Below, in pieces: positions 1 to 64,000 of a DNA stretch of 64,000 nucleotides. Position 1 is the first letter of the stretch. Each line of letters opens with the position of its first letter. A program made the position numbers and the translations under genes. The notes under the pieces are model-generated. The model searched no databases. It worked only from the letters and a program-made list of their open reading frames with translations, and had not been told where the DNA came from. The stretch is taken from positions 278,718-342,717 of the forward strand of contig CAXKVV010002169.1 of NCBI GenBank assembly GCA_964058805.1. The letters are read 5' to 3'. The DNA comes from Schoenoplectus triqueter (Eukaryota; Streptophyta; Magnoliopsida; Poales; Cyperaceae).

Positions 1-118
1 ACTCCATTAATAGCTACAAATACTTCACAAATTAAAAAAAAAAGTGTTTCTGACAAAATCCTAACTAGTATGTAATAAGGATGCCCATAAAAAATAAAAA
101 TAGAAATAGAAATATTTA
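1..118. repeat. Imperfect direct repeat, copy 1
   Basis: This AT-rich stretch reappears in the same orientation at 3402-3514, on the other side of the hAT transposase gene. Both begin with CTCCATTAATA and share the landmarks AATACTTCA, CTGACAAAA and CAATAAGGATGC or its close variant, with scattered differences. The copies could be an old segmental duplication or flanks of a larger element. The window starts inside or at the edge of copy 1, so its true left end is unknown. Confidence 0.6.
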
Positions 119-963
119 TATACAATAAGTCTCCATAGCAAATCAAAATAGAAACACGATATAAGGCTTCATAATATTGTCTATAGCAAACCAAAATAGA
201 AATACCCTATAAAAACTCCATAATTTTGTCCATAGCAAACTAAAACAAAAACAAGCTCCAGTTGAGAACAACTCAACGAGCTTTGCAAGCTCCATAACTT
301 TCAACAAAAAAAAAAAATAAGGTTTAGAACCAACAGACCTACAATAAGTTAGAAGACTTTCATAATCAAACAGCTCTCCAATAAGACCCCACAGTGCAAT
401 TAAGGTGGCATGTTGATATCACCTAACAATCTGTAAATATAAATTTTGGTTCAGTTTTATTAAAAATCAAACAAAAATGTATAAAAATCTGGTATGCTAT
501 TTGATCAGAATGATAAACAGAATGATAACCTAATGATAAACAAATGATTCTGCACAAAAAATTCTAACAGAATGATTCCATCAGAATGATAACCTAATAT
601 CATAACCTAACCTGATATGCTATTTGATCAAATTATGATGATTTGGGCTAAATACCATCCATAATGAGAATTTAATTGTTCTTTTGAATTACCAAGATCA
701 ATTAATACATTAAAACTTTTGAAGTGACAATTGAAACAAGAACTCATATTGGGGTTCAAATGTTTTTTGTGCCTCTGGGATAAAAATAATTCCGATGTTC
801 ATATGCTGGCCCGCAATAAGCCAATAACTACTTGCGCCTCTTATATCATTTGCTCACATCCTTTTCAAATAAAAGACGGGGAATTACAATTTTCTCATAT
901 ATTATACAACACTTGGTCATGCATTTATAGTCCTTTTGAACTAATTCTGTTAATAGAGGGGAT
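119..963. other. AT-rich stretch 3' of the hAT gene, with a short tandem repeat
   Basis: No gene is recognised here. At about 128-245 a motif like CCATAGCAAACCAAAATAGAAA recurs three times at a period near 55 bases. At 480-620 short variants of AGAATGATAACCTAAT recur. The 731-976 open frame shows no family resemblance. The right part would be 3' flank or 3' UTR of the transposase gene that ends at 964. Confidence 0.5.
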
Positions 964-3076
964 TTACCAAGCATGAGAAGATGAAGGCGGGATATATTGG
1001 GGCTCTTCGGCTAAGCCAACCTCCACTCCCATGAAGTTATTGCCTTCGGTATCCTCAGAACCATAAGCTAATAAAAATAAAACAGCAAAAACATCAATAT
1101 AAATGTGCTTCTACAATAAAAAGAGTGAAATAAACAAAGAAGATGTGCATACATTCATAACCAAATAACCAACTGCGGGTGGTGATCAATGCCTCCGAAT
1201 TTTCTGGTAAAAGACGACTTCTCCATTTGTTTAAAACCCGACCTCCAATACTAAAAGAAGATTCTGAGGCAACGGTCGTGATAGGTATGCTCAATATATC
1301 ACGCGCCACTGCCGATAAAATCGGAAATCTTTCTTCATTTTCCTTCCAATAGCCAAGGATATCAAATTCCCCATCTTGAGTAATCCTTGGCTCATTTAGG
1401 TAAATGTCGAGTTCTATCCTTGTTAAATTGAAATCATCACCATCACAAGAAGAATAACCCTACACAAAAAAGCTTCATTAGTTATATTATTAATAGAATA
1501 CATAATTAATTCAATGAAAATAATCTAATTATGTGAAACTTACATCATAGCTGTCATCATCTGAATGTCGTTGTCGAAGAGAAGTATCTTCTCTTCTGTC
1601 TTCATTGATAGATGTAGTTAATCTAGCAGAATACTCCGTAAACATGTTCTCAAGACGGATTTTTACTACATCTGTCTGTCTCTCATCGTTCATTTGTTTA
1701 TAACGAGAACGGACAAGTTTAAGCTTATGGCGAGGGTCAAGTATCACTCCAAAGGACAGAATCTGACTATAATCTCCCCAATACTTGTTAAATTTTACTC
1801 TCATTCCATCTGCCATTTGCTTAATTTCTGGATCTGAACTTTTTGCCATATCAGATAACCGCATTTGGATTTTCCACACATTTTCAAAATATAAATTGGT
1901 TGTAGGATAATCACTCCCCGAAAATAAATTAGTGATTATTTGAAAGGTTTTTAAAACTTTGTGAATTTCAATCATTTTATCCCACTCAATTGCCGAAGGC
2001 AAGTGGACATAATGATTATCCATTGTACTTAGTCTCTCAAAAGCTTGACGGTACAAAATGGCTCTATCAAGCATTTGATAAGTGGAATTCCATCTAGTAG
2101 TGACATCTAACCATAACCCTTTTGAGGATGTAATTTCAGCTAGTTGGACACATTCCCTAAATTTGATTTTCCTTGCCTCTGAACCCTTTACGTACTTAAC
2201 ACTCTCTCTTACCTTCTCAACTGCTGTAGTTATAAACTTAAGCCCCGCTTGAACAACTAAATTTAAAATATGAGCACAACATCTTATATGAAAGAATTGA
2301 CCTCCACACACGAGAGAATTATTGAGTCGGTAACACAAATTCTCTTGCATGTTATCCATGTTAAGAGCATTGTCCATGGTAATTGAAAAGATTTTTTTCT
2401 CAATACCCCATTCTTTCAACATGCCATGGATAACATCACACAATACAATTGCACTATGTGGAGGAGGAACATGACGAAAATTTAAAATTCTACTAGATAA
2501 CTTCCAATCACTATCTATGCAATGTGCGGTGAGACAAAGGTAACCCTCAGTATTGCATGAGGTCCACAAATCAGTAGTTAAACAAATTCTACCCGGGATG
2601 GACTCAAGAAAACTTTTTACTCTCTCCATATTATTATGATATAATTTTAAACACTCAGATTTCATAGTATTTCTAGAAATAACCCGAACATTCTCATTTA
2701 AGTAAAGATGAATATCACGATCACCTTCATGTTCAGCCCACAAGAAAGCATAGCCATGGAGTAGAACGGCTCGAGCTAGTTTTTCACGATAGACATTTTG
2801 ATCTATCTGTTTACCACATGATCCTCTCTCAATATCATCATTGGTACGAGCTCTCTTCTTACATGATTGAACATGACGGTTCATGTTAGTGGTCCCTATC
2901 CTTGAATCAGCCATGTATTTATTTCCACAGTAATTGCATTTAGCCTTGACGATGTTATCTTCCACAAATTTTGTAAAATGAGACCATGCTGGAGATTTTA
3001 AACTTTTGACTGATACAGGAGTAATCGTCGACTCTATTTCTTCAGTGATGGTTTCTTCCTCCATTCTATTATTCAT
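964..3076 (-). CDS. hAT superfamily transposase (RICESLEEPER/Ac-like), three exons
   Basis: The predicted CDS joins 3076-1544, 1459-1153 and 1067-964 and gives about 647 residues. It starts at an ATG. The introns have GTAAGT/TAG and GTATGC/TAG borders, and both junctions keep the frame (phases 0 and 1). A BED zinc finger lies at residues 28-72 (C47, C50, H68, C72). The RNase H-fold core follows, with LTTDLWTS at D169 and SITMDNA at D235. The DUF4413-type segment contains [13 protein letters not shown]. The C-terminal hAT dimerisation block, with [10 protein letters not shown] and [10 protein letters not shown], lies in exon 2. Such proteins bind terminal repeats and cut and paste DNA; RICESLEEPER members are domesticated relatives. 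No stop or frameshift is seen, so it may be active or domesticated. I did not find convincing terminal inverted repeats or an 8-bp duplication around it. Confidence 0.88.
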
Positions 3077-5535
3077 ACAGATAAAAAAAAAAGTTAGAAC
3101 AAGATAATACTTGGGTAGCCTCTATAAAGTTAGTTAAATTCACATGGGAACAAGACAATGCTTGAGAACCATAACTCGTTCTAAAGTTCAAAAGGTTTCT
3201 TTTATATTTGACTGGTATTATGTTCTTTTACATTTTACTGGATTGTATTAAAGTCTCCATCAGATTTGAGAACAGAGTTGATATCTAATTCACATGCATG
3301 TGACTAAAATTCAAAACAGAAAATTAATCACACAAAACACTAATATGTACTGTACCAGAGACATAGCTAGAAACCTCATTAATAGCTCAAAACAAGCCAC
3401 AACTCCATTAATAACTGTAAATACTTCATAAATTTAGAAAAAAAATGGTCCTGACAAAACCCTAATTATAAGCAATAAGGATGCTCACAAAAATTGAAAT
3501 AGAAATATATTTTACCGAGGAGATTCTTACATCAAGCAAAGGAAGAAGCTCTTCAGCAATACTTGTGGAGACTTGAGCTTGCTCCCAGACTGAAGTTGAA
3601 AAAACAATATGCAAAAAAGTGTTACACATAATAATTTTAGCAATCTTGTCATTTGTTTGATTAAATTGACTGAACAAAATTTCAGATGCAACCCATCAAG
3701 TTTTACACCTTTCAAACAAAAATTTCATTTAGAGCACTCATAAACATTATCTTTTGGTTTAGCAAGTATGCGTATACTAATATATACTGTAACAGAGATG
3801 CAATTGGACAATCTCATGCACTATTTGAAAGATGGTAAATTAGTAAACCTAGTCGTTAATTGCAAACTCATTTTGAGCTTTCATCACTAAGTACAAGATA
3901 TGCAGTTTAGTTGCTTTCCAGCTCAAGAAAATAAAAAGAAACGAAAAGAGAGATTAAATGCATCTGGTTTTAATAGAGCACCAAAATAAAATACAACTGG
4001 TTAGTAAAGCAACAAAAAAATGCAACCGGTTCTAGCAACAAAGCTTATTCAGCCTATCTAGCACCAAAACAAGAAGAAGCAAATTTCTAATAAAATTCCA
4101 TAATGAACATCGATAAACTTCCCTCCCAAAAAAAAATCCAAATTCCAAACAAATATAAGATACTGCCAACAAAAAAGTAAATTTATAATAAAAAATTGAT
4201 AAATACATGGGGGTTCTTGGCGACTCTTCTCGGTGGCTGCTCGGCGACTCTTCTCGGCGCACAAGGTAAAGAAGAGTTGAGCCGAGAGAGGGGAAAACGG
4301 AACGGACAGAGCACAGGGGTCGCGAGTGGTAGCGCGTTGTGGAGGCAGTGCGCGATCGACGGAGAAAAAGAGGGATGAAAGAGGGGAAAAAGAAATATGG
4401 CAGTGAAGTGAAAAGATTTGTCGACTGGGAGGGAAGAGAGAGAAAACTGAGGAGCAAAGAGTTTCATGTAGAAGAAATTTGTCGACTGCGCACAAGTCAC
4501 AACAATACTTAATGTATCTAAACTGTTGAAATTTCTTAAGATTCGTATCAGCACGACTTATAAAGTTATTGAATGATATATATATTGTGTTGTATAATAC
4601 TGCATAGTAGTGAATCTGGATTAGTACATATTAGGGTATAATAGCACTGAGAGGTATTGGGGGGAAATTTTCGTCAAAAATTCACCAAAAACTAGGAATT
4701 GGAAATTATAGTGCGCTCTGCTACGCTGTCAGAAATCAGAATAAAGTTGCCTACTAAAATCGAGTAAGTTCATTGCATATTTTATCTAATAAAATTTGCA
4801 TACTCAATAGCATAATTTAAAATTTGCATATTTAATCTAATTCGATCCCATAAAAAGAAAAATAAATACATATTTCTCTCAGTTGAAGCGGCATCATCAA
4901 TAGCGTAATTGTTTTTCTATATCCAAAAACATTATTTGTATTTAATTATCAGTTTCATAACAAATGCGCTGTTTTAATTTGTACCATATCAGCACACAAA
5001 ATAAGCTAAAATTAGAAGTCTTAATTGATTTAAAATTTTAAATTGAGGCGTGCATTTTTTTTGTTGCTGTAACTTCTGAATTCAAATGAAACTTATTAAA
5101 AAAATTTCAAAACGTAATAATATAAAAAAAACAAGGTTAGTATATGGATGATATATACTCTTAAAAGTCTCTGACCAAGATAATTAGTTGTACACTATAC
5201 ATATACACTGTTTTGATTGATCATCCGTTATATCGTGTAAAATTTCCTGATCAACTAATGTATTCTGATATTAAAATTTATTATTTCGATAACATATATT
5301 AGTCCTTAGAAAATATTGTTCTACCTTCGTTAACTATCAAGAATGTCTTAAGTTTATTAATAAATTGAATGATATCTCGATCTAAAACTGATCAGACTAA
5401 ATTCCAACTAATTAATCATATCTATATAACTATATTATTTAAAAAATTAAATTGATCATAATATAATTAAAAAGTTTAGACCTGGCATTGGCTAAAATAT
5501 ATTTCTGAGAAAAAAATATTTTAAAGTCTAAAGAC
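3077..5535. other. AT-rich intergenic DNA with one exon-like piece
   Basis: Upstream of the transposase gene. It contains repeat copy 2 (3402-3514). A minus-strand exon-like segment of about 59 bases ends near 3530: it is preceded by TTCAACTTCAG and followed by GTAAGA, and it can read WEQAQVSTSIAEELLPLLD. The family is not recognised. At 4205-4265 the motif TCGGCGACTCTTCTCGG occurs nearly twice, inside a GC- and CT-rich patch (4200-4500) that looks like a 5' UTR or promoter of a minus-strand transcript. The overlapping minus-strand open frames there are low-complexity and are not called as genes. Confidence 0.4.
3402..3514. repeat. Imperfect direct repeat, copy 2
   Basis: This is the partner of 1-118, same orientation, roughly 85% similar by eye. 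It sits about 330 bases 5' of the transposase start codon. A smaller duplication nearby (CTAATATGTACTGTACCAGAGA near 3345 and its variant near 3780) suggests repeated local duplication. Confidence 0.6.
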
Positions 5536-5905
5536 CTGAAATTCGATCCGACCCGACCCGAAATAAAATGTGACAAAAAAAGAACCCGACCCGGCCCGGC
5601 CCGACCTGAGGCAACTCGAAACCCGAGACTACCCGATATCAGATGACCTGAAACCTGACCCGACCTGAACCCGAATGACCCGAAACCCGAGATGATCTAA
5701 GCTAATGAGAACCTGAAACCCGACCCGACCTGACCCGAAATGACCCGAGACCCAAACAAACCCGATAATATTCAACCCGAAACTCGACCCGACCTGGACC
5801 AAATCGACCCGAACCCGACCTATGACCCGACAATATTTTTGGTCAAACTTACCCGACCTGATCCGTCCGAACCCGAACCCGACCCGACCCGCCCGATTTG
5901 CCACC
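5536..5905. repeat. Degenerate CCCGA minisatellite
   Basis: A 370-bp run of variants of GACCCGAAACCCGACCCGACCT. It ends in GATTTGCCACCTCTA, whose complement TAGAGGTGGCAAATC resembles ends of plant non-autonomous hAT-like elements. A possible opposite end, TAGACCTGGCATTGG, lies near 5478, but the 8-bp flanks do not match, so I do not call a complete transposon. The minus-strand open frame at 5629-5904 is only translated repeat. Confidence 0.75.
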
Positions 5906-5909
5906 TCTA

Positions 5910-7398
5910 ATCTTTCTATAGTTACTGTTTAAGTGAACTCACTAGTTTTCTATCTTTCAATGTACTTGCAAAAAAGACTGCAGTCGCACATGCCTATAAT
6001 CATTGCCTAAGCTTGTAACTGTTTTTGCTAATTCCATTTCACTTTTGTGCAACACGGCCAGTACTTTCTGATACCAGTATAGGTACGAGTCTCGGTTAAG
6101 AACCCGTTATTGACATTTCTAGTAATCATTTCAGAGGTACTTTTAATCCTTTCAAAGATTACGAATTTGTCTAAGATTTCAGTTTATGGCTTCTATTGCC
6201 CGACATTTTGCATAAATCACTCTAAATTTCAACATTCAATCAAATAAAACCTTCATGGACGCACATGCAACATGAAAACATTCCGCCAAGCCACAGATTT
6301 CAGAAGATGTCAAGGGTATCCAACTATCCATACTTCAGCAGTTCAGAACAAGAAGCAAGGAAAAAGATAATATATTTTTATCAATCATACTAATTTTATT
6401 TGGAAACATGTTAACTTAGAAGAAAATGGTAAAAATATTGAGAACACCATGATAAAAGAGAGAACGCAATGAAACAGTTTAAAAGCTAAGCCGCTAGTGT
6501 TTGCAATTGTCTTACAAAAATAAAAGAACACACCAACAGAGTACATTTTCCTCACAAATACAGACTTACAACAATGCTTCCGATCTTAATTTGGCATCAT
6601 AAAGTGAGATAAGAGACATTGCAAAATAAATTAATCATTTAATTGTAAAAGAAACAATTTCCAAGATCTAGAAGGCAGCATAAATTTGTTGTTTTTGGTT
6701 GACTGAGTCAGCAAGAAGCCTTTCAAGGTTCTTTCATACTGTGCAAGAACACTGCAATTAAAAGTGTGAGGTTAAAAGCATGTCATGGATCCATGTCGTC
6801 AGCTACTTTAAGTGTGATTGTTAATTCAACTTCCTTTTTGTTAAGAAATGGCCTATTTGGTAAAAAGATATCAGTTAGATTGGTAGTGAATGGACTCTTA
6901 AATTTGCTTTTCCTAGTGTAATTAGGATAAAATTAAGTAAAATACAAAATTCAATAGGGCAATAATGAAAAAATTAAGTAGAACGGACTCTACATTCTTT
7001 TTAAGAACATCTGAACCAGACAAACTAAAGAATGAATAAAATTCAAAAGTCCCAACTCACTAAAATGTATGGACTATTAGCAACTCAAAAAAAGCCACAG
7101 CATGGTGCAAAACATGAATTTGTTAATTTGAAATATCTAATCAACAAGTATTTCTCCTGATTATGCAAAAATGCTGAGATAATAAACAAAAATTTTAGTT
7201 TTGTATGTTTCCTAGATGTTTTGGAGGGTTCCTGTAATCATTAAATTTTAATATTGTCAAAATTCAAAATTTATAGGTAAATCTTTTTAGTAAGACTACG
7301 AAATTGATAACATAAAATAGCAAAATATTGTAGAGATCGTGTTTCCATACCTTGAGTCCTCGATTGTTTAGCAAATGCATTTTTGAAGAATTTAAATT
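5910..7398 (-). other. 3' flank and probable 3' UTR exon of the CNL gene
   Basis: Just after the CNL stop codon, the minus strand shows CTCAAG followed by GTATGG, a fair splice donor with intron start at 7350. AATTGCAG ends at 6752. Together these predict a 599-bp intron in the 3' UTR and a last non-coding exon from 6751 down to about 6500. The stretch 6531-6640 resembles 60080-60190, downstream of another minus-strand gene. The rest is AT-rich with no recognised gene. Confidence 0.4.
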
Positions 7399-10300
7399 TC
7401 AATAAATAAACACAAGAGGGACATGCGATATGAGGTGCCAATCTTCACCAATTTCTCGTGTACAGCGTTTGCCTAGCAGTGGGCAATCATCAATTACAAT
7501 CCATTCCAAAGCAGTGAGGTGTTGGATGGAAAGGGGAAGGGAATCAAGGCCTGGGCATTTACCAATTGTCAACCTCTGAAGAGATTTAAGTTCCCCTAAC
7601 CACTCTGGTAACTCATTTAGATTTTCACAATTATCAATTTTCAGTTCACGAAGACTGGAGAGCTGCGTTAAGCTATGGGGTAATTGTTCCAGATTGTTGC
7701 AGTTCTGGATACTGAGTTCATTAAGCAAGTTGAGATGATGCAACAACTTCCACCCATGTGATGCTGTAATATCAGCGATAGTTACCTTCTTAGTATAGAA
7801 AGTAAGCATTGTTGATGATGATGGCTCAGAAAAGTTAGACGTCACACCCCTTAGTACCGCCTCATTGCTAAAATCTAGTTCTAATTGTTCCACAGATGGG
7901 GGTATAAAAGGGTGGACTTCCAAATTAGGGCAAAGCCAAATTGAAAGACGAAACAATCGGGGACATGCTGGCTTTGGATTGCTGCTTTTCTGGTCTTCAT
8001 CTACTATTGTTGACCAAAGAGAAAGTTTAGGCATATTATATAGAGTCAACGTAGTGAGTGATGAAAAATGCTGGCCCTCAATAGTGAGAAGTTCATCCAT
8101 AGTATTTATGTTCATTTGCTTGAGGTGAGGGAAATCAACCTGGGGGAGGATAGTGCATTTTACTCTTCGAAGTTCCAAGAACGTTAGGTATGGAAATGGT
8201 GAAGAATTGTTCTCCATCACCATCATCCACTGTGGATATATATTTGCAGGATAGTCCCATATGATCAACCTTTTAATATTTTTATTGGGCCGAAGACAAT
8301 CCAGAACATTCAGACTGAAATCAGGGTCCATTCCTTCCCCTCCCCATCGAAGGGTGAGCTCTTCAAGCTCCTGCTTTCTCTCTAATTGAGCCTTCTGGAC
8401 ATCCCAAAGACTTTTCAATGCTCTTAAATTTCTGATAGTAAGCTCATCACCCAAAAGGTCCAGATATTCAAGCTCTGAAATTGAGGCATATTTGTTGTCT
8501 CCATCCAGAACAAACATGTGCAGCTGCTGGAGATGTGTCAACTCTCCTATCCCTCGAGGGGCATTACGTAATGACCAACATCCTTTGTTCTTTAGGTACC
8601 TAAGCTTTGGCATTTTCCCCAGTCCTTCCGGCAACTGCCTCAAGGTGCTACATTGCTGAATGTCAAGACACTCTAGGTTTACAAGTTCATTGATCTGTGC
8701 TGGAAGATTTGAGAGCCTTGTTCCTCGTAGAAAGAGAGAACACAATCGTTTAAGATTAGATATGGACTTGGGTAATGATGTTAACGCTTGACAGTATGAC
8801 AGATTAAGGATGCGAATATTCTCAAGATTACCAATGGAATCAGGCAGGTCTCGAATTTTGCAGGTCGAAAGATTAATGCTCTCAATATATCGGAGAGTAC
8901 CGAGTGAAGTAGGTAGTTGTTGAATTTTGCTGCATTCTAAAAGGTTAAGGGTTTGTAAATTTTGAAGGTTCCCAATTGAACTTGGTAGTTCCGTAATACT
9001 TCGACAATAATATAAATTAAGGTTTCGTAACTCCTTAAGCATTTCAAAAACTTCTTCTGTCAAGGTCTCAAGCTCATTGCAGCAAGAAAGATTTAAAACT
9101 CGGAGCTTTTCAAGTTGACCGAGAGAGATAGGAATACTTGAAATGATTCTACATCCTCTTAGGATCAAGCTTTGAAGGTTCTGACAACTACCGATAGAGG
9201 CTGGTAAAGTTTTAAGTGATCCGCACCATGAAAGATCTAGTGTTCTCAAGTTGCAAAGTTTACCAATATCACTGGGCAGAGCTAGAAGTTGTTCAGAATC
9301 TTTTACATGTAAAGACTGCAAACACCAAAGGCTACAAATTGCTTCTGGAAGCTCTCGGCATTTAAGCTTTGAAATCCAAAGGTATCTCAACATTTTCAAC
9401 TTTATTATTGACATTGGAAATGGTATGGAATTTGTTGGATCTAGAACAAGTGTCCGTAAACATTTAACCTTCATCTTCTTTATGAAATAATACCTCATTT
9501 CTGAAATTCCATTATCAATAACAAACTTACCCTTATAGATATAAAGACCACGTGCCTTTTGCATGATACTCATGTGCACCTCTTGTTTGCAGTCTACCAG
9601 GCACAAATATCGACAAGATTTATGGAAATCACTAGTTGGTATTGCCTTTGCATGTTCTGTGATATATAGATCATCACCAGCAATGGATTTAGCCAGGTCA
9701 TGAACTAGGTCGTGCATCCTGCATGTAACCACATCTGTATTCTCATCTTTGACAGGATCCTGAAGGAAAGACATTTGAAGCAGGTCATTAAAATATCCAT
9801 TTCCAATATCCTCCATGCTGGCATCTCCATCCAACATTGGTATCATACCATGAGCAATCCACTGACCTATCAGCTCATCCTTGTTGATTTTACCACCTTT
9901 AGGCAGTATTGAACAGTATGTAAAGCACTCTTTTAAAATTGGTGATAACTGCATATAGCTCAGTTTAAGGGTTGCAATAACTTCCTTGTTTTCATCTCCA
10001 GGCAGCTTCCATATGTCGCTGTTCCTTACAGCTAACCAGGCATCCAGCCCCTCTTTGTGTTGCATGATGCTTCCTAAATGTTTTACAGCCAGCGGATTGC
10101 CTGCACATTTGTGGACTATATCCTCTGCAATTTTAGCTATTTGAGTGTTAATTTCACTTAGTGGGCTACCAAACACCCTTTGTGTGAATATGTTCATGCA
10201 TACATTTTGGGGTAATCCTCCCAACTTGAAAATAATTGTTGATTTCATTTGTTGACCAACTCTCTCCATCCGAGTTGTTACAATGATCCTACTGTCTTTT

Positions 10301-11187
10301 GCTCCGCTCTCCAAGACCAATTTCAGTTTCTCAAACTTCTCTTGGGCATGGTACCAAACATCATCTAGAACGAGTAAAAATCTAACTCCTCTAATTGCCT
10401 TTGCTAGGTCCTTACCGAGGGAATCAAGACCCTCAGGCACAGATCTTAGACCGGTGGCTGATTGAATCATAGTTCTGAGAACAGCTTCAACATTAAAATT
10501 TTCTGATACATATACCCACATTCTCAATTCAAAATGGTTCTTCACCTCAGTTTCATCATTATACACCATCTGAGCTAGTGTGGTCTTTCCAATTCCACCT
10601 AATCCAACAATTGAAATGATGGAAATGTTCTCTTGGCAATCTGTTCGAACTAACTGATGCATAATTTCATTTTTTTCAGAATCCCTACCAAAGATTGTTC
10701 TTTCCTCAAAAGACCATGTTTCTCGCGTTGTTTGGCCCACCTTGCTCTCGTGAACACATCTTTTCTCTATAAAAAAGTTTCTTCTCTCATCTGCGATGGC
10801 CCCAAGTCTCTCATTAAGTTGACTGATTTTGTGTGCCATCTTTGATCTCTTAATAAGGTTTACCTTCAAAAAAGCCTTACAAAATGTTCCTTTTGCAGCA
10901 CCATGTATGTTGCTCTTTGCAAATTCTGCTTCCATACGGAATTTCTCCAAAAGGTCATCTGCGTCATAGACTACATCTTTTAGTTTCCTCAGCCAATTGT
11001 AAACTGGAATATCATCAATACTACGCTCATTAGCTTCTTGTAGCACATCTTTAATCGTCTTGATTTTACTCTCGAGGGCACAGAGATCGTTGCTAAGACC
11101 CCACAAGAGACCAAACTCCGACAGTAATGGCGAGCTGATCTTATCACACACAATTTTCAAAATAGATGACTCAACCATTCCGGTCAT
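7399..11187 (-). CDS. CC-NB-LRR (CNL) disease resistance protein, RGA-like
   Basis: A single-exon ORF of 1262 residues starting at ATG. Order of domains: Rx-type coiled coil (about 1-135) with an EDVID-like segment, VYDADDLLEKF; NB-ARC (about 165-500) with P-loop GLGGIGKTT (195-203), kinase-2 LLVLDDVW (271-278), RNBS-B IIVTTR (301-306), GLPL-type CAGNPLAVK (361-369) and MHD motif RMHDLVHDL (MHD at 491-493); then more than 20 leucine-rich repeats to the C-terminus. In this family, effector perception by the LRR or CC drives ADP/ATP exchange in the NB-ARC and triggers immune signalling. All core motifs are present with no stop or frameshift; the only oddity is GNPLA in place of GLPLA. Length is normal for RGA-type CNLs. 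It appears intact and functional. Its specificity cannot be read from sequence. Confidence 0.95.
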   Translation of the reverse strand: MTGMVESSILKIVCDKISSPLLSEFGLLWGLSNDLCALESKIKTIKDVLQEANERSIDDIPVYNWLRKLKDVVYDADDLLEKFRMEAEFAKSNIHGAAKGTFCKAFLKVNLIKRSKMAHKISQLNERLGAIADERRNFFIEKRCVHESKVGQTTRETWSFEERTIFGRDSEKNEIMHQLVRTDCQENISIISIVGLGGIGKTTLAQMVYNDETEVKNHFELRMWVYVSENFNVEAVLRTMIQSATGLRSVPEGLDSLGKDLAKAIRGVRFLLVLDDVWYHAQEKFEKLKLVLESGAKDSRIIVTTRMERVGQQMKSTIIFKLGGLPQNVCMNIFTQRVFGSPLSEINTQIAKIAEDIVHKCAGNPLAVKHLGSIMQHKEGLDAWLAVRNSDIWKLPGDENKEVIATLKLSYMQLSPILKECFTYCSILPKGGKINKDELIGQWIAHGMIPMLDGDASMEDIGNGYFNDLLQMSFLQDPVKDENTDVVTCRMHDLVHDLAKSIAGDDLYITEHAKAIPTSDFHKSCRYLCLVDCKQEVHMSIMQKARGLYIYKGKFVIDNGISEMRYYFIKKMKVKCLRTLVLDPTNSIPFPMSIIKLKMLRYLWISKLKCRELPEAICSLWCLQSLHVKDSEQLLALPSDIGKLCNLRTLDLSWCGSLKTLPASIGSCQNLQSLILRGCRIISSIPISLGQLEKLRVLNLSCCNELETLTEEVFEMLKELRNLNLYYCRSITELPSSIGNLQNLQTLNLLECSKIQQLPTSLGTLRYIESINLSTCKIRDLPDSIGNLENIRILNLSYCQALTSLPKSISNLKRLCSLFLRGTRLSNLPAQINELVNLECLDIQQCSTLRQLPEGLGKMPKLRYLKNKGCWSLRNAPRGIGELTHLQQLHMFVLDGDNKYASISELEYLDLLGDELTIRNLRALKSLWDVQKAQLERKQELEELTLRWGGEGMDPDFSLNVLDCLRPNKNIKRLIIWDYPANIYPQWMMVMENNSSPFPYLTFLELRRVKCTILPQVDFPHLKQMNINTMDELLTIEGQHFSSLTTLTLYNMPKLSLWSTIVDEDQKSSNPKPACPRLFRLSIWLCPNLEVHPFIPPSVEQLELDFSNEAVLRGVTSNFSEPSSSTMLTFYTKKVTIADITASHGWKLLHHLNLLNELSIQNCNNLEQLPHSLTQLSSLRELKIDNCENLNELPEWLGELKSLQRLTIGKCPGLDSLPLSIQHLTALEWIVIDDCPLLGKRCTREIGEDWHLISHVPLVFIY

Positions 11188-11773
11188 GAGTCGTGGTTTG
11201 GGAAATCGGTTGATTCCGAATAGAATCCGCCGGAAACGAGACGATTTTGACCCGAATTACTCGGCCACGACTTTTTGCACGAAATCGCGAAGGAGACTAC
11301 TAATTCCCCAAATTACTTGTCGAGAATGACACATTTGAGGATGTGTCTTTGTGCACTCAACCAATTTGAAAGTCTTAGACGGCGTTTTGTGGCGTGGGAG
11401 AGCTTCAAAGGGAGCGAAGGGTTCGCTCTGTCGCCAGGAAAAGAAAACCTGCTGTGCTTAATTATTTTAATTATTGCACATGGTGCATGCACCATTAATT
11501 ACAATTATTATATTTCCGTGGCAAATTTTTTGTCTTAGTACCTTAACTCTAAAACAAATGGAAGTGCGGCAGGTTCAAAGCACTTTGAATTAAAAAATAA
11601 TTTAAATTTTTTTAGCATCGTTGATTTTGCAATTAGATTCGTAATGATTATTAAAAGTATGAATTTTGAACTTAGATTTTATTAAAAATATAAATCTCGA
11701 TACGAAATTAACGATTCTAGAAGGCTTTGAACTAACTTTTTGGTTCAAAGTGTTTTGAACCTCCCTCACTTCC
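11188..11773. other. CNL upstream region
   Basis: The 5' flank of the CNL gene. It is moderately GC-rich to about 11450 (possible 5' UTR) and then AT-rich. No clear TATA box or second gene was identified. The small open frames in it have no family resemblance. Confidence 0.4.
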
Positions 11774-11781
11774 AAAACAAA
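11774..11781. repeat. 8-bp target-site duplication, left (AAAACAAA)
   Basis: AAAACAAA occurs directly before the left terminal repeat and again at 12431-12438 directly after the right one. Eight bases is the hAT-superfamily size. Confidence 0.85.
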
Positions 11782-12430
11782 TAGGGCTGTCAATAGATCG
11801 GATTCGAATCGAATTCTCAAGGATCTAAATGTGAATCCATTAAAAATTTATAAGATTCATATGTGGATCCGTATCCAAATGCGAATTCATATTTACTATT
11901 ATAACGGATTTCGAATTAGATTCGGTTCATATTTCGGATCTTATATTATAATAATATTAAAAATAACATAATTAATATATGACGAGAAAAATTATCATGT
12001 TATCTTAAAATTATTTATTTCAATCATAAACGTAGTAACAATCATAACTATTTGTTCAAACTTTTTAAACATACAATAAACATCAAATAACATAATAAAA
12101 TATATATAATTAATGCAATAACTACTATTCAACTTTATGAATCAACACAGAGTGAAACATAAATATTGCTCTTCAATTAAACTAAATTGAATATGTCTAT
12201 TTTATTAATTGATATATGATATAATTTTATTTATTTATCAAATTCATAGCAGATTCAAATTCGAATCTTATAAGATCCAAATACGGATCTATTATATTAG
12301 ATGGATCATTTTCTAAAATCCATATGCGGATCCAATAAATTAATGAATATATTTTATGGATCCATACGCGGATCCATTTGTGCGGATTCAGATTAGATTT
12401 TCGAATTATGAATATCCATTCACAGCCCTA
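11782..12430. mobile_element. Non-autonomous hAT element (MITE-like), 649 bp
   Basis: The left end TAGGGCTGTCAATAGAT and the complement of the right end TAGGGCTGTGAATGGAT form a 17-bp terminal inverted repeat with two mismatches, bounded by perfect 8-bp duplications. The inside is AT-rich, with many degenerate copies of GGATCCGNATATGGATCC-type blocks near both ends, and has no coding capacity. Movement would depend on a hAT transposase supplied elsewhere. Whether the transposase gene at 964-3076 could serve it is unknown. Confidence 0.85.
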
Positions 12431-12438
12431 AAAACAAA

Positions 12439-15400
12439 ATTGGTTACTATAAAAGTTGGTTCTTAATTTTCTTAAAGTTGGTCCCTAGTTTTTTTTTTAA
12501 ATATCAAGTTGGTTCCCAATTTTCTTAAAAAAAATAATGGATCACTAAATTCTAAACGAAAATATATATGTACAGTAAGCTAGTGAGTAGTGAGAATTAA
12601 TCGTGTTTATGCCAGAACTAACTGGTAAAAATGGTTATGGCTGTTTGTTGAAATCTAAGTATATAAATTTTGATAGCAACGACTGTTATTGATTAAAGCA
12701 TGAAATAGAACACTCATTTACGATAAACTGTAATGGAAATGCAGGGTACAATAACATGACATGAAGTATGAAAAATTTGACACTTAAATAGGTCTGCTAC
12801 TCTGTATAAATTACAATATCTTTTTTATCTATACTAAATGTTTCTTCTTAATCCTCCTATCTTACAAATATTATCAAACTAATGGTCCTTTTGAATTATT
12901 AATGCATGTCGCCAAGCTCAACATCTAGTTTGCGTCATTCACTGCAAATTGAAAATCTTGAACAGAGAGGTGTCAAAATAATCTTATGATGCTAAGAAAT
13001 AAATCACGAGAGAAAGTCAAGCTGAAATTAACCATTTTGACAAGAAATGGCAACTGATACTAAACTATACCAATAAGTGCCAAAAACATGAAAACGATGA
13101 GCAACACTTAAACAAGCTTAATTATAAGTCTGGGGTGATTTCGATAAAAAAAAAGTGTGGGGTGATGAACACAAAATTCAAAGGAAAATTAAAATGCATT
13201 CAAAATCCAATCATCAGTACCTTAAGTACCACAATTCTAGGCTGAAAATAGAAAAATCATCAGCACTTGTCCAGATAGCCCCACAATTTGTCACCACTTG
13301 AGAAACCCCCAAAATGAACCTATGTACAAAATTTCACATTTTCTGAAATTTACTGAATTTTCTGTGGGCATTTTAAGTACAGGATTTGAGAATACAAAAA
13401 TTTTCCTTTTATTTTCGAATTTATTTGAACTAGAGTGGCACACCCGCGCTTCGCGGCGGAGTTATACGCTTTGTTGGAGATGGTGTCTATTATGTTTTGA
13501 ATTAACACTAAACTCAACTGTGAAGTAGACTGATATTTTAGCTGTCATTTTAACACGGCAAGAAAAAAATATGTATACATGATATAAAGAACCCACAAAA
13601 TTAAAGATCAAACAAATAAATGATCGTCTAATGATATGAAAAGTTTATATGTGATTTTTTTCAGCACATGTATATTTCTAAAAATTGTTGTCTAGCGGTA
13701 GAGAAAAAAAAAGGGACAAAAGAAAATGCAAAAGATAAATTAGAAGTAATATCAGTAAACAATCAAAATCCTGACAAAGAAAAAAAATCTGAAGCAAACA
13801 AATTCAAGCAATTGCTAATAAAATAACAAATGAATAATATATACCCACACTGCACTGAACAAAATAAGTGAAGAAGAGTAAAAGAAGGAAAAATATTGCT
13901 CTAAATAATATGGATAAATTTGGAAGTTGAGCCATCAAATTACAGACCAAAATAAATCTAACTCATCACTGCACACAAAATAGCATTGATATTTCAATAA
14001 TTATCAATGTAAAAAATAGTTCGAATTTACTGAACAATCCAGGGAAATAATATAGCAAGGAAATTCTCAGTACCATGGTAATGAGCCATGTACTTTTTCA
14101 GAGCTTCATATTCGACAATTAAATCAAGTGGTGACTATTATATAAAAGCCTCAATAAAGTTGTAACTAAATTAACAAAAAATAATATGAAAGAATTGAAC
14201 GCACAAAAGGTAGACCAATATGTTCAATTTGAGGTCTGCCAAGTTAAAATTGCATGCACATCTTCACGTGGCACATTAATAAAATCTAATTCACTCACAA
14301 AAATGTACCATAGATGCTTAAATGTAGAATTATCTGCATTAACAACTATGTATTTATCTGAGGGAAATAAATCTGAAAAGATGTTAAAGAATTAAAACAG
14401 AAAGTCATACCAGTTGATTTAATTAGTGAGCAACATCATCACTTCATGGCCTACGCCCTTACCACAAAGGCCCTGTTTTGTCCTCTAATCGGTAGAAGGA
14501 ATCGATCTCTCCATTGCCGATAGCACCTCATCAATCTCTCCTTCTGTTAGCAATAATGGACAAAGAAGAGATGATGGAGATAACTTTCTGCATCTCCTGT
14601 ATTCCTTCCTCCACAGAGAACCGATTATGTGATAGCCATTCACAATATTAATTAAACAAGAATTAGGATGCCTACCAAATAAATTAGCTGTAAGAATAGG
14701 TCCTTGTGAAAGATTAATCAGCTGCACCTCAAAACGTTCATGGATGCATGCACAAAAACCAAACGAAAAAAAATGCAAACAATGTAAACATAAGAGATAA
14801 TTTCACTAAGCACAATTATATTTATAGTTCATAATGCATATTTATAGAAGGTGAGAATATTTATAGTTCACAATGCATCGGAAGGGGAAAGGTGGAAAAC
14901 CTAAAGGACGAAATAATAGTCTTTTCTAGTCTTCACAACATTTATGAGTCTAAATTTTTAATCTTCACTGATCAATTCTAACTAACAATTGGATAATATA
15001 TCGAAATAGAATAATGCTAATATTTATAAACCTCATTGTGAATAGTACCACTGGTTTGACATCTTCACCTGGAGATCAACCATGATTCTCCCACCTATTT
15101 ATATATCAATTATTATTTCTTTTTGGAAACTTCTCAATTTAAAATTTCGACATGGTTACTTTCTCGTATATATACAATGATAACTATTTTGTGAAACTAA
15201 TGTTCATAAAAATCAAGCAACAAAACAATCAGAAATTAATTGGCACATGAGAGGTTCAATTTGTAATTAGTAGTAAGAAAAGGCACCTCAAAGGAGACCC
15301 TCTTATAGATATCTTCGAGCACAAATGTAGACAGCAAGTCGGTGTCAAAAAGTGCTTGCAACCCACTCTCCTCAAGACACTTGTGACCAACACAAAATCT

Positions 15401-16770
15401 ATCCACCTCAGTTATTTAAATAAACACTGAAATAAAGAAAACTCTACGAAGATAAGTTCCAACAAATAATTCCCATTTACCCACAGCATATGACCTGAAA
15501 AGCCCTACATCATGAAACTACTTACTACTTGTCATCTAGTGAAAAAAGGGATGGATTTTTGTGAAAATACACTCTCATCCCCAAAATAAATATGACTCGA
15601 ATTGTCTTCCTTAGCGTACAGAAAAAGAGTTCCAACAAAATCATCCACTGTAACATCTAAGGAATGATTTCCAACAAAAAAAATCATGAACTCATGAGGA
15701 ATAGAAGCATACTATCAATCCAGTACATGGAATGTGTTTCATTTTGTTCCTTTGCATTCTCACTTTTGCCCTCTAATGTGTCCTTTGTTGAGTCAAAAAT
15801 AACAGCGACATGATCCCCATTTATCTCAAACACCTCCCCCCTGCCCCACTTGACAATTCTAAAATCAAATTCAAAAATAAAAATCAGAATATCAAGTCTA
15901 ATTAAAATATAAAAAATTCTAATAAATTATAATCACATAAGATTAGCAGCACAGTACTTGAATACACTTCGAGACCTCCTATTGAATACATACATTTTTT
16001 ATATAACAAAAAGATGATGACTAAGAACCGACAAGACCATGTAAGTGATAAGAGAACACAATTAGAATTGTATTGTATCACCCAACTAAATTATTTTTTT
16101 GCAAGTAGAGTAAAAAACATAACCAAATGCAGTACAAAAAAGACATACAAACACACCTAACATAAAATATTTTGTCTTTCCCATATAAATTTGTTTTCAA
16201 CTTTTCTAAACAGTTAATTTTTTCCTCTCCAAGTATTTTTTTTTTGGACTTATCTAAAAATCTACAATCATGAGAGGCCCCGTGTGATACTAACAGACAG
16301 AAAATAATGAGAGAATAAAACTATAAATGAAAAATGAAACTGGTCATAACATTAGATAAGAAAACAATAGTAGATACCAACTCACATGTAGCGATGTTGA
16401 ATATGGACGCACCATTTATAAATTAACATGATTCAACGTATATGGATTGGAGAACAACAAACGGCAATATTTTCTTGGGTGTATCTGTGGCACTGTAGAG
16501 GCATATACAATATAGGTGAACCAGCATACGTTAGAGAGCATTTTAAAAAGAGAACAGGAAAATACCAATCATAAATGAGAAACTTGGCATTCCATAGGTC
16601 AGCACATTATGCCAGCGATGTAATTGAAGTTGGATGAAAAAGACATAACCAAATAAGATAAATGAGTGCAAATAAGGGGAAGCGACGAATATGTAAAACA
16701 TTTACTTCTTTTTGATAATAAGAGCATCCTGAGGATGAAATCAAATGACCAACACTTACTGAAAAATAAT
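12439..16770 (-). other. AT-rich stretch with coding-like minus-strand exon pieces
   Basis: No complete gene is seen, but several minus-strand pieces look like exons. About 14076-14138 reads LDLIVEYEALKKYMAHYH before a GT. About 14228-14290 reads LDFINVPREDVHAILTW. About 15295-15415 reads LEESGLQALFDTDLLSTF. About 15690-15855 reads KWGRGGEVFEINGDHVAVIF. About 14485-14560 contains EGEIDEVLSAMERSI. They may be exons or remnants of one long minus-strand gene. The last two resemble plant AAA-ATPase-type or similar proteins only vaguely, and I do not name a family. A 5-bp hairpin, CCGCG-CTT-CGCGG, lies at 13444-13456. Confidence 0.35.
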
Positions 16771-16779
16771 GTGATTAAA

Positions 16780-17290
16780 GGCTTACCACGGTCTTAGCAA
16801 GTGCTTTTGCTAGTAACTCGACGGGGGAGGGGGCATCCCTGAGGAATTTAAAAGATCTTTTGCTTGCTTCTGAAAAACTGGTACCACATTACAAGCACAA
16901 CAAATAATCCAAAACCCTGAACTTCAGGTTGAGAGACGATTTATCTCCTTCTGGAAAGAATAGAAAAAGTAAACACTTCAAGAGCGTACAAATAAAAGAT
17001 TTACATAGAAGAATAATCTGACCTGTCAGAATTGTTAGTGATAGTTTTAGCTGCATCTGAGCCAGCTGATTGAACAATATCAGCAAGTTGAGGAGCAGAG
17101 ATGTGCTCAAATTTAACACCAGACTCTCTCTCAATGGTAGAAATACGACGATGGTGCTTGGGCTCATATAGTAATATATATAGCCACGCCGCTGTTTCTT
17201 GTAGAATTTTAATAGATTAGAAATGAAGAGGATGTCAACCCCAGACATAAGGTTCTCTAGTGGGTCTGGTTCCTCAGGATTGGACAAAGT
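16780..17290 (-). pseudogene. Fragment like DEAD-box RNA helicase 7 (RH7/PRH75) C-terminal region
   Basis: The minus strand at about 17030-17170 reads ISTIERESGVKFEHISAPQ followed by LADIVQSAGSDAAKTI. This matches the segment after the helicase core of plant nucleolar DEAD-box helicase 7. A downstream piece at about 16790-16890 reads VVPVFQKQAKDLLNSS and then, in another frame, PVELLAKALAKTV, as in the same family. Between and within the pieces the frame shifts, and only a small part of the roughly 700-residue protein is present. The helicase motifs (DEAD, SAT) were not found. This is a partial, broken copy, possibly a retained exon pair of a decayed gene. The longer open frame at 16889-17287 is in the wrong frame for this homology. 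Confidence 0.6.
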
Positions 17291-18302
17291 TTTTTTTTAA
17301 TTTTTTATGTAAGCATTATGAATTGCAATGTCAGACTCAGTAGTGTACTAGTAAGGTCTGGTATGAGCATTTCATGGTTCTTAACTGATCATGGTATTTT
17401 GTCTGTTTATTTTTGTTTTTCGGTTGAGTTTTCATTATTAAGCATCTTTGGTAACTTTTCAATTGAGTTTCATGATTGCCAATAATATCTGACATTTTTT
17501 CCCTTTTAAGTGCCCTATTGGATTTCTTGATTGTACAAGAAAATTAGGGGAATTAGTTTCTAACTTTGTCAACTATTCCGATCTCATAGCACATAGATCT
17601 CCATCCTACACTTCTCATCAAGAGGAGCTAAGCACACAGTTCTAAAAGGTAAGAATAACACCAGTTGAAAAAAAATATATTGAAATAAATAACTAAAGAT
17701 GAGAAATGGAATAAATGATAGCAAATAACAAACACAATACTAACATAACTTGTTTATATTTTTAATTCATTTATTTTCCAATTTCGAATAGAAGCCTACA
17801 CAGTCCAACAAACCTGCTCTTCCGTCAACCTTATCCTCAAGCTCAAAAAATCGATCTGATAAGACCTCATCAGGTTAATCACCCACTTGATGGCGTCGAT
17901 GACAAGCTGGTGCTGGTTCTTGACACTGTCATTGGAGACGGACTCGGCCTCGGTGTTATCCGCTGCGAGTGCGTTGAAAGGAAGAAGAGCGAGTGTCGGT
18001 CACAACACGATGAGCAAGATCATACGAGGAAGGAAGAAGAGCGAGTGTCGACCACAACGCGATGAGCGTCGGCCACCTAGGGTTAGTGGAGAGAGGAAGC
18101 GTGAGAGAGATATTTACAGCAAGAGAGAGAAGAGGGATGAGACAACGAAGAGGATAAGAACGAATGTAACTATCTCGACTCGATCAGACGCACACATCAA
18201 AAATAATAAATCGCGATGGAGATCCGATGGCTGTGAAAAAAGAATGACATAGCATGCTTGAGAGCTCGTTGTTCTTCCCTCCCTTTAGGGGGATATATTT
18301 AT
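17291..18302 (-). other. Exon-like GC-rich region flanking the retrotransposon insertion
   Basis: The minus strand at about 17830-17950 reads QLVIDAIKWVINLMRSYQ and could be an exon. The motif GGAAGAAGAGCGAGTGTCG occurs twice (about 17979 and 18032) as part of a roughly 38-bp direct repeat. The stretch looks like the start of a minus-strand gene, and the giant retrotransposon inserted just beside it. The product is not recognised. 17291-17820 is AT-rich with nothing recognised. Confidence 0.3.
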
Positions 18303-18307
18303 GCACT
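18303..18307. repeat. 5-bp target-site duplication, left (GCACT)
   Basis: GCACT directly precedes the left LTR and recurs at 46289-46293 directly after the right LTR. This proves that the two LTRs belong to one insertion. Confidence 0.93.
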
Positions 18308-18623
18308 TGTGCGACCCTTTTTCGCGCGCCACGCACCGCCGCTGGGCGATGGGTTGCGGAAGAAGGACATGGAGATCCCTCCCGAGCGTGCATCTGCTGG
18401 GTGCCGGCTGATTCTGCCGTTTAGAGAGATTTGGATGCACATTCAGGGGGTTTTTTAGTGATTGTGAGTTCTTGTAGATTCCGATGGGCGCAAGCCCCCA
18501 CCGTTAATTACCCTGGGCTACTAACCTCGAGGCACCTCTGGATCTTTGAAAGGGGAAGCAAATAATATAGTTAAAAGATGGTCAAGTGGTCGTCTGGGTT
18601 CACAAAAGGGGTCAATTCCAAGG

Positions 18624-19243
18624 AAGACGAACCTACTACAGATCGGTTCAGTCTTTACCGCTTCAAAAGATAACCTTACTACATATCAGATTAATCTCTT
18701 TGAAGGGGTTTGAGGTGAGTCTACTACAGAACGACTCGACCTCAGTTCATTTAGAAAATGAACCTACTTAATCCTATGGAAGATGAACCTACTACAGATC
18801 GGTTCAGTCTATACCACCTCGAGAGATAACCTTACTACAGACCAGGTTAATCTCTTCAGAGGGGCTTGAGGTGAGTCTACTACAGAACGACTCAACCTCC
18901 GTTGATCTAGAAGATAAACCTACTACAGAACGGTTCAATCTTAACTAGTCAACAACCAATCGCACAAAATACAACTCGAAGCACTGAGCCGGTTGATCTT
19001 GAGGTTGGTGAATCAGGAGAAGGGTGGATATGGCCCACGTGTTTCTTCTCACCGATCTTCTAGATCATGAATTCGAAGCACTAAGCCGATCCATAAACCT
19101 AGGAAACACAGTTACACACAATGTCAAACCTGAAGCACTGAGCCAGCTTAACATTGAGGCATGTGTTAGTGAAGGAACCTACCTACAGAACGGTTCACAT
19201 TCACTGTTTTGTGGATGAATCTACTACAGAACGATTCAATCTC
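18624..19243. repeat. Covarying hairpin array, left LTR (nine hairpins)
   Basis: Nine inverted repeats share a plus-strand loop close to TACTACAGAAC and an arrangement of inner stem, single unpaired base on the 3' side, then outer stem. Starts are near 18624, 18667, 18712, 18780, 18823, 18868, 18911, 19168 and 19212. Inner stems include GAACC/GGTTC, AACCT/AGGTT, GAGTC/GACTC and GAATC/GATTC. Outer stems include AAGAC/GTCTT, GAGAT/ATCTC, GAGGT/ACCTC and AAGAT/ATCTT. The first six form two tandem units of about 156 bp. In the element RNA (minus strand) the loop would read GTTCTGTAGTA. Function unknown. Confidence 0.8.
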
Positions 19244-19299
19244 ACGATCTCGGGAGATGAACCAGAAGACAAACTTATCGACGGATGAGTTCAGTCTTG

Positions 19300-19885
19300 C
19301 TAGCTCAAAGGGTCATGAATTACTTGTTCATGACACCGAGTCATTAAGATGTCACTTCTCTCAGACATCGTAATGTTCATATCTCTTGGAATCGACATAT
19401 CTCTTCATGTTGATGTCGCAGCCTTGGTCATTCTTCAGGGGGCGTCAAGATGTTCTTGTCCCGACTAATCATTCTATATGTTGCATTACTTGTGCAAAAT
19501 TACTATGTTGCCCTACACCCCTCGTGTGAGCGTATTTAATCATGAGTTACTTGCTCATGGTAATGAGTCATTATGATGTCACTTCTCTCGGACATCGTAA
19601 TGTTCTTCTTCCTCAGAGTCGACATATTTCTCCATGTTGATGTCGCAGCCCTGGTTATTCTTCATCAAGTGTCAAGATGTTCTTGTCTCGACATATCTTC
19701 TCGTGTTGCTGTCCAAGCCTTAGTTATTCTACGTTAAGATGTTCTTGTCTTAACATATCTTCTCATGTTGCTGTTGCAACCTTGATTATTCTTCGTCAAG
19801 ATGTTCTTGTCCTGACTAATCGTTCTAAATGTTATATCATGCGTGCAAAAATCCTCATGTTGCTCCACACCCCTTTGTGTGAGCA
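19300..19885. repeat. Second inverted-repeat field, left LTR
   Basis: About 200-bp imperfect tandem units carry short hairpins: GATGTC/GACATC (near 19350 and 19571), CATGAG/CTCATG (19543), CGACAT/ATGTCG (near 19393 and 19620) and CACAC/GTGTG (near 19868). The same segment is present in the right LTR with few changes. It continues the structured region begun at 18624. Confidence 0.6.
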
Positions 19886-22879
19886 TATTTGTTCATCTCC
19901 AAAATGTAAAAAGCTTATTACATAATATCTTCCATTATTATCTCTATTATAAAGATGATTTTATTTATTATTATTTTTTTTATTTTTAAACTCTATTTAT
20001 TTCTATAGAAAATTATTTACAAAAATAATAGGAAATGGGTTAGCTATTAACTAGAATTTTATTTATATTTTTTTTGGGATTTTATAATAGCTAAAATAGT
20101 AGAATTTTATTATTTTTTTTTAAGCTCTATTTACTTTGTAGAAAATCACTTACAAAATAATAGAAAATAAAATGGCTATGATTTTATTTGTATTTTTAAA
20201 ATATTTATAATAGCCAAAGTAATAGAATTTCATTATTATATTTCATTATGTTGAAACATTATTCATTATGTAGAAATTATTTACAAATCAAAAAGGTGAT
20301 TAGCTATATTATTTTTATTTTATTTTATTTCTAGGATCTATAATAGCTAAAAGAAAATCATTATTAATATTCTATAGTTTTTTATTATATATATTTTTTT
20401 ATTATTTCTATTTATTATCTATAGAAAAATATAAGATTTTTTTATTATTATTATCATTATTTGAAAATAGCCATAAGGGATGGAATTCATTATATTCTTT
20501 ATTACAACTATTATTTTTATTGCATTTTATCCATCAAAAATATTTTTATTGTATATTTGTATAGAAATAACAAAAGAAATGCAATTCATTTTATTATAAA
20601 ACTATATTATCATTCTTTATTATAGAAGAAAATGCATTTACTATCTATTACCATGGATATATATATTTTTGTATATTTTGTACTATTTATTTTTATTATT
20701 ATTTTTTTTACAGAAAAATATCAACATAATATCTATTATTATTTATTTTATTTATCAAAGAATAGAGCTAATCTTATTATCTATCATTGCATATTATTAT
20801 TATCATTATTATTTCATGAAAATCACTTGAAAAATCAGTAAAATATATCTAACTATTATTCATGATTTTATTTGAATTTTTGGAATTTTTATAGTATTTA
20901 AAATGACAAGTCAAAGCTAAGTCAAATATATCAATATATGTAATGTCTTTTGCTTTTAAATTTTTTCAACATGATTATATTTTCAAAGCTGGAATATTAT
21001 TATATAGAAAAATAGTATGAAAAATAAGGAAATTTTAGAAACAAATTTGAGTTAATTTGGAGTTCAGGAGCATTTCCAAATGATTTATTTACTCTATATC
21101 ATTAATATTCTGTTATTATTTAATTATTGGGCCTAATCTGGGCCGTCAGATCTATATCAAGATTGGCGCCTATCTTTTATTTAACTCCGTTCTTATTTGG
21201 GCCGCCAGATTCACTTCAAGATTAAACCCCACAAGATGTAAGGCCCAGATTCATTCTGTATCTTTATTTAAAACAGTGCTTTATTTCAAACGTCCGATCT
21301 CTTCAAGATCCACACACGCGCATCAATATCCGTGCTGCCGCGATTCTCTGACTCTCCAGTCAACATAAGCTCCAAGATTCGTGCCATTGGCAGCGCCGGC
21401 GACTGCGGCCATCTCCCTCCGATCAGGCAACTACCCTAGTGTCGTCTTGCCATGGAGAGTCATTCTACGGCGTCTGATCGACGATCTATCCGGTGAATCG
21501 TGATGTATGCCACTACCAGATGAACTAATTTGGTACCAGTCGGTACCGAGTTTCATATCCCGTAAATTCAAAGCAATTGATCATCTTTTCCAACAATTAG
21601 TCACTCAATTAGTATCGTACATACATGTAAATGCCTTCTAACACAATTAGAACGATTCAAATTGGTCTATAACTCCATTACTTGGGATAATTGCTGAAGT
21701 GCAATAGAGGGCGTCGGTACCGATTGCAATTTACTTCAAATTCTTGTTATTCATTGATCAATATTGTCATTATCATGCACCAGCAATTGGACTCCCTTGG
21801 CTCATGGACATGGTTCTCCAATTCTGTTATCCCTTCTGTTGCGATGTGGGCCCTGTTTTAAAGAATCCAAAGCTTATTCCTTTGATTGTTGACCATGTTT
21901 GACTCATCTCTTTATCTGTTGCTAGAACCTTCTAGAGCATCTAAACATACTATATATACTCACTCTAATGCATCTGAGGCACCCTTCTGCTTTCTGCCAT
22001 TGTTATTTTCTTTCAAAGCTCAAAGCTTCATCACCCGATTCCACCTCTTGGCTCAAGTCACATCTCCATCGTTCAATTGATAATCTCCATCATCTAAACA
22101 ACATCGTGTAGGTATGCAGAGGCTATAAGCATTGCCAATTCGAGTTTACAGCACAGAGTTTCAATTTTCATCCATTTGCCCGATTTCATCACTTCATCTC
22201 AATTACTTCAATTCATCCCATAATTGCTGCTCCTTTCTTCATCTACAGCGTCGCCTAAGTGAATAGAAGGAGTCTGCATCATCAATTTTTGATTTTGAAG
22301 TAGGAATTGAAGTGCTTCATTAATTGCCCGAGGTATTCATCTCTTTCAATCACCATATTCACTTCTTATCCTTCAATTCTGATTATTCACACATCTTCTC
22401 CAATGCATAGGCTAGCTCTAGGCGAAAGGAATTGAAGTTGTGAGCTTTGGAGAGCTTGATCACCTCTAATGGCGCCTTCTGCATCGTCGAGAAGAAGAAA
22501 GAAGAGAGGGAGGGGAGAAGGAGAAGAGAGGGAAGGAGGCGCGCCTGGCGCACAGAGTCCACAACTAGGTGGGGCCCACAGTCAGAGGAGCAACACAGAT
22601 AAGCCAGGTGCACATTCCCTTTTCTTTCTCATTTAAATTTCTGCTTGAACCTGCATATAGACTTGGCTCATAGTCATCTGCATAGGCTATACACTCATGA
22701 ACCTTACAAATGGGCCCCACGTGTAAGCATCTGAGTCTCGGCCCATTAGTCCAGTTATGGATTGATTAATCCCTTGCTTAAGTTTAATTGATCTGACTTG
22801 GCACATCCTGATAGGTCCACTTGTTTAATCAATCCATTAATCATCTGCATTAGTGTTAAGCATGCTGAGGTGGCTCTGT

Positions 22880-23140
22880 AGTGTAGTGCCATGTGGCTTA
22901 ACCCTCTGTGATGTGGCACCAATGGCCAGCTGCCATATGGCACTGGAGTGTTGAGGTGTGATGCTGTGGTGTTGCCATGTGGCATATGGAAGGGTGAGGT
23001 GGGCCTGTCAGGTCTTGCCACGTGGCATGTTGGTGGGGCCCACATGTCAGGTCAGTATGGTGGTGGGGCCCACATGGCTGAGGTGGACCAATAGGGTGCT
23101 GACACGTGGCATGAGGTGGCCCAGTGAGATGCTGACACGT
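22880..23140. promoter_or_regulatory. G-box/ACGTG-rich segment in the left LTR
   Basis: GCCACGTGGC, two GACACGTG motifs and several GCCATGTGGC and GGTGGGGCCCACATG blocks cluster within 260 bp. CACGTG cores are binding sites for plant bZIP and bHLH factors and are palindromic, so they could act for either strand. The right LTR has the same cluster at about 44600-44855. Regulatory use is an inference. Confidence 0.4.
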
Positions 23141-23909
23141 GTCACACCCTCTCTCTTCTCTGATTATGTATATGCGTGTTTAGGATCCCCAGTTTGCACC
23201 CAGATAAACCCTTGATTGAATCTCAGCCTTTGATCTTCTATTTTTTAATCTGTTTATCTTCCCTGAATTTATTCTGATAGCTCCACTTATCCAAAAATCA
23301 TGAAAATTTCACCAAAAATCCCTAAATTCATGATGATCATCCCTGTAATTTTTAATTCCATTTTTACCCTTCCTTCTCTGAATTAAAATTTTTTTATCCA
23401 TAAAACCCTATTTCTTCTGAATTAATCCCAGATTTCATTTGTAGCTCAATGTCTCTGCCAATTATCTCTCTCCTGCAGAAACCACCCTAACCAAATACCA
23501 ATTAGACTTATATTGATATTCATTAGGGTTTGATCTGATCAACAGTTGATTACATGTCAACAGTTGATACAAATCTAGACTTGATCAGATGGTTGCTCCC
23601 AGCTTTGGCACCTGATCAGTCTTGTGAAATTGACTTTCAATCCCTTAACATGAGGGTGACTTGGTCAAAGAACTGACTACTTATCAGTAATTGATACAAA
23701 TCAAAGCATGGTTAGGTGGTTGCTCACAGCTTTGGCACCAGGTCAGCCTTGAAAGCAAAATCACATTTGGAATTTCTCATGACTAGTTGTATCAGAATAC
23801 TAGCTTGGCATTGACATCATTTCATGTAGCATAGGGATTATACTGCTTCAGCTCCTTTCTAGGGTTTGCTATAGTGATAGATTCTCAGGGTTCAATTCTG
23901 ACTCCTTTA

Positions 23910-24400
23910 ACAGGTCACTGAGGTGTGGGGTCCACCTGTCAGTGAAAATGGTCACATGGGTGACTCGTCAGATAGGCTAGGTTTATATTGTTAGGTCCAT
24001 CTACAAGGGACTGCCAGGTGGGTCCCACTTGTCAGAGAAAATGTAATCAAATGGCTGACCCGTCAGGAGATTTTCTCTCTCCGAAATCTCCCGAGGGTCA
24101 GCCACCTCGAATGAGTAGGAGGTGGTGGAGTATTTATATCCTTGCTCCGCATTTAGGATTTCCTTGTGGGCTTAGTGCTTAACCTCTGTTCCGGGTTGAT
24201 TAGTTTCCTTAGCAAAATGGGCTAGGTCCATGTCATTGGAGCTGCTCATAAGGGACTGCCATGTGGGTCCCACTTGTCAGAAAAGATATAATCACATGGT
24301 GACACCCGAGAGATCTCCTCTCTCCCTCGATCCTCTCGGCTGTCACTCATGCTGAGTGGATAGAGAATAGTGGGGTATTTATACTCTTCACTTCATGCCC
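23910..24400 (-). promoter_or_regulatory. Duplicated TATA-box promoter blocks of the LTR (left copy)
   Basis: Two blocks of about 245 bp are related: both contain GGGACTGCCA, GTGGGTCCCACTTGTCAGA and, further on, GTATTTATA. On the sense (minus) strand each carries TATAAATA, at 24376-24383 and 24131-24138. A third partial block starts near 23913 (GGTCCACCTGTCAGTGAAAATG). The first TATA lies only about 190 bp from the sense start of the LTR. The identical pair in the right (5') LTR is at 46096-46103 and 45851-45858 and would drive the genomic RNA. Promoter use is inferred, not shown. Confidence 0.55.
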
Positions 24401-24592
24401 AGCATTCCATTGTGGGACTAATGGATTCATTCCGGGGTTAAGCAGCGACCTCTTCTGATCAGTAGGCCATCTCCTTCCTTGCTTTCCCTTCTCATGATTT
24501 ATTATTAATCATTGATTTTATTTTCATTTATTCATCTACTCATCCTTGAAATTTTTCAAGGGTAAACAAAGAGCCACCCACCAAGACGGGCC

Positions 24593-27500
24593 TTGAACGC
24601 TCGAAAGGCTTGTCTTGGTGCATTGTTCCTTATCGTCTATCTCTTCATTTCTCATGACGTCTTCTCTTCTTCGGGCATTGTAGTTTCTTCTCATGACGCC
24701 ATTCCGCGTCGCCCCTCGAGTCACTACCATTCTTTTTACGAGGATCCTAGTGATTGGACTCCTCTCGTCTCAGCCATCCGAGCGACTCCTGTCTACCCGC
24801 GAGGCGGCGGTTTATTCTTCAGAGATGATCAGCCTCATGACATCATGCCCCTTCAGCCCTTAGGCATTGCCTCTATGGCTCCTTTGACACATCTCCTGGG
24901 CAAGGAGATTATTGACGGGGAGGCTCACAGATGGACTACTGCTCCCTTTATCACTCCTCTAGAGTGTCATGGCTATCAGCTAGAGTGGACCCGGTATATG
25001 CTCATGCGGGAGAGGACTCTGCTCAGGCGAGCCGGGATATATGACTCGGTTTTCTTGTCGATGTTTCATTATCATATCGACACACCCTGGCTACGGGCCT
25101 TTTGTGAGAGGTGGAACTACTCCACCAACACTTTGTTTATTGACGATCGGGAGCTGACTCCGACCCTCCTGGAGATACAGCAGTTGACCGGGCTGCCGGT
25201 CTTTGGCCATTTCTATGACGAGTTCATGGTCTCACCCGCTGACTCGGGAGACTTCACTCGATTCCCGCCTTCTTTGCAGAGGACTTATGAGATCTATTAT
25301 CATCTACGGAGGGGGCATCCCGGAGTTCCATTCAGACATTGGATCGCCTATTTCACCGATCGGGTCCATACTCGCCCTACGGGTTTGGCTTCCACTAGAG
25401 ATCCATTTGGTACAGGTCGGCTCGAGATTCATCATGACAGCCCCATCCCTTCTCAGGATACCCTGTGTTCACATGACGTGGATCGGGAGACTTATCTGAC
25501 TGCCTTCATTTCTTGGTGGATCTGCTATTTCTTATTGCCTAGCTCCCCCGCATACACCATTCTGCCTTCGGTGTTTATCATGGCGAGCCTGATCGCGCGT
25601 GGCGACAGGATTTCTTTGGCCGTGCCTGTACTGGCCAACATTTATAGATGCCTCCGCGGTCTGACTTCATCTCGTAGTCCTTCACAGTGCCAGGAGCTGA
25701 TTCCATGGCATCTGATTAGCGGATGGCTCCATTTACACTGATCTGGCTCATATGATCCCGGCATGACAGTTACGCTACGGGGCCGTCTACCCTTATTGAG
25801 TGACTTAGCTGGGGTGCAGCCAGCTTCATTGACTCCGGAGGCTGCTCGGTATAGATTCTTCAAGAGCCGAGACCATCTGCGCTTCTCTCGGGATAGATCA
25901 GTGGCCCGTGGGGCAGCTAGGGTTGCCGACAGGATGGTGATTGACGGCAGAGTTCCCTCTTCTGACTCTTCTAGCATCCGAGCCAGGCCTATCGATTTGG
26001 AGTACCTGATCAGTATTCGTCAGGGCTTTCTTCCTCTCAGATTGGGCGATTATATGTTCATTGAGCCCTATTCGCCACATCGATGCGCACATCAGTTTGG
26101 CTTGGATCAGGATATTCCAGCGCCTCTTCTCCGCCCTATATCACTGGCGGCCGATTTGGAGGGTATCGGATGGTGCTACACTCACCTCTTCCAACTAGGC
26201 ACGAGCACTCGCTATCAGATGGTATCCACCTCTAGGGCTTCCACCTTCACGAGGCGTTATCAGCAGTGGTATTATGAGGCCATTCGCTCTTACCAGTCGT
26301 ATACTCCTCCGGTGGTTGCCCGGAGTACATGTCCGCGAGATGGCCAGCCTCTATTAGATGGTACTGTCTCACGTGATCGCAGCCCTTTCCCGGCCATTGC
26401 CGCAGAGCCTGTCGATTTTCAGGGTTTAGACAGCCGATTTTCTCATGCTCCTGTTAGGACTATTCTCACAGGTACACTTCATCATCCCTTTCAGGTTATT
26501 TCCCTTTGATAAGTCTCATCTCATCTCGACCAATTCTCTTTTTGATTCAGTGTTGGCTTACGAGTATGATCACGCGGAGCCCGGGTTCTCAGTCCCTCGT
26601 CCACGAGTAGTTGGCGTTCATTCTCAGCCACATATTGAGCCACCGGCTTCAGCCGCCATGGGGAGAGATCGAGACAGCGCCTCTCAGCCACCTTCCCCAT
26701 CTTCTTTTCCTTCTCCCACTCCGGGTGATTTTCTTTACTGACTCGCCTATTCTTATTCGGGCGCACTTCATTTACATCTCTAATTAAGGTTTATTTTCAG
26801 CTCGTGGGACATCTCCTGTAGAGGCAGCCCGAGATGACATTATAGCAGATCCATCGGCGCCGGCGGGCACTGCCCTCTCAGGATTCTGCACCGACCTTGC
26901 CGTCGCAGGTTCGTGTGCTTCATTTAATACTTAGTTGCCAGTATGCACTAGTATTTTCATTCTTACATGTAGATTTTACAGGCCCTGAGGCCGATGACAT
27001 GGCATCTCCACACCGCTCGGAGTCTTTTTTCTACGACGGTCCTGCCTCACCGTCGATTTTACTAGTACCCACTGGGGATGGTGACTCCTTTGATGTGGTT
27101 CTGGGGTCGGTGCTCACTCTTGTACGATCAGAGGAGGCTTCTTTAGAGCAGGGGAGTCCATTAGCTGTCGAGCCCGCAGGCGACGAGCCGCTATTGATCG
27201 AGGGAGGGCTATCTCATGCCTCTTCATCTCCCGATGGGCAGCCTCTCATGGCTATAGATGGTGGAGTCTTATCAGATACTCGAGTGGAGGACTCGACTGA
27301 GCGGGTTGCAGTCGATTATGACTCGGAGCTGGATGAGAGTTGGCTGGTGGAGCAGCTATTCGACAGCCCAGAGACGGAGGTTCCGGCTAGCGAGGGTCTC
27401 GCCGAGCCTCATGCCTCTCCCGGTACCTTATATTTCCTTTGTCATTTGCCCGTATTTTATTTTTCATGTACTTATGCTTCTTCATTTTATTTTGTAGCCG

Positions 27501-28270
27501 GGTCTGGTACACCTGCGGGTCTTCCTGAGGCGACCGACATCCCTATCCCTGATTCAGTCCCGCCGGTCTCAGGCGACGAGGCGATAGGTTAGATCTTCTC
27601 TTCCTTCTATTTCTTCTTTGATTATAACAATTTGTCTAACCCATTTATTTTACTTGCAGATGTTACATTGAGGGATGTGCAGCTCGCCTTGGCCGCGCTG
27701 GCGGATGCACTCCGAGACACCTTCTTCGGAGACTATCCGCTAGATTTCGAGATCCTGGATTCTCTGCCCAGTGGCTTCTCCTTTGATTGGTATAGGCTGA
27801 TGCGGGATATCATCGCGCCAGCTCTACTTATTGCACCTCGTCTCGAGAGTACCTTCATTTCTAGGAGATGTGAGGAGCTGCTCAGGGCTTATCAGGATGC
27901 GAGCTCTCTCGTATACCAGCACGAGTTGGAGATCCATGAGCTGCGCAGACATTTGGAGGCTGCTCGACTCCGCTATCTTCAGCGGCTCTCTTCTTGTGCC
28001 ACTCTCCGCTCTATGGGAGTCAGTGGTGGGCCTGCTCGACTGCTCGTGCAGGAGCTAGAGGACCACAGATTATCAGTGGAGGGCTTCTCCCGACATCTAG
28101 CGGGACGTCTCCCGGAGTTGCATATTCATTCGAGCGCCCGGGATAGTGCCTTCGCTCAGTTCTTGGATTTCGAGGCGGCTTCGGAGGAGGATAGGCACTC
28201 CCTCCATGTTCATTTGGAGACTATTAGTACTGTGCTATTAGAGCTGGAGTCCCGCTTTTTGGGCCCATAG
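24593..28270 (+). CDS. Plant mobile domain (PMD) protein gene, antisense inside the retrotransposon, six exons
   Basis: Predicted exons: 24593-26471, 26551-26724, 26801-26908, 26982-27422, 27498-27587, 27660-28270. All five introns are 72-79 bp, GT-AG and phase 1, and the joined frame is 1100 codons plus the final TAG. Exon 1 carries the PMD hallmarks ELTPTLLEIQQLTGLPVFG and ILPSVFIMASLIARG, with an aromatic-rich core. Exon 6 is leucine- and arginine-rich, probably helical. PMD proteins are plant nuclear proteins, some in transposon silencing and many carried by transposons. One in-frame TGA (25739-25741) interrupts exon 1: either a disabling mutation or readthrough. The first in-frame ATG is at 24845; the frame is open from 24593, so an upstream exon or start may be missing. 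The gene is much more GC-rich than its surroundings. Confidence 0.8.
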
Positions 28271-30005
28271 ACTGCACTTTTCATTTATTCTTTTCTCCTT
28301 TTCTTTTACTATACTTGATATAGGATGCCTTGACACTTATCATTTTGATCTCTTTGTTGTGGATGATGCTTGCCTTTATTGTTATCCTTTCGTCACTTCC
28401 TCTGCAGCGCGAGGAAGTATTTTATCTCATGCTGTGCACCCCCAATCTTATTTGTAAAAGCGCCCGATTACAACTGCTTCATTCCTTCGCAGCGTCTATA
28501 CATAATAGAAGAAAAATTTTACAACATCCTATTACATTCATCCTATACATGTTTCTCTTTATTGCAATACAGAACTCAAGTAACCGTGGTATTTTACGGA
28601 TACCGAACCTGTCTGAATTGACCTCTAGGCCGGGTACAGAATAAACTCGTTTATCCCTTTATTACTGATGGATAAACTTACCAGTATCAATTGGATTATG
28701 GATGCAATTGATAACACCATTTTGTGGATGCTCCTTGTATATTTAATTGACATTTATTTTGTGAAAGCTCACCCACTCTCCCCTCATTTGTGCACCGTTG
28801 CGTGCGGAAGTGGAAACTCACATTCACTCATCTCCACTCAATTTGTTTTGTGGGGGTACTACCCTCAAACATCCATCACGCATCCCTGCGAGACAGGCTT
28901 TCATCGGGTAGGTTCGCTCTCCATAACCTAAGTTACTTCTTTAAGCGAGTTACTTTATTTGACACTGAATGTCGGGCAAAAGCATAAACCCTTAGTCTGA
29001 CCCCTCCATGATCTATTTTGGGATTAGAAACAGACCACCTCCTTGGACGTGTGGTACTTTTGCGGATGAATGTACCCAACCTGGTTTTTTATATTTTTGC
29101 CACCCTCAAACATCCATCACGCATCCCTGCGAGACAGGCTTTCATCGGGTAGGTCCGCTCTCCATGACCTGAGTCACTTCTTTAAGCGAGTCGCTTTGTT
29201 TAACATGAAATATCGGGTAAAAGCGTAAACCCTTGATCTGACCCCTCCATGATGCGCCGTGGGATTATGACATATCATTTCTTCGGGCGTGTGGTGCTTT
29301 TACGGATGAATGCACCCAACCTGGCTTTGTATAACACACATGGTGTCGGGGACAAAGGTGGCAACCCCTTATTGAAAAAGATTTTATTATTATTATATTT
29401 ATTTATTTTTTATTGATGAGTAAGAAAAATAGGTTTTTATTGTTTTACTTATATATCCTTTTATTTTATTAGAAGAAGGCAGATTTTTGGTTATTAGTGA
29501 TACATGTTACTAATAGTACGAGAGTTATTTATTTATATGCCCTCGGAAGCGACTATTTACTAGCCACCAATTTGCTCGACCTATCCCTTGGCTTGCGCCG
29601 TGGGCGACCAATATGAGCAACTTTCGTCATTGGGTAACAGATAGTTTGAGGGACAAACTGCAAACCCTGCCCATTTTTGTGTTTATTCTGTATCAAATGG
29701 ACAAACCCAGTGGTATTTGTATTGTGAGCCCAAACACCAAAGCTCTCGCCTTACATTCTCGCGTGGTTTTGGCATTGAATTCTCTTATTCTATATTTTTT
29801 ATTTTGTTGTAGGGCTAGATGTGTTTGTGTGGTTTTGGATTTTTGGATGCACTCTATTTACAAATGCAAAAGTAGGGTTTTTGGGATTTTATGCAAAAGT
29901 GGAGGTTAGACATGGGTTTGTGTTTCGTGTATGTGTGTGTAAACGAACACTTATTCCCTCCTTATTTATTTACAATAGATACTACTTGGTCGGCCCCGCT
30001 CTGGG
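28271..30005. other. Internal non-coding region between the PMD gene and integrase
   Basis: No further gene is recognised. It holds the 3' flank of the antisense PMD gene, the tandem repeat at 28861-29332 and AT-rich DNA. In the element's sense direction this lies after the integrase stop. Small plus-strand open frames here lack family resemblance. Confidence 0.5.
28861..29332. repeat. Two-copy tandem repeat, about 240 bp
   Basis: Copies 28861-29101 and 29102-29332 both start ACCCTCAAACATCCATCACG and share CATCGGGTAGGT, CTTTAAGCGAGT, TGACCCCTCCATGAT and TGAATGNACCCAACCTGG. They are roughly 85% similar with small indels. The repeat lies between the ends of two converging genes (PMD plus strand, pol minus strand), so it might hold terminator or polyadenylation signals. 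That is inference. Confidence 0.75.
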
Positions 30006-33000
30006 CTATGTGTAGTACTTCTTCAGATATCGCCCGTTAATCGGTGGCATGGGCCTTTCACCTTCATGGTCTATGAGTTGGTATGCGCCGCCCTCGTATA
30101 CCTTCTCAATTACATATGGCCCTTCCCAGTTCGGAGAGAATTTTGGGCCGATGTGCCGGCCAATGATCGGCCTCTTAAGGACAAGAACAAGCTCCCCTTG
30201 TTGAAATGCCCTGACTCGCGCCATTTTGTCATATGCCCTTGCCATTTTTGCCTGATATATCTCAAGATTCTGCTGGGCTATCAATCTCTTCTCGTCCATG
30301 GCATCCAACTCGTCCAATCTAAGTTGTTGGCATTCATCCATGGTCATGTCATTTTGCATAGCCACCCGCAATGACGGTAATTCCACCTCAAGAGGGAGAA
30401 CGGCTTCAACCCCAAAAGCCAGAGAATACGGGGTAGCTTGCGTAGGCGTTCGGTACGTGGTCCGATAAGCCCATAATGCCTCCTGTAGACGATTATCCCA
30501 GTCTCGTTGGTTGCCGTCCACGGTCTTCTTCATGATATTTATTAGGGTTTTATTAAAGGCTTCGGCCAGGCCGTTGGATCTCGGGTTGTAAATGGACGAG
30601 AATCTCCAGTCAATATTAAATTGCTCCGCTAGGGCATAGACTTTAGAGCTCTTGAAGGCCGTCCCATTATCAGATATTATTCGTTGTGGGGTGCCGAATC
30701 GGTAGAGGATGTGCGTCTTGAAGAACTTAACCACATCGGATGCTTTAACTTCTTTAAGTGGAACGGCTTCGGCCCATTTTGTAAAATAATCTGTCGCCGC
30801 TAGGATGAACCGGTGACCTCTCGACGTAGGGGGATCTATGGGCCCTACTATGTCTGTGCCCCACATATTAAATGGCCAGGATGCTACCGTGGGGTGCAAC
30901 GGGTTTGGCGCTTGATGTATAAAAGGGCCATGTATCTGGCACATGCGGCACTTCCTTGCGTGCTCTTCACAATCAGCCACCATTGTGGGCCAATAATACC
31001 CCATCCGTTTGATCTTTAACTTCATTTTTGGCCCAGACTGATGCGCTCCACACAGTCCAGAATGAACTTCTTTCATAACCTGCTCGGCTTCAGGCCCTGA
31101 TACACATCTCAGCCATAACTGATCATAAGACCTACGGTATAGCGTATTGCCCACATACGCGTATCGTAGTACCCGCTTTCTTAGTTGATCAGCGATTCTT
31201 TTGTCCTTGGGGAGGGTGCCATGCCGGAAATATTCAATGAACGGCTGTCTCCAATCATCATCTTCTTCAGTTATCATTGTTTCTTGGCATTCTATCTTTT
31301 CCAGCCCAGTATTTTTATTATCTGCATCATCTGTTGTTCGACACAATGATAATGGCCTCCTATTGCGGACGATGATGTGGATTTCCGGCTCCGTTGGTTC
31401 ACCCAGCTCCTTGGCGAGTTTGGCCAACGCATCTGCTTCACCATTCACAGCCCTCGTGACCTTCTCAATGGACACATACGGGATTTTCTTCATTAGTTCC
31501 ATGGCCTTTTGGTGATATTGTATTAGTTCCGGCTTTAGGACCTTGTATTCGCCAATTATTTGATTTATTATCAACTGTGAATCCCCAAAGATGCGCACAG
31601 CTTTGATTTCTAGCTCCAGTGATAGCTCTAGTCCGGCGATAAGCGCTTCATACTCTGCTTCATTATTTGTACATGGTTCGGTTAAAGCCAGAGAATGTCG
31701 TATTATCCCGCCTTCCGGGGTCACGAAGACTAGTCCTGCGCTAGCTCGCACAGTTGGGACTCCCGGGCCCGCGATCGGCTTGATTGAAGAAGCACCATCA
31801 AAGTACAACTCCCATATAGGGTTTCCTTCTTCAACATGTAGAGTTTCCTCGTCGGGAAAGTCACATTTTAATGGGGAGTCATCTTGAATCGGGTGTACAG
31901 CCAAGAAATCTGCTAGCGCCTGCCCCTTTATCGCCTTTTGCGGTGTATAGGTGATATCGAACTCGGTAAGAATGATAGCCCACTTGGCCAGCCTCCCCGT
32001 CAGCATTGGCCGAGTCATCAGATATTTAAGAGGATCTACCTTGGATATTAAAATGATTTTATGGGCTAGCATGTAGTGCCTCAATTTCTTTACCGCGAAG
32101 ATTAGGGCTAAACAATGCTTCTCAATCGGTGAATACCCGTGTTCTGCCCCTACCATCATGCGACTTAAGTAATATAGCGCATTTTGATTATCATCCTGGT
32201 TTTCTTGTGCCAACAGAGCTCCCAAGGATCCATCCAGGGCGGTTGTATATAGAATGAGTTCCTTCCCGGGTATGGGCGCTGCCAATACTGGAGGGTTGAG
32301 TAGATATGCCTTGATTTCTTCAAAGGCTCGCTGGCACTCACCATCCCACTTAAACGGGATATTCTTCTTAGTCAGCCGGGTGAAGGGTTGGATTTTACCC
32401 GATAGATTGGCTATGAACCGCCTAATGTACGCCAATTGTCCTTGCAAAGATCGCAATTGCTTTAGATTCTTCGGCGGGGATAGTTCAGTGATTGCTTTGA
32501 TCTTGCCCGGGTCTATCTCAATTCCCCTATGGCGTACCACAAACCCCAGAAATTTACCAGATGATACCATGAATGCGCATTTCAACGGGTTTAATTTGAG
32601 CGCATGTTCTCTCAGGCGGTTGAAAACGACCTCAAGATATTGGAGGTGTTCTTCATATGATATGGCTTTGATGACCAGATCGTCCACATAGCACTCCACT
32701 ATCTTGTGAATCAGATCGTCGAATATCTTCGTCATCGCCCGTTGATAGGTGGCACCCGCATTTTTGAGCCCAAACGGCATGACTTTGTAACAATATATGC
32801 CAATCGGCGTGCGGAAAACCGTATGCCTCTCATCTTCTGGCGCCATTTTAATTTGATTATAGCCCGCATAACCGTCCATGAAGGAGAAGACTTCATAGGA
32901 GGATGTATGGTCAATTATGATTTCGGTTACTGGGAGCGGGAAATCATCTTTAGGGCACGCCTTGTTTAAGTCCCGAAAATCCACACAAATGCGGATCTGC

Positions 33001-34595
33001 CCATTTTTCTTTTTAACCGGGACAATGCTAGCCACCCATTCCGGCGTCTCTTCTTCCCGTATGAAGCCTGCGTCGATGAGTTTCTTTGTTTCCTCCACGA
33101 CCTTTTCTTCAAGTTCTATTCTCATTCGTCTCGGCGCTTGTTTAATCGGCTTGAAGGTTGGATCAATTTTTAAGTAATGGACCGCTACGTTGGGATCTAA
33201 TCCAGGCATTTCTTTATAACTCCAAGCGAAGCAGTCCATGTAGTTTTTAAGGAATGTCTTCAACCTGTCAGCCACCTCTTCTGGTAATGATGCGCTTATA
33301 AAAGTTGGTCGTGGGTCTTCTTCCGTCCCCAAATTAATTTCAGCTAACTCATCGACCGTATTAGGTTCCTTTTCTAGCTGTTTCAGAGCATTTTTCAGGA
33401 CTGGGGTATTGTCCTCTTCTGTTTCATTATCTAGCATCTCAACAGAAGTCATGCAATAGCTTTCTTCCATACGGTACTCGTTGAGGGACCCCTCAAGACA
33501 TGCTGCGTCATCGCAGTTATACCCTAATCCCCGAGTGTATTTTATTTTGCCATCCAGGCCCAGGACCTTATTCTGGCCGCCATTCCAGAGTTCATCGAAG
33601 CGCTTGGCCTCGGCCTTGGACACGTCTCTCAGACATTTTGCCCTTTTTGCCAGTTTATACAGCTCCTTTCCAAAGGGATGAGATGCAGCGTCACCGCTCG
33701 TTGCATTCTCCAATTCTTGTTCTATCACCCACTTCTTCCAAGTGTTGTGATCAGGGTTCTTCAGAGACTGGGTTGAATCGCTCTGATAGAAAATTATGGC
33801 ATTGTGGATAATAGTTTTCCCTTTGATGTGCTCTACCTTTGCCGGCACAATAAAGGTCTTTAGGGTTTGAATGTGGTTCATTTCCCTTGGCATAAGGTCT
33901 TTAAAATGCCTTTCAGGAACCACAGTAATCTCTAGCGCTGCCATCTCTTCTTCTATTTCAATGTTCATAACTGAGTTGGAGCGGTAGATTTCTTTGATCG
34001 GCTTTCGTCTCGCAACTTTGGGTTTGCTAGGTACGGGAGTGTGCGAGATCGTATAAGCAACCCCTTTGCCTTTGTTATTCGAGTTGTGCGGGGCTGGGTC
34101 TTGTTGAAAGCTCTTCGGGAGTTGGATTATCCCGTTTCTATGCCCTTCTTCTATAAGGTCTTTGAATACCCAGCATTCTTCAATTGTGTGACCCAGTATG
34201 CGATGATAAGGGCAGAATTCGCCTTCACCGGCTCTTTCTATGTCCGCGGGTCGTTTGCAAACGGGAAGTGTCAATCCGCTCTTTAGGGCCTGCTCAAATA
34301 TCCGAGCCGTTTTATTTTTCAGGAAAGAGTATGGTTTACTCTTCTTGACCTTGAGGGTTTGCATGACGGTCGATTGCTTAGCTTTCATTTCTTCCCCCTT
34401 TGATTCATCTATTATGACAATTACCCGTTTGCCGCTATCGGGTGCTTGCCTTTCGGGGGTCCCGGAACGGGGTTCGCTCGTCATTTCTTTAAGTAGCTCG
34501 GAATTATAGATCGCGGTTTGCAGGTTTTCAATCATTATCATGATTTCATTGTGTTGCGTCTTGATATCCTGCATCACTTCCCATAGTTCAGACAC
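30006..34595 (-). CDS. Retrotransposon Pol: RT, degenerate RNase H, archaeal-type RNase H, integrase
   Basis: Open for 1529 codons, though the first codon of the frame after the upstream TAA gives no clear ATG start (GTG at 34595). Order: a Gag-like module (85-164) with CPYHRILGHTIEECWVFKD; a linker; reverse transcriptase (about 480-690) with YVDD at 636-639; RNase H 1 (about 745-895), where the expected first Asp of the LYxDAS motif is lost (LYTTALDG); a second RNase H of archaeal type (about 925-1062) with D933, E979, D1005, D1055; integrase (about 1085-1500) with HHCC zinc finger and D, D, E signatures TDIVGP, SDNGTAF and GLAEAFN. A dual RNase H marks the Tat lineage. Expression needs stop readthrough, splicing or internal initiation, because Gag-protease lies in the same frame beyond two TAA codons. 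Confidence 0.93.
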   Translation of the reverse strand: MSELWEVMQDIKTQHNEIMIMIENLQTAIYNSELLKEMTSEPRSGTPERQAPDSGKRVIVIIDESKGEEMKAKQSTVMQTLKVKKSKPYSFLKNKTARIFEQALKSGLTLPVCKRPADIERAGEGEFCPYHRILGHTIEECWVFKDLIEEGHRNGIIQLPKSFQQDPAPHNSNNKGKGVAYTISHTPVPSKPKVARRKPIKEIYRSNSVMNIEIEEEMAALEITVVPERHFKDLMPREMNHIQTLKTFIVPAKVEHIKGKTIIHNAIIFYQSDSTQSLKNPDHNTWKKWVIEQELENATSGDAASHPFGKELYKLAKRAKCLRDVSKAEAKRFDELWNGGQNKVLGLDGKIKYTRGLGYNCDDAACLEGSLNEYRMEESYCMTSVEMLDNETEEDNTPVLKNALKQLEKEPNTVDELAEINLGTEEDPRPTFISASLPEEVADRLKTFLKNYMDCFAWSYKEMPGLDPNVAVHYLKIDPTFKPIKQAPRRMRIELEEKVVEETKKLIDAGFIREEETPEWVASIVPVKKKNGQIRICVDFRDLNKACPKDDFPLPVTEIIIDHTSSYEVFSFMDGYAGYNQIKMAPEDERHTVFRTPIGIYCYKVMPFGLKNAGATYQRAMTKIFDDLIHKIVECYVDDLVIKAISYEEHLQYLEVVFNRLREHALKLNPLKCAFMVSSGKFLGFVVRHRGIEIDPGKIKAITELSPPKNLKQLRSLQGQLAYIRRFIANLSGKIQPFTRLTKKNIPFKWDGECQRAFEEIKAYLLNPPVLAAPIPGKELILYTTALDGSLGALLAQENQDDNQNALYYLSRMMVGAEHGYSPIEKHCLALIFAVKKLRHYMLAHKIILISKVDPLKYLMTRPMLTGRLAKWAIILTEFDITYTPQKAIKGQALADFLAVHPIQDDSPLKCDFPDEETLHVEEGNPIWELYFDGASSIKPIAGPGVPTVRASAGLVFVTPEGGIIRHSLALTEPCTNNEAEYEALIAGLELSLELEIKAVRIFGDSQLIINQIIGEYKVLKPELIQYHQKAMELMKKIPYVSIEKVTRAVNGEADALAKLAKELGEPTEPEIHIIVRNRRPLSLCRTTDDADNKNTGLEKIECQETMITEEDDDWRQPFIEYFRHGTLPKDKRIADQLRKRVLRYAYVGNTLYRRSYDQLWLRCVSGPEAEQVMKEVHSGLCGAHQSGPKMKLKIKRMGYYWPTMVADCEEHARKCRMCQIHGPFIHQAPNPLHPTVASWPFNMWGTDIVGPIDPPTSRGHRFILAATDYFTKWAEAVPLKEVKASDVVKFFKTHILYRFGTPQRIISDNGTAFKSSKVYALAEQFNIDWRFSSIYNPRSNGLAEAFNKTLINIMKKTVDGNQRDWDNRLQEALWAYRTTYRTPTQATPYSLAFGVEAVLPLEVELPSLRVAMQNDMTMDECQQLRLDELDAMDEKRLIAQQNLEIYQAKMARAYDKMARVRAFQQGELVLVLKRPIIGRHIGPKFSPNWEGPYVIEKVYEGGAYQLIDHEGERPMPPINGRYLKKYYT

Positions 34596-35009
34596 CTCTC
34601 TTCTATTATTTTCAACTTAGTGCCTTATTTCGTCGATCGCATTCCAGACACGACCTTCGAAATTTTCCCGCCATGAGCGTTCTTCACTTATAGGCCTCGG
34701 CCTAACCGGGTTATCCCTTCCGCCACCGGGTCCCGTGTTGATCATATATGACTCCTCACTTTCATTATCTGTTTCAGGCCCTTTATATGGCTTCTTGAGG
34801 ATGTGATAGATGATCTCTTCGTCAGATTCCTCTTCCCAGGGTTGACGATCATGGCCAGATTCTTCTTCCGAGGTAATATTGCCCGAGTCATCGGAACCTT
34901 CAGAGTTTTCTCCTGAAGTTGCCCCTGTGATCTGAATTTGAGGGGTGTTGGCAGGTTTAAAATTGAAAATGACCTCCTCTTCAGAATCACTTGCATTGAT
35001 TTCGCTCGG
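34596..35009 (-). other. In-frame spacer between Gag-protease and Pol, bounded by two TAA codons
   Basis: Gag-protease stops at 35012-35010 (TAA). Continuing in the same frame, about 130 acidic, Glu/Ser/Asp-rich codons stay open to a second TAA at 34619-34617, after which pol is open. The frame is thus kept over the whole gag-pol length and is broken only by two identical stops. In Ogre elements gag-pro and pol are separated by a stop and joined by splicing of part of the RNA. No strong splice pair was identified here. Confidence 0.7.
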
Positions 35010-38000
35010 TTATATTTGGGCCTTATACGTAGCCACCTGTTTAAAGCGGGAGGTTGCTTCCTCACCCGACTTTCTTCCGGGTCTTTGGGCTCGAGCACCT
35101 CGGGGTTTAATATTAAATTTGACCTCTTCTTCTTCTCCAGATGAGGTATCAAATTTAGGGCCTTTATTGAAGGGTTTCTGACCTGTTTTTGTTATAGGCC
35201 GGCTTGGCGCCACAGTAGATTTAGGCAGAAAATACTGGGCGTCATTGAATTTAATCTCATGCACCCCGAATGGTTTGACATCTCCGTCAATTCTCTTTTG
35301 CTTATCATTCTCAATATATTTCAAGCATTGGTGCAGAGTAGATGGTATGACCTGATTACTGTGAAGCCACGGGCGACCAAGCAACGCCCGATAAGAAGTT
35401 TCAGCGTCAATAACATAGAATTTAGTAGGCGCTTTTAGGCTTCCGCACTGCAGGTTCAGAGTTATAGCTCCCAGGGCTTTTTGGGAGTTTTGATTGAAGC
35501 CATGAATGATCACCTTTTCGTCAGATAAATTCTTCACATCTAAGGTGATGGTCTTCAGGGTTTTAAGCGGCATGATATTGATCGAAGACCCTGCATCGAC
35601 CAAGATGCGGCCAATCTTTTGCCCTCCGCAATTTCCGGTGATGTATAATGGGCGATTGTGATCAACGGTGCCTATTAGGAGGTCATCGTCCGTGAAATTT
35701 ATACAGGCGGCCCGCTTGGCGGTGAATAGGGCTTCCTGCATATTTTGCTCGATGAAATATGACTTGTATTTCTCAGGATCTTGCAAGGCCTGGATTAGTA
35801 CCTCCCTTAGGTCTTGTGACATCATCAACGCATCGAATATGCTTAATAACGCTGGAATCTTACGCAGATGTGCCAACACATTGTATTCTTCGCCCGTTGA
35901 CCGGGTCTTTTCTGGGTTCTTGCTTAGGTTCTCAGCCTCTTTACCTTTATTCTGGGCCTTATCTTTTCTCTTATCAGAATCCTTGGGAGCTTGTCTCTCA
36001 GGTATGTAAGTCCCGGATCGGAGTACGGCTTTGCATTCTTCATTCTTGGTCCCAGAGGTGCTTGCTTCCCCTTCATCATTTGGGAAGAACATCTCCTCTA
36101 ATGTTGGCATATCTTCGTCGCGAGAAGAATATACCATGTTGCACGAAGCACCCCAGATCTCTTCGCTTTCTTCTTTATCCACTTCTCCATCTACATCTTC
36201 TTTCTTTTGACCTAGGGTTAACTTCTCCCAGTCTTCTTTGGAGATGAAGTGTTGAAGGGTGATCGCCTCGGGACTGCCCTGCTCGTATTCTTCAATTTTG
36301 TTCTTTCTGGACTTATTGTTTCTATGCTTCTTTCTCTTCTTAAGAACCTGGTCTTGGCTCTGGTCCACCTTATAATATACCCTGGGCTTCGGTGGGACCA
36401 CTGGCGTGATGTCGTCTTTCCATTTCATGCCAGGTTCTTTCTTAAGGGCTTTAAGCATTTTAATCGATTTCTTTGATAGGTGCGTAGTCCATTGTTCTTC
36501 TTGGTTTCCGCTTAACTGGCCCGGGATTTTCTCTTCCTCGTGAGAGATCATATTGGCCTGTTCATGGGCTGATGGGCTTTGCAAGAACCCTTTAGGTAAA
36601 GTAATTTCACCATTTTTGTACGCCTTCTCGACCCAATCTTTGAAGACCCAGCAATCTTCGATTGAGTGCCCTAGTACTCTGTGGTATGGGCAAAAGTTGG
36701 GTTCGTCCGATTTATCGGCATCTTCCGGGCGTTTACTGGCCGGCAGGGTTAGACCGTTCTTCAGTGCCCCTCTGAAAATTTGGGCAACTTTATCTCTCCT
36801 GAAGGAGTACGGTTTAGATTTCTTTTGTTTGAGGGACTCAAAACTCCGTGAACTCCCTCCTGAATTGGGCCTGGGTCCCTTATTGTAATTGTTGCCATTT
36901 GTGCCGCTGCTGCCGCTCTGAGTATCTGCGTTAGCGACCATCTTATCTTTTAATGAGGTGAATGCCACTTTAGTCTCGGCTCGGGCTCCTCGTTGCGGCC
37001 TATTATTCATGAAGTTCGGCACGGTGTGCGGTGACATTCTTTCCATATTGGATACCGATCTGAGCAAGTCTTTGAATGTGTTGACCTTTGTCACACCAAG
37101 AAGCATGCCCATCCACCCGTCAATATTTTTCATGATAAGGTTGACGGCCTCATCTTCAGTTAATGTGCGGTCGCATTTGATGCTGAGATTCCGCCATCTA
37201 TTGATAAAATCTGTCATTGACTCCCCTTTCTTGGGTTTAGTGCTTGCCAGATCGGCTATGTTTATCTTGTCAGACACCATGACAAATCGTGCCCTGAATG
37301 AATCTGCCATCTCGTCCCAGGTCCTGATGCTGTTGTTTTCCAGCGAATAGTACCATTGAAAAGCGGTTCCCACCAAGCTTTGAGGGAATTGTCTCAACAA
37401 CAGTGCATCATTGCCGCCCGTATTGCCGCACGAGGCTACAAAGTGGGCCAGGTGTTGTTCGGGGTTCAGGTCTTTATTGCCTTCCCCTGAGAAGGTCCTG
37501 AAGCGGGGAATCACATACCCTTTAGGATATTCTTCTAAATCGTATATGGCAGGGTATGGATGTCCACAGTTTTTAACGGGAGGGATAGCGTATCCACCTC
37601 CAGCTATTTGCATTTGCTGGGCAATCATGGCTTGAATCTCTTTCCGGGATATTCCCGTTGGTTCAGCCTCCATTTCTATTGTTCTGTGTGGATGGGGTTT
37701 AGAATCGACGGGTTGTTTTCCCTTATGATTGCTTTTGGTACTGTGGACCCCTTCTTGATGGGAGCTACCAGCTTTGAAATTGGCGTCTTGTGATTCTTGC
37801 AATGACTTGACCGCCTTAATTAACTCTTCATTTTGTTTTAGCATGGTAGCGATTAGCTCCCGTTGCCTAATCAGCTCTTCGTCCCGTGCCTCGATGTGGC
37901 CTTTCAATATTTCTATTTCATCGACGGGCACTTCGGGACGTGTTTCAACGTCATCTTCATTATCGAAGAAATCAGGGTTTTCGTTGTGGTCTTCCCCTTC

Positions 38001-38474
38001 CCTGCTATTGCCCTCGGGGTTGACTCTCTTAGGGGGTCTCCCTTTTCTACCATTATTTTTGTTGGTGTTGGTGACGTGAGCTTGATTAGGCGGAGACTGG
38101 TCGTCTTGGACCATATTCACCTCACCATCAGTATCCGGATCAGTATCATAGCTTATACTGATGGTGTTGACCGAGAAGTGCTCTTCGTAGCGAGCGGTTC
38201 TTCTCTTCTTCTTTGTTTGGTCAGGGGCAGTTACTTTTAGACTATTAAGTGGTATTCTTGAGCCTAATCGGCTGAATACACTCTTCTGGCCTAGGCGGCT
38301 GAATACACTCTCGGGCGGAGTGCAAGAGTTGCCTGCCTTGCTGGGCTGGGCTTGAGACTGGGGTTTCGTTGGCTGGGAACCCTTTGGGACCCACACCTGC
38401 TGGGTGCTAGGTGTTGCCTTTGGTGTAAATTTCCTTGGGTGCGGAGTGGAGACAATGGCTTGCGGCCGAGCCAT
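35010..38474 (-). CDS. Retrotransposon Gag-protease polyprotein
   Basis: 1154 residues from an ATG. A basic, low-complexity N-terminus precedes the retrotransposon Gag domain (about 325-480) with FQWYYSLENNSIRTWDEM and FINRWRNLSIKCD. At 551-630 there is a Gag C-terminal module with a C-x2-H-x4-H-x4-C arrangement (CPYHRVLGHSIEDC), a variant zinc knuckle. After a long charged linker, an aspartic protease lies at about 940-1055 with active site ILVDAGSSINIM (D960) and the partner motif ALLGRPWLH. DAG in place of DTG/DSG is tolerated in plant Ty3 proteases. It forms the particle and processes the polyprotein. The frame is intact. Confidence 0.92.
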   Translation of the reverse strand: MARPQAIVSTPHPRKFTPKATPSTQQVWVPKGSQPTKPQSQAQPSKAGNSCTPPESVFSRLGQKSVFSRLGSRIPLNSLKVTAPDQTKKKRRTARYEEHFSVNTISISYDTDPDTDGEVNMVQDDQSPPNQAHVTNTNKNNGRKGRPPKRVNPEGNSREGEDHNENPDFFDNEDDVETRPEVPVDEIEILKGHIEARDEELIRQRELIATMLKQNEELIKAVKSLQESQDANFKAGSSHQEGVHSTKSNHKGKQPVDSKPHPHRTIEMEAEPTGISRKEIQAMIAQQMQIAGGGYAIPPVKNCGHPYPAIYDLEEYPKGYVIPRFRTFSGEGNKDLNPEQHLAHFVASCGNTGGNDALLLRQFPQSLVGTAFQWYYSLENNSIRTWDEMADSFRARFVMVSDKINIADLASTKPKKGESMTDFINRWRNLSIKCDRTLTEDEAVNLIMKNIDGWMGMLLGVTKVNTFKDLLRSVSNMERMSPHTVPNFMNNRPQRGARAETKVAFTSLKDKMVANADTQSGSSGTNGNNYNKGPRPNSGGSSRSFESLKQKKSKPYSFRRDKVAQIFRGALKNGLTLPASKRPEDADKSDEPNFCPYHRVLGHSIEDCWVFKDWVEKAYKNGEITLPKGFLQSPSAHEQANMISHEEEKIPGQLSGNQEEQWTTHLSKKSIKMLKALKKEPGMKWKDDITPVVPPKPRVYYKVDQSQDQVLKKRKKHRNNKSRKNKIEEYEQGSPEAITLQHFISKEDWEKLTLGQKKEDVDGEVDKEESEEIWGASCNMVYSSRDEDMPTLEEMFFPNDEGEASTSGTKNEECKAVLRSGTYIPERQAPKDSDKRKDKAQNKGKEAENLSKNPEKTRSTGEEYNVLAHLRKIPALLSIFDALMMSQDLREVLIQALQDPEKYKSYFIEQNMQEALFTAKRAACINFTDDDLLIGTVDHNRPLYITGNCGGQKIGRILVDAGSSINIMPLKTLKTITLDVKNLSDEKVIIHGFNQNSQKALGAITLNLQCGSLKAPTKFYVIDAETSYRALLGRPWLHSNQVIPSTLHQCLKYIENDKQKRIDGDVKPFGVHEIKFNDAQYFLPKSTVAPSRPITKTGQKPFNKGPKFDTSSGEEEEVKFNIKPRGARAQRPGRKSGEEATSRFKQVATYKAQI

Positions 38475-38634
38475 GCCTTGAGATTGACCGGAGCGGGAGA
38501 CGTATTGTCTCGACCTAGCGTTCTTGACGCTCTTCTTCTGTTTGAGGGCCCTGTGAGCCTTATAGATGGCTTCTGCAGGGGCTTGAGACTTGTCCTAGCG
38601 GCGCTGAGGCCTTTGAGTTAGGCGAGGTGTGGGC
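38475..38634 (-). other. Short spacer between ORF1 and gag
   Basis: 160 bp separate the ORF1 stop from the Gag ATG, and the two frames differ. Nothing else is recognised in it. Confidence 0.5.
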
Positions 38635-39081
38635 TTAGGCACCTCCCATGCCTGTGGCCGAGTTCTTGGCCACTATTCGGAGGGCCGTGAATTTGTTGGA
38701 GACTGGGATAGCTGGCCTAGCCACCAGCTGGTTCTGGTATGCATCCAGGGCCCTCTTCCTGGATGCTTGAGAGTTACGGGCAGTTTGGGCTGCGACCTTT
38801 GGGGCTGTCCTCTTGGACGGTCGCCTTCTCCTCTTTGGGGAGGTAGTAGGAGAGGCCATTACATTGTTCGAGATGCCCTTGGGAGTTAGGGTAATCGAGT
38901 CCTCCTCCTCGTCCGGGATGGAGATCCGGACGGTTGCGGGAGTGATCGTGGCCACTGGAGCTGGGCCGTAGATGGTAAGTTCTTGCGGGATGGTCCCGAA
39001 GAACATAAAGAGCTTGCCCTCTGGGCTATGTGCAGGAGTGACAGTGTAGGGAGCAAGGTTGAAGTTTCCGAAGTATGCCAT
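38635..39081 (-). CDS. Retrotransposon ORF1, small basic protein upstream of gag
   Basis: About 148 residues from the ATG at 39081 (MAYFGNFNLAPYTVTPAHS...). The open frame extends upstream to 39141, but the sequence just before the ATG looks like an intron end (branch-like TGACTAAT, T-rich tract, TTTTTGCAG), so I prefer this start. A conserved N-terminal part (FFGTIPQE) is followed by an acidic segment, then a strongly basic tract, SPKRRRRPSKRTAP, that could be a nuclear localisation or RNA-binding signal. The neighbouring element at 48.1-48.6 kb encodes a recognisable relative, which supports it as a real gene. An extra ORF before gag is typical of Ogre-like elements. Function unknown. Confidence 0.75.
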   Translation of the reverse strand: MAYFGNFNLAPYTVTPAHSPEGKLFMFFGTIPQELTIYGPAPVATITPATVRISIPDEEEDSITLTPKGISNNVMASPTTSPKRRRRPSKRTAPKVAAQTARNSQASRKRALDAYQNQLVARPAIPVSNKFTALRIVAKNSATGMGGA

Positions 39082-39198
39082 TTCCTGCAAAAACAAAAAT
39101 ACTTGAAAATCATTAGTCATTTTTAGCGCATAGAAGACCACTTGTATCTCTTAACTATTCTATTTGCCTCTCTCTTTCAGAGATAAGAGGAGAATCTA

Positions 39199-39217
39199 GG
39201 TCCCACCGGGCGTGCCA
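39199..39217 (-). promoter_or_regulatory. Primer-binding site
   Basis: On the sense strand TGGCACGCCCGGTGGGACC begins five bases (GGATC) after the 5' LTR end. It starts with the TGG expected for pairing to a tRNA 3' CCA. The same site with one base change and the same spacer occurs beside the second element (48617-48635). The priming tRNA was not assigned. Confidence 0.75.
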
Positions 39218-39538
39218 GATCCTGTGCGACCCTTTTTCGCGCGCCACGCACCGCCGCTGGGCGATGGGTTGCGGAAGAAGGACACGGAGATCCCTCCCGA
39301 GCGTGCATCTGCTGGGTGCCGGCTGATTCTGCCGTTTAGAGAGATTTGGATGCACATTCAGGGGGTTTTTTAGTGATTGTGAGTTCTTGTAGATTCCGAT
39401 GGGCGCAAGCCCCCACCGTTAATTACCCTGGGCTACTAACCTCGAGGCACCTCTGGATCTTTGAAAGGGGAAGCAAATAATATAGTTAAAAGATGGTCAA
39501 GTGGTCGTCTGGGTTCACAAAAGGGGTCAATTCCAAGG

Positions 39539-40158
39539 AAGACGAACCTACTACAGATCGGTTCAGTCTTTACCGCTTCAAAAGATAACCTTACTACATA
39601 TCAGATTAATCTCTTTGAAGGGGTTTGAGGTGAGTCTACTACAGAACGACTCGACCTCAGTTCATTTAGAAAATGAACCTACTTAATCCTATGGAAGACG
39701 AACCTACTACAGATCGGTTCAGTCTATACCACCTCGAGAGATAACCTTACTACAGACCAGGTTAATCTCTTCAGAGGGGCTTGAGGTGAGTCTACTACAG
39801 AACGACTCAACCTCCGTTGATCTAGAAGATAAACCTACTACAGAACGGTTCAATCTTAACTAGTCAACAACCAATCGCACAAAATACAACTCGAAGCACT
39901 AAGCCAGTTGATCTTGAGGTTGGTGAATCAGGAGAAGGGTGGATATGGCCCACGTGTTTCTTCTCACCGATCTTCTAGATCATGAATTCGAAGCACTAAG
40001 CCGATCCATAAACCTAGGAAACACAGTTACACACAATGTCAAACCTGAAGCACTGAGCCAGCTTAACATTGAGGCATGTGTTAGTGAAGGAACCTACCTA
40101 CAGAACGGTTCACATTCACTGTTTTGTGGATGAATCTACTACAGAACGATTCAATCTC
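39539..40158. repeat. Covarying hairpin array, right LTR
   Basis: The same nine hairpins as in the left LTR, offset by 20915. In the fourth hairpin the outer arm is AAGAC here but AAGAT in the left LTR; this C restores a G-C pair in place of a G-T wobble. In the genomic RNA this field lies in the 5' leader, roughly 0.3-0.9 kb before the LTR end and primer-binding site. Confidence 0.8.
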
Positions 40159-42690
40159 ACGATCTCGGGAGATGAACCAGAAGACAAACTTATCGACGGA
40201 TGAGTTCAGTCTTGCTAGCTCAAAGGGTCATGAATTACTTGTTCATGACACCGAGTCATTAAGATGTCACTTCTCTCGGACATCGTAATGTTCATATCTC
40301 TTGGAATCGACATATCTCTTCATGTTGATGTCGCAGCCTTGGTCATTCTTCAGGGGGCGTCAAGATGTTCTTGTCCCGACTAATCATTCTATATGTTGCA
40401 TTACTTGTGCAAAATTACTATGTTGCCCTACACCCCTCGTGTGAGCGTATTTAATCATGAGTTACTTGCTCATGGTAATGAGTCATTATGATATCACTTC
40501 TCTCGGACATCGTAATGTTCTTCTTCCTCAGAGTCGACATATTTCTCCATGTTGATGTCGCAGCCCTGGTTATTCTTCATCAAGTGTCAAGATGTTCTTG
40601 TCTCGACATATCTTCTCGTGTTGCTGTCCAAGCCTTAGTTATTCTACGTTAAGATGTTCTTGTCTTAACATATCTTCTCATGTTGCTGTTGCAACCTTGA
40701 TTATTCTTCGTCAAGATGTTCTTGTCCTGACTAATCATTCTAAATGTTATATCATGCGTGCAAAAATCCTCATGTTGCTCCACACCCCTTTGTGTGAGCA
40801 TATTTGTTCATCTCCAAAATGTAAAAAGCTTATTACATAATATCTTCCATTATTATCTCTATTATAAAGATGATTTTATTTATTATTATTTTTTTTATTT
40901 TTAAACTCTATTTATTTCTATAGAAAATTATTTACAAAAATAATAGGAAATGGGTTAGCTATTAACTAGAATTTTATTTATATTTTTTTTGGGATTTTAT
41001 AATAGCTAAAATAGTAGAATTTTATTATTTTTTTTAAGCTCTATTTACTTTGTAGAAAATCATTTACAAAATAATAGAAAATAAAATGGCTATGATTTTA
41101 TTTGTATTTTTAAAATATTTATAATAGCCAAAGTAATAGAATTTCATTATTATATTTCATTATGTTGAAACATTATTCATTATGTAGAAATTATTTACAA
41201 ATCAAAAAGGTGATTAGCTATATTATTTTTATTTTATTTTATTTCTAGGATCTATAATAGCTAAAAGAAAATCATTATTAATATTCTATAGTTTTTTATT
41301 ATATATATTTTTTTATTATTTCTATTTATTATCTATAGAAAAATATAAGATTTTTTTATTATTATTATCATTATTTGAAAATAGCCATAAGGGATGGAAT
41401 TCATTATATTCTTTATTACAACTATTATTTTTATTGCATTTTATCCATCAAAAATATTTTTATTGTATATTTGTATAGAAATAACAAAAGAAATGCAATT
41501 CATTTTATTATAAAACTATATTATCATTCTTTATTATAGAAGAAAATGCATTTACTATCTATTACCATGGATATATATATTTTTGTATATTTTGTACTAT
41601 TTATTTTTATTATTATTTTTTTACAGAAAAATATCAACATAATATCTATTATTATTTATTTTATTTATCAAAGAATAGAGCTAATCTTATTATCTATCAT
41701 TGCATATTATTATTATCATTATTATTTCATGAAAATCACTTGAAAAATCAGTAAAATATATCTAACTATTATTCATGATTTTATTTGAATTTTTGGAATT
41801 TTTATAGTATTTAAAATGACAAGTCAAAGCTAAGTCAAATATATCAATATATGTAATATCTTTTGCTTTTAAATTTTTTCAACATGATTATATTTTTAAA
41901 GCTGGAATATTATTATATATAAAAATAGTATGAAAAATAAGGAAATTTTAGAAACAAATTTGAGTTAATTTGGAGTTCAGGAGCATTTCCAAATGATTTA
42001 TTTACTCTATATCATTAATATTCTGTTATTATTTAATTATTGGGCCTAATCTGGGCCGTCAGATCTATATCAAGATTGGCGCCTATCTTTTATTTAACTC
42101 CGTTCTTATTTGGGCCGCCAGATTCACTTCAAGATTAAACCCCACAAGATGTAAGGCCCAGATTCATTCTGTATCTTTATTTAAAATAGTGCTTTATTTC
42201 AAACGTCCGATCTCTTCAAGATCCACACACGCGCATCAATATCCGTGCTGCCGCGATTCTCTGACTCTCCAGTCAACATAAGCTCCAAGATTCGTGCCAT
42301 TGGCAGCGCCGGCGACTGCGGCCATCTCCCTCCGATCAGGCAACTACCCTAGTGTCGTCTTGCCATGGAGAGTCATTCTACGGCGTCTGATCGACGATCT
42401 ATCCGGTGAATCGTGATGTATGCCACTACCAGATGAACTAATTTGGTACCAGTCGGTACCGAGTTTCATATCCCGTAAATTCAAAGCAATTGATCATCTT
42501 TTCCAACAATTAGTCACTCAATTAGTATCGTACATACATGTAAATGCCTTCTAACACAATTAGAACGATTCAAATTGGTCTATAACTCCATTACTTGGGA
42601 TAATTGCTGAAGTGCAATAGAGGGCGTCGGTACCGATTGCAATTTACTTCAAATTCTTGTTATTCATTGATCAATATTGTCATTATCATG

Positions 42691-43480
42691 CTTAATACTC
42701 TTTATAACACTTATTCAAACCATGATACACATGATTATGCTTATGATCTTCCCTAATTCTCGATCTAAAACTCAATTTCAGAAACGGGACGCGATGGCAG
42801 TATTAGGACTCTAAATCAGTCGAGTTCTCAAGATTATATCTGAGATCAATCGACTCCAAATGATTATATGGACTCTGATACATATAGTGTTAACAAAGAT
42901 TAAGATAATTCCAACTCAAGAATCAAGAATTAACCAATGAATTCAACTGTTACCGAGTTCTCAAGTTGAACTGAGATCGATCGATTTAACAGCTTCATTC
43001 ATCAATCTTTAAGCGAAATTCATCAAAAGAAATGAAAGATTCATACTCTATAAACTTGCAATGCATGAAATAAGGAAGAAAATCATGAAGAAATAGTTGA
43101 AATTTGAAGAAATTCAAGAACAGTACAGTAAAATACTGATATCCAGTGGCAATTACATCTCTAAAGCTCCAATCTTCAAGAATTAAACCCACTAACTCCC
43201 AATTAACAGATAATAGAGTATAAAGCTTACCTTCAGACAAGTAATTGAAGCAAAGGAATTGAGTTCTCAAGTTAAAACTGAGATCAATCAATTCTATCAA
43301 GCTTCTCTCGGTTCTTGCCTCTTTCCTTGCTCTCTCTCTCTCTAGACTCTATATGCAATCTCTAAAGTATTCTCTCTTTATCTCTTATCTTCTGTATCGT
43401 GTGTTCTTCAATTTCCATGGATTAGGGGTTTATATAAGCAATTAAAGAGTGTATCAAAGGGGTTAGAGCTATACACCATC
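42691..43480. repeat. 790-bp segment found only in the right LTR
   Basis: It interrupts the shared LTR sequence and is bounded by CATG on both sides (42687-42690 and 43481-43484). No terminal inverted repeats or TG..CA ends fit the breakpoints. It contains three hairpins with constant inner stem TCTCA/TGAGA and different paired outer stems (42818-42855, 42947-42992, 43256-43294), and a CT microsatellite near 43328. It is either an insertion with a 4-bp duplication, or ancestral LTR sequence lost from the left LTR by deletion between CATG repeats. Confidence 0.85.
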
Positions 43481-45839
43481 CATGCACCAGCAATTGGACT
43501 CCCTTGGCTCATGGACATGGTTCTCCAATTCTGTTATCCCTTCTGTTGCGATGTGGGCCCTGTTTTAAAGAATCCAAAGCTTATTCCTTTGATTGTTGAC
43601 CATGTTTGACTCATCTCTTTATCTGTTGCTAGAACCTTCTAGAGCATCTAAACATACTATATATACTCACTCTAATGCATCTGAGGCACCCTTCTGCTTT
43701 CTGCCATTGTTATTTTCTTTCAAAGCTCAAAGCTTCATCACCCGATTCCACCTCTTGGCTCAAGTCACATCTCCATCGTTCAATTGATAATCTCCATCAT
43801 CTAAACAGCATCGTGTAGGTATGCAGAGGCTATAAGCATTACCAATTCGAGTTTACAGCACAGAGTTTCAATTTTCATCCATTTGCCCGATTTCATCACT
43901 TCATCTCAATTACTTCAATTCATCCCATAATTGCTGCTCCTTTCTTCATCTACAGCGTCGCCTAAGTGAATAGAAGGAGTCTGCATCATCAATTTTTGAT
44001 TTTGAAGTAGGAATTGAAGTGCTTCATTAATTGCCCGAGGTATTCATCTCTTTCAATCACCATATTCACTTCTTATCCTTCAATTCTGATTATTCACACA
44101 TCTTCTCCAATGCATAGGCTAGCTCTAGGCGAAAGGAATTGAAGTTGTGAGCTTTGGAGAGCTTGATCACCTCTAATGGCGCCTTCTGCATCGTCGAGAA
44201 GAAGAAAGAAGAGAGGGAGGGGAGAAGGAGAAGAGAGGGAAGGAGGCGCGCCTGGCGCACAGAGTCCACAACTAGGTGGGGCCCACAGTCAGAGGAGCAA
44301 CACAGATAAGCCAGGTGCACATTCCCTTTTCTTTCTCATTTAAATTTCTGCTTGAACCTGCATATAGACTTGGCTCATAGTCATCTGCATAGGCTATACA
44401 CTCATGAACCTTACAAATGGGCCCCATGTGTAAGCATCTGAGTCTCGGCCCATTAGTCCAGTTATGGATTGATTAATCCCTTGCTTAAGTTTAATTGATC
44501 TGACTTGGCACATCCTGATAGGTCCACTTATTTAATCAATCCATTAATCATCTGCATTAGTGTTAAGCATGCTGAGGTGGCTTTGTAGTGTAGTGCCATG
44601 TGGCTTAACCCTCTGTGATGTGGCACCAATGGCCAGCTGCCATATGGCACTGGAGTGTTGAGGTGTGATGCTGTGGTGTTGCCATGTGGCATATGGAAGG
44701 GTGAGGTGGGCCTGTCAGGTCTTGCCACGTGGCATGTTGGTGGGGCCCACATGTCAGGTCAGTATGGTGGTGGGGCCCACATGGCTGAGGTGGATCAATA
44801 GGGTGCTGACACGTGGCACGAGGTGGCCCAGTGAGATACTGACACGTGTCACACCCTCTCTCTTCTCTGATTATGTGTATGCGTGTTTAGGATCCCCAGT
44901 TTGCACCCAGATGTGTCTCTATCCCCAAGTTGCACCCAGATAAACCCTTGATTGAATCTCAGCCTTTGATCTTCTATTTTTTAATCTGTTTATCTTCCCT
45001 GAATTTATTCTGATAGCTCCACTTATCCAAAAATCATGAAAATTTCACCAAAAATCCCTAAATTCATGATGATCATCCCTGTAATTTTTAATTCCATTTT
45101 TACCCTTCCTTCTCTGAATTAAAATTTTTAATTCCATTTTTTTAATCCCAGATTTCATTTGTAGCTCAATGTCTCTGCCAATTATCTCTCTCCTGCAGAA
45201 ACCACCCTAACCAAATACCAATTAGACTTATATTGATATTCATTAGGGTTTGATCTGATCAACAGTTGATTACATGTCAACAGTTGATACAAATCTAGAC
45301 TTGATCAGATGGTTGCTCCCAGCTTTGGCACCTGATCAGTCTTGTGAAATTGACTTTCAATCCCTTAACATGAGGGTGACTTGGTCAAAGAACTGACTAC
45401 TTATCAGTAATTGACACAAATCAAAGCATGGTTAGGTGGTTGCTCACAGCTTTGGCACCAGGTCAGCCTTGAAAGCAAAATCACATTTGGAATTTCTCAT
45501 GACTAGTTGTATCAGAATACTAGCTTGGCATTGACATCATTTCATGTAGCATAGGGATTATACTGCTTCAGCTCCTTTCTAGGGTTTGCTATAGTGATAG
45601 ATTCTCAGGGTTCAATTCTGACTCTTTTAACAGGTCACTGAGGTGTGGGGTCCACCTGTCAGTGAAAATGGTCACATGGGTGACTCGTCAGATAGGCTAG
45701 GTTTATGTTGTTAGGTCCATCTACAAGGGACTGCCAGGTGGGTCCCACTTGTCAGAGAAAATGTAATCAAATGGCTGACCCGTCAGGAGATTTTCTCTCT
45801 CCGAAATCTCCCGAGGGTCAGCCACCTCGAATGAGTAGG

Positions 45840-46110
45840 AGGTGGTGGAGTATTTATATCCTTGCTCCGCATTTAGGATTTCCTTGTGGGATTAGTGCTT
45901 AACCTCTGTTCCGGGTTGATTAGTTTCCTTAGCAAAATGGGCTAGGTCCATGTCATTGGAGCTGCTCATAAGGGACTGCCATGTGGGTCCCACTTGTCAG
46001 AAAAGATATAATCACATGGTGACACCCGAGAGATCTCCTCTCTCCCTCGATCCTCTCGGCTGTCACTCATGCTGAGTGGATAGAGAATAGTGGGGTATTT
46101 ATACTCTTCA
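45840..46110 (-). promoter_or_regulatory. Twin TATAAATA boxes of the 5' LTR
   Basis: On the minus strand TATAAATA lies at 46096-46103 and 45851-45858, in tandem blocks of about 245 bp. They are 186 and 431 bases into the LTR in the sense direction. Transcription would start roughly 30 bases further on, giving a leader of nearly 6.6-6.9 kb of LTR in this copy. Inferred from motif and position only. Confidence 0.5.
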
Positions 46111-46288
46111 CTTCATGCCCAGCATTCCATTGTGGGACTAATGGATTCATTCCGGGGTTAAGAAGCGACCTCTTCTGATCAGTGGGCCATCTCCTTCCTT
46201 GCTTTCCCTTCTCATGATTTATTATTAATCATTGATTTTATTTTCATTTATTCATCTACTCATCCTTGAAATTTTTCAAGGGTAAACA

Positions 46289-46293
46289 GCACT
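46289..46293. repeat. 5-bp target-site duplication, right (GCACT)
   Basis: Exact copy of 18303-18307 directly after the right LTR. Confidence 0.93.
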
Positions 46294-48107
46294 GTCACAA
46301 GAAAATCCTCAAAAGCAGCCCTAAAACGTCCCCAAATAAAAAACTTGCACAAACAAAAATTGATCCAAATGATCCCTTTATGTTTACTGTGACTTTATTT
46401 GAAAAAGTTCTTTAGGATATTTTCCATAAAAACCCAAACTATTTTTCCATTTGCATTCTCCTTTGGCTGGGATAAAATCTCATTTAAACTGGACCAATAT
46501 GTAAAAGTGACATGCATATTTTATTTTATATTCTTAACCACATAAAAAAATAAGGCTTAACTCCAAAAATTGAGATAAAAATATAAAGTTTAAGTCATTC
46601 AAATTGGCAAAAATATTCTAACAGAATCTAATTTCCAGGTTTTACCCTCCGACAAAGATTAGCCTAAAAGTTTTGTCTAAATTTGCTCAAATCATAATAT
46701 GATCCAAATGAAAGTTGTTTATAACAGTGACCTTTACAATTCTGTCCAATAAAAGTCATTAATGCATTTTTCTTAAAATTTTCAAAACATTCCTTGTCTG
46801 TCTTATTCCATTTTGCTATTGACAAAAAAACAACGGGTGCATTTTGTAAAGAGAAAGGATCGGTTGACAATGAGTTATTTTGACAAACTTGACAATGGAC
46901 CTCTAAATAAATATAAAAAAATTAAAAATATATTTATAGATGTGTTCTTCTAGATTTAGATTGATCGTCATTCAAATTTTATACAACTTTATTATCATTT
47001 GATAGTCCATTAAAGACCATCAAATTTTCATGCAATTTAAACAGTTCTAAATTAATGGTCTTTGATGGACTATCAAACAATAATGAAATTGCATGAAATT
47101 TGAATGATCATCAATCTAAAAGTATAAAAACACATCAATAAACTTTTTTATTTTTAAAATTTTATTTGTATTTATTTAGAAGTTCGTTGTTAAGATTGTC
47201 AAAGTAACCCATTGTCAATGGTCCCCATTCTTTTGTAAATACAGTGCATAAGTTTTATTTTATATTTCTGAAACATATGCCAAATAAAGCTTCATCGCAA
47301 AATTTTAAGGAAAATATTATTTTTTGAATCTTCAAAAATGAAAAAAAAAATAGTTCTGACAGCCTTGTTGCTTCAATTGCATTCATTTTCAAAAACTAAA
47401 ATTGATTAAAGAAGTAAAAGGTGGCCTCTGCATCGGTCAAATTTCGGAAAGCTTAAATGAAAACCTGAATCAAAGCAAAGCAGCCCAAATTCTTTTAAAA
47501 CCTATCGGGACAAAAGATTGGTAAACAGATACTATGTGCTCAACATTGCTCACGGCAAGGAAGCAAACACACTCAAATATCTGAAAAGACGCAAACTGAG
47601 CTAAAAATCAAAGGAATTGATGAATGAACTGCCTAAAGAGACGAGTTGTACCTGCACAGAGCCAAAATTGGGATATTATACTCCCCTCTAGAAATTTCGT
47701 CCTCGAAATTTCAAATGCCGTAGTAATTAAAAATTTAATTATATTGTTCTAGAGGTATTTAAGAATATCAATCGTTACTCTTTAAGTAGCAAGTAACTAT
47801 TAAATGTAATTTTATGCATGTTGAATATCAATTGTTGTACATTTGAACTTATATTTTATGTATTACATAATAAATGATTATGAATATATCATTTTGTCTT
47901 GTATTCATTTAAATTATTCTATAATTGAATTTTTTGAACGAAATGGACATGCGACCACTACTAATTAAACTCAGAGAGAAAAAAAATAAATAAGAACATA
48001 ACATGTAACGGAATTCGGCTTAAAATGTCTACTTCTTTGAAACTCTCAAACTCTAATAATTAAGGTTGAGCTGAAATACTAAAGAATAATTTTATACTTG
48101 TAGAACT
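46294..48107. other. AT-rich intergenic DNA between the two Ty3 elements
   Basis: No gene is recognised. It holds the foldback at 46864-47218. Near 47680 is CCCCTCTAGAAATTTCGTCC followed by TCGAAATTTC, a phrase common in LTRs of other plant retrotransposons, so part of this may be old LTR DNA. The short minus-strand open frame at 46664-46870 is not supported. Confidence 0.4.
46864..47218. mobile_element. Foldback/MITE-like element, 355 bp
   Basis: Long imperfect terminal inverted repeats. The left end TTGACAATGAGTTATTTTGA and the complement of the right end TTGACAATGGGTTACTTTGA match, and the similarity continues through CTCTAAATAAATA and into a central palindrome near 47000-47080 (GATAGTCCATTAAAGACC and its inverse). 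No coding capacity. Target duplications were not identified. Confidence 0.75.
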
Positions 48108-48640
48108 TAGCCCGGAACAGCTGGCTTAGCCACCAGCTGATTCTGATAGGCATCGAGAGCCCTTTTCCTTGAGACATTAGAAGCTGGACTTGTCATGAAT
48201 TGGGCTACTTACCTTGTTGCGCGTCTCCTCCTCCTGGGAGAGCTGGGAGGAGAGTTCATGATACCATTGTCAATGCCCTTCTGAGTCAGGGCAAATCCTT
48301 CTTCTTCTCCTTCCTCGATTAGAGAAAAGGTTGAGGAGGTCAAGGGAGCGGGAGCCACCATTGTAGAGGCCATGGTCACTGGGGATTGGAGAACCACTTC
48401 TTGGGGAATGGTTCCGAAGAAAATGAAATGTCTGCCTTCGGGCCCCTGAGAAGGAGTCACGGTGCAAGGAGCGAGCATCATGTTGCCGAAAAATGCCATT
48501 CTGCAAAACAAAACAATAACTTCATGTTCATTAGTCATTTTTAGAATATGAACAGCCATATAAATTACTTGAATATTATTTCTATTTTCCCCTTTCTAAG
48601 ATATGAGGAGAATCTAGGTCCCACTGGGCGTGCCAGATCC
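48108..48640 (-). pseudogene. Second Ty3 element: ORF1 remnant and primer-binding site
   Basis: The minus strand from ATGGCATTTTTCGG (start about 48499) reads a relative of ORF1 of the giant element, with FFGTIPQEV and SPRRRRRATR, then stops at 48211-48209. In a shifted frame SRKRALDAYQNQLVA continues to about 48112, where similarity ends abruptly. TTTTGTTTTGCAG again stands directly before the ATG, with TGACTAAT upstream. The primer-binding site is at 48617-48635, five bases from the LTR. Gag and everything downstream are missing. Confidence 0.8.
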
Positions 48641-49544
48641 TGTGCGACCCTTTTTCGCGCCTTCCTCACTCGGGAAAAGAATTAAAGTGAGAATTGCGGA
48701 AGAAGGACACGGAGATCCCTCTAATTGTGCATTTGGGTATTTATATGGATATGGAATGCACATTTAAAGGTTTTTAGATATTGCGGGGTCTTTTAGATTC
48801 CAATGGGCGCAAGCCCCCATTGTTAATTACCCTAGGCTACAAACCTCGAGGCACCTCTGGATCCAGAAAGGGGAATATAAATATAATAGTCACGCATTAA
48901 TTAAGTGGTCATGATAAATTAAAGGTATGGGAAAGGAATGTACACATATGTTTATCACAGAACCCTATATGTGCCTGAAGTTATGATATACGGGCTTATA
49001 TGAGGTAGCCTACACCTTAATGCCTTTTGGTTCGAGGGTGGCAAGTACCCATCTAAGCGTATGATGTCGAACATAAAATATTATATTAGTTCAGCATCAA
49101 GGCTTAGTTTATCAGCGGATGGACGGAAAACCGTGTAATCATCTTAACTGGTCTTCTAGATTATGAATCTGAAACCCTGGGCCAATTCATTAACCTAGGC
49201 GTGCTCTTTATTTCAAAGGCGGCACAACCTATCCAAACGCACAAAATTAAACTTGAGGCGCTCTGCCAGTTTAATCATTGAGGTTGGTATATCAGAAGGT
49301 GGGGTATTTTTATTTACTTGATCACCTTACTGATCTTCTAGACTATGGATCTGAAACACTGAGTCAATCCATGAATCTAGGTGTGTCCTTTATTTTGAGG
49401 GCGACACGACCCATCTAGACACACAAAGTCGAACATGAAGCACCGAGCCAGTTCGACATTGAGGCTAGTTTATCAGAAGATGGACAAAAATTATATATTC
49501 ATCTTAACTGATCTTTCAAGCTATGAATTTAGACATTGTGCTAT

Positions 49545-50260
49545 CTCATGGACTTGGATTATATGTTATCCTATTATACCACATCATATCATGTGTGCTT
49601 ATTATATTTATATCATATCATGCCATATCGTATTATATTTGATCATACTATCATTTAGGCCATTTATCATATTATGTAATATGTCATCATGTCATATTAT
49701 GATATATCATATCATCATGCTATATTATACATTATTATCATTATCTTATAGTATTATCTAAATTGTAATATCATATCATGTCATGCTATATATTATACAT
49801 TATTATCTTATGATATCATTTAATATGTTATCCTATCATCTGCTATTATATAGTATCATATTATATCATTATGTCATATTATTTTATGTTATATCATCTC
49901 TTTATATCATATTATACATATATCATAGTGTATTGTATTATATTATGTCATAACAAATTATATATATCATATTATATTATACAGCACGTCATGTTATATC
50001 ATAATATGGTATGCCATTGTCATATCATAGATCATATTATTATACTATTATATTATATAATCATATTATGACATATCATTTATTGTATTATTATATTATA
50101 ATATTATGATATATTATTTATTATATTATATTATATGATGTTATCTTTATATCATATTATAATCATATATTATACTATATTATATTATATATCATTATAT
50201 CATATAATATTTTTTTTATGATTATATATCATACCATACTGCATTATATTATGTCAGATC
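49545..50260. repeat. AT-rich low-complexity tract (ATCATATTAT-like)
   Basis: About 700 bp of variants of ATCATATTAT, TATCATATCATG and ATTATATTATA. Open frames across it are translated repeat and not genes. Confidence 0.85.
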
Positions 50261-51799
50261 TATAATATTTAGGCTATTAAAAAGCTATCATGCACTTGTA
50301 TTCCATTTAAAAGCGAATCCATATATATACATATATATAATTTTTTTGATATACATATTAATACATATATTTAATATATTTATAAATTATTATTTAACAT
50401 ATTATAATTTTTAGATAATATTTAGATATATTTCGTTATATAAGAACATGGTTTAAAATAGGAAATATATGAATGTTATTTTGATTTCGAATTTATTATT
50501 ATATTATGCTCCACAAAATAAAAAATATTTTTATACTGAAAAGTAGTGTGGAAAATATAAAATTTATAGAAAGAATTTTGAGTTAATTTGGGCCTTGGGA
50601 AAGCATCCAAATGAATTATTTTTATCATTATTATATTAATTCCGAATTTTTCTGTTATGGGCCATATTCATTTTTATATCTCCTTTTACTCTTGGGCCAT
50701 GAATATATTTGTTATTAGTACTGGGCCCGTTTCGATTTTCAGTTCATTAGGGCTAGTCTTATCATAAAGTTACGGGTTTTGGGTTTAAATTTATGTGAGC
50801 CAGTTATTTAAACTTTCCTTGGATTAATTATATTTCTTTAATTTAAGGCTGGATGTCATTAAGTCTCCCTCCGTAAACCTTAGGCCTAATATCGTTATTT
50901 TGTATTATTATGCATCTCGGGCCAAGATAGGGCCAGATATTGATTTTCTTTAAAGTTATTTTATTTGGGCTAATTATCAAGGCCAGGATATGCACATATT
51001 GCCTCTTTTTGTGTGCTAGACCGAGATTAAGGCTCATGATTAAATTTATTAAATTTTGGGTTAAGGTTTACGGAGTGAATATGTTATAATATTAGTTTCC
51101 ATGATCCTTATTCGCTGGACTAATTAGTTTAGTTTTTTTTTTGTTTTGTCCGATCTGGTCTTGAAACTGGACTTCTTCCTGCACCTTTTTCCTCTTCTCC
51201 AATGCGCCAAGATTTGCGCAGGCTGATCGCCTGGACTTATTTTTCCTGATAGTGTCAAAGTTCGTGCAAGGAGTAATCGCGGTCATATGATATCATGATC
51301 GTGGATCGACCGGTACGACTAAGAACACTTTGCCAACAGTATTCCAGCAGTAGTTTCACTATAGCCATCCATACGGTAGACTGTTAATATTTCATATTTT
51401 TATTATAGTTTGGCACCGACACGAGTTTCAATTATCACTTAATTCTTTTGTTAATGAAAATATTCCTTATCTCAATCACATCCTTTTGTTTTGTTAGGTG
51501 GTACCACTAGTCTTGTTTATTTTCGTGCTCATATACTATTCGGTACCGAGGTAAACATCCTTGTTCTGGTTCAGCCTGAATACCAGTTTTGTCACAAAAC
51601 AATTTCTTATCATATCCTCCTATTATTTTATAACTTGTCAGATACCAGTTGCATGCTTGGTTTCTCAGTGGATTATGTTGTTATTTTTTTATTTCACTGA
51701 TTATCGATATTCTAGTGTTCTAAGCTTAATTCAATTATCCATCCCAAGGTTCTTACTTATGGAGGAACAGTTCGCCATTCCCTAAATCCCTAAGTAATT

Positions 51800-53340
51800 T
51801 ACCTAAGCTCATTATATCTCTCTAATACATGGTGTTCTCTTGACTGCGTGTATTTCTCAAATTACCATGCATTAGAGTTCAGAATCTCCAGAGAAGAAAT
51901 GGTGTTGCTTCTAATCTGGGATTTGAGCTTAATTAAATTATCCAGTGATCTAGCAAATGGCTAAGAGTACCATGTACCATGGTCCTACTATTAGCTTTTA
52001 GATGCTAGCGTGTGGCTAAGAGTACCATGATAGATGGTCCTACTATTAGCCTTAATTAAACTGGTTTAATCATATATCTAACTTAAAAGCTAAAGTAGAT
52101 AAAATAAAATAAGTAACAAGTAACAGCAAAAAACTTAGAAAGGGATGAATTACGGAGTAAAAAAAAAAAAGAATAAGCAATATGAGGATAACGCATTTGA
52201 ATACAAAATTTCATCTCGCCACACTGGTTTTATTCATGATTATGATATACCAGCCTTGGAGAATCATCAATGATAAATCATCAATCCTCACCATTTTATA
52301 TCCACTTGACACCTGCAGTTAGGTGTAGAAACTAAAAAAAAGCAAGAGAGGATGCATTTAGAATAAGAGCTTTATTTCAACCTCTGGCTTTGAAGCATTC
52401 TTTGAATTATATTATATCACCAGATTAGAGAGTCTTGAACTCATTTTCATACTAATAAAAAAAAACAAATTATCATAGGGGGGTTTATCTGATCAAACCC
52501 AAATCAATACTGAGTTATTTGTATTGTTGATAAGGAATCAAGAACCCTTTTACACTTTTGCTATCAGTATCTATACCCCTGTAATTATAGTTTTCATATA
52601 AGTATAGATTTAAACTTTGAACAAACTGTAGTGAAATGAAATGGTTTGATATGAGTCTCATCGCTTTGCTAATCCCATACTGCCTCATTATCTTATTAGC
52701 TTAAAGAATCATAGACTCATATTATACTAATATTCTTACCAGCACGCAAATGACAAACAGTGTCAAAGAGATCTAATTAGAAAAGAGGAAGTCAAAAGGA
52801 GGAGCTTCATTTACAACTTGGATAGAGTTCTAAACTCATTCCCACATTTTGTATTAGCTCTATAATCTGACGTTTGCGCTGTCTATAAATCCAAAAATAC
52901 AAGTTAAAAGAGAAATAACATGAACAGATCCTCACTAACTCATACCTTTATAATAAGCAGTGAGTCTGTGGTATATGACTTTGGATCTAAACAAAGGAAG
53001 ATCGAACAAATAGAGAGAAAAGATGCCTTACTTCGTAAGAAAAAAAAAAAAAAAAAATTACCAAACATTACATATTTAGTTGAACTATATGTTCAGCCGA
53101 AATTGATTAAAGCATACAAGGATATATTCTATTCCATTACAAATGGAGAAAATCACTACCTATCCTATCTGACTCAGAAGCAAATTGAGGAGGTTCACTG
53201 GATTGGGAAATCTCCTCCAAGAGTTCCGATTTTGAATCTCAAAATTCGGACCTACTATTGGAAAAAAAGGTTTCTCGCTCGATCAGTATCTGGTCTCCTC
53301 TCCCCCTCTTTTTCTTATTCCCCAGTGCCTTTCTTATAGT
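51800..53340. other. Unmatched DNA within the second LTR
   Basis: Not matched to the giant element's LTR. It contains a 62-bp-spaced duplication of GGCTAAGAGTACCATG..ATGGTCCTACTATTAG (51959-52060) and an A-run at 53040. The open frame at 52920-53339 has a Lys-rich run and no family resemblance. Confidence 0.35.
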
Positions 53341-53342
53341 AG

Positions 53343-54059
53343 TTGGAGGCGGTGAGAGTAATCAGTGCAGGAGTTCACACCTGGCGTACACCAAGTGATG
53401 GTGTTGTTCGCCGGTCTACAGTGTTTTCATTCTTATCAGCATCGTCCAACTATTCCTTTACACGTGTCCTTGAGGGGAATCTGGGCGCCTCCTTTAATGT
53501 GGGGATATTGGGGGCCCAAATATCAAAACGTAACCCTTCCATCAGCTTTCAAACACCCCTGACCATTTTCTAGTCACTCGGTTATATCAGTGATAGGCGC
53601 CGTCAGAGCCTCACTTGGCTTGTTCCATACTCTAGGGATCCCACTCCTTTAATTGGTAGCGTTTTGAGATCGCCTGAGTGTCGAGAACGCATTTACACTA
53701 TCAATTTCAGATTTTCGACATTAGGTAGTGGTTCTCCTCTTTCACAAGCCGAGGTAAGATGCATCTTTCCCCTCACATTCCTTTTTTTTTTTATAACCCG
53801 ATTTGATTTTCTTTTAGTATCGTGCCCCCTTTTTCTTGCTCAAAATTTATGCCGAGAGAATCGATTTTCTAGCTCATCTCCCTCTTAACTTGGCAGCAAT
53901 GGTGCCTCGTCCTTCTGCGAGAAAGAGAAAGAGAAAGGTGACAAAAGAAGAAGGTGATAGTTCTTCTCGGTTGGGCGAACGCAGCGTTCGTGAGCCAATG
54001 CAGCAAGAGGGGAGTAGGCAGAGATTTGGTGCACAAAGACTAGGTTCGCCCTTTTTTTT
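53343..54059 (+). pseudogene. Coding-like, intron-containing gene fragment inside the second LTR
   Basis: A plus-strand segment with gene-like structure. One exon (about 53573-53755) reads ..IGSVLRSPECRERIYTINF.. to SQAE; an intron of about 62 bp (GTAAGA..TTTTAG) follows; the next exon (53818-54042) continues in frame with YRAPFFLLKIYAERIDFLAH, then a nuclear-signal-like RKRKRKV and a GT. An upstream open piece (53343-53573) ends at TTTTCTAG and may be an earlier exon. Product not recognised. It could be a captured host fragment or a remnant of an antisense extra gene like the one in the giant element, but no sequence similarity to the PMD gene is apparent. Confidence 0.4.
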
Positions 54060-55396
54060 TCTTTCCTTCATTCAATTAAAACTTTTGAAATGGACTGTGT
54101 AGTATAGGTAGATTAGGTTCACACAGTTATCTACCACCACTGACACGTATATCTATATTTTGAGTTTCATTTATAAGTAATTAGCTTAGGTATATGGATT
54201 AAATTAATGTTAATCCATGCTTAGTTAAGGGTTACTGTCAGGAACCGTTATAGATAGCCATATCATCTTTCTTGTGAACACATGCTTATGTGGCACTTCA
54301 TGAGAGGTGACACGTGTCCTTGGTGAGTCTCACATGTTAACTAGTTTTCTAGGTGGTGGGGTCCTGTATGCCACGCACCGGTGATGTCCAAAGAAATTGT
54401 TGAGGTGTCATCTCTGTTGACTGCCATATCATCCAAGTGTTGACGGGTCAAATGCTTAATTAACTCATTCCTTTTTTTTTTTACCATGTGTTATCATTGA
54501 CCAGTCAATTTGTTTTAATTTATTGGCCATGTCATCACCATTTGTTATTCCATTGCTGACGTGTCATCACTTGTGTGCTGTCATGTGGCGCATGTGGGAC
54601 CCGCAATCCATTTTCGTCTCTGGTGGGGTCTATCTGCCGATGTGGCATCAATCATTCCGTGCCACGTGTCACATCTAATTCAATAATAATCTGCCATGTG
54701 GCGGTCTTTGGTCAGCTCCGACTTTGTCTTATTCTCATTTAGTGCCTCCCATTTGCACCCAGCCTTTTCTCATTCTCCAAGTTGTACCCAAGATGTTCAA
54801 TGAGCCAATTAGAAATTATATTTTCCTGAATATTTGTTCCATATTTTATTTTAATACTTCTCTTGGTCCAAAAAGTCATGAAATTTTTACTAAAAATCAT
54901 AAAATTCTTGATCCGCATTATAAATATTTTTTAACGCCCATTTTGATCCTAGCTTCTTAGATCAAAAATTTATTTTATGACATGCTCCTTTTGTTCCACA
55001 TATAGTATCCCAAATTATAACTCCATATTTATGCCAATGGTGTTGTATCCCGATATTTCTTCCTTAATCAAACATCTTTGATCATTCTGATGCTTAATTA
55101 AGCACTGATCTAACATATCAGTACTTAAATCAGAATTTTAATTAGTCAAACACTGTTCATATTTAGTGTTCAATTAATTGTATAATTTCGATCTTCATGG
55201 GGACTCTGCATTGTACCATGAAGTCAAAAGTCTGATAGTAGTCATATCTGATTTACATCATAATGCCGAGTTTTGGCATAACATAGGAGTATTTGATACT
55301 ATGTCAGGATTTCTTTCTCTTTTCTCTTTTTTGTGCGGATGGCATATGGGTCCCATTTTCTCATGTTCATTTTCTTAGATATTTCAAAGGTAAACA

Positions 55397-56764
55397 TATA
55401 TCTTGGCTTATCTCACTTAATATATGACTAGTAAGATCTCTGGAGCAATGATTTAGTTAGAATGATCAAATAATTTGATAATTTTTTTGTCTTAGAATAT
55501 TTTTGAGTATTGAGATGAATCATTATAACGATTACTAAAACGTTATAACGATTCACTGGGCAGAAGCATTTTTCTTTGTTATTTAAACTCAATTTATCTT
55601 AACTATTTTAACCTAGTTTAAGTCTAACTAAAACTAAACCTAATATAGTCTTGATTAACCTCTTATATCTCATCATTAGTCTTGGTTCTTATACACTAAT
55701 TCATTTGCATTTTAATCGATCAATGCATAAACTCAAACAAGGTAAATTATAAAATTCAAGGTTATTTTGCAAATCGACAAATCAAAAAAAAATATTTAGT
55801 ATAACAGTTCTAAATAACCGATGCCAAATTACATGTTCGGAATTATTATTAGTTTTTTTTTAATTAATCTTTAGCAATGGTTATGTGTCAGAATCGTTGT
55901 TAAAGGGGTATTTAAAATGATTCTGAACCCAAAACCATTGTTAAATACACCTTTAACAAAGGTTTTGAGCCCAGAACCGTTGCTAAAGTTCCTTTAATTA
56001 TTTTTTAATTTAACTTTCTATACATATGACAAAGAAACTAAAAACAATAAATGTTATAAGAACAAATGACAAATAAGCATCGTGACATACATCACATTAT
56101 TCATTTAATAATTAATATAAAAGAAATATAATTATTCATATAATGAAAAATATATATTTACTAAAAATGCATCTTTTCTACTCAATAATATGAAAATCTA
56201 TACAATTTCTACGAAAAAACTGAACAAAAAAACTTCAAATAAACTTCAAATGCGTTTTTGAGTTTGAAGACTAGGTTTTTTTGCCTTGAAAATAACCGTA
56301 TTGACATCAGTATTTAACTCAATAGATCTCATCGTAATTTTTTGTGGTTGTATAGTATGTCTCAATCGGAGTTTCCTATCAAAAGTTATAGCCGTTTGAA
56401 GTTGAGATGGTCATATTTCAATTTTTATTTCTTCTCTCTTCTTTCTTTCTTATTTCTCTCTTCTTTCTCTTTGTCTCTCATCTCTCTTTTTATATATGAA
56501 AATAAATGACAATGAGTCGGTAATCTGTGGGATTTTAGTTTTTAATTTTGATTTTTTGATCATTGGATTGGGATGAACGAACTGTGAGATAAAAAATATC
56601 TGACAATTCGTGAGAGTTAATATCATTGATGGAGATCGATCTGTCAGAACTAAAAAGTTGCATAAACATTTAACAACGGTTATCTAATCAAAATCATTTC
56701 TAAATAGAGTAAATATATTGTAGCTACTCACTAAACCGACTCAAGATCCTACGGGTCGTTAATG

Positions 56765-56816
<52 letters not shown>

Positions 56817-57977
56817 GAGTCACCACCCGATATTCACCAGGAAAATACAAAGTTAATTATTTTTTCCCAAAGGAGAAGATTGGATTCGTGCATTGGTTAT
56901 GAGTGTGGAATGTGTTAGACAACATACTCACCTGATTAACTCGGTCTCTACTAATCTAGCCTCAAAAATAAAAATAAAAATACACAAAAATAAAAAAGAT
57001 GAAAGATAAATCGAAGAGATTGTTGCTTAAATCACAAAAACAATAACAGGAAGAAAAAGAGAAGAACAGTTTAACGTTTTTTTGAATATATTTAGAATGT
57101 TGGTAAGTCGGGTAAGTCTCCTCCACCGGACATCACTTCGGCATTTGAGAAGGAATAGCTTAATGTCTTAGATGATTGGGTTTTAGTTAAAATGTGGACA
57201 CTATCAAATGACTGATGGGATTACAACGCCAATAAGAAGACTTTGCTACGACCTATCCTTCTAGGCTTCACTCTTTTTTTTTTTTACGAAATTGATATTG
57301 ATCAAGACTTGTATTTTTTTCTCTCAAGTTCTTTAGTGGAGGTTGCTCTTTCTATTAGATTTGCTCACTCAAACCAGCCATGGAGATGCAAAGAGGTCAA
57401 TGAGGATATTTATAGGTGAGTTATGACATATAATGTCATAACACGCCATGTTATGCATGTGAGGGTACATTAATTGATGTTTGAGAGGGTCCAAATTATT
57501 TTTCTTATTTTAGAGTACTTATAACTATTTCTAATTGAGCAGAAGTTTATCATGAAATGCTAATGTAAATGCATGCAATGCTCATGTGATTATGAAAGTG
57601 TGCATGACTTTGTTCTTATATTCAAAGATTTTTAGGAGAAATAAAATGTACCTTAACATTTTGCGTAAAGAGTCACCTGCGATGAATTTGAATTTACTTT
57701 GAAGTCATTCACGAGTGTACTATATTTTAAAAATGAATTTCATTTAGAGGAATCCAGAAGCAAGATATGCACCATCGCCACTTTATTTTATTTTCATCTT
57801 GATTATATTTGTCATTAGATCTTAACAATTAAGTTATAAAATTTTTATATGATCAACGTTCAGTGTTCTATTAATGAAAGTTCCACCATTCCCCAATTAT
57901 TTTTTTTTCATAATTATAGCCTTTAAATTTTCACAAATTTAATATGAATTTTGACCAAGATAGATATTACAGGATAC
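55397..57977. other. AT-rich DNA with old DNA-transposon traces and TA repeats
   Basis: 55790-56720 carries repeated, inverted GCAACGGTTCTGGGC-like blocks (for example GAGCCCAGAACCGTTGCTAAAG and TTAACAACGGTT), typical of subterminal repeats of non-autonomous CACTA-like elements; clear CACTA ends were not found. A pyrimidine-rich tract lies at 56430-56500 and a (TA)n microsatellite at 56768-56813. The rest (56820-57977) shows no gene. Confidence 0.4.
56768..56813. repeat. (TA)n microsatellite
   Basis: About 23 uninterrupted TA units. Confidence 0.95.
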
Positions 57978-58381
57978 AAATCTACGGCGAGCTTAAGCTC
58001 ATGGAAGACCTCCGTGAGCTTAGCTCAAAAATTATATCAAATGATCTTCAAATTTTAATTTTTCGATCTCATTAAATTCTTTATATTGAAATCTTATGGT
58101 GTACAAAAATTTGAGATATTTTGAGTTTTTTTAGTCACTCTTTTCAATTTTTAAAAATAATGTACAAACATTGAATATTTTTTTATTATATTTGAAGCTG
58201 ATTTTCAAAAATTGAAAAGAGTAACTTAGAAAACTCAAAATATCTCAAATTTTTGTACCCCACAAGATTTTAATATAAATAATTTAATTAGATTGAGAAA
58301 TCAAAATTTGGAGATCATTTGATATAATTTTTGAGCTAACCTCACGGAGGTCTTCCGTGAGCTTAAACTCACCGTAGATTT
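57978..58381. mobile_element. Foldback/MITE-like element, 404 bp
   Basis: Almost the whole length is a pair of inverted arms about 180 bp long. The left end AAATCTACGGCGAGCTTAAG pairs with the right end, whose complement is AAATCTACGGTGAGTTTAAG. Each arm also contains its own small hairpin (CTCACGGA/TCCGTGAG in the right arm). Non-coding. No unambiguous target duplication was seen; the right side abuts a TA repeat. Confidence 0.85.
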
Positions 58382-58383
58382 AC

Positions 58384-58548
58384 TATATATATATATATAT
58401 ATATATATACATTTATGGATGTGATCCGTCATACCGGCTTGTACAGACTTATGCTTTGATAATAACTAACGGTAACAAAAATACGTACTGTTGCATGATT
58501 TTGAGTAATGGTTCGAGATCTTTGAGAGTGTCATCCAAGTCGTTAATT

Positions 58549-58591
<43 letters not shown>
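58384..58591. repeat. (TA)n microsatellites flanking a short unique segment
   Basis: TA runs at 58384-58409 and 58552-58591. The open frame at 58456-58728 runs through the second TA tract (Tyr-Ile repeat) and is not a gene. Confidence 0.9.
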
Positions 58592-58594
<3 letters not shown>

Positions 58595-58815
58595 GTGCTA
58601 ATGTGCTTTATAAAGCACAAAATACTTTGTACTTCACATTTATATCTCATATTTTAATATTTAAATGGACACATTCAAAAGACCCGATACACACAGCATT
58701 CAATATACCCGATGTACCCCGATACTAGGCTGAGTATAAACCGACCGGCCCTTGCTAGAGTCATTTGAGTATGAATCATTCAAGTCTGATGAGATATATT
58801 TATCTGACTTCAAAG

Positions 58816-58984
58816 TTTGTTGAGGGAATCAATTAATTTTTTAAGGGCTTGAGACTAAAATTTATTTCAAATTTTATTTCAACTATTGAATTAATATTGA
58901 GATTGGAAAAAATATAGAATAAAATATGAGTTGCATTGAGATTAGTGAAAAAAAATTGATCCAATGATTAAAATAAAATTTAAA
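58816..58984. repeat. Direct repeat, copy 1 (169 bp)
   Basis: Starts TTTGTTGAGGGAATCAATTA and ends AAAATTTAA. It is repeated at 59256-59423 with only about four to five base differences. The 271-bp spacer is not repeated. Confidence 0.9.
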
Positions 58985-59255
58985 TGTAAACAGCAGAGAA
59001 CTCCTACCATGATCCTTGCATTAAAGGCACTAAAAACCTAAAATAATTATTGATGAATTTGTTAAAAAACCTAAAATAATTTAATCAGAAGTTACTAGTC
59101 AATCCATCAAATGAATTAACTAACTAATACAAAAGACTGAATTACAAAACCCAACCTCACCAGTTAGAAGAAGTCACCCAAAAGAAACAATACAAAAAAA
59201 GCATGAAAGCGTAGTTAAAATATATTTTGTATCACTCAATTCAATACATATTATT

Positions 59256-59423
59256 TTTGTTGAGGGAATCAATTAATTTTTTAAGGGCTTGAGACTAAAA
59301 TTTATCTCAAATTTTATTTCAACTATTGAATTAATATTGAGATTGAAAAAAATATAGAATGAAATATGAGTTGCATTGAGATTAGTGAAAAAAAATTGAT
59401 CCAATGATTGAAATAAAATTTAA
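59256..59423. repeat. Direct repeat, copy 2 (168 bp)
   Basis: Partner of 58816-58984. High similarity means a recent duplication or a small retroelement with short LTR-like ends. The ends are not a clean TG...CA, so the class is undecided. Confidence 0.9.
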
Positions 59424-60250
59424 GACAAATTTTGGACCTCTAAACTATGAGCAAATTAACCGGTTCCTTTGTTGAGAACCTCGGATCGTCGATGAAATAC
59501 CTTGTTGGTATGATATATTCAAGTTTATAACAAGTACAACAATCTCGAAAACAGCATCCGGGTGGCATGTGGATAGAATTCAACCCAGAAAACCGCATAT
59601 CGAAATACTTACCAAAATTTTTGCTATATCCAGAACTGTATACAGGCCCGCAAATTGGCTGACGGAGTTTGACACATTTTAAGCCTTCTTTCGAGGCCCG
59701 CCTAAGCTTTGTGCGGCCTGAAAATATTATCATTCGGCCCACATGCCGCCCCAAACTCAACAAGCTAATTAGGACTACCATACTTTAGCAAAAGTTCACA
59801 ACAAAGAGTAAATAATAAAAATTAATAACATATTTTTTATTTGACCAATTTTATTTCCTTTCACGTCTGAACTGTTAAAGTTAAATTAGAGATTTAGTGG
59901 TAATAATATTGAGAAAGACCATAAATGTAAGAAAGAATGCAAAGAAACAGATTAAAACCAGACGAAAACCCTACCTCAAAATGAAAAAAAAAAATTTAAT
60001 AGACCAAAATCAGCCAGCATATATTTAAATTTTAAAGCAAGAACACAACAGTAGATAATTACACACATATTGAATTGTCTTCCAAAAAAAAAGCACACAC
60101 CAAGAGAGTACGTTTTTCTCACGAATACAAAATTATAATACATTTCAGATCTTATTGGGGCATCATAAACAGAGCTAACATACATCACAATATAAAGTGT
60201 ACGAGAAAGACAAACAGTTCAATATACGTACACACACATAAATACGTAGA
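59424..60250. other. 3' flank of the membrane-protein gene
   Basis: Contains the probable 3' UTR of the gene ending at 60251. The part 60080-60190 resembles 6531-6640 downstream of the CNL gene. The minus-strand open frame 59440-59781 (113 codons, Cys-rich) resembles no family I know. Confidence 0.4.
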
Positions 60251-61609
60251 TCAATTAAGTGACGCAAGGTTGATACCTTGGTTGATTAATGCAAGTGCGG
60301 ATACACCAGAGATCAAAACTGAAGAATCCCAGGTGGCAAACGCCCAAGCTGTACCTATAATTATTTGAGTAATAGCTCCAAGACCTTTCCATATGGCGCG
60401 TCTTTTCTGCAATGAAATAAACAAAAGGTTATAGCATATAGTGATATCATGTAGACGGCTCTATACGCTCTGTCGCCTCTTCTACTCTATGTTATAATAT
60501 AATTGGGCTACTTTCTGTGTGCTGGTTGATTAATTCTTGTATCTGTTAAGATTAAGAATAAGGACCAACTTAATAAAGACAGTACGTAATGGATGGAATG
60601 CATGCCCTATATAATTACAACGAAGTAGTAATAATGAAAAAATTATGAAACTTCGAGAGACCAATGTTAAGGTTGAATAAATATTCCCAATTCAATGATA
60701 TGTACGGAATTCCAACTATGTACATGCAAAAGGACTCAAGTCAACATGCACCGTTGTTGCCAACTACTTGCCATTTAATAAATTTCAAGCCTATCACAAG
60801 CAAAATAAATTTCCTAGCTAGACAACAAAATTAAATAACATATTTTTTATTCTCAAAGAACTATGCCAGCGGGGCAGAACTTATGAGGGACCGGAGGGGT
60901 TGTAGTCTCTCCAAAATTTTAGAAAATTAGTGCATCTAGTAGAGGTTTAAGAAACTTCATGACAAATTATACTACATATAGTTTTATCAATCCCCCTTCT
61001 CCCCAAAAAAATATTAAGTCTTGATATCTCAGGTTTAGAGTTTGTCTAACATGCTTGTATTTTGACCCGAAATATTAACGAGTCGTTAATTTTTCATGCT
61101 CGAAATTTTAATTTAATCAGCTCAATAAAATATTTATATCATAATCTTTCAGAATACTAATTTTTACCATGTTTAAAATTATTTTACTATGCTCAATGAT
61201 TTTTAAAATATAACATAAAAAAAATAAAAAAAATACAAAGATTTTTATGTAAAAAAAATCATTTTTTAAAAATCTATTTAAAACATGATAAAAATTAGTA
61301 TCCTACAATATTATGGTATAAATATTTTATTGAGGTACTTAAAATTAAAATTTTGAGTTTGAAATATAAATGAAAACATGCTAGACAAAATCCTCATATT
61401 TATAGCAAAATATTTTTGTCCCTCATAATTTTGATTCAAACTCCATCACCATATGCTAGCATCTCAATAAACTCAATTAAATATATATAGAAGGCGAACC
61501 TCGATTTTGTTTGCCTTTTCCTCCGCAAAATGGATGAGATCAGTTATGAACTTCTCTCGGATTTTTTGAAGCTCCACTAGACAGTCATCATTTGGATACC
61601 ATTTTAGAT
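60251..61609 (-). CDS. Unrecognised plant membrane protein, last two exons
   Basis: Exon 61609-61500 and exon 60406-60251 are joined by an intron with TTGCAG acceptor and a weaker GTTCGC donor, phase 0. The first exon is preceded by GTTTTCAG and receives one base from an earlier exon, so the gene's start lies further right and was not found. The protein reads LVELQKIREKFITDLIHFAE (helical, charged) and then, after KRRAIWKG, a hydrophobic stretch, ITQIIIGTAWAFATW, and a second, VLISGVSALALI, likely two membrane segments, ending INLASLN. A terminal stop is present. Function unknown. The coherent splice signals and frame suggest a real gene. Confidence 0.55.
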
Positions 61610-62187
61610 CTGAAAACAGTCGTGTGAAAGAAAGAAGATATTAAATAGAGTGTAGAATTGGTTTCACAAAAAAAAAATAATCTATGATATTATATAAAAA
61701 AATAAAAAAATATATATATATTTTTCAAAACGGCCCAGAACGAAAACCAACATTTTTTTCTCCGACTAAACCGTATCAATCGACTTCGGATAAAAAACAG
61801 CCTTTTAGTCGACGGCGAGGAGACCGACTAACACTCGACTCTGTTCTCTCGAGGCGAGGAGACCTCACATCTGCTGCCCGGACTCTCTCTCTCTCTCGAC
61901 AGCAAAAAGGCCTTGTATTGACCCCCCAACTTTGTCTCTTCTCAGGGACACAACCTCATGTCTGTCCCCCGCACGCGACCGGACCTCATATCTTCCACCC
62001 CATTTTCCATCTCTCGCTAACAAGGGGGCTTCGAATCCGCCAACCATCTCTTTAAGGACAATAGTTTCAAACTATGTCACTATAAGCGATCATCTTCGTA
62101 AAGGTATGCAAAAATGAATTTTTTATTGTCACATTGTATGTACATAATTTGATTTTCAAGGATAACAATTAAAGGCTAATTGATCAG
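61610..62187. other. Upstream region of the membrane-protein gene
   Basis: AT-rich to 61720, then a GC- and CT-rich patch (61780-62060) with CTCTCTCTCTC, which could be a 5' UTR or first exon. The opposing open frames here are low in complexity and are not called. Confidence 0.3.
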
Positions 62188-62476
62188 TTCAAGAAAGTAA
62201 TGAAACTCGAGTTTGAGATGTTAAATCTCGGAATGATAAGTTACTTTCTCGATATTGAGATTAAGCAGGAGAAATTGAGAATATTTGCATCTCAAGGAGC
62301 ATGCGATCGGAGAATTCTTCAAAAGTTTGGTATAAAGATTGCAATCCTGTAACAATACTAATGGAATTCAGTGTCAAGCTCTCAAAACTCAAAGGAGGAG
62401 AAAAATATAAATTCAAACAACTACCAAAGTATAACTAGAAGTCTAAGATACTTGACTTGTACAAGATTCGACATTA
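62188..62476 (+). pseudogene. Ty1-copia reverse transcriptase fragment
   Basis: The plus strand reads FKKVMKLEFEMLNLGMISYF, then LDIEIKQEKLRIFASQ, and after frame breaks SLRYLTCTRFDI. This matches the end of copia RT (consensus types EFEMSDLG, YFLGIE, GSLMYLT.TRPDI). Stops and frameshifts are present, and the RNase H domain is missing. It is a dead remnant. Confidence 0.85.
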
Positions 62477-62593
62477 CAAAGTAATGATCAAGCTACAAGT
62501 ATTTTTGTAAAGACTTTGTCGAAAATCACTATTGGAGAACTATAAATAGATGCTCGGAATGATAAATCTGTGAAATTTGAGTTTAATGGAGGA

Positions 62594-63090
62594 TGTTGGA
62601 GTAGCAAACTCTAAGTTTTGATTTCGAAAGACCAAGAGCTCGAAAACACAACAATCTCGACAACCTTGAACCTAAAGAAGTAGCAGCAACAAGGATGAGC
62701 ACAAGCTAAAGATAAAACTCAAGATGAACTAGAGCATAACCACTCAGAAACTTTAGAGAGCTTGGGATGAACTCTTATTCCGATGATGAACAAAAACACT
62801 TCTGACATCTGTCGCGTGTGTCAGAGATAACTGATAAAAGTAACAGTAAAATTGACAGAAGGCTAGGCAATTAATATATTGTATAGTTAGAATTAGATTG
62901 ATTGTATAGGTAGGTCAGTGCATTTATGACACCAAAAGTATATATGTAGAGGAGTAGTGTAGCGTAGAAAAAACGGAGAGCACTTTGTTAACACAATTAA
63001 GTTATAAAAAATCTTATAAATTATTTTTAATCTCATTTTAAATTCAATTCTTCATTTGTTCTTTAGTAGTGAGTTGAGTGAAACCTATGA
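62594..63090 (+). repeat. Possible 3' LTR of the copia remnant
   Basis: A purine-rich stretch, AATGGAGGA, is directly followed by TGTTGGAGTAGCAAAC, the usual polypurine tract and LTR start of copia elements. The right end could not be fixed; similarity to a partner LTR is not in the window. Confidence 0.45.
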
Positions 63091-64000
63091 CAAACACTAA
63101 GATAGTGACGTGGAATTCAAAGACTTTGAGATGTATACTCGAGACAGATATATAACGGATCTATTAAAATGTGAGTTCAAAGAGCTCGAAACATATATTG
63201 AGGATTCTTAAGAGAGTTGCTCTTTTAATAAGTTTTGGATTAGATCTCCATGTAATACAAACGGATCTGTTAAAATGATGTTCTTCTTCGCTAGGTTGCT
63301 CCAATCAAACAACTGAATAAGATGACAACTTTCACTTGTTCTTTATTCTTCTTTCTTCATATGTATCTTTATATTTGTTTGACTTCTTTGTTTGAGCTAA
63401 TTCTCTTCTTACTGTCAGTTTACTTATTTTCTAATTTCTCTATAATTTTCGATTTATATATAAAACAATCAATGTGTTATATCATGTTGCTAACTTTTTG
63501 ATAAATTCTAGTTCTTTTTTATTTTTCTCAAGTTAATTTTCTGATAGCTCAGTTTAGTTGTCAGATGTCCCCATTAAATTGAACTTCATTGTTTTATCCT
63601 ATAATTAGGTTCAATACTTGTACTGCCCGAACTGTGCAAGTTTCTCCCTTTTTAGTTAAGTTCTGCATTGGTATTGGACAAATTACTACGAATTTGGGAA
63701 ACATCTGGACAATTATTGCTCTGATTCTTGGTTGTTCTCATGGCATTGACAAATTTTTCAGAAGATGCACAATCCGGTTAAATGAGTTTTGGGAAAAAAC
63801 TAAAAGAATTAAGAACTTTAAAAAACATTTTATTTTTTATATTATGTATTTTGGGGATCACAGGAGCCCACAACTGGTAGAAATTAGTATCATCCCACTC
63901 AGTTGCATTGGCACTCTCCTTATGAGCATATAATAAATGGTAGTAGGTGAATTGTTGTTTATTATTAGGAATTCTTTAAGACAGTAGCTCTTTTGATTAG
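63091..64000. other. Unassigned AT-rich DNA
   Basis: No recognised gene. The plus-strand open frame 63589-63933 (114 codons, alternating hydrophobic) has no family resemblance I can name and may be chance. Confidence 0.4.

Follow-up and report, generated by a model that had tools for sequence, protein, structure and literature searches.

An array of hairpins with matched, varying arms and a near-constant loop in the LTRs of a Tat/Ogre-like retrotransposon from Schoenoplectus triqueter

Genomic context and host element

The window, by which we mean the whole stretch of 64,000 nucleotides that was analysed, contains a Tat/Ogre-like Ty3/gypsy element of about 28 kb, encoded on the minus strand, together with the fragment of a second related element. 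A 1262-aa ORF of the resistance-gene type, with NB-ARC and LRR domains, lies apart from both at 7399–11187 on the minus strand. The LTRs were delimited by self-BLAST, in which 18308–21778 matched 39223–42691 at 99.6%, along with two further blocks. The 5′ LTR exceeds the 3′ LTR by about 800 bp, and an extra stretch at 42692–43480 is absent from the 3′ LTR. The main features are as follows.

18308–24568, minus strand: 3′ LTR, from self-BLAST; ends TG...CA, with the target-site repeat GCACT beside it
30006–34595, minus strand: pol ORF, 1529 aa
35010–38474, minus strand: gag ORF, 1154 aa, with a Retrotrans_gag match
39199–39217, minus strand: PBS-like sequence, sense TGGCACGCCCGGTGGGACC, five bases beyond the 5′ LTR end and near-identical in the second element
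39223–46288, minus strand: 5′ LTR, from self-BLAST; a second GCACT copy follows 46288
About 48398–49660, minus strand: fragment of the second related element, comprising leader, PBS, R/U5-like block, TATA-like site and then U3

Within the 1529 residues of pol, RVT_1 (527–686), RT_RNaseH (776–879) and rve (1241–1338) follow each other in the order RT-RH-INT, and a second RNase H domain, RVT_3 (950–1061, E 1.5e-17), is located between RNase H and integrase. We take this second domain to be a marker of the Tat lineage, and its presence and the domain order fit a Tat/Ogre-like Ty3/gypsy element. Tat/Ogre-type elements have very long LTRs, RT-RNaseH with a second RNase H, and extra antisense ORFs, and the present element resembles them in size, in RT-RNaseH plus RVT_3 and in its antisense ORFs. 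Two ORFs with a plant mobile domain (PMD) adjoin the 3′ LTR at 24593–26509 on the plus strand, antisense to gag-pol, with PMD matches at E 1.3e-17 and, for the second, at E 5.8e-08, which is below the Pfam cut-off.

Since gag and pol are on the minus strand, the sense RNA corresponds to that strand and the RNA loop of the array reads GNUCUGUAGUA, the reverse complement of the letters in the original prediction, whose orientation has to be turned round. Its assignment of the right-hand LTR as the 5′ LTR is supported by the PBS-like sequence that follows this LTR on the minus strand; the attached claim that the array thereby falls in the RNA leader is doubtful, as set out below.

The hairpin array

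Nine loop copies, starting at 18634, 18677, 18722, 18790, 18833, 18878, 18921, 19181 and 19222, were found within 18624–19243, in agreement with the original prediction, the one at 19181 being a variant, ACCTACAGAAC, with two mismatches. The predicted duplication in the other LTR was likewise recovered, with the same nine loops at +20915. The hairpins are listed below, with arms in plus-strand letters.

18624–18655, minus strand: H1; inner stem GAACC/GGTTC, outer stem AAGAC/GTCTT, RNA-sense loop GATCTGTAGTA; covariance-model score 52.1 bits
18667–18698, minus strand: H2; in the window, a U.G and a G.U pair in the RNA sense; 44.3 bits
18712–18743, minus strand: H3; GAGTC/GACTC and GAGGT/ACCTC; covariance-model match
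18780–18811, minus strand: H4; duplicate of H1; one branch has compensated changes at the pairs 18789/18801 and 18784/18807; covariance-model match
18823–18854, minus strand: H5; duplicate of H2; covariance-model match
18868–18899, minus strand: H6; duplicate of H3; covariance-model match
18911–18942, minus strand: H7; AAACC/GGTTC on the plus strand, which is G.U in the RNA sense in 60 of 64 copies; covariance-model match
19168–19205, minus strand: H8; loop extended by one base in the window; 23.3 bits at 19171–19202
19212–19243, minus strand: H9; GAATC/GATTC; covariance-model match
19266–19298, minus strand: tenth, degenerate hairpin; stem kept, loop changed; 19.2 bits, E 0.0056
39539–40158, minus strand: whole array, 5′ LTR copy, from loop positions and the covariance model
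40181–40213, minus strand: tenth hairpin, copy in the other LTR; 19.2 bits, E 0.0056

The four hairpins for which two perfect five-pair stems had been claimed are present. Some of the outer stems pair poorly: of 62 copies of H4, 46 have an A.A mispair, the outermost pair is broken in 60 of the 64 copies of H9, and H8 pairs in its outer stem (AGTGAA/TTCACT) only out of register. Among the nine, H2 shows the lowest regularity across copies. A tandem duplication of 156 bp (18622–18768 and 18778–18924, 87% identical) accounts for part of the array, so that fewer than nine of the hairpins are independent.

The training set of the covariance model comprised 17 hairpins, of which the window contributed eight; the model detected 20 window sites at E < 0.01, ten per LTR, with one more match at E 2.6. 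A search of 18300–24700 with Rfam 15 returned no covariance-model match up to E 1, which argues against a known RNA family in this stretch. Most of the 17 hairpins came from a list that required at least four inner and at least three outer pairs, and the value of 95.3% paired among them is biased since they were picked partly for pairing. In comparison with shuffles, the counts for this set were 0/500 for the covariation score, 42/500 for pairs changed on both sides and 83/500 for pair types.

Neighbouring hairpins of like design

Judged by its sequence, the array is one part of a longer structured LTR stretch, at about 18.6–19.8 kb, made up of several hairpin families built alike. The array hairpins are referred to as family H; the neighbours, which were picked out by eye, are the following.

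18964–18998, 19066–19094 and 19118–19158, minus strand: hairpin family G, RNA loop GGCUYAGUGCUUC, each folded singly
19312–19816, minus strand: hairpins S, T, R, U and V
19312–19334, minus strand: example GTCATGAA-ttacttg-TTCATGAC
19733–19754, minus strand: example GTTAAGA-tgttcttg-TCTTAAC; other U copies pair via G.U in the RNA sense

LTR hairpins with the plus-strand loops TTACTTG, TGTTCTTG and others also have arms that differ yet match; R3 and R4 pair poorly, and some of the other neighbours well. Four G-type hairpins occur in the second element (49163–49194, 49245–49283, 49343–49378 and 49427–49463), with different stems and with loops that are similar, not identical. In all seven G hairpins, also selected by eye, the sense fold is more stable than the antisense fold, by less than 1 kcal/mol in three of them, and for the first (18964–18998) the predicted fold differs from the expected stem.

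Arm matching among genomic copies

Genome counts were taken over 82 Mb of a single genome. The pattern TACTACAGAACG occurred 680 times, against 30 for the pattern read backwards, TACTACAGAACGGTTC 242 times, against 0 for its backwards version, and TACTACAGATCAGTTC 133 times. In viral contigs, TACTACAGANCGGTTC was found in eight stretches with one match each. With the same loop, GAGTC..GACTC occurred 234 times and GAACC..GGTTC 278 times in the whole genome, while the two swapped-arm combinations occurred 0 and 0 times. As such counts include copies by descent, they establish that stems differ and match, not the number of changes.

A total of 118 loci were fetched by loop-bearing patterns, in part also including the GGTTC arm, or by similarity to the array; nine were left out as duplicates, and the window was added. 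These yielded 632 sites that differed from the loop at one position at most and lay in distinct 140-base contexts, selected with no pairing filter. Inner stems were perfect at 420 sites, had four of five pairs at 189 and fewer at 23, whereas random combination of the observed arms would give 103.5 perfect stems and 266.1 with at least four pairs. For the outer stems, 295 were perfect and 428 had at least four pairs, against 69.7 and 234.3 expected. The arm classes at the sampled sites comprised GAACC/GGTTC, GAGTC/GACTC, GAATC/GATTC, AACCT/AGGTT and GAACT/AGTTC. Loop constancy in this set and in the 17-hairpin set is partly by construction because sites were chosen by loop.

Among the inner mispairs of family H, the three most frequent, at 78, 71 and 6 sites, all correspond to G-U in the RNA sense. 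Mispairs that are A-C in sense also occur, in the inner classes GAACC/GGTTT and GAATC/GGTTC (three sites each) and in the outer-stem class GAGGT/ATCTC (19 sites).

Two simpler accounts are disfavoured by these data: plain repeats, by the arm matching (420/632 perfect, no swaps), and a dyad-binding protein with fixed half-sites, by the variation of the arms. A separate observation concerns locus L042, where a 12-bp perfect stem, AGAAATATTGAC/GTCAATATTTCT, surrounds the same TACTACAGAAC loop at 930–1000 within an unrelated tandem repeat; this may be a chance occurrence.

Covariation and constraint on the tree

An alignment of the LTR end from 64 copies was used to score 187 pairs in 22 hairpins (nine of family H and 13 neighbours). 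Loci L047, L061, L062 and L075 were left out for coverage. RNAalifold left much of the region of this alignment unfolded, in our opinion because array-length differences leave gaps, and the pairs were therefore named by hand from the window. From locus set A, four loci were dropped and one was without a match; from set B, 29 were dropped and four were without a match, the latter figure in each case being obtained by subtraction.

In the 64-copy alignment, 16 of 28 same-branch double changes went from one Watson–Crick pair to another, compared with 0–4 in eight slid controls. For family H in 104 copies (91 pairs), eight of 12 double changes were compensated, against 0–1 in the slid controls. 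The neighbours in 74 copies (96 pairs) gave no excess, with four of 10 compensated against 0–5. The eight family H cases are distributed over H3 (three), H4 (two), H5 (one) and H6 (two). The three in H3 fall on one branch of 27 leaves, with 11/32 changes in the hairpin and 20/60 in one flank; they look like replacement by another array unit and are doubtful as compensation. On the branches for H4, H5 and H6 (8, 4 and 8 leaves), the hairpin changes (4, 2 and 2) are the compensated pairs alone. In the remaining case, H6 in L067, there are three hairpin changes, two of them in the pair. These double changes in excess of the slid controls, together with the matched arms and the lack of swaps, bear out the original proposal that structure is kept while stem sequence changes.

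Substitution rates point to constraint on the stems. Changes from Watson–Crick to G-U or A-C in stems numbered 127 in family H and 174 in the neighbours, against 297 and 396 predicted from non-stem rates. The number of changes per site on internal branches rose from 0.30 for loops to 0.505 for stems of family H and 0.75 for other columns. On terminal branches, the corresponding values were 0.64, 0.60 and 1.02, so that loops there change as much as stems, which counts against selected hairpins.

Strand asymmetry and folding

A G-U pair in the sense RNA is an A-C mispair on the other strand, and both arms give matched contexts, so that a surplus of G-U in sense is a sign of selection on the sense RNA. 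Counted by event, the neighbours showed 120 changes from Watson–Crick to G-U and 54 to A-C (expected fraction 0.465, p 2.7e-9), while the lean of family H, 73 against 54, was not significant (p 0.29, expected fraction 0.527). As events at the same pair are mutually dependent, counts were also made by pair. Over all hairpins, 69 pairs favoured G-U and 41 A-C (p 0.0097); the neighbours gave 36:20 (p 0.044), and family H 33:21, which was not significant (p 0.13). C>T changes contribute more to the G-U excess than A>G changes do. Folding of 18600–19320 gave −241.1 kcal/mol in sense (z −7.7) and −217.2 in antisense (z −5.7), with 20 shuffles each. The RNA-level role that had been suggested for the array thus fits the sense-strand G-U lean, although this lean is weak for family H alone.

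Position of the array in the transcript

Two features of the LTR end bear on the position of the array.

18561–18569, minus strand: TATA-like sequence, sense CTATATTATTTG, proposed core promoter; also at the same place in the second element
18308–18540, minus strand: proposed R and U5, in common with the second element

The leader, the PBS and the last ~260 bp of the LTR match the second element (48398–48875) at 73%. The TATA-like site has the same location in the two elements, and shortly beyond it the similarity is lost. This is the pattern expected at a U3/R border, so that transcription probably starts near 18540 and the array, which begins 55 bp upstream of the TATA-like site, probably lies in U3. 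The TATA-like site and the shared R/U5-like block thus suggest a position upstream of the transcription start and make the originally predicted place in the RNA leader doubtful. An array in U3 would be present in the genomic RNA once, near the 3′ end. TATA boxes exist elsewhere in the LTR, and an alternative start is offered by two TATAAATA boxes on the sense strand, at 24383 and 24138, in a tandemly duplicated part near the LTR 5′ end. Conservation among the 64 copies, as the mean majority per 50 bp, was 0.93–0.99 in the proposed R/U5 and 0.84–0.90 at 18608–18757; as it reached 0.97–0.99 at 18908–19107, inside the array region, conservation alone does not mark the border.

Interpretation and alternatives

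To our knowledge, little has been established about cis-acting RNA signals of plant LTR retrotransposons. The hairpins, their matched arm changes and their slow loops are borne out by the comparisons of copies, and action in the sense RNA is moderately supported. We see an even chance that the array consists of RNA hairpins selected in the sense RNA, which show one loop many times to one partner. The 11-nt loop, GNUCUGUAGUA, possibly with a closing G.A pair, would be almost identical in all hairpins, and the stem sequence would be free to drift provided that pairing holds. With transcription starting at ~18540, the array would occupy the 3′ end of U3 and be followed after a short distance by R and the poly(A) site. 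The many loop copies could then form a multivalent display bound by one candidate partner, conceivably Gag of the element or an RNA-binding protein of the host, and such binding might mark the full-length RNA for packaging or 3′-end handling.

Repeats in LTRs are usually taken as promoter DNA, and the units might be cis-regulatory palindromes upstream of the core promoter, with a host factor binding the duplex or extruded DNA. The distance of 55 bp to the TATA-like site is in keeping with this, as are the palindromic motifs upstream of the TATA box in Sireviruses, described in PMC2829016, and the arrays of sometimes palindromic repeats in cis-regions of other transposable elements, described in PMC10760457. 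We nevertheless regard it as unlikely, since a dyad-binding factor would fix the arms, whereas here they vary around a nearly fixed centre, and since a one-strand G-U lean, weak as it is for family H, is unexpected for a duplex or cruciform. Quite unlikely, in our assessment, is a mutational origin, in which template switching in quasi-palindromes or exchange between units rewrites the arms and the loop is kept for another reason. PMC8794818 proposes that template switching creates and repairs stems while sparing the loop; tandem duplication among the array units and the apparent replacement of a unit on one branch also speak for it. This origin predicts neither loops slower than spacers, nor fewer pair-breaking changes than spacer rates imply, nor the sense G-U lean; in H4, H5 and H6, moreover, each double change is confined to one pair and does not extend over a block of neighbouring ones. 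A contribution of template switching to the matching of the arms is conceivable, yet it leaves the slow loops and the strand lean unexplained.

Two further alternatives keep the function in RNA and move it along the transcript. If transcription started near the LTR 5′ end, the array would be in R/U5 upstream of the PBS and might act as a 5′-leader packaging or dimerisation signal. The TATAAATA boxes at 24383 and 24138 and the strong conservation of 18908–19107 are compatible with such a start; it needs an R plus U5 of about 6 kb, and the similarity to the second element ends beyond the TATA-like site, as at a U3/R border, and we consider this very unlikely. Alternatively, the array could serve 3′-end formation, with loops that show UGUA upstream of the poly(A) site and recruit cleavage factor Im (CFIm) at the 3′ LTR only. 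UGUA is used by CFIm and by plant far-upstream elements, and in the 3′ LTR the array would precede R. All 17 aligned hairpins have UGUAGUA in the loop, though a close resemblance to the loop was the criterion by which they were chosen. We regard this role as highly unlikely, as the loop that the hairpins share extends beyond UGUA and the loops of the other hairpin families are different. UGUAGUA may resemble the branch-site-pairing stretch of U2 snRNA.

Returning to hairpins selected in the sense RNA, a possible generalization, which we put forward tentatively and think rather improbable, is that Tat-type elements carry a modular RNA domain at the 3′ end of U3. It would consist of interchangeable hairpin classes with near-constant loops and drifting stems, subject to duplication and loss of units, and would serve as a multivalent docking array that separates full-length RNA from other transcripts. 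The natural stem variants of one motif let RNA and DNA explanations be separated by experiment.

Comparison with known systems

Hairpins that share a common loop on different stems and bind one RNA-binding partner are familiar from retroviral and retrotransposon packaging or dimerisation signals and from the multi-site packaging signals of RNA viruses. The retroviral and retrotransposon ones usually lie in the 5′ leader near the PBS, whereas the present array is probably in U3. Among plant elements, the BII boxes of Tnt1 and the repeats of Tto1, both tobacco copia elements, are U3 tandem repeats that act as promoter elements. They are alike in being tandem repeats in U3; they are sequence-conserved activator sites, and we know of no covarying stems in them.

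Sirevirus (Ty1/copia) LTRs, as described in PMC2829016, carry repeated palindromic motifs clustered upstream of a conserved TATA box, and the likeness lies in many short dyad-symmetric copies at a small distance upstream of a TATA-like box. According to the same source, most of the Sirevirus motifs have a fixed CGG-CCG core and lie in CpG islands; in the array, by contrast, the arms (GAACC/GGTTC, GAGTC/GACTC and so on) vary and lack this core, and the 11-nt centre is nearly fixed. Further differences are the lean of mispairs to G-U in the sense RNA and the domain order, which is that of Ty3/gypsy. Among the papers listed from the literature covered, mostly outside subscription journals and judged by titles and abstract openings, no paper on covarying LTR hairpin arrays was found.

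Other repeats in the window

Repeats were also observed outside the element. Long imperfect palindromes of a foldback or MITE-like kind are found at 57978–58381 (about 400 bp, 87%) and 46864–47218 (355 bp, 79%). Direct repeats of 168 bp at 58816–58983 and 59256–59423, 97.6% identical and 272 bp apart, possibly delimit a TRIM-like element.
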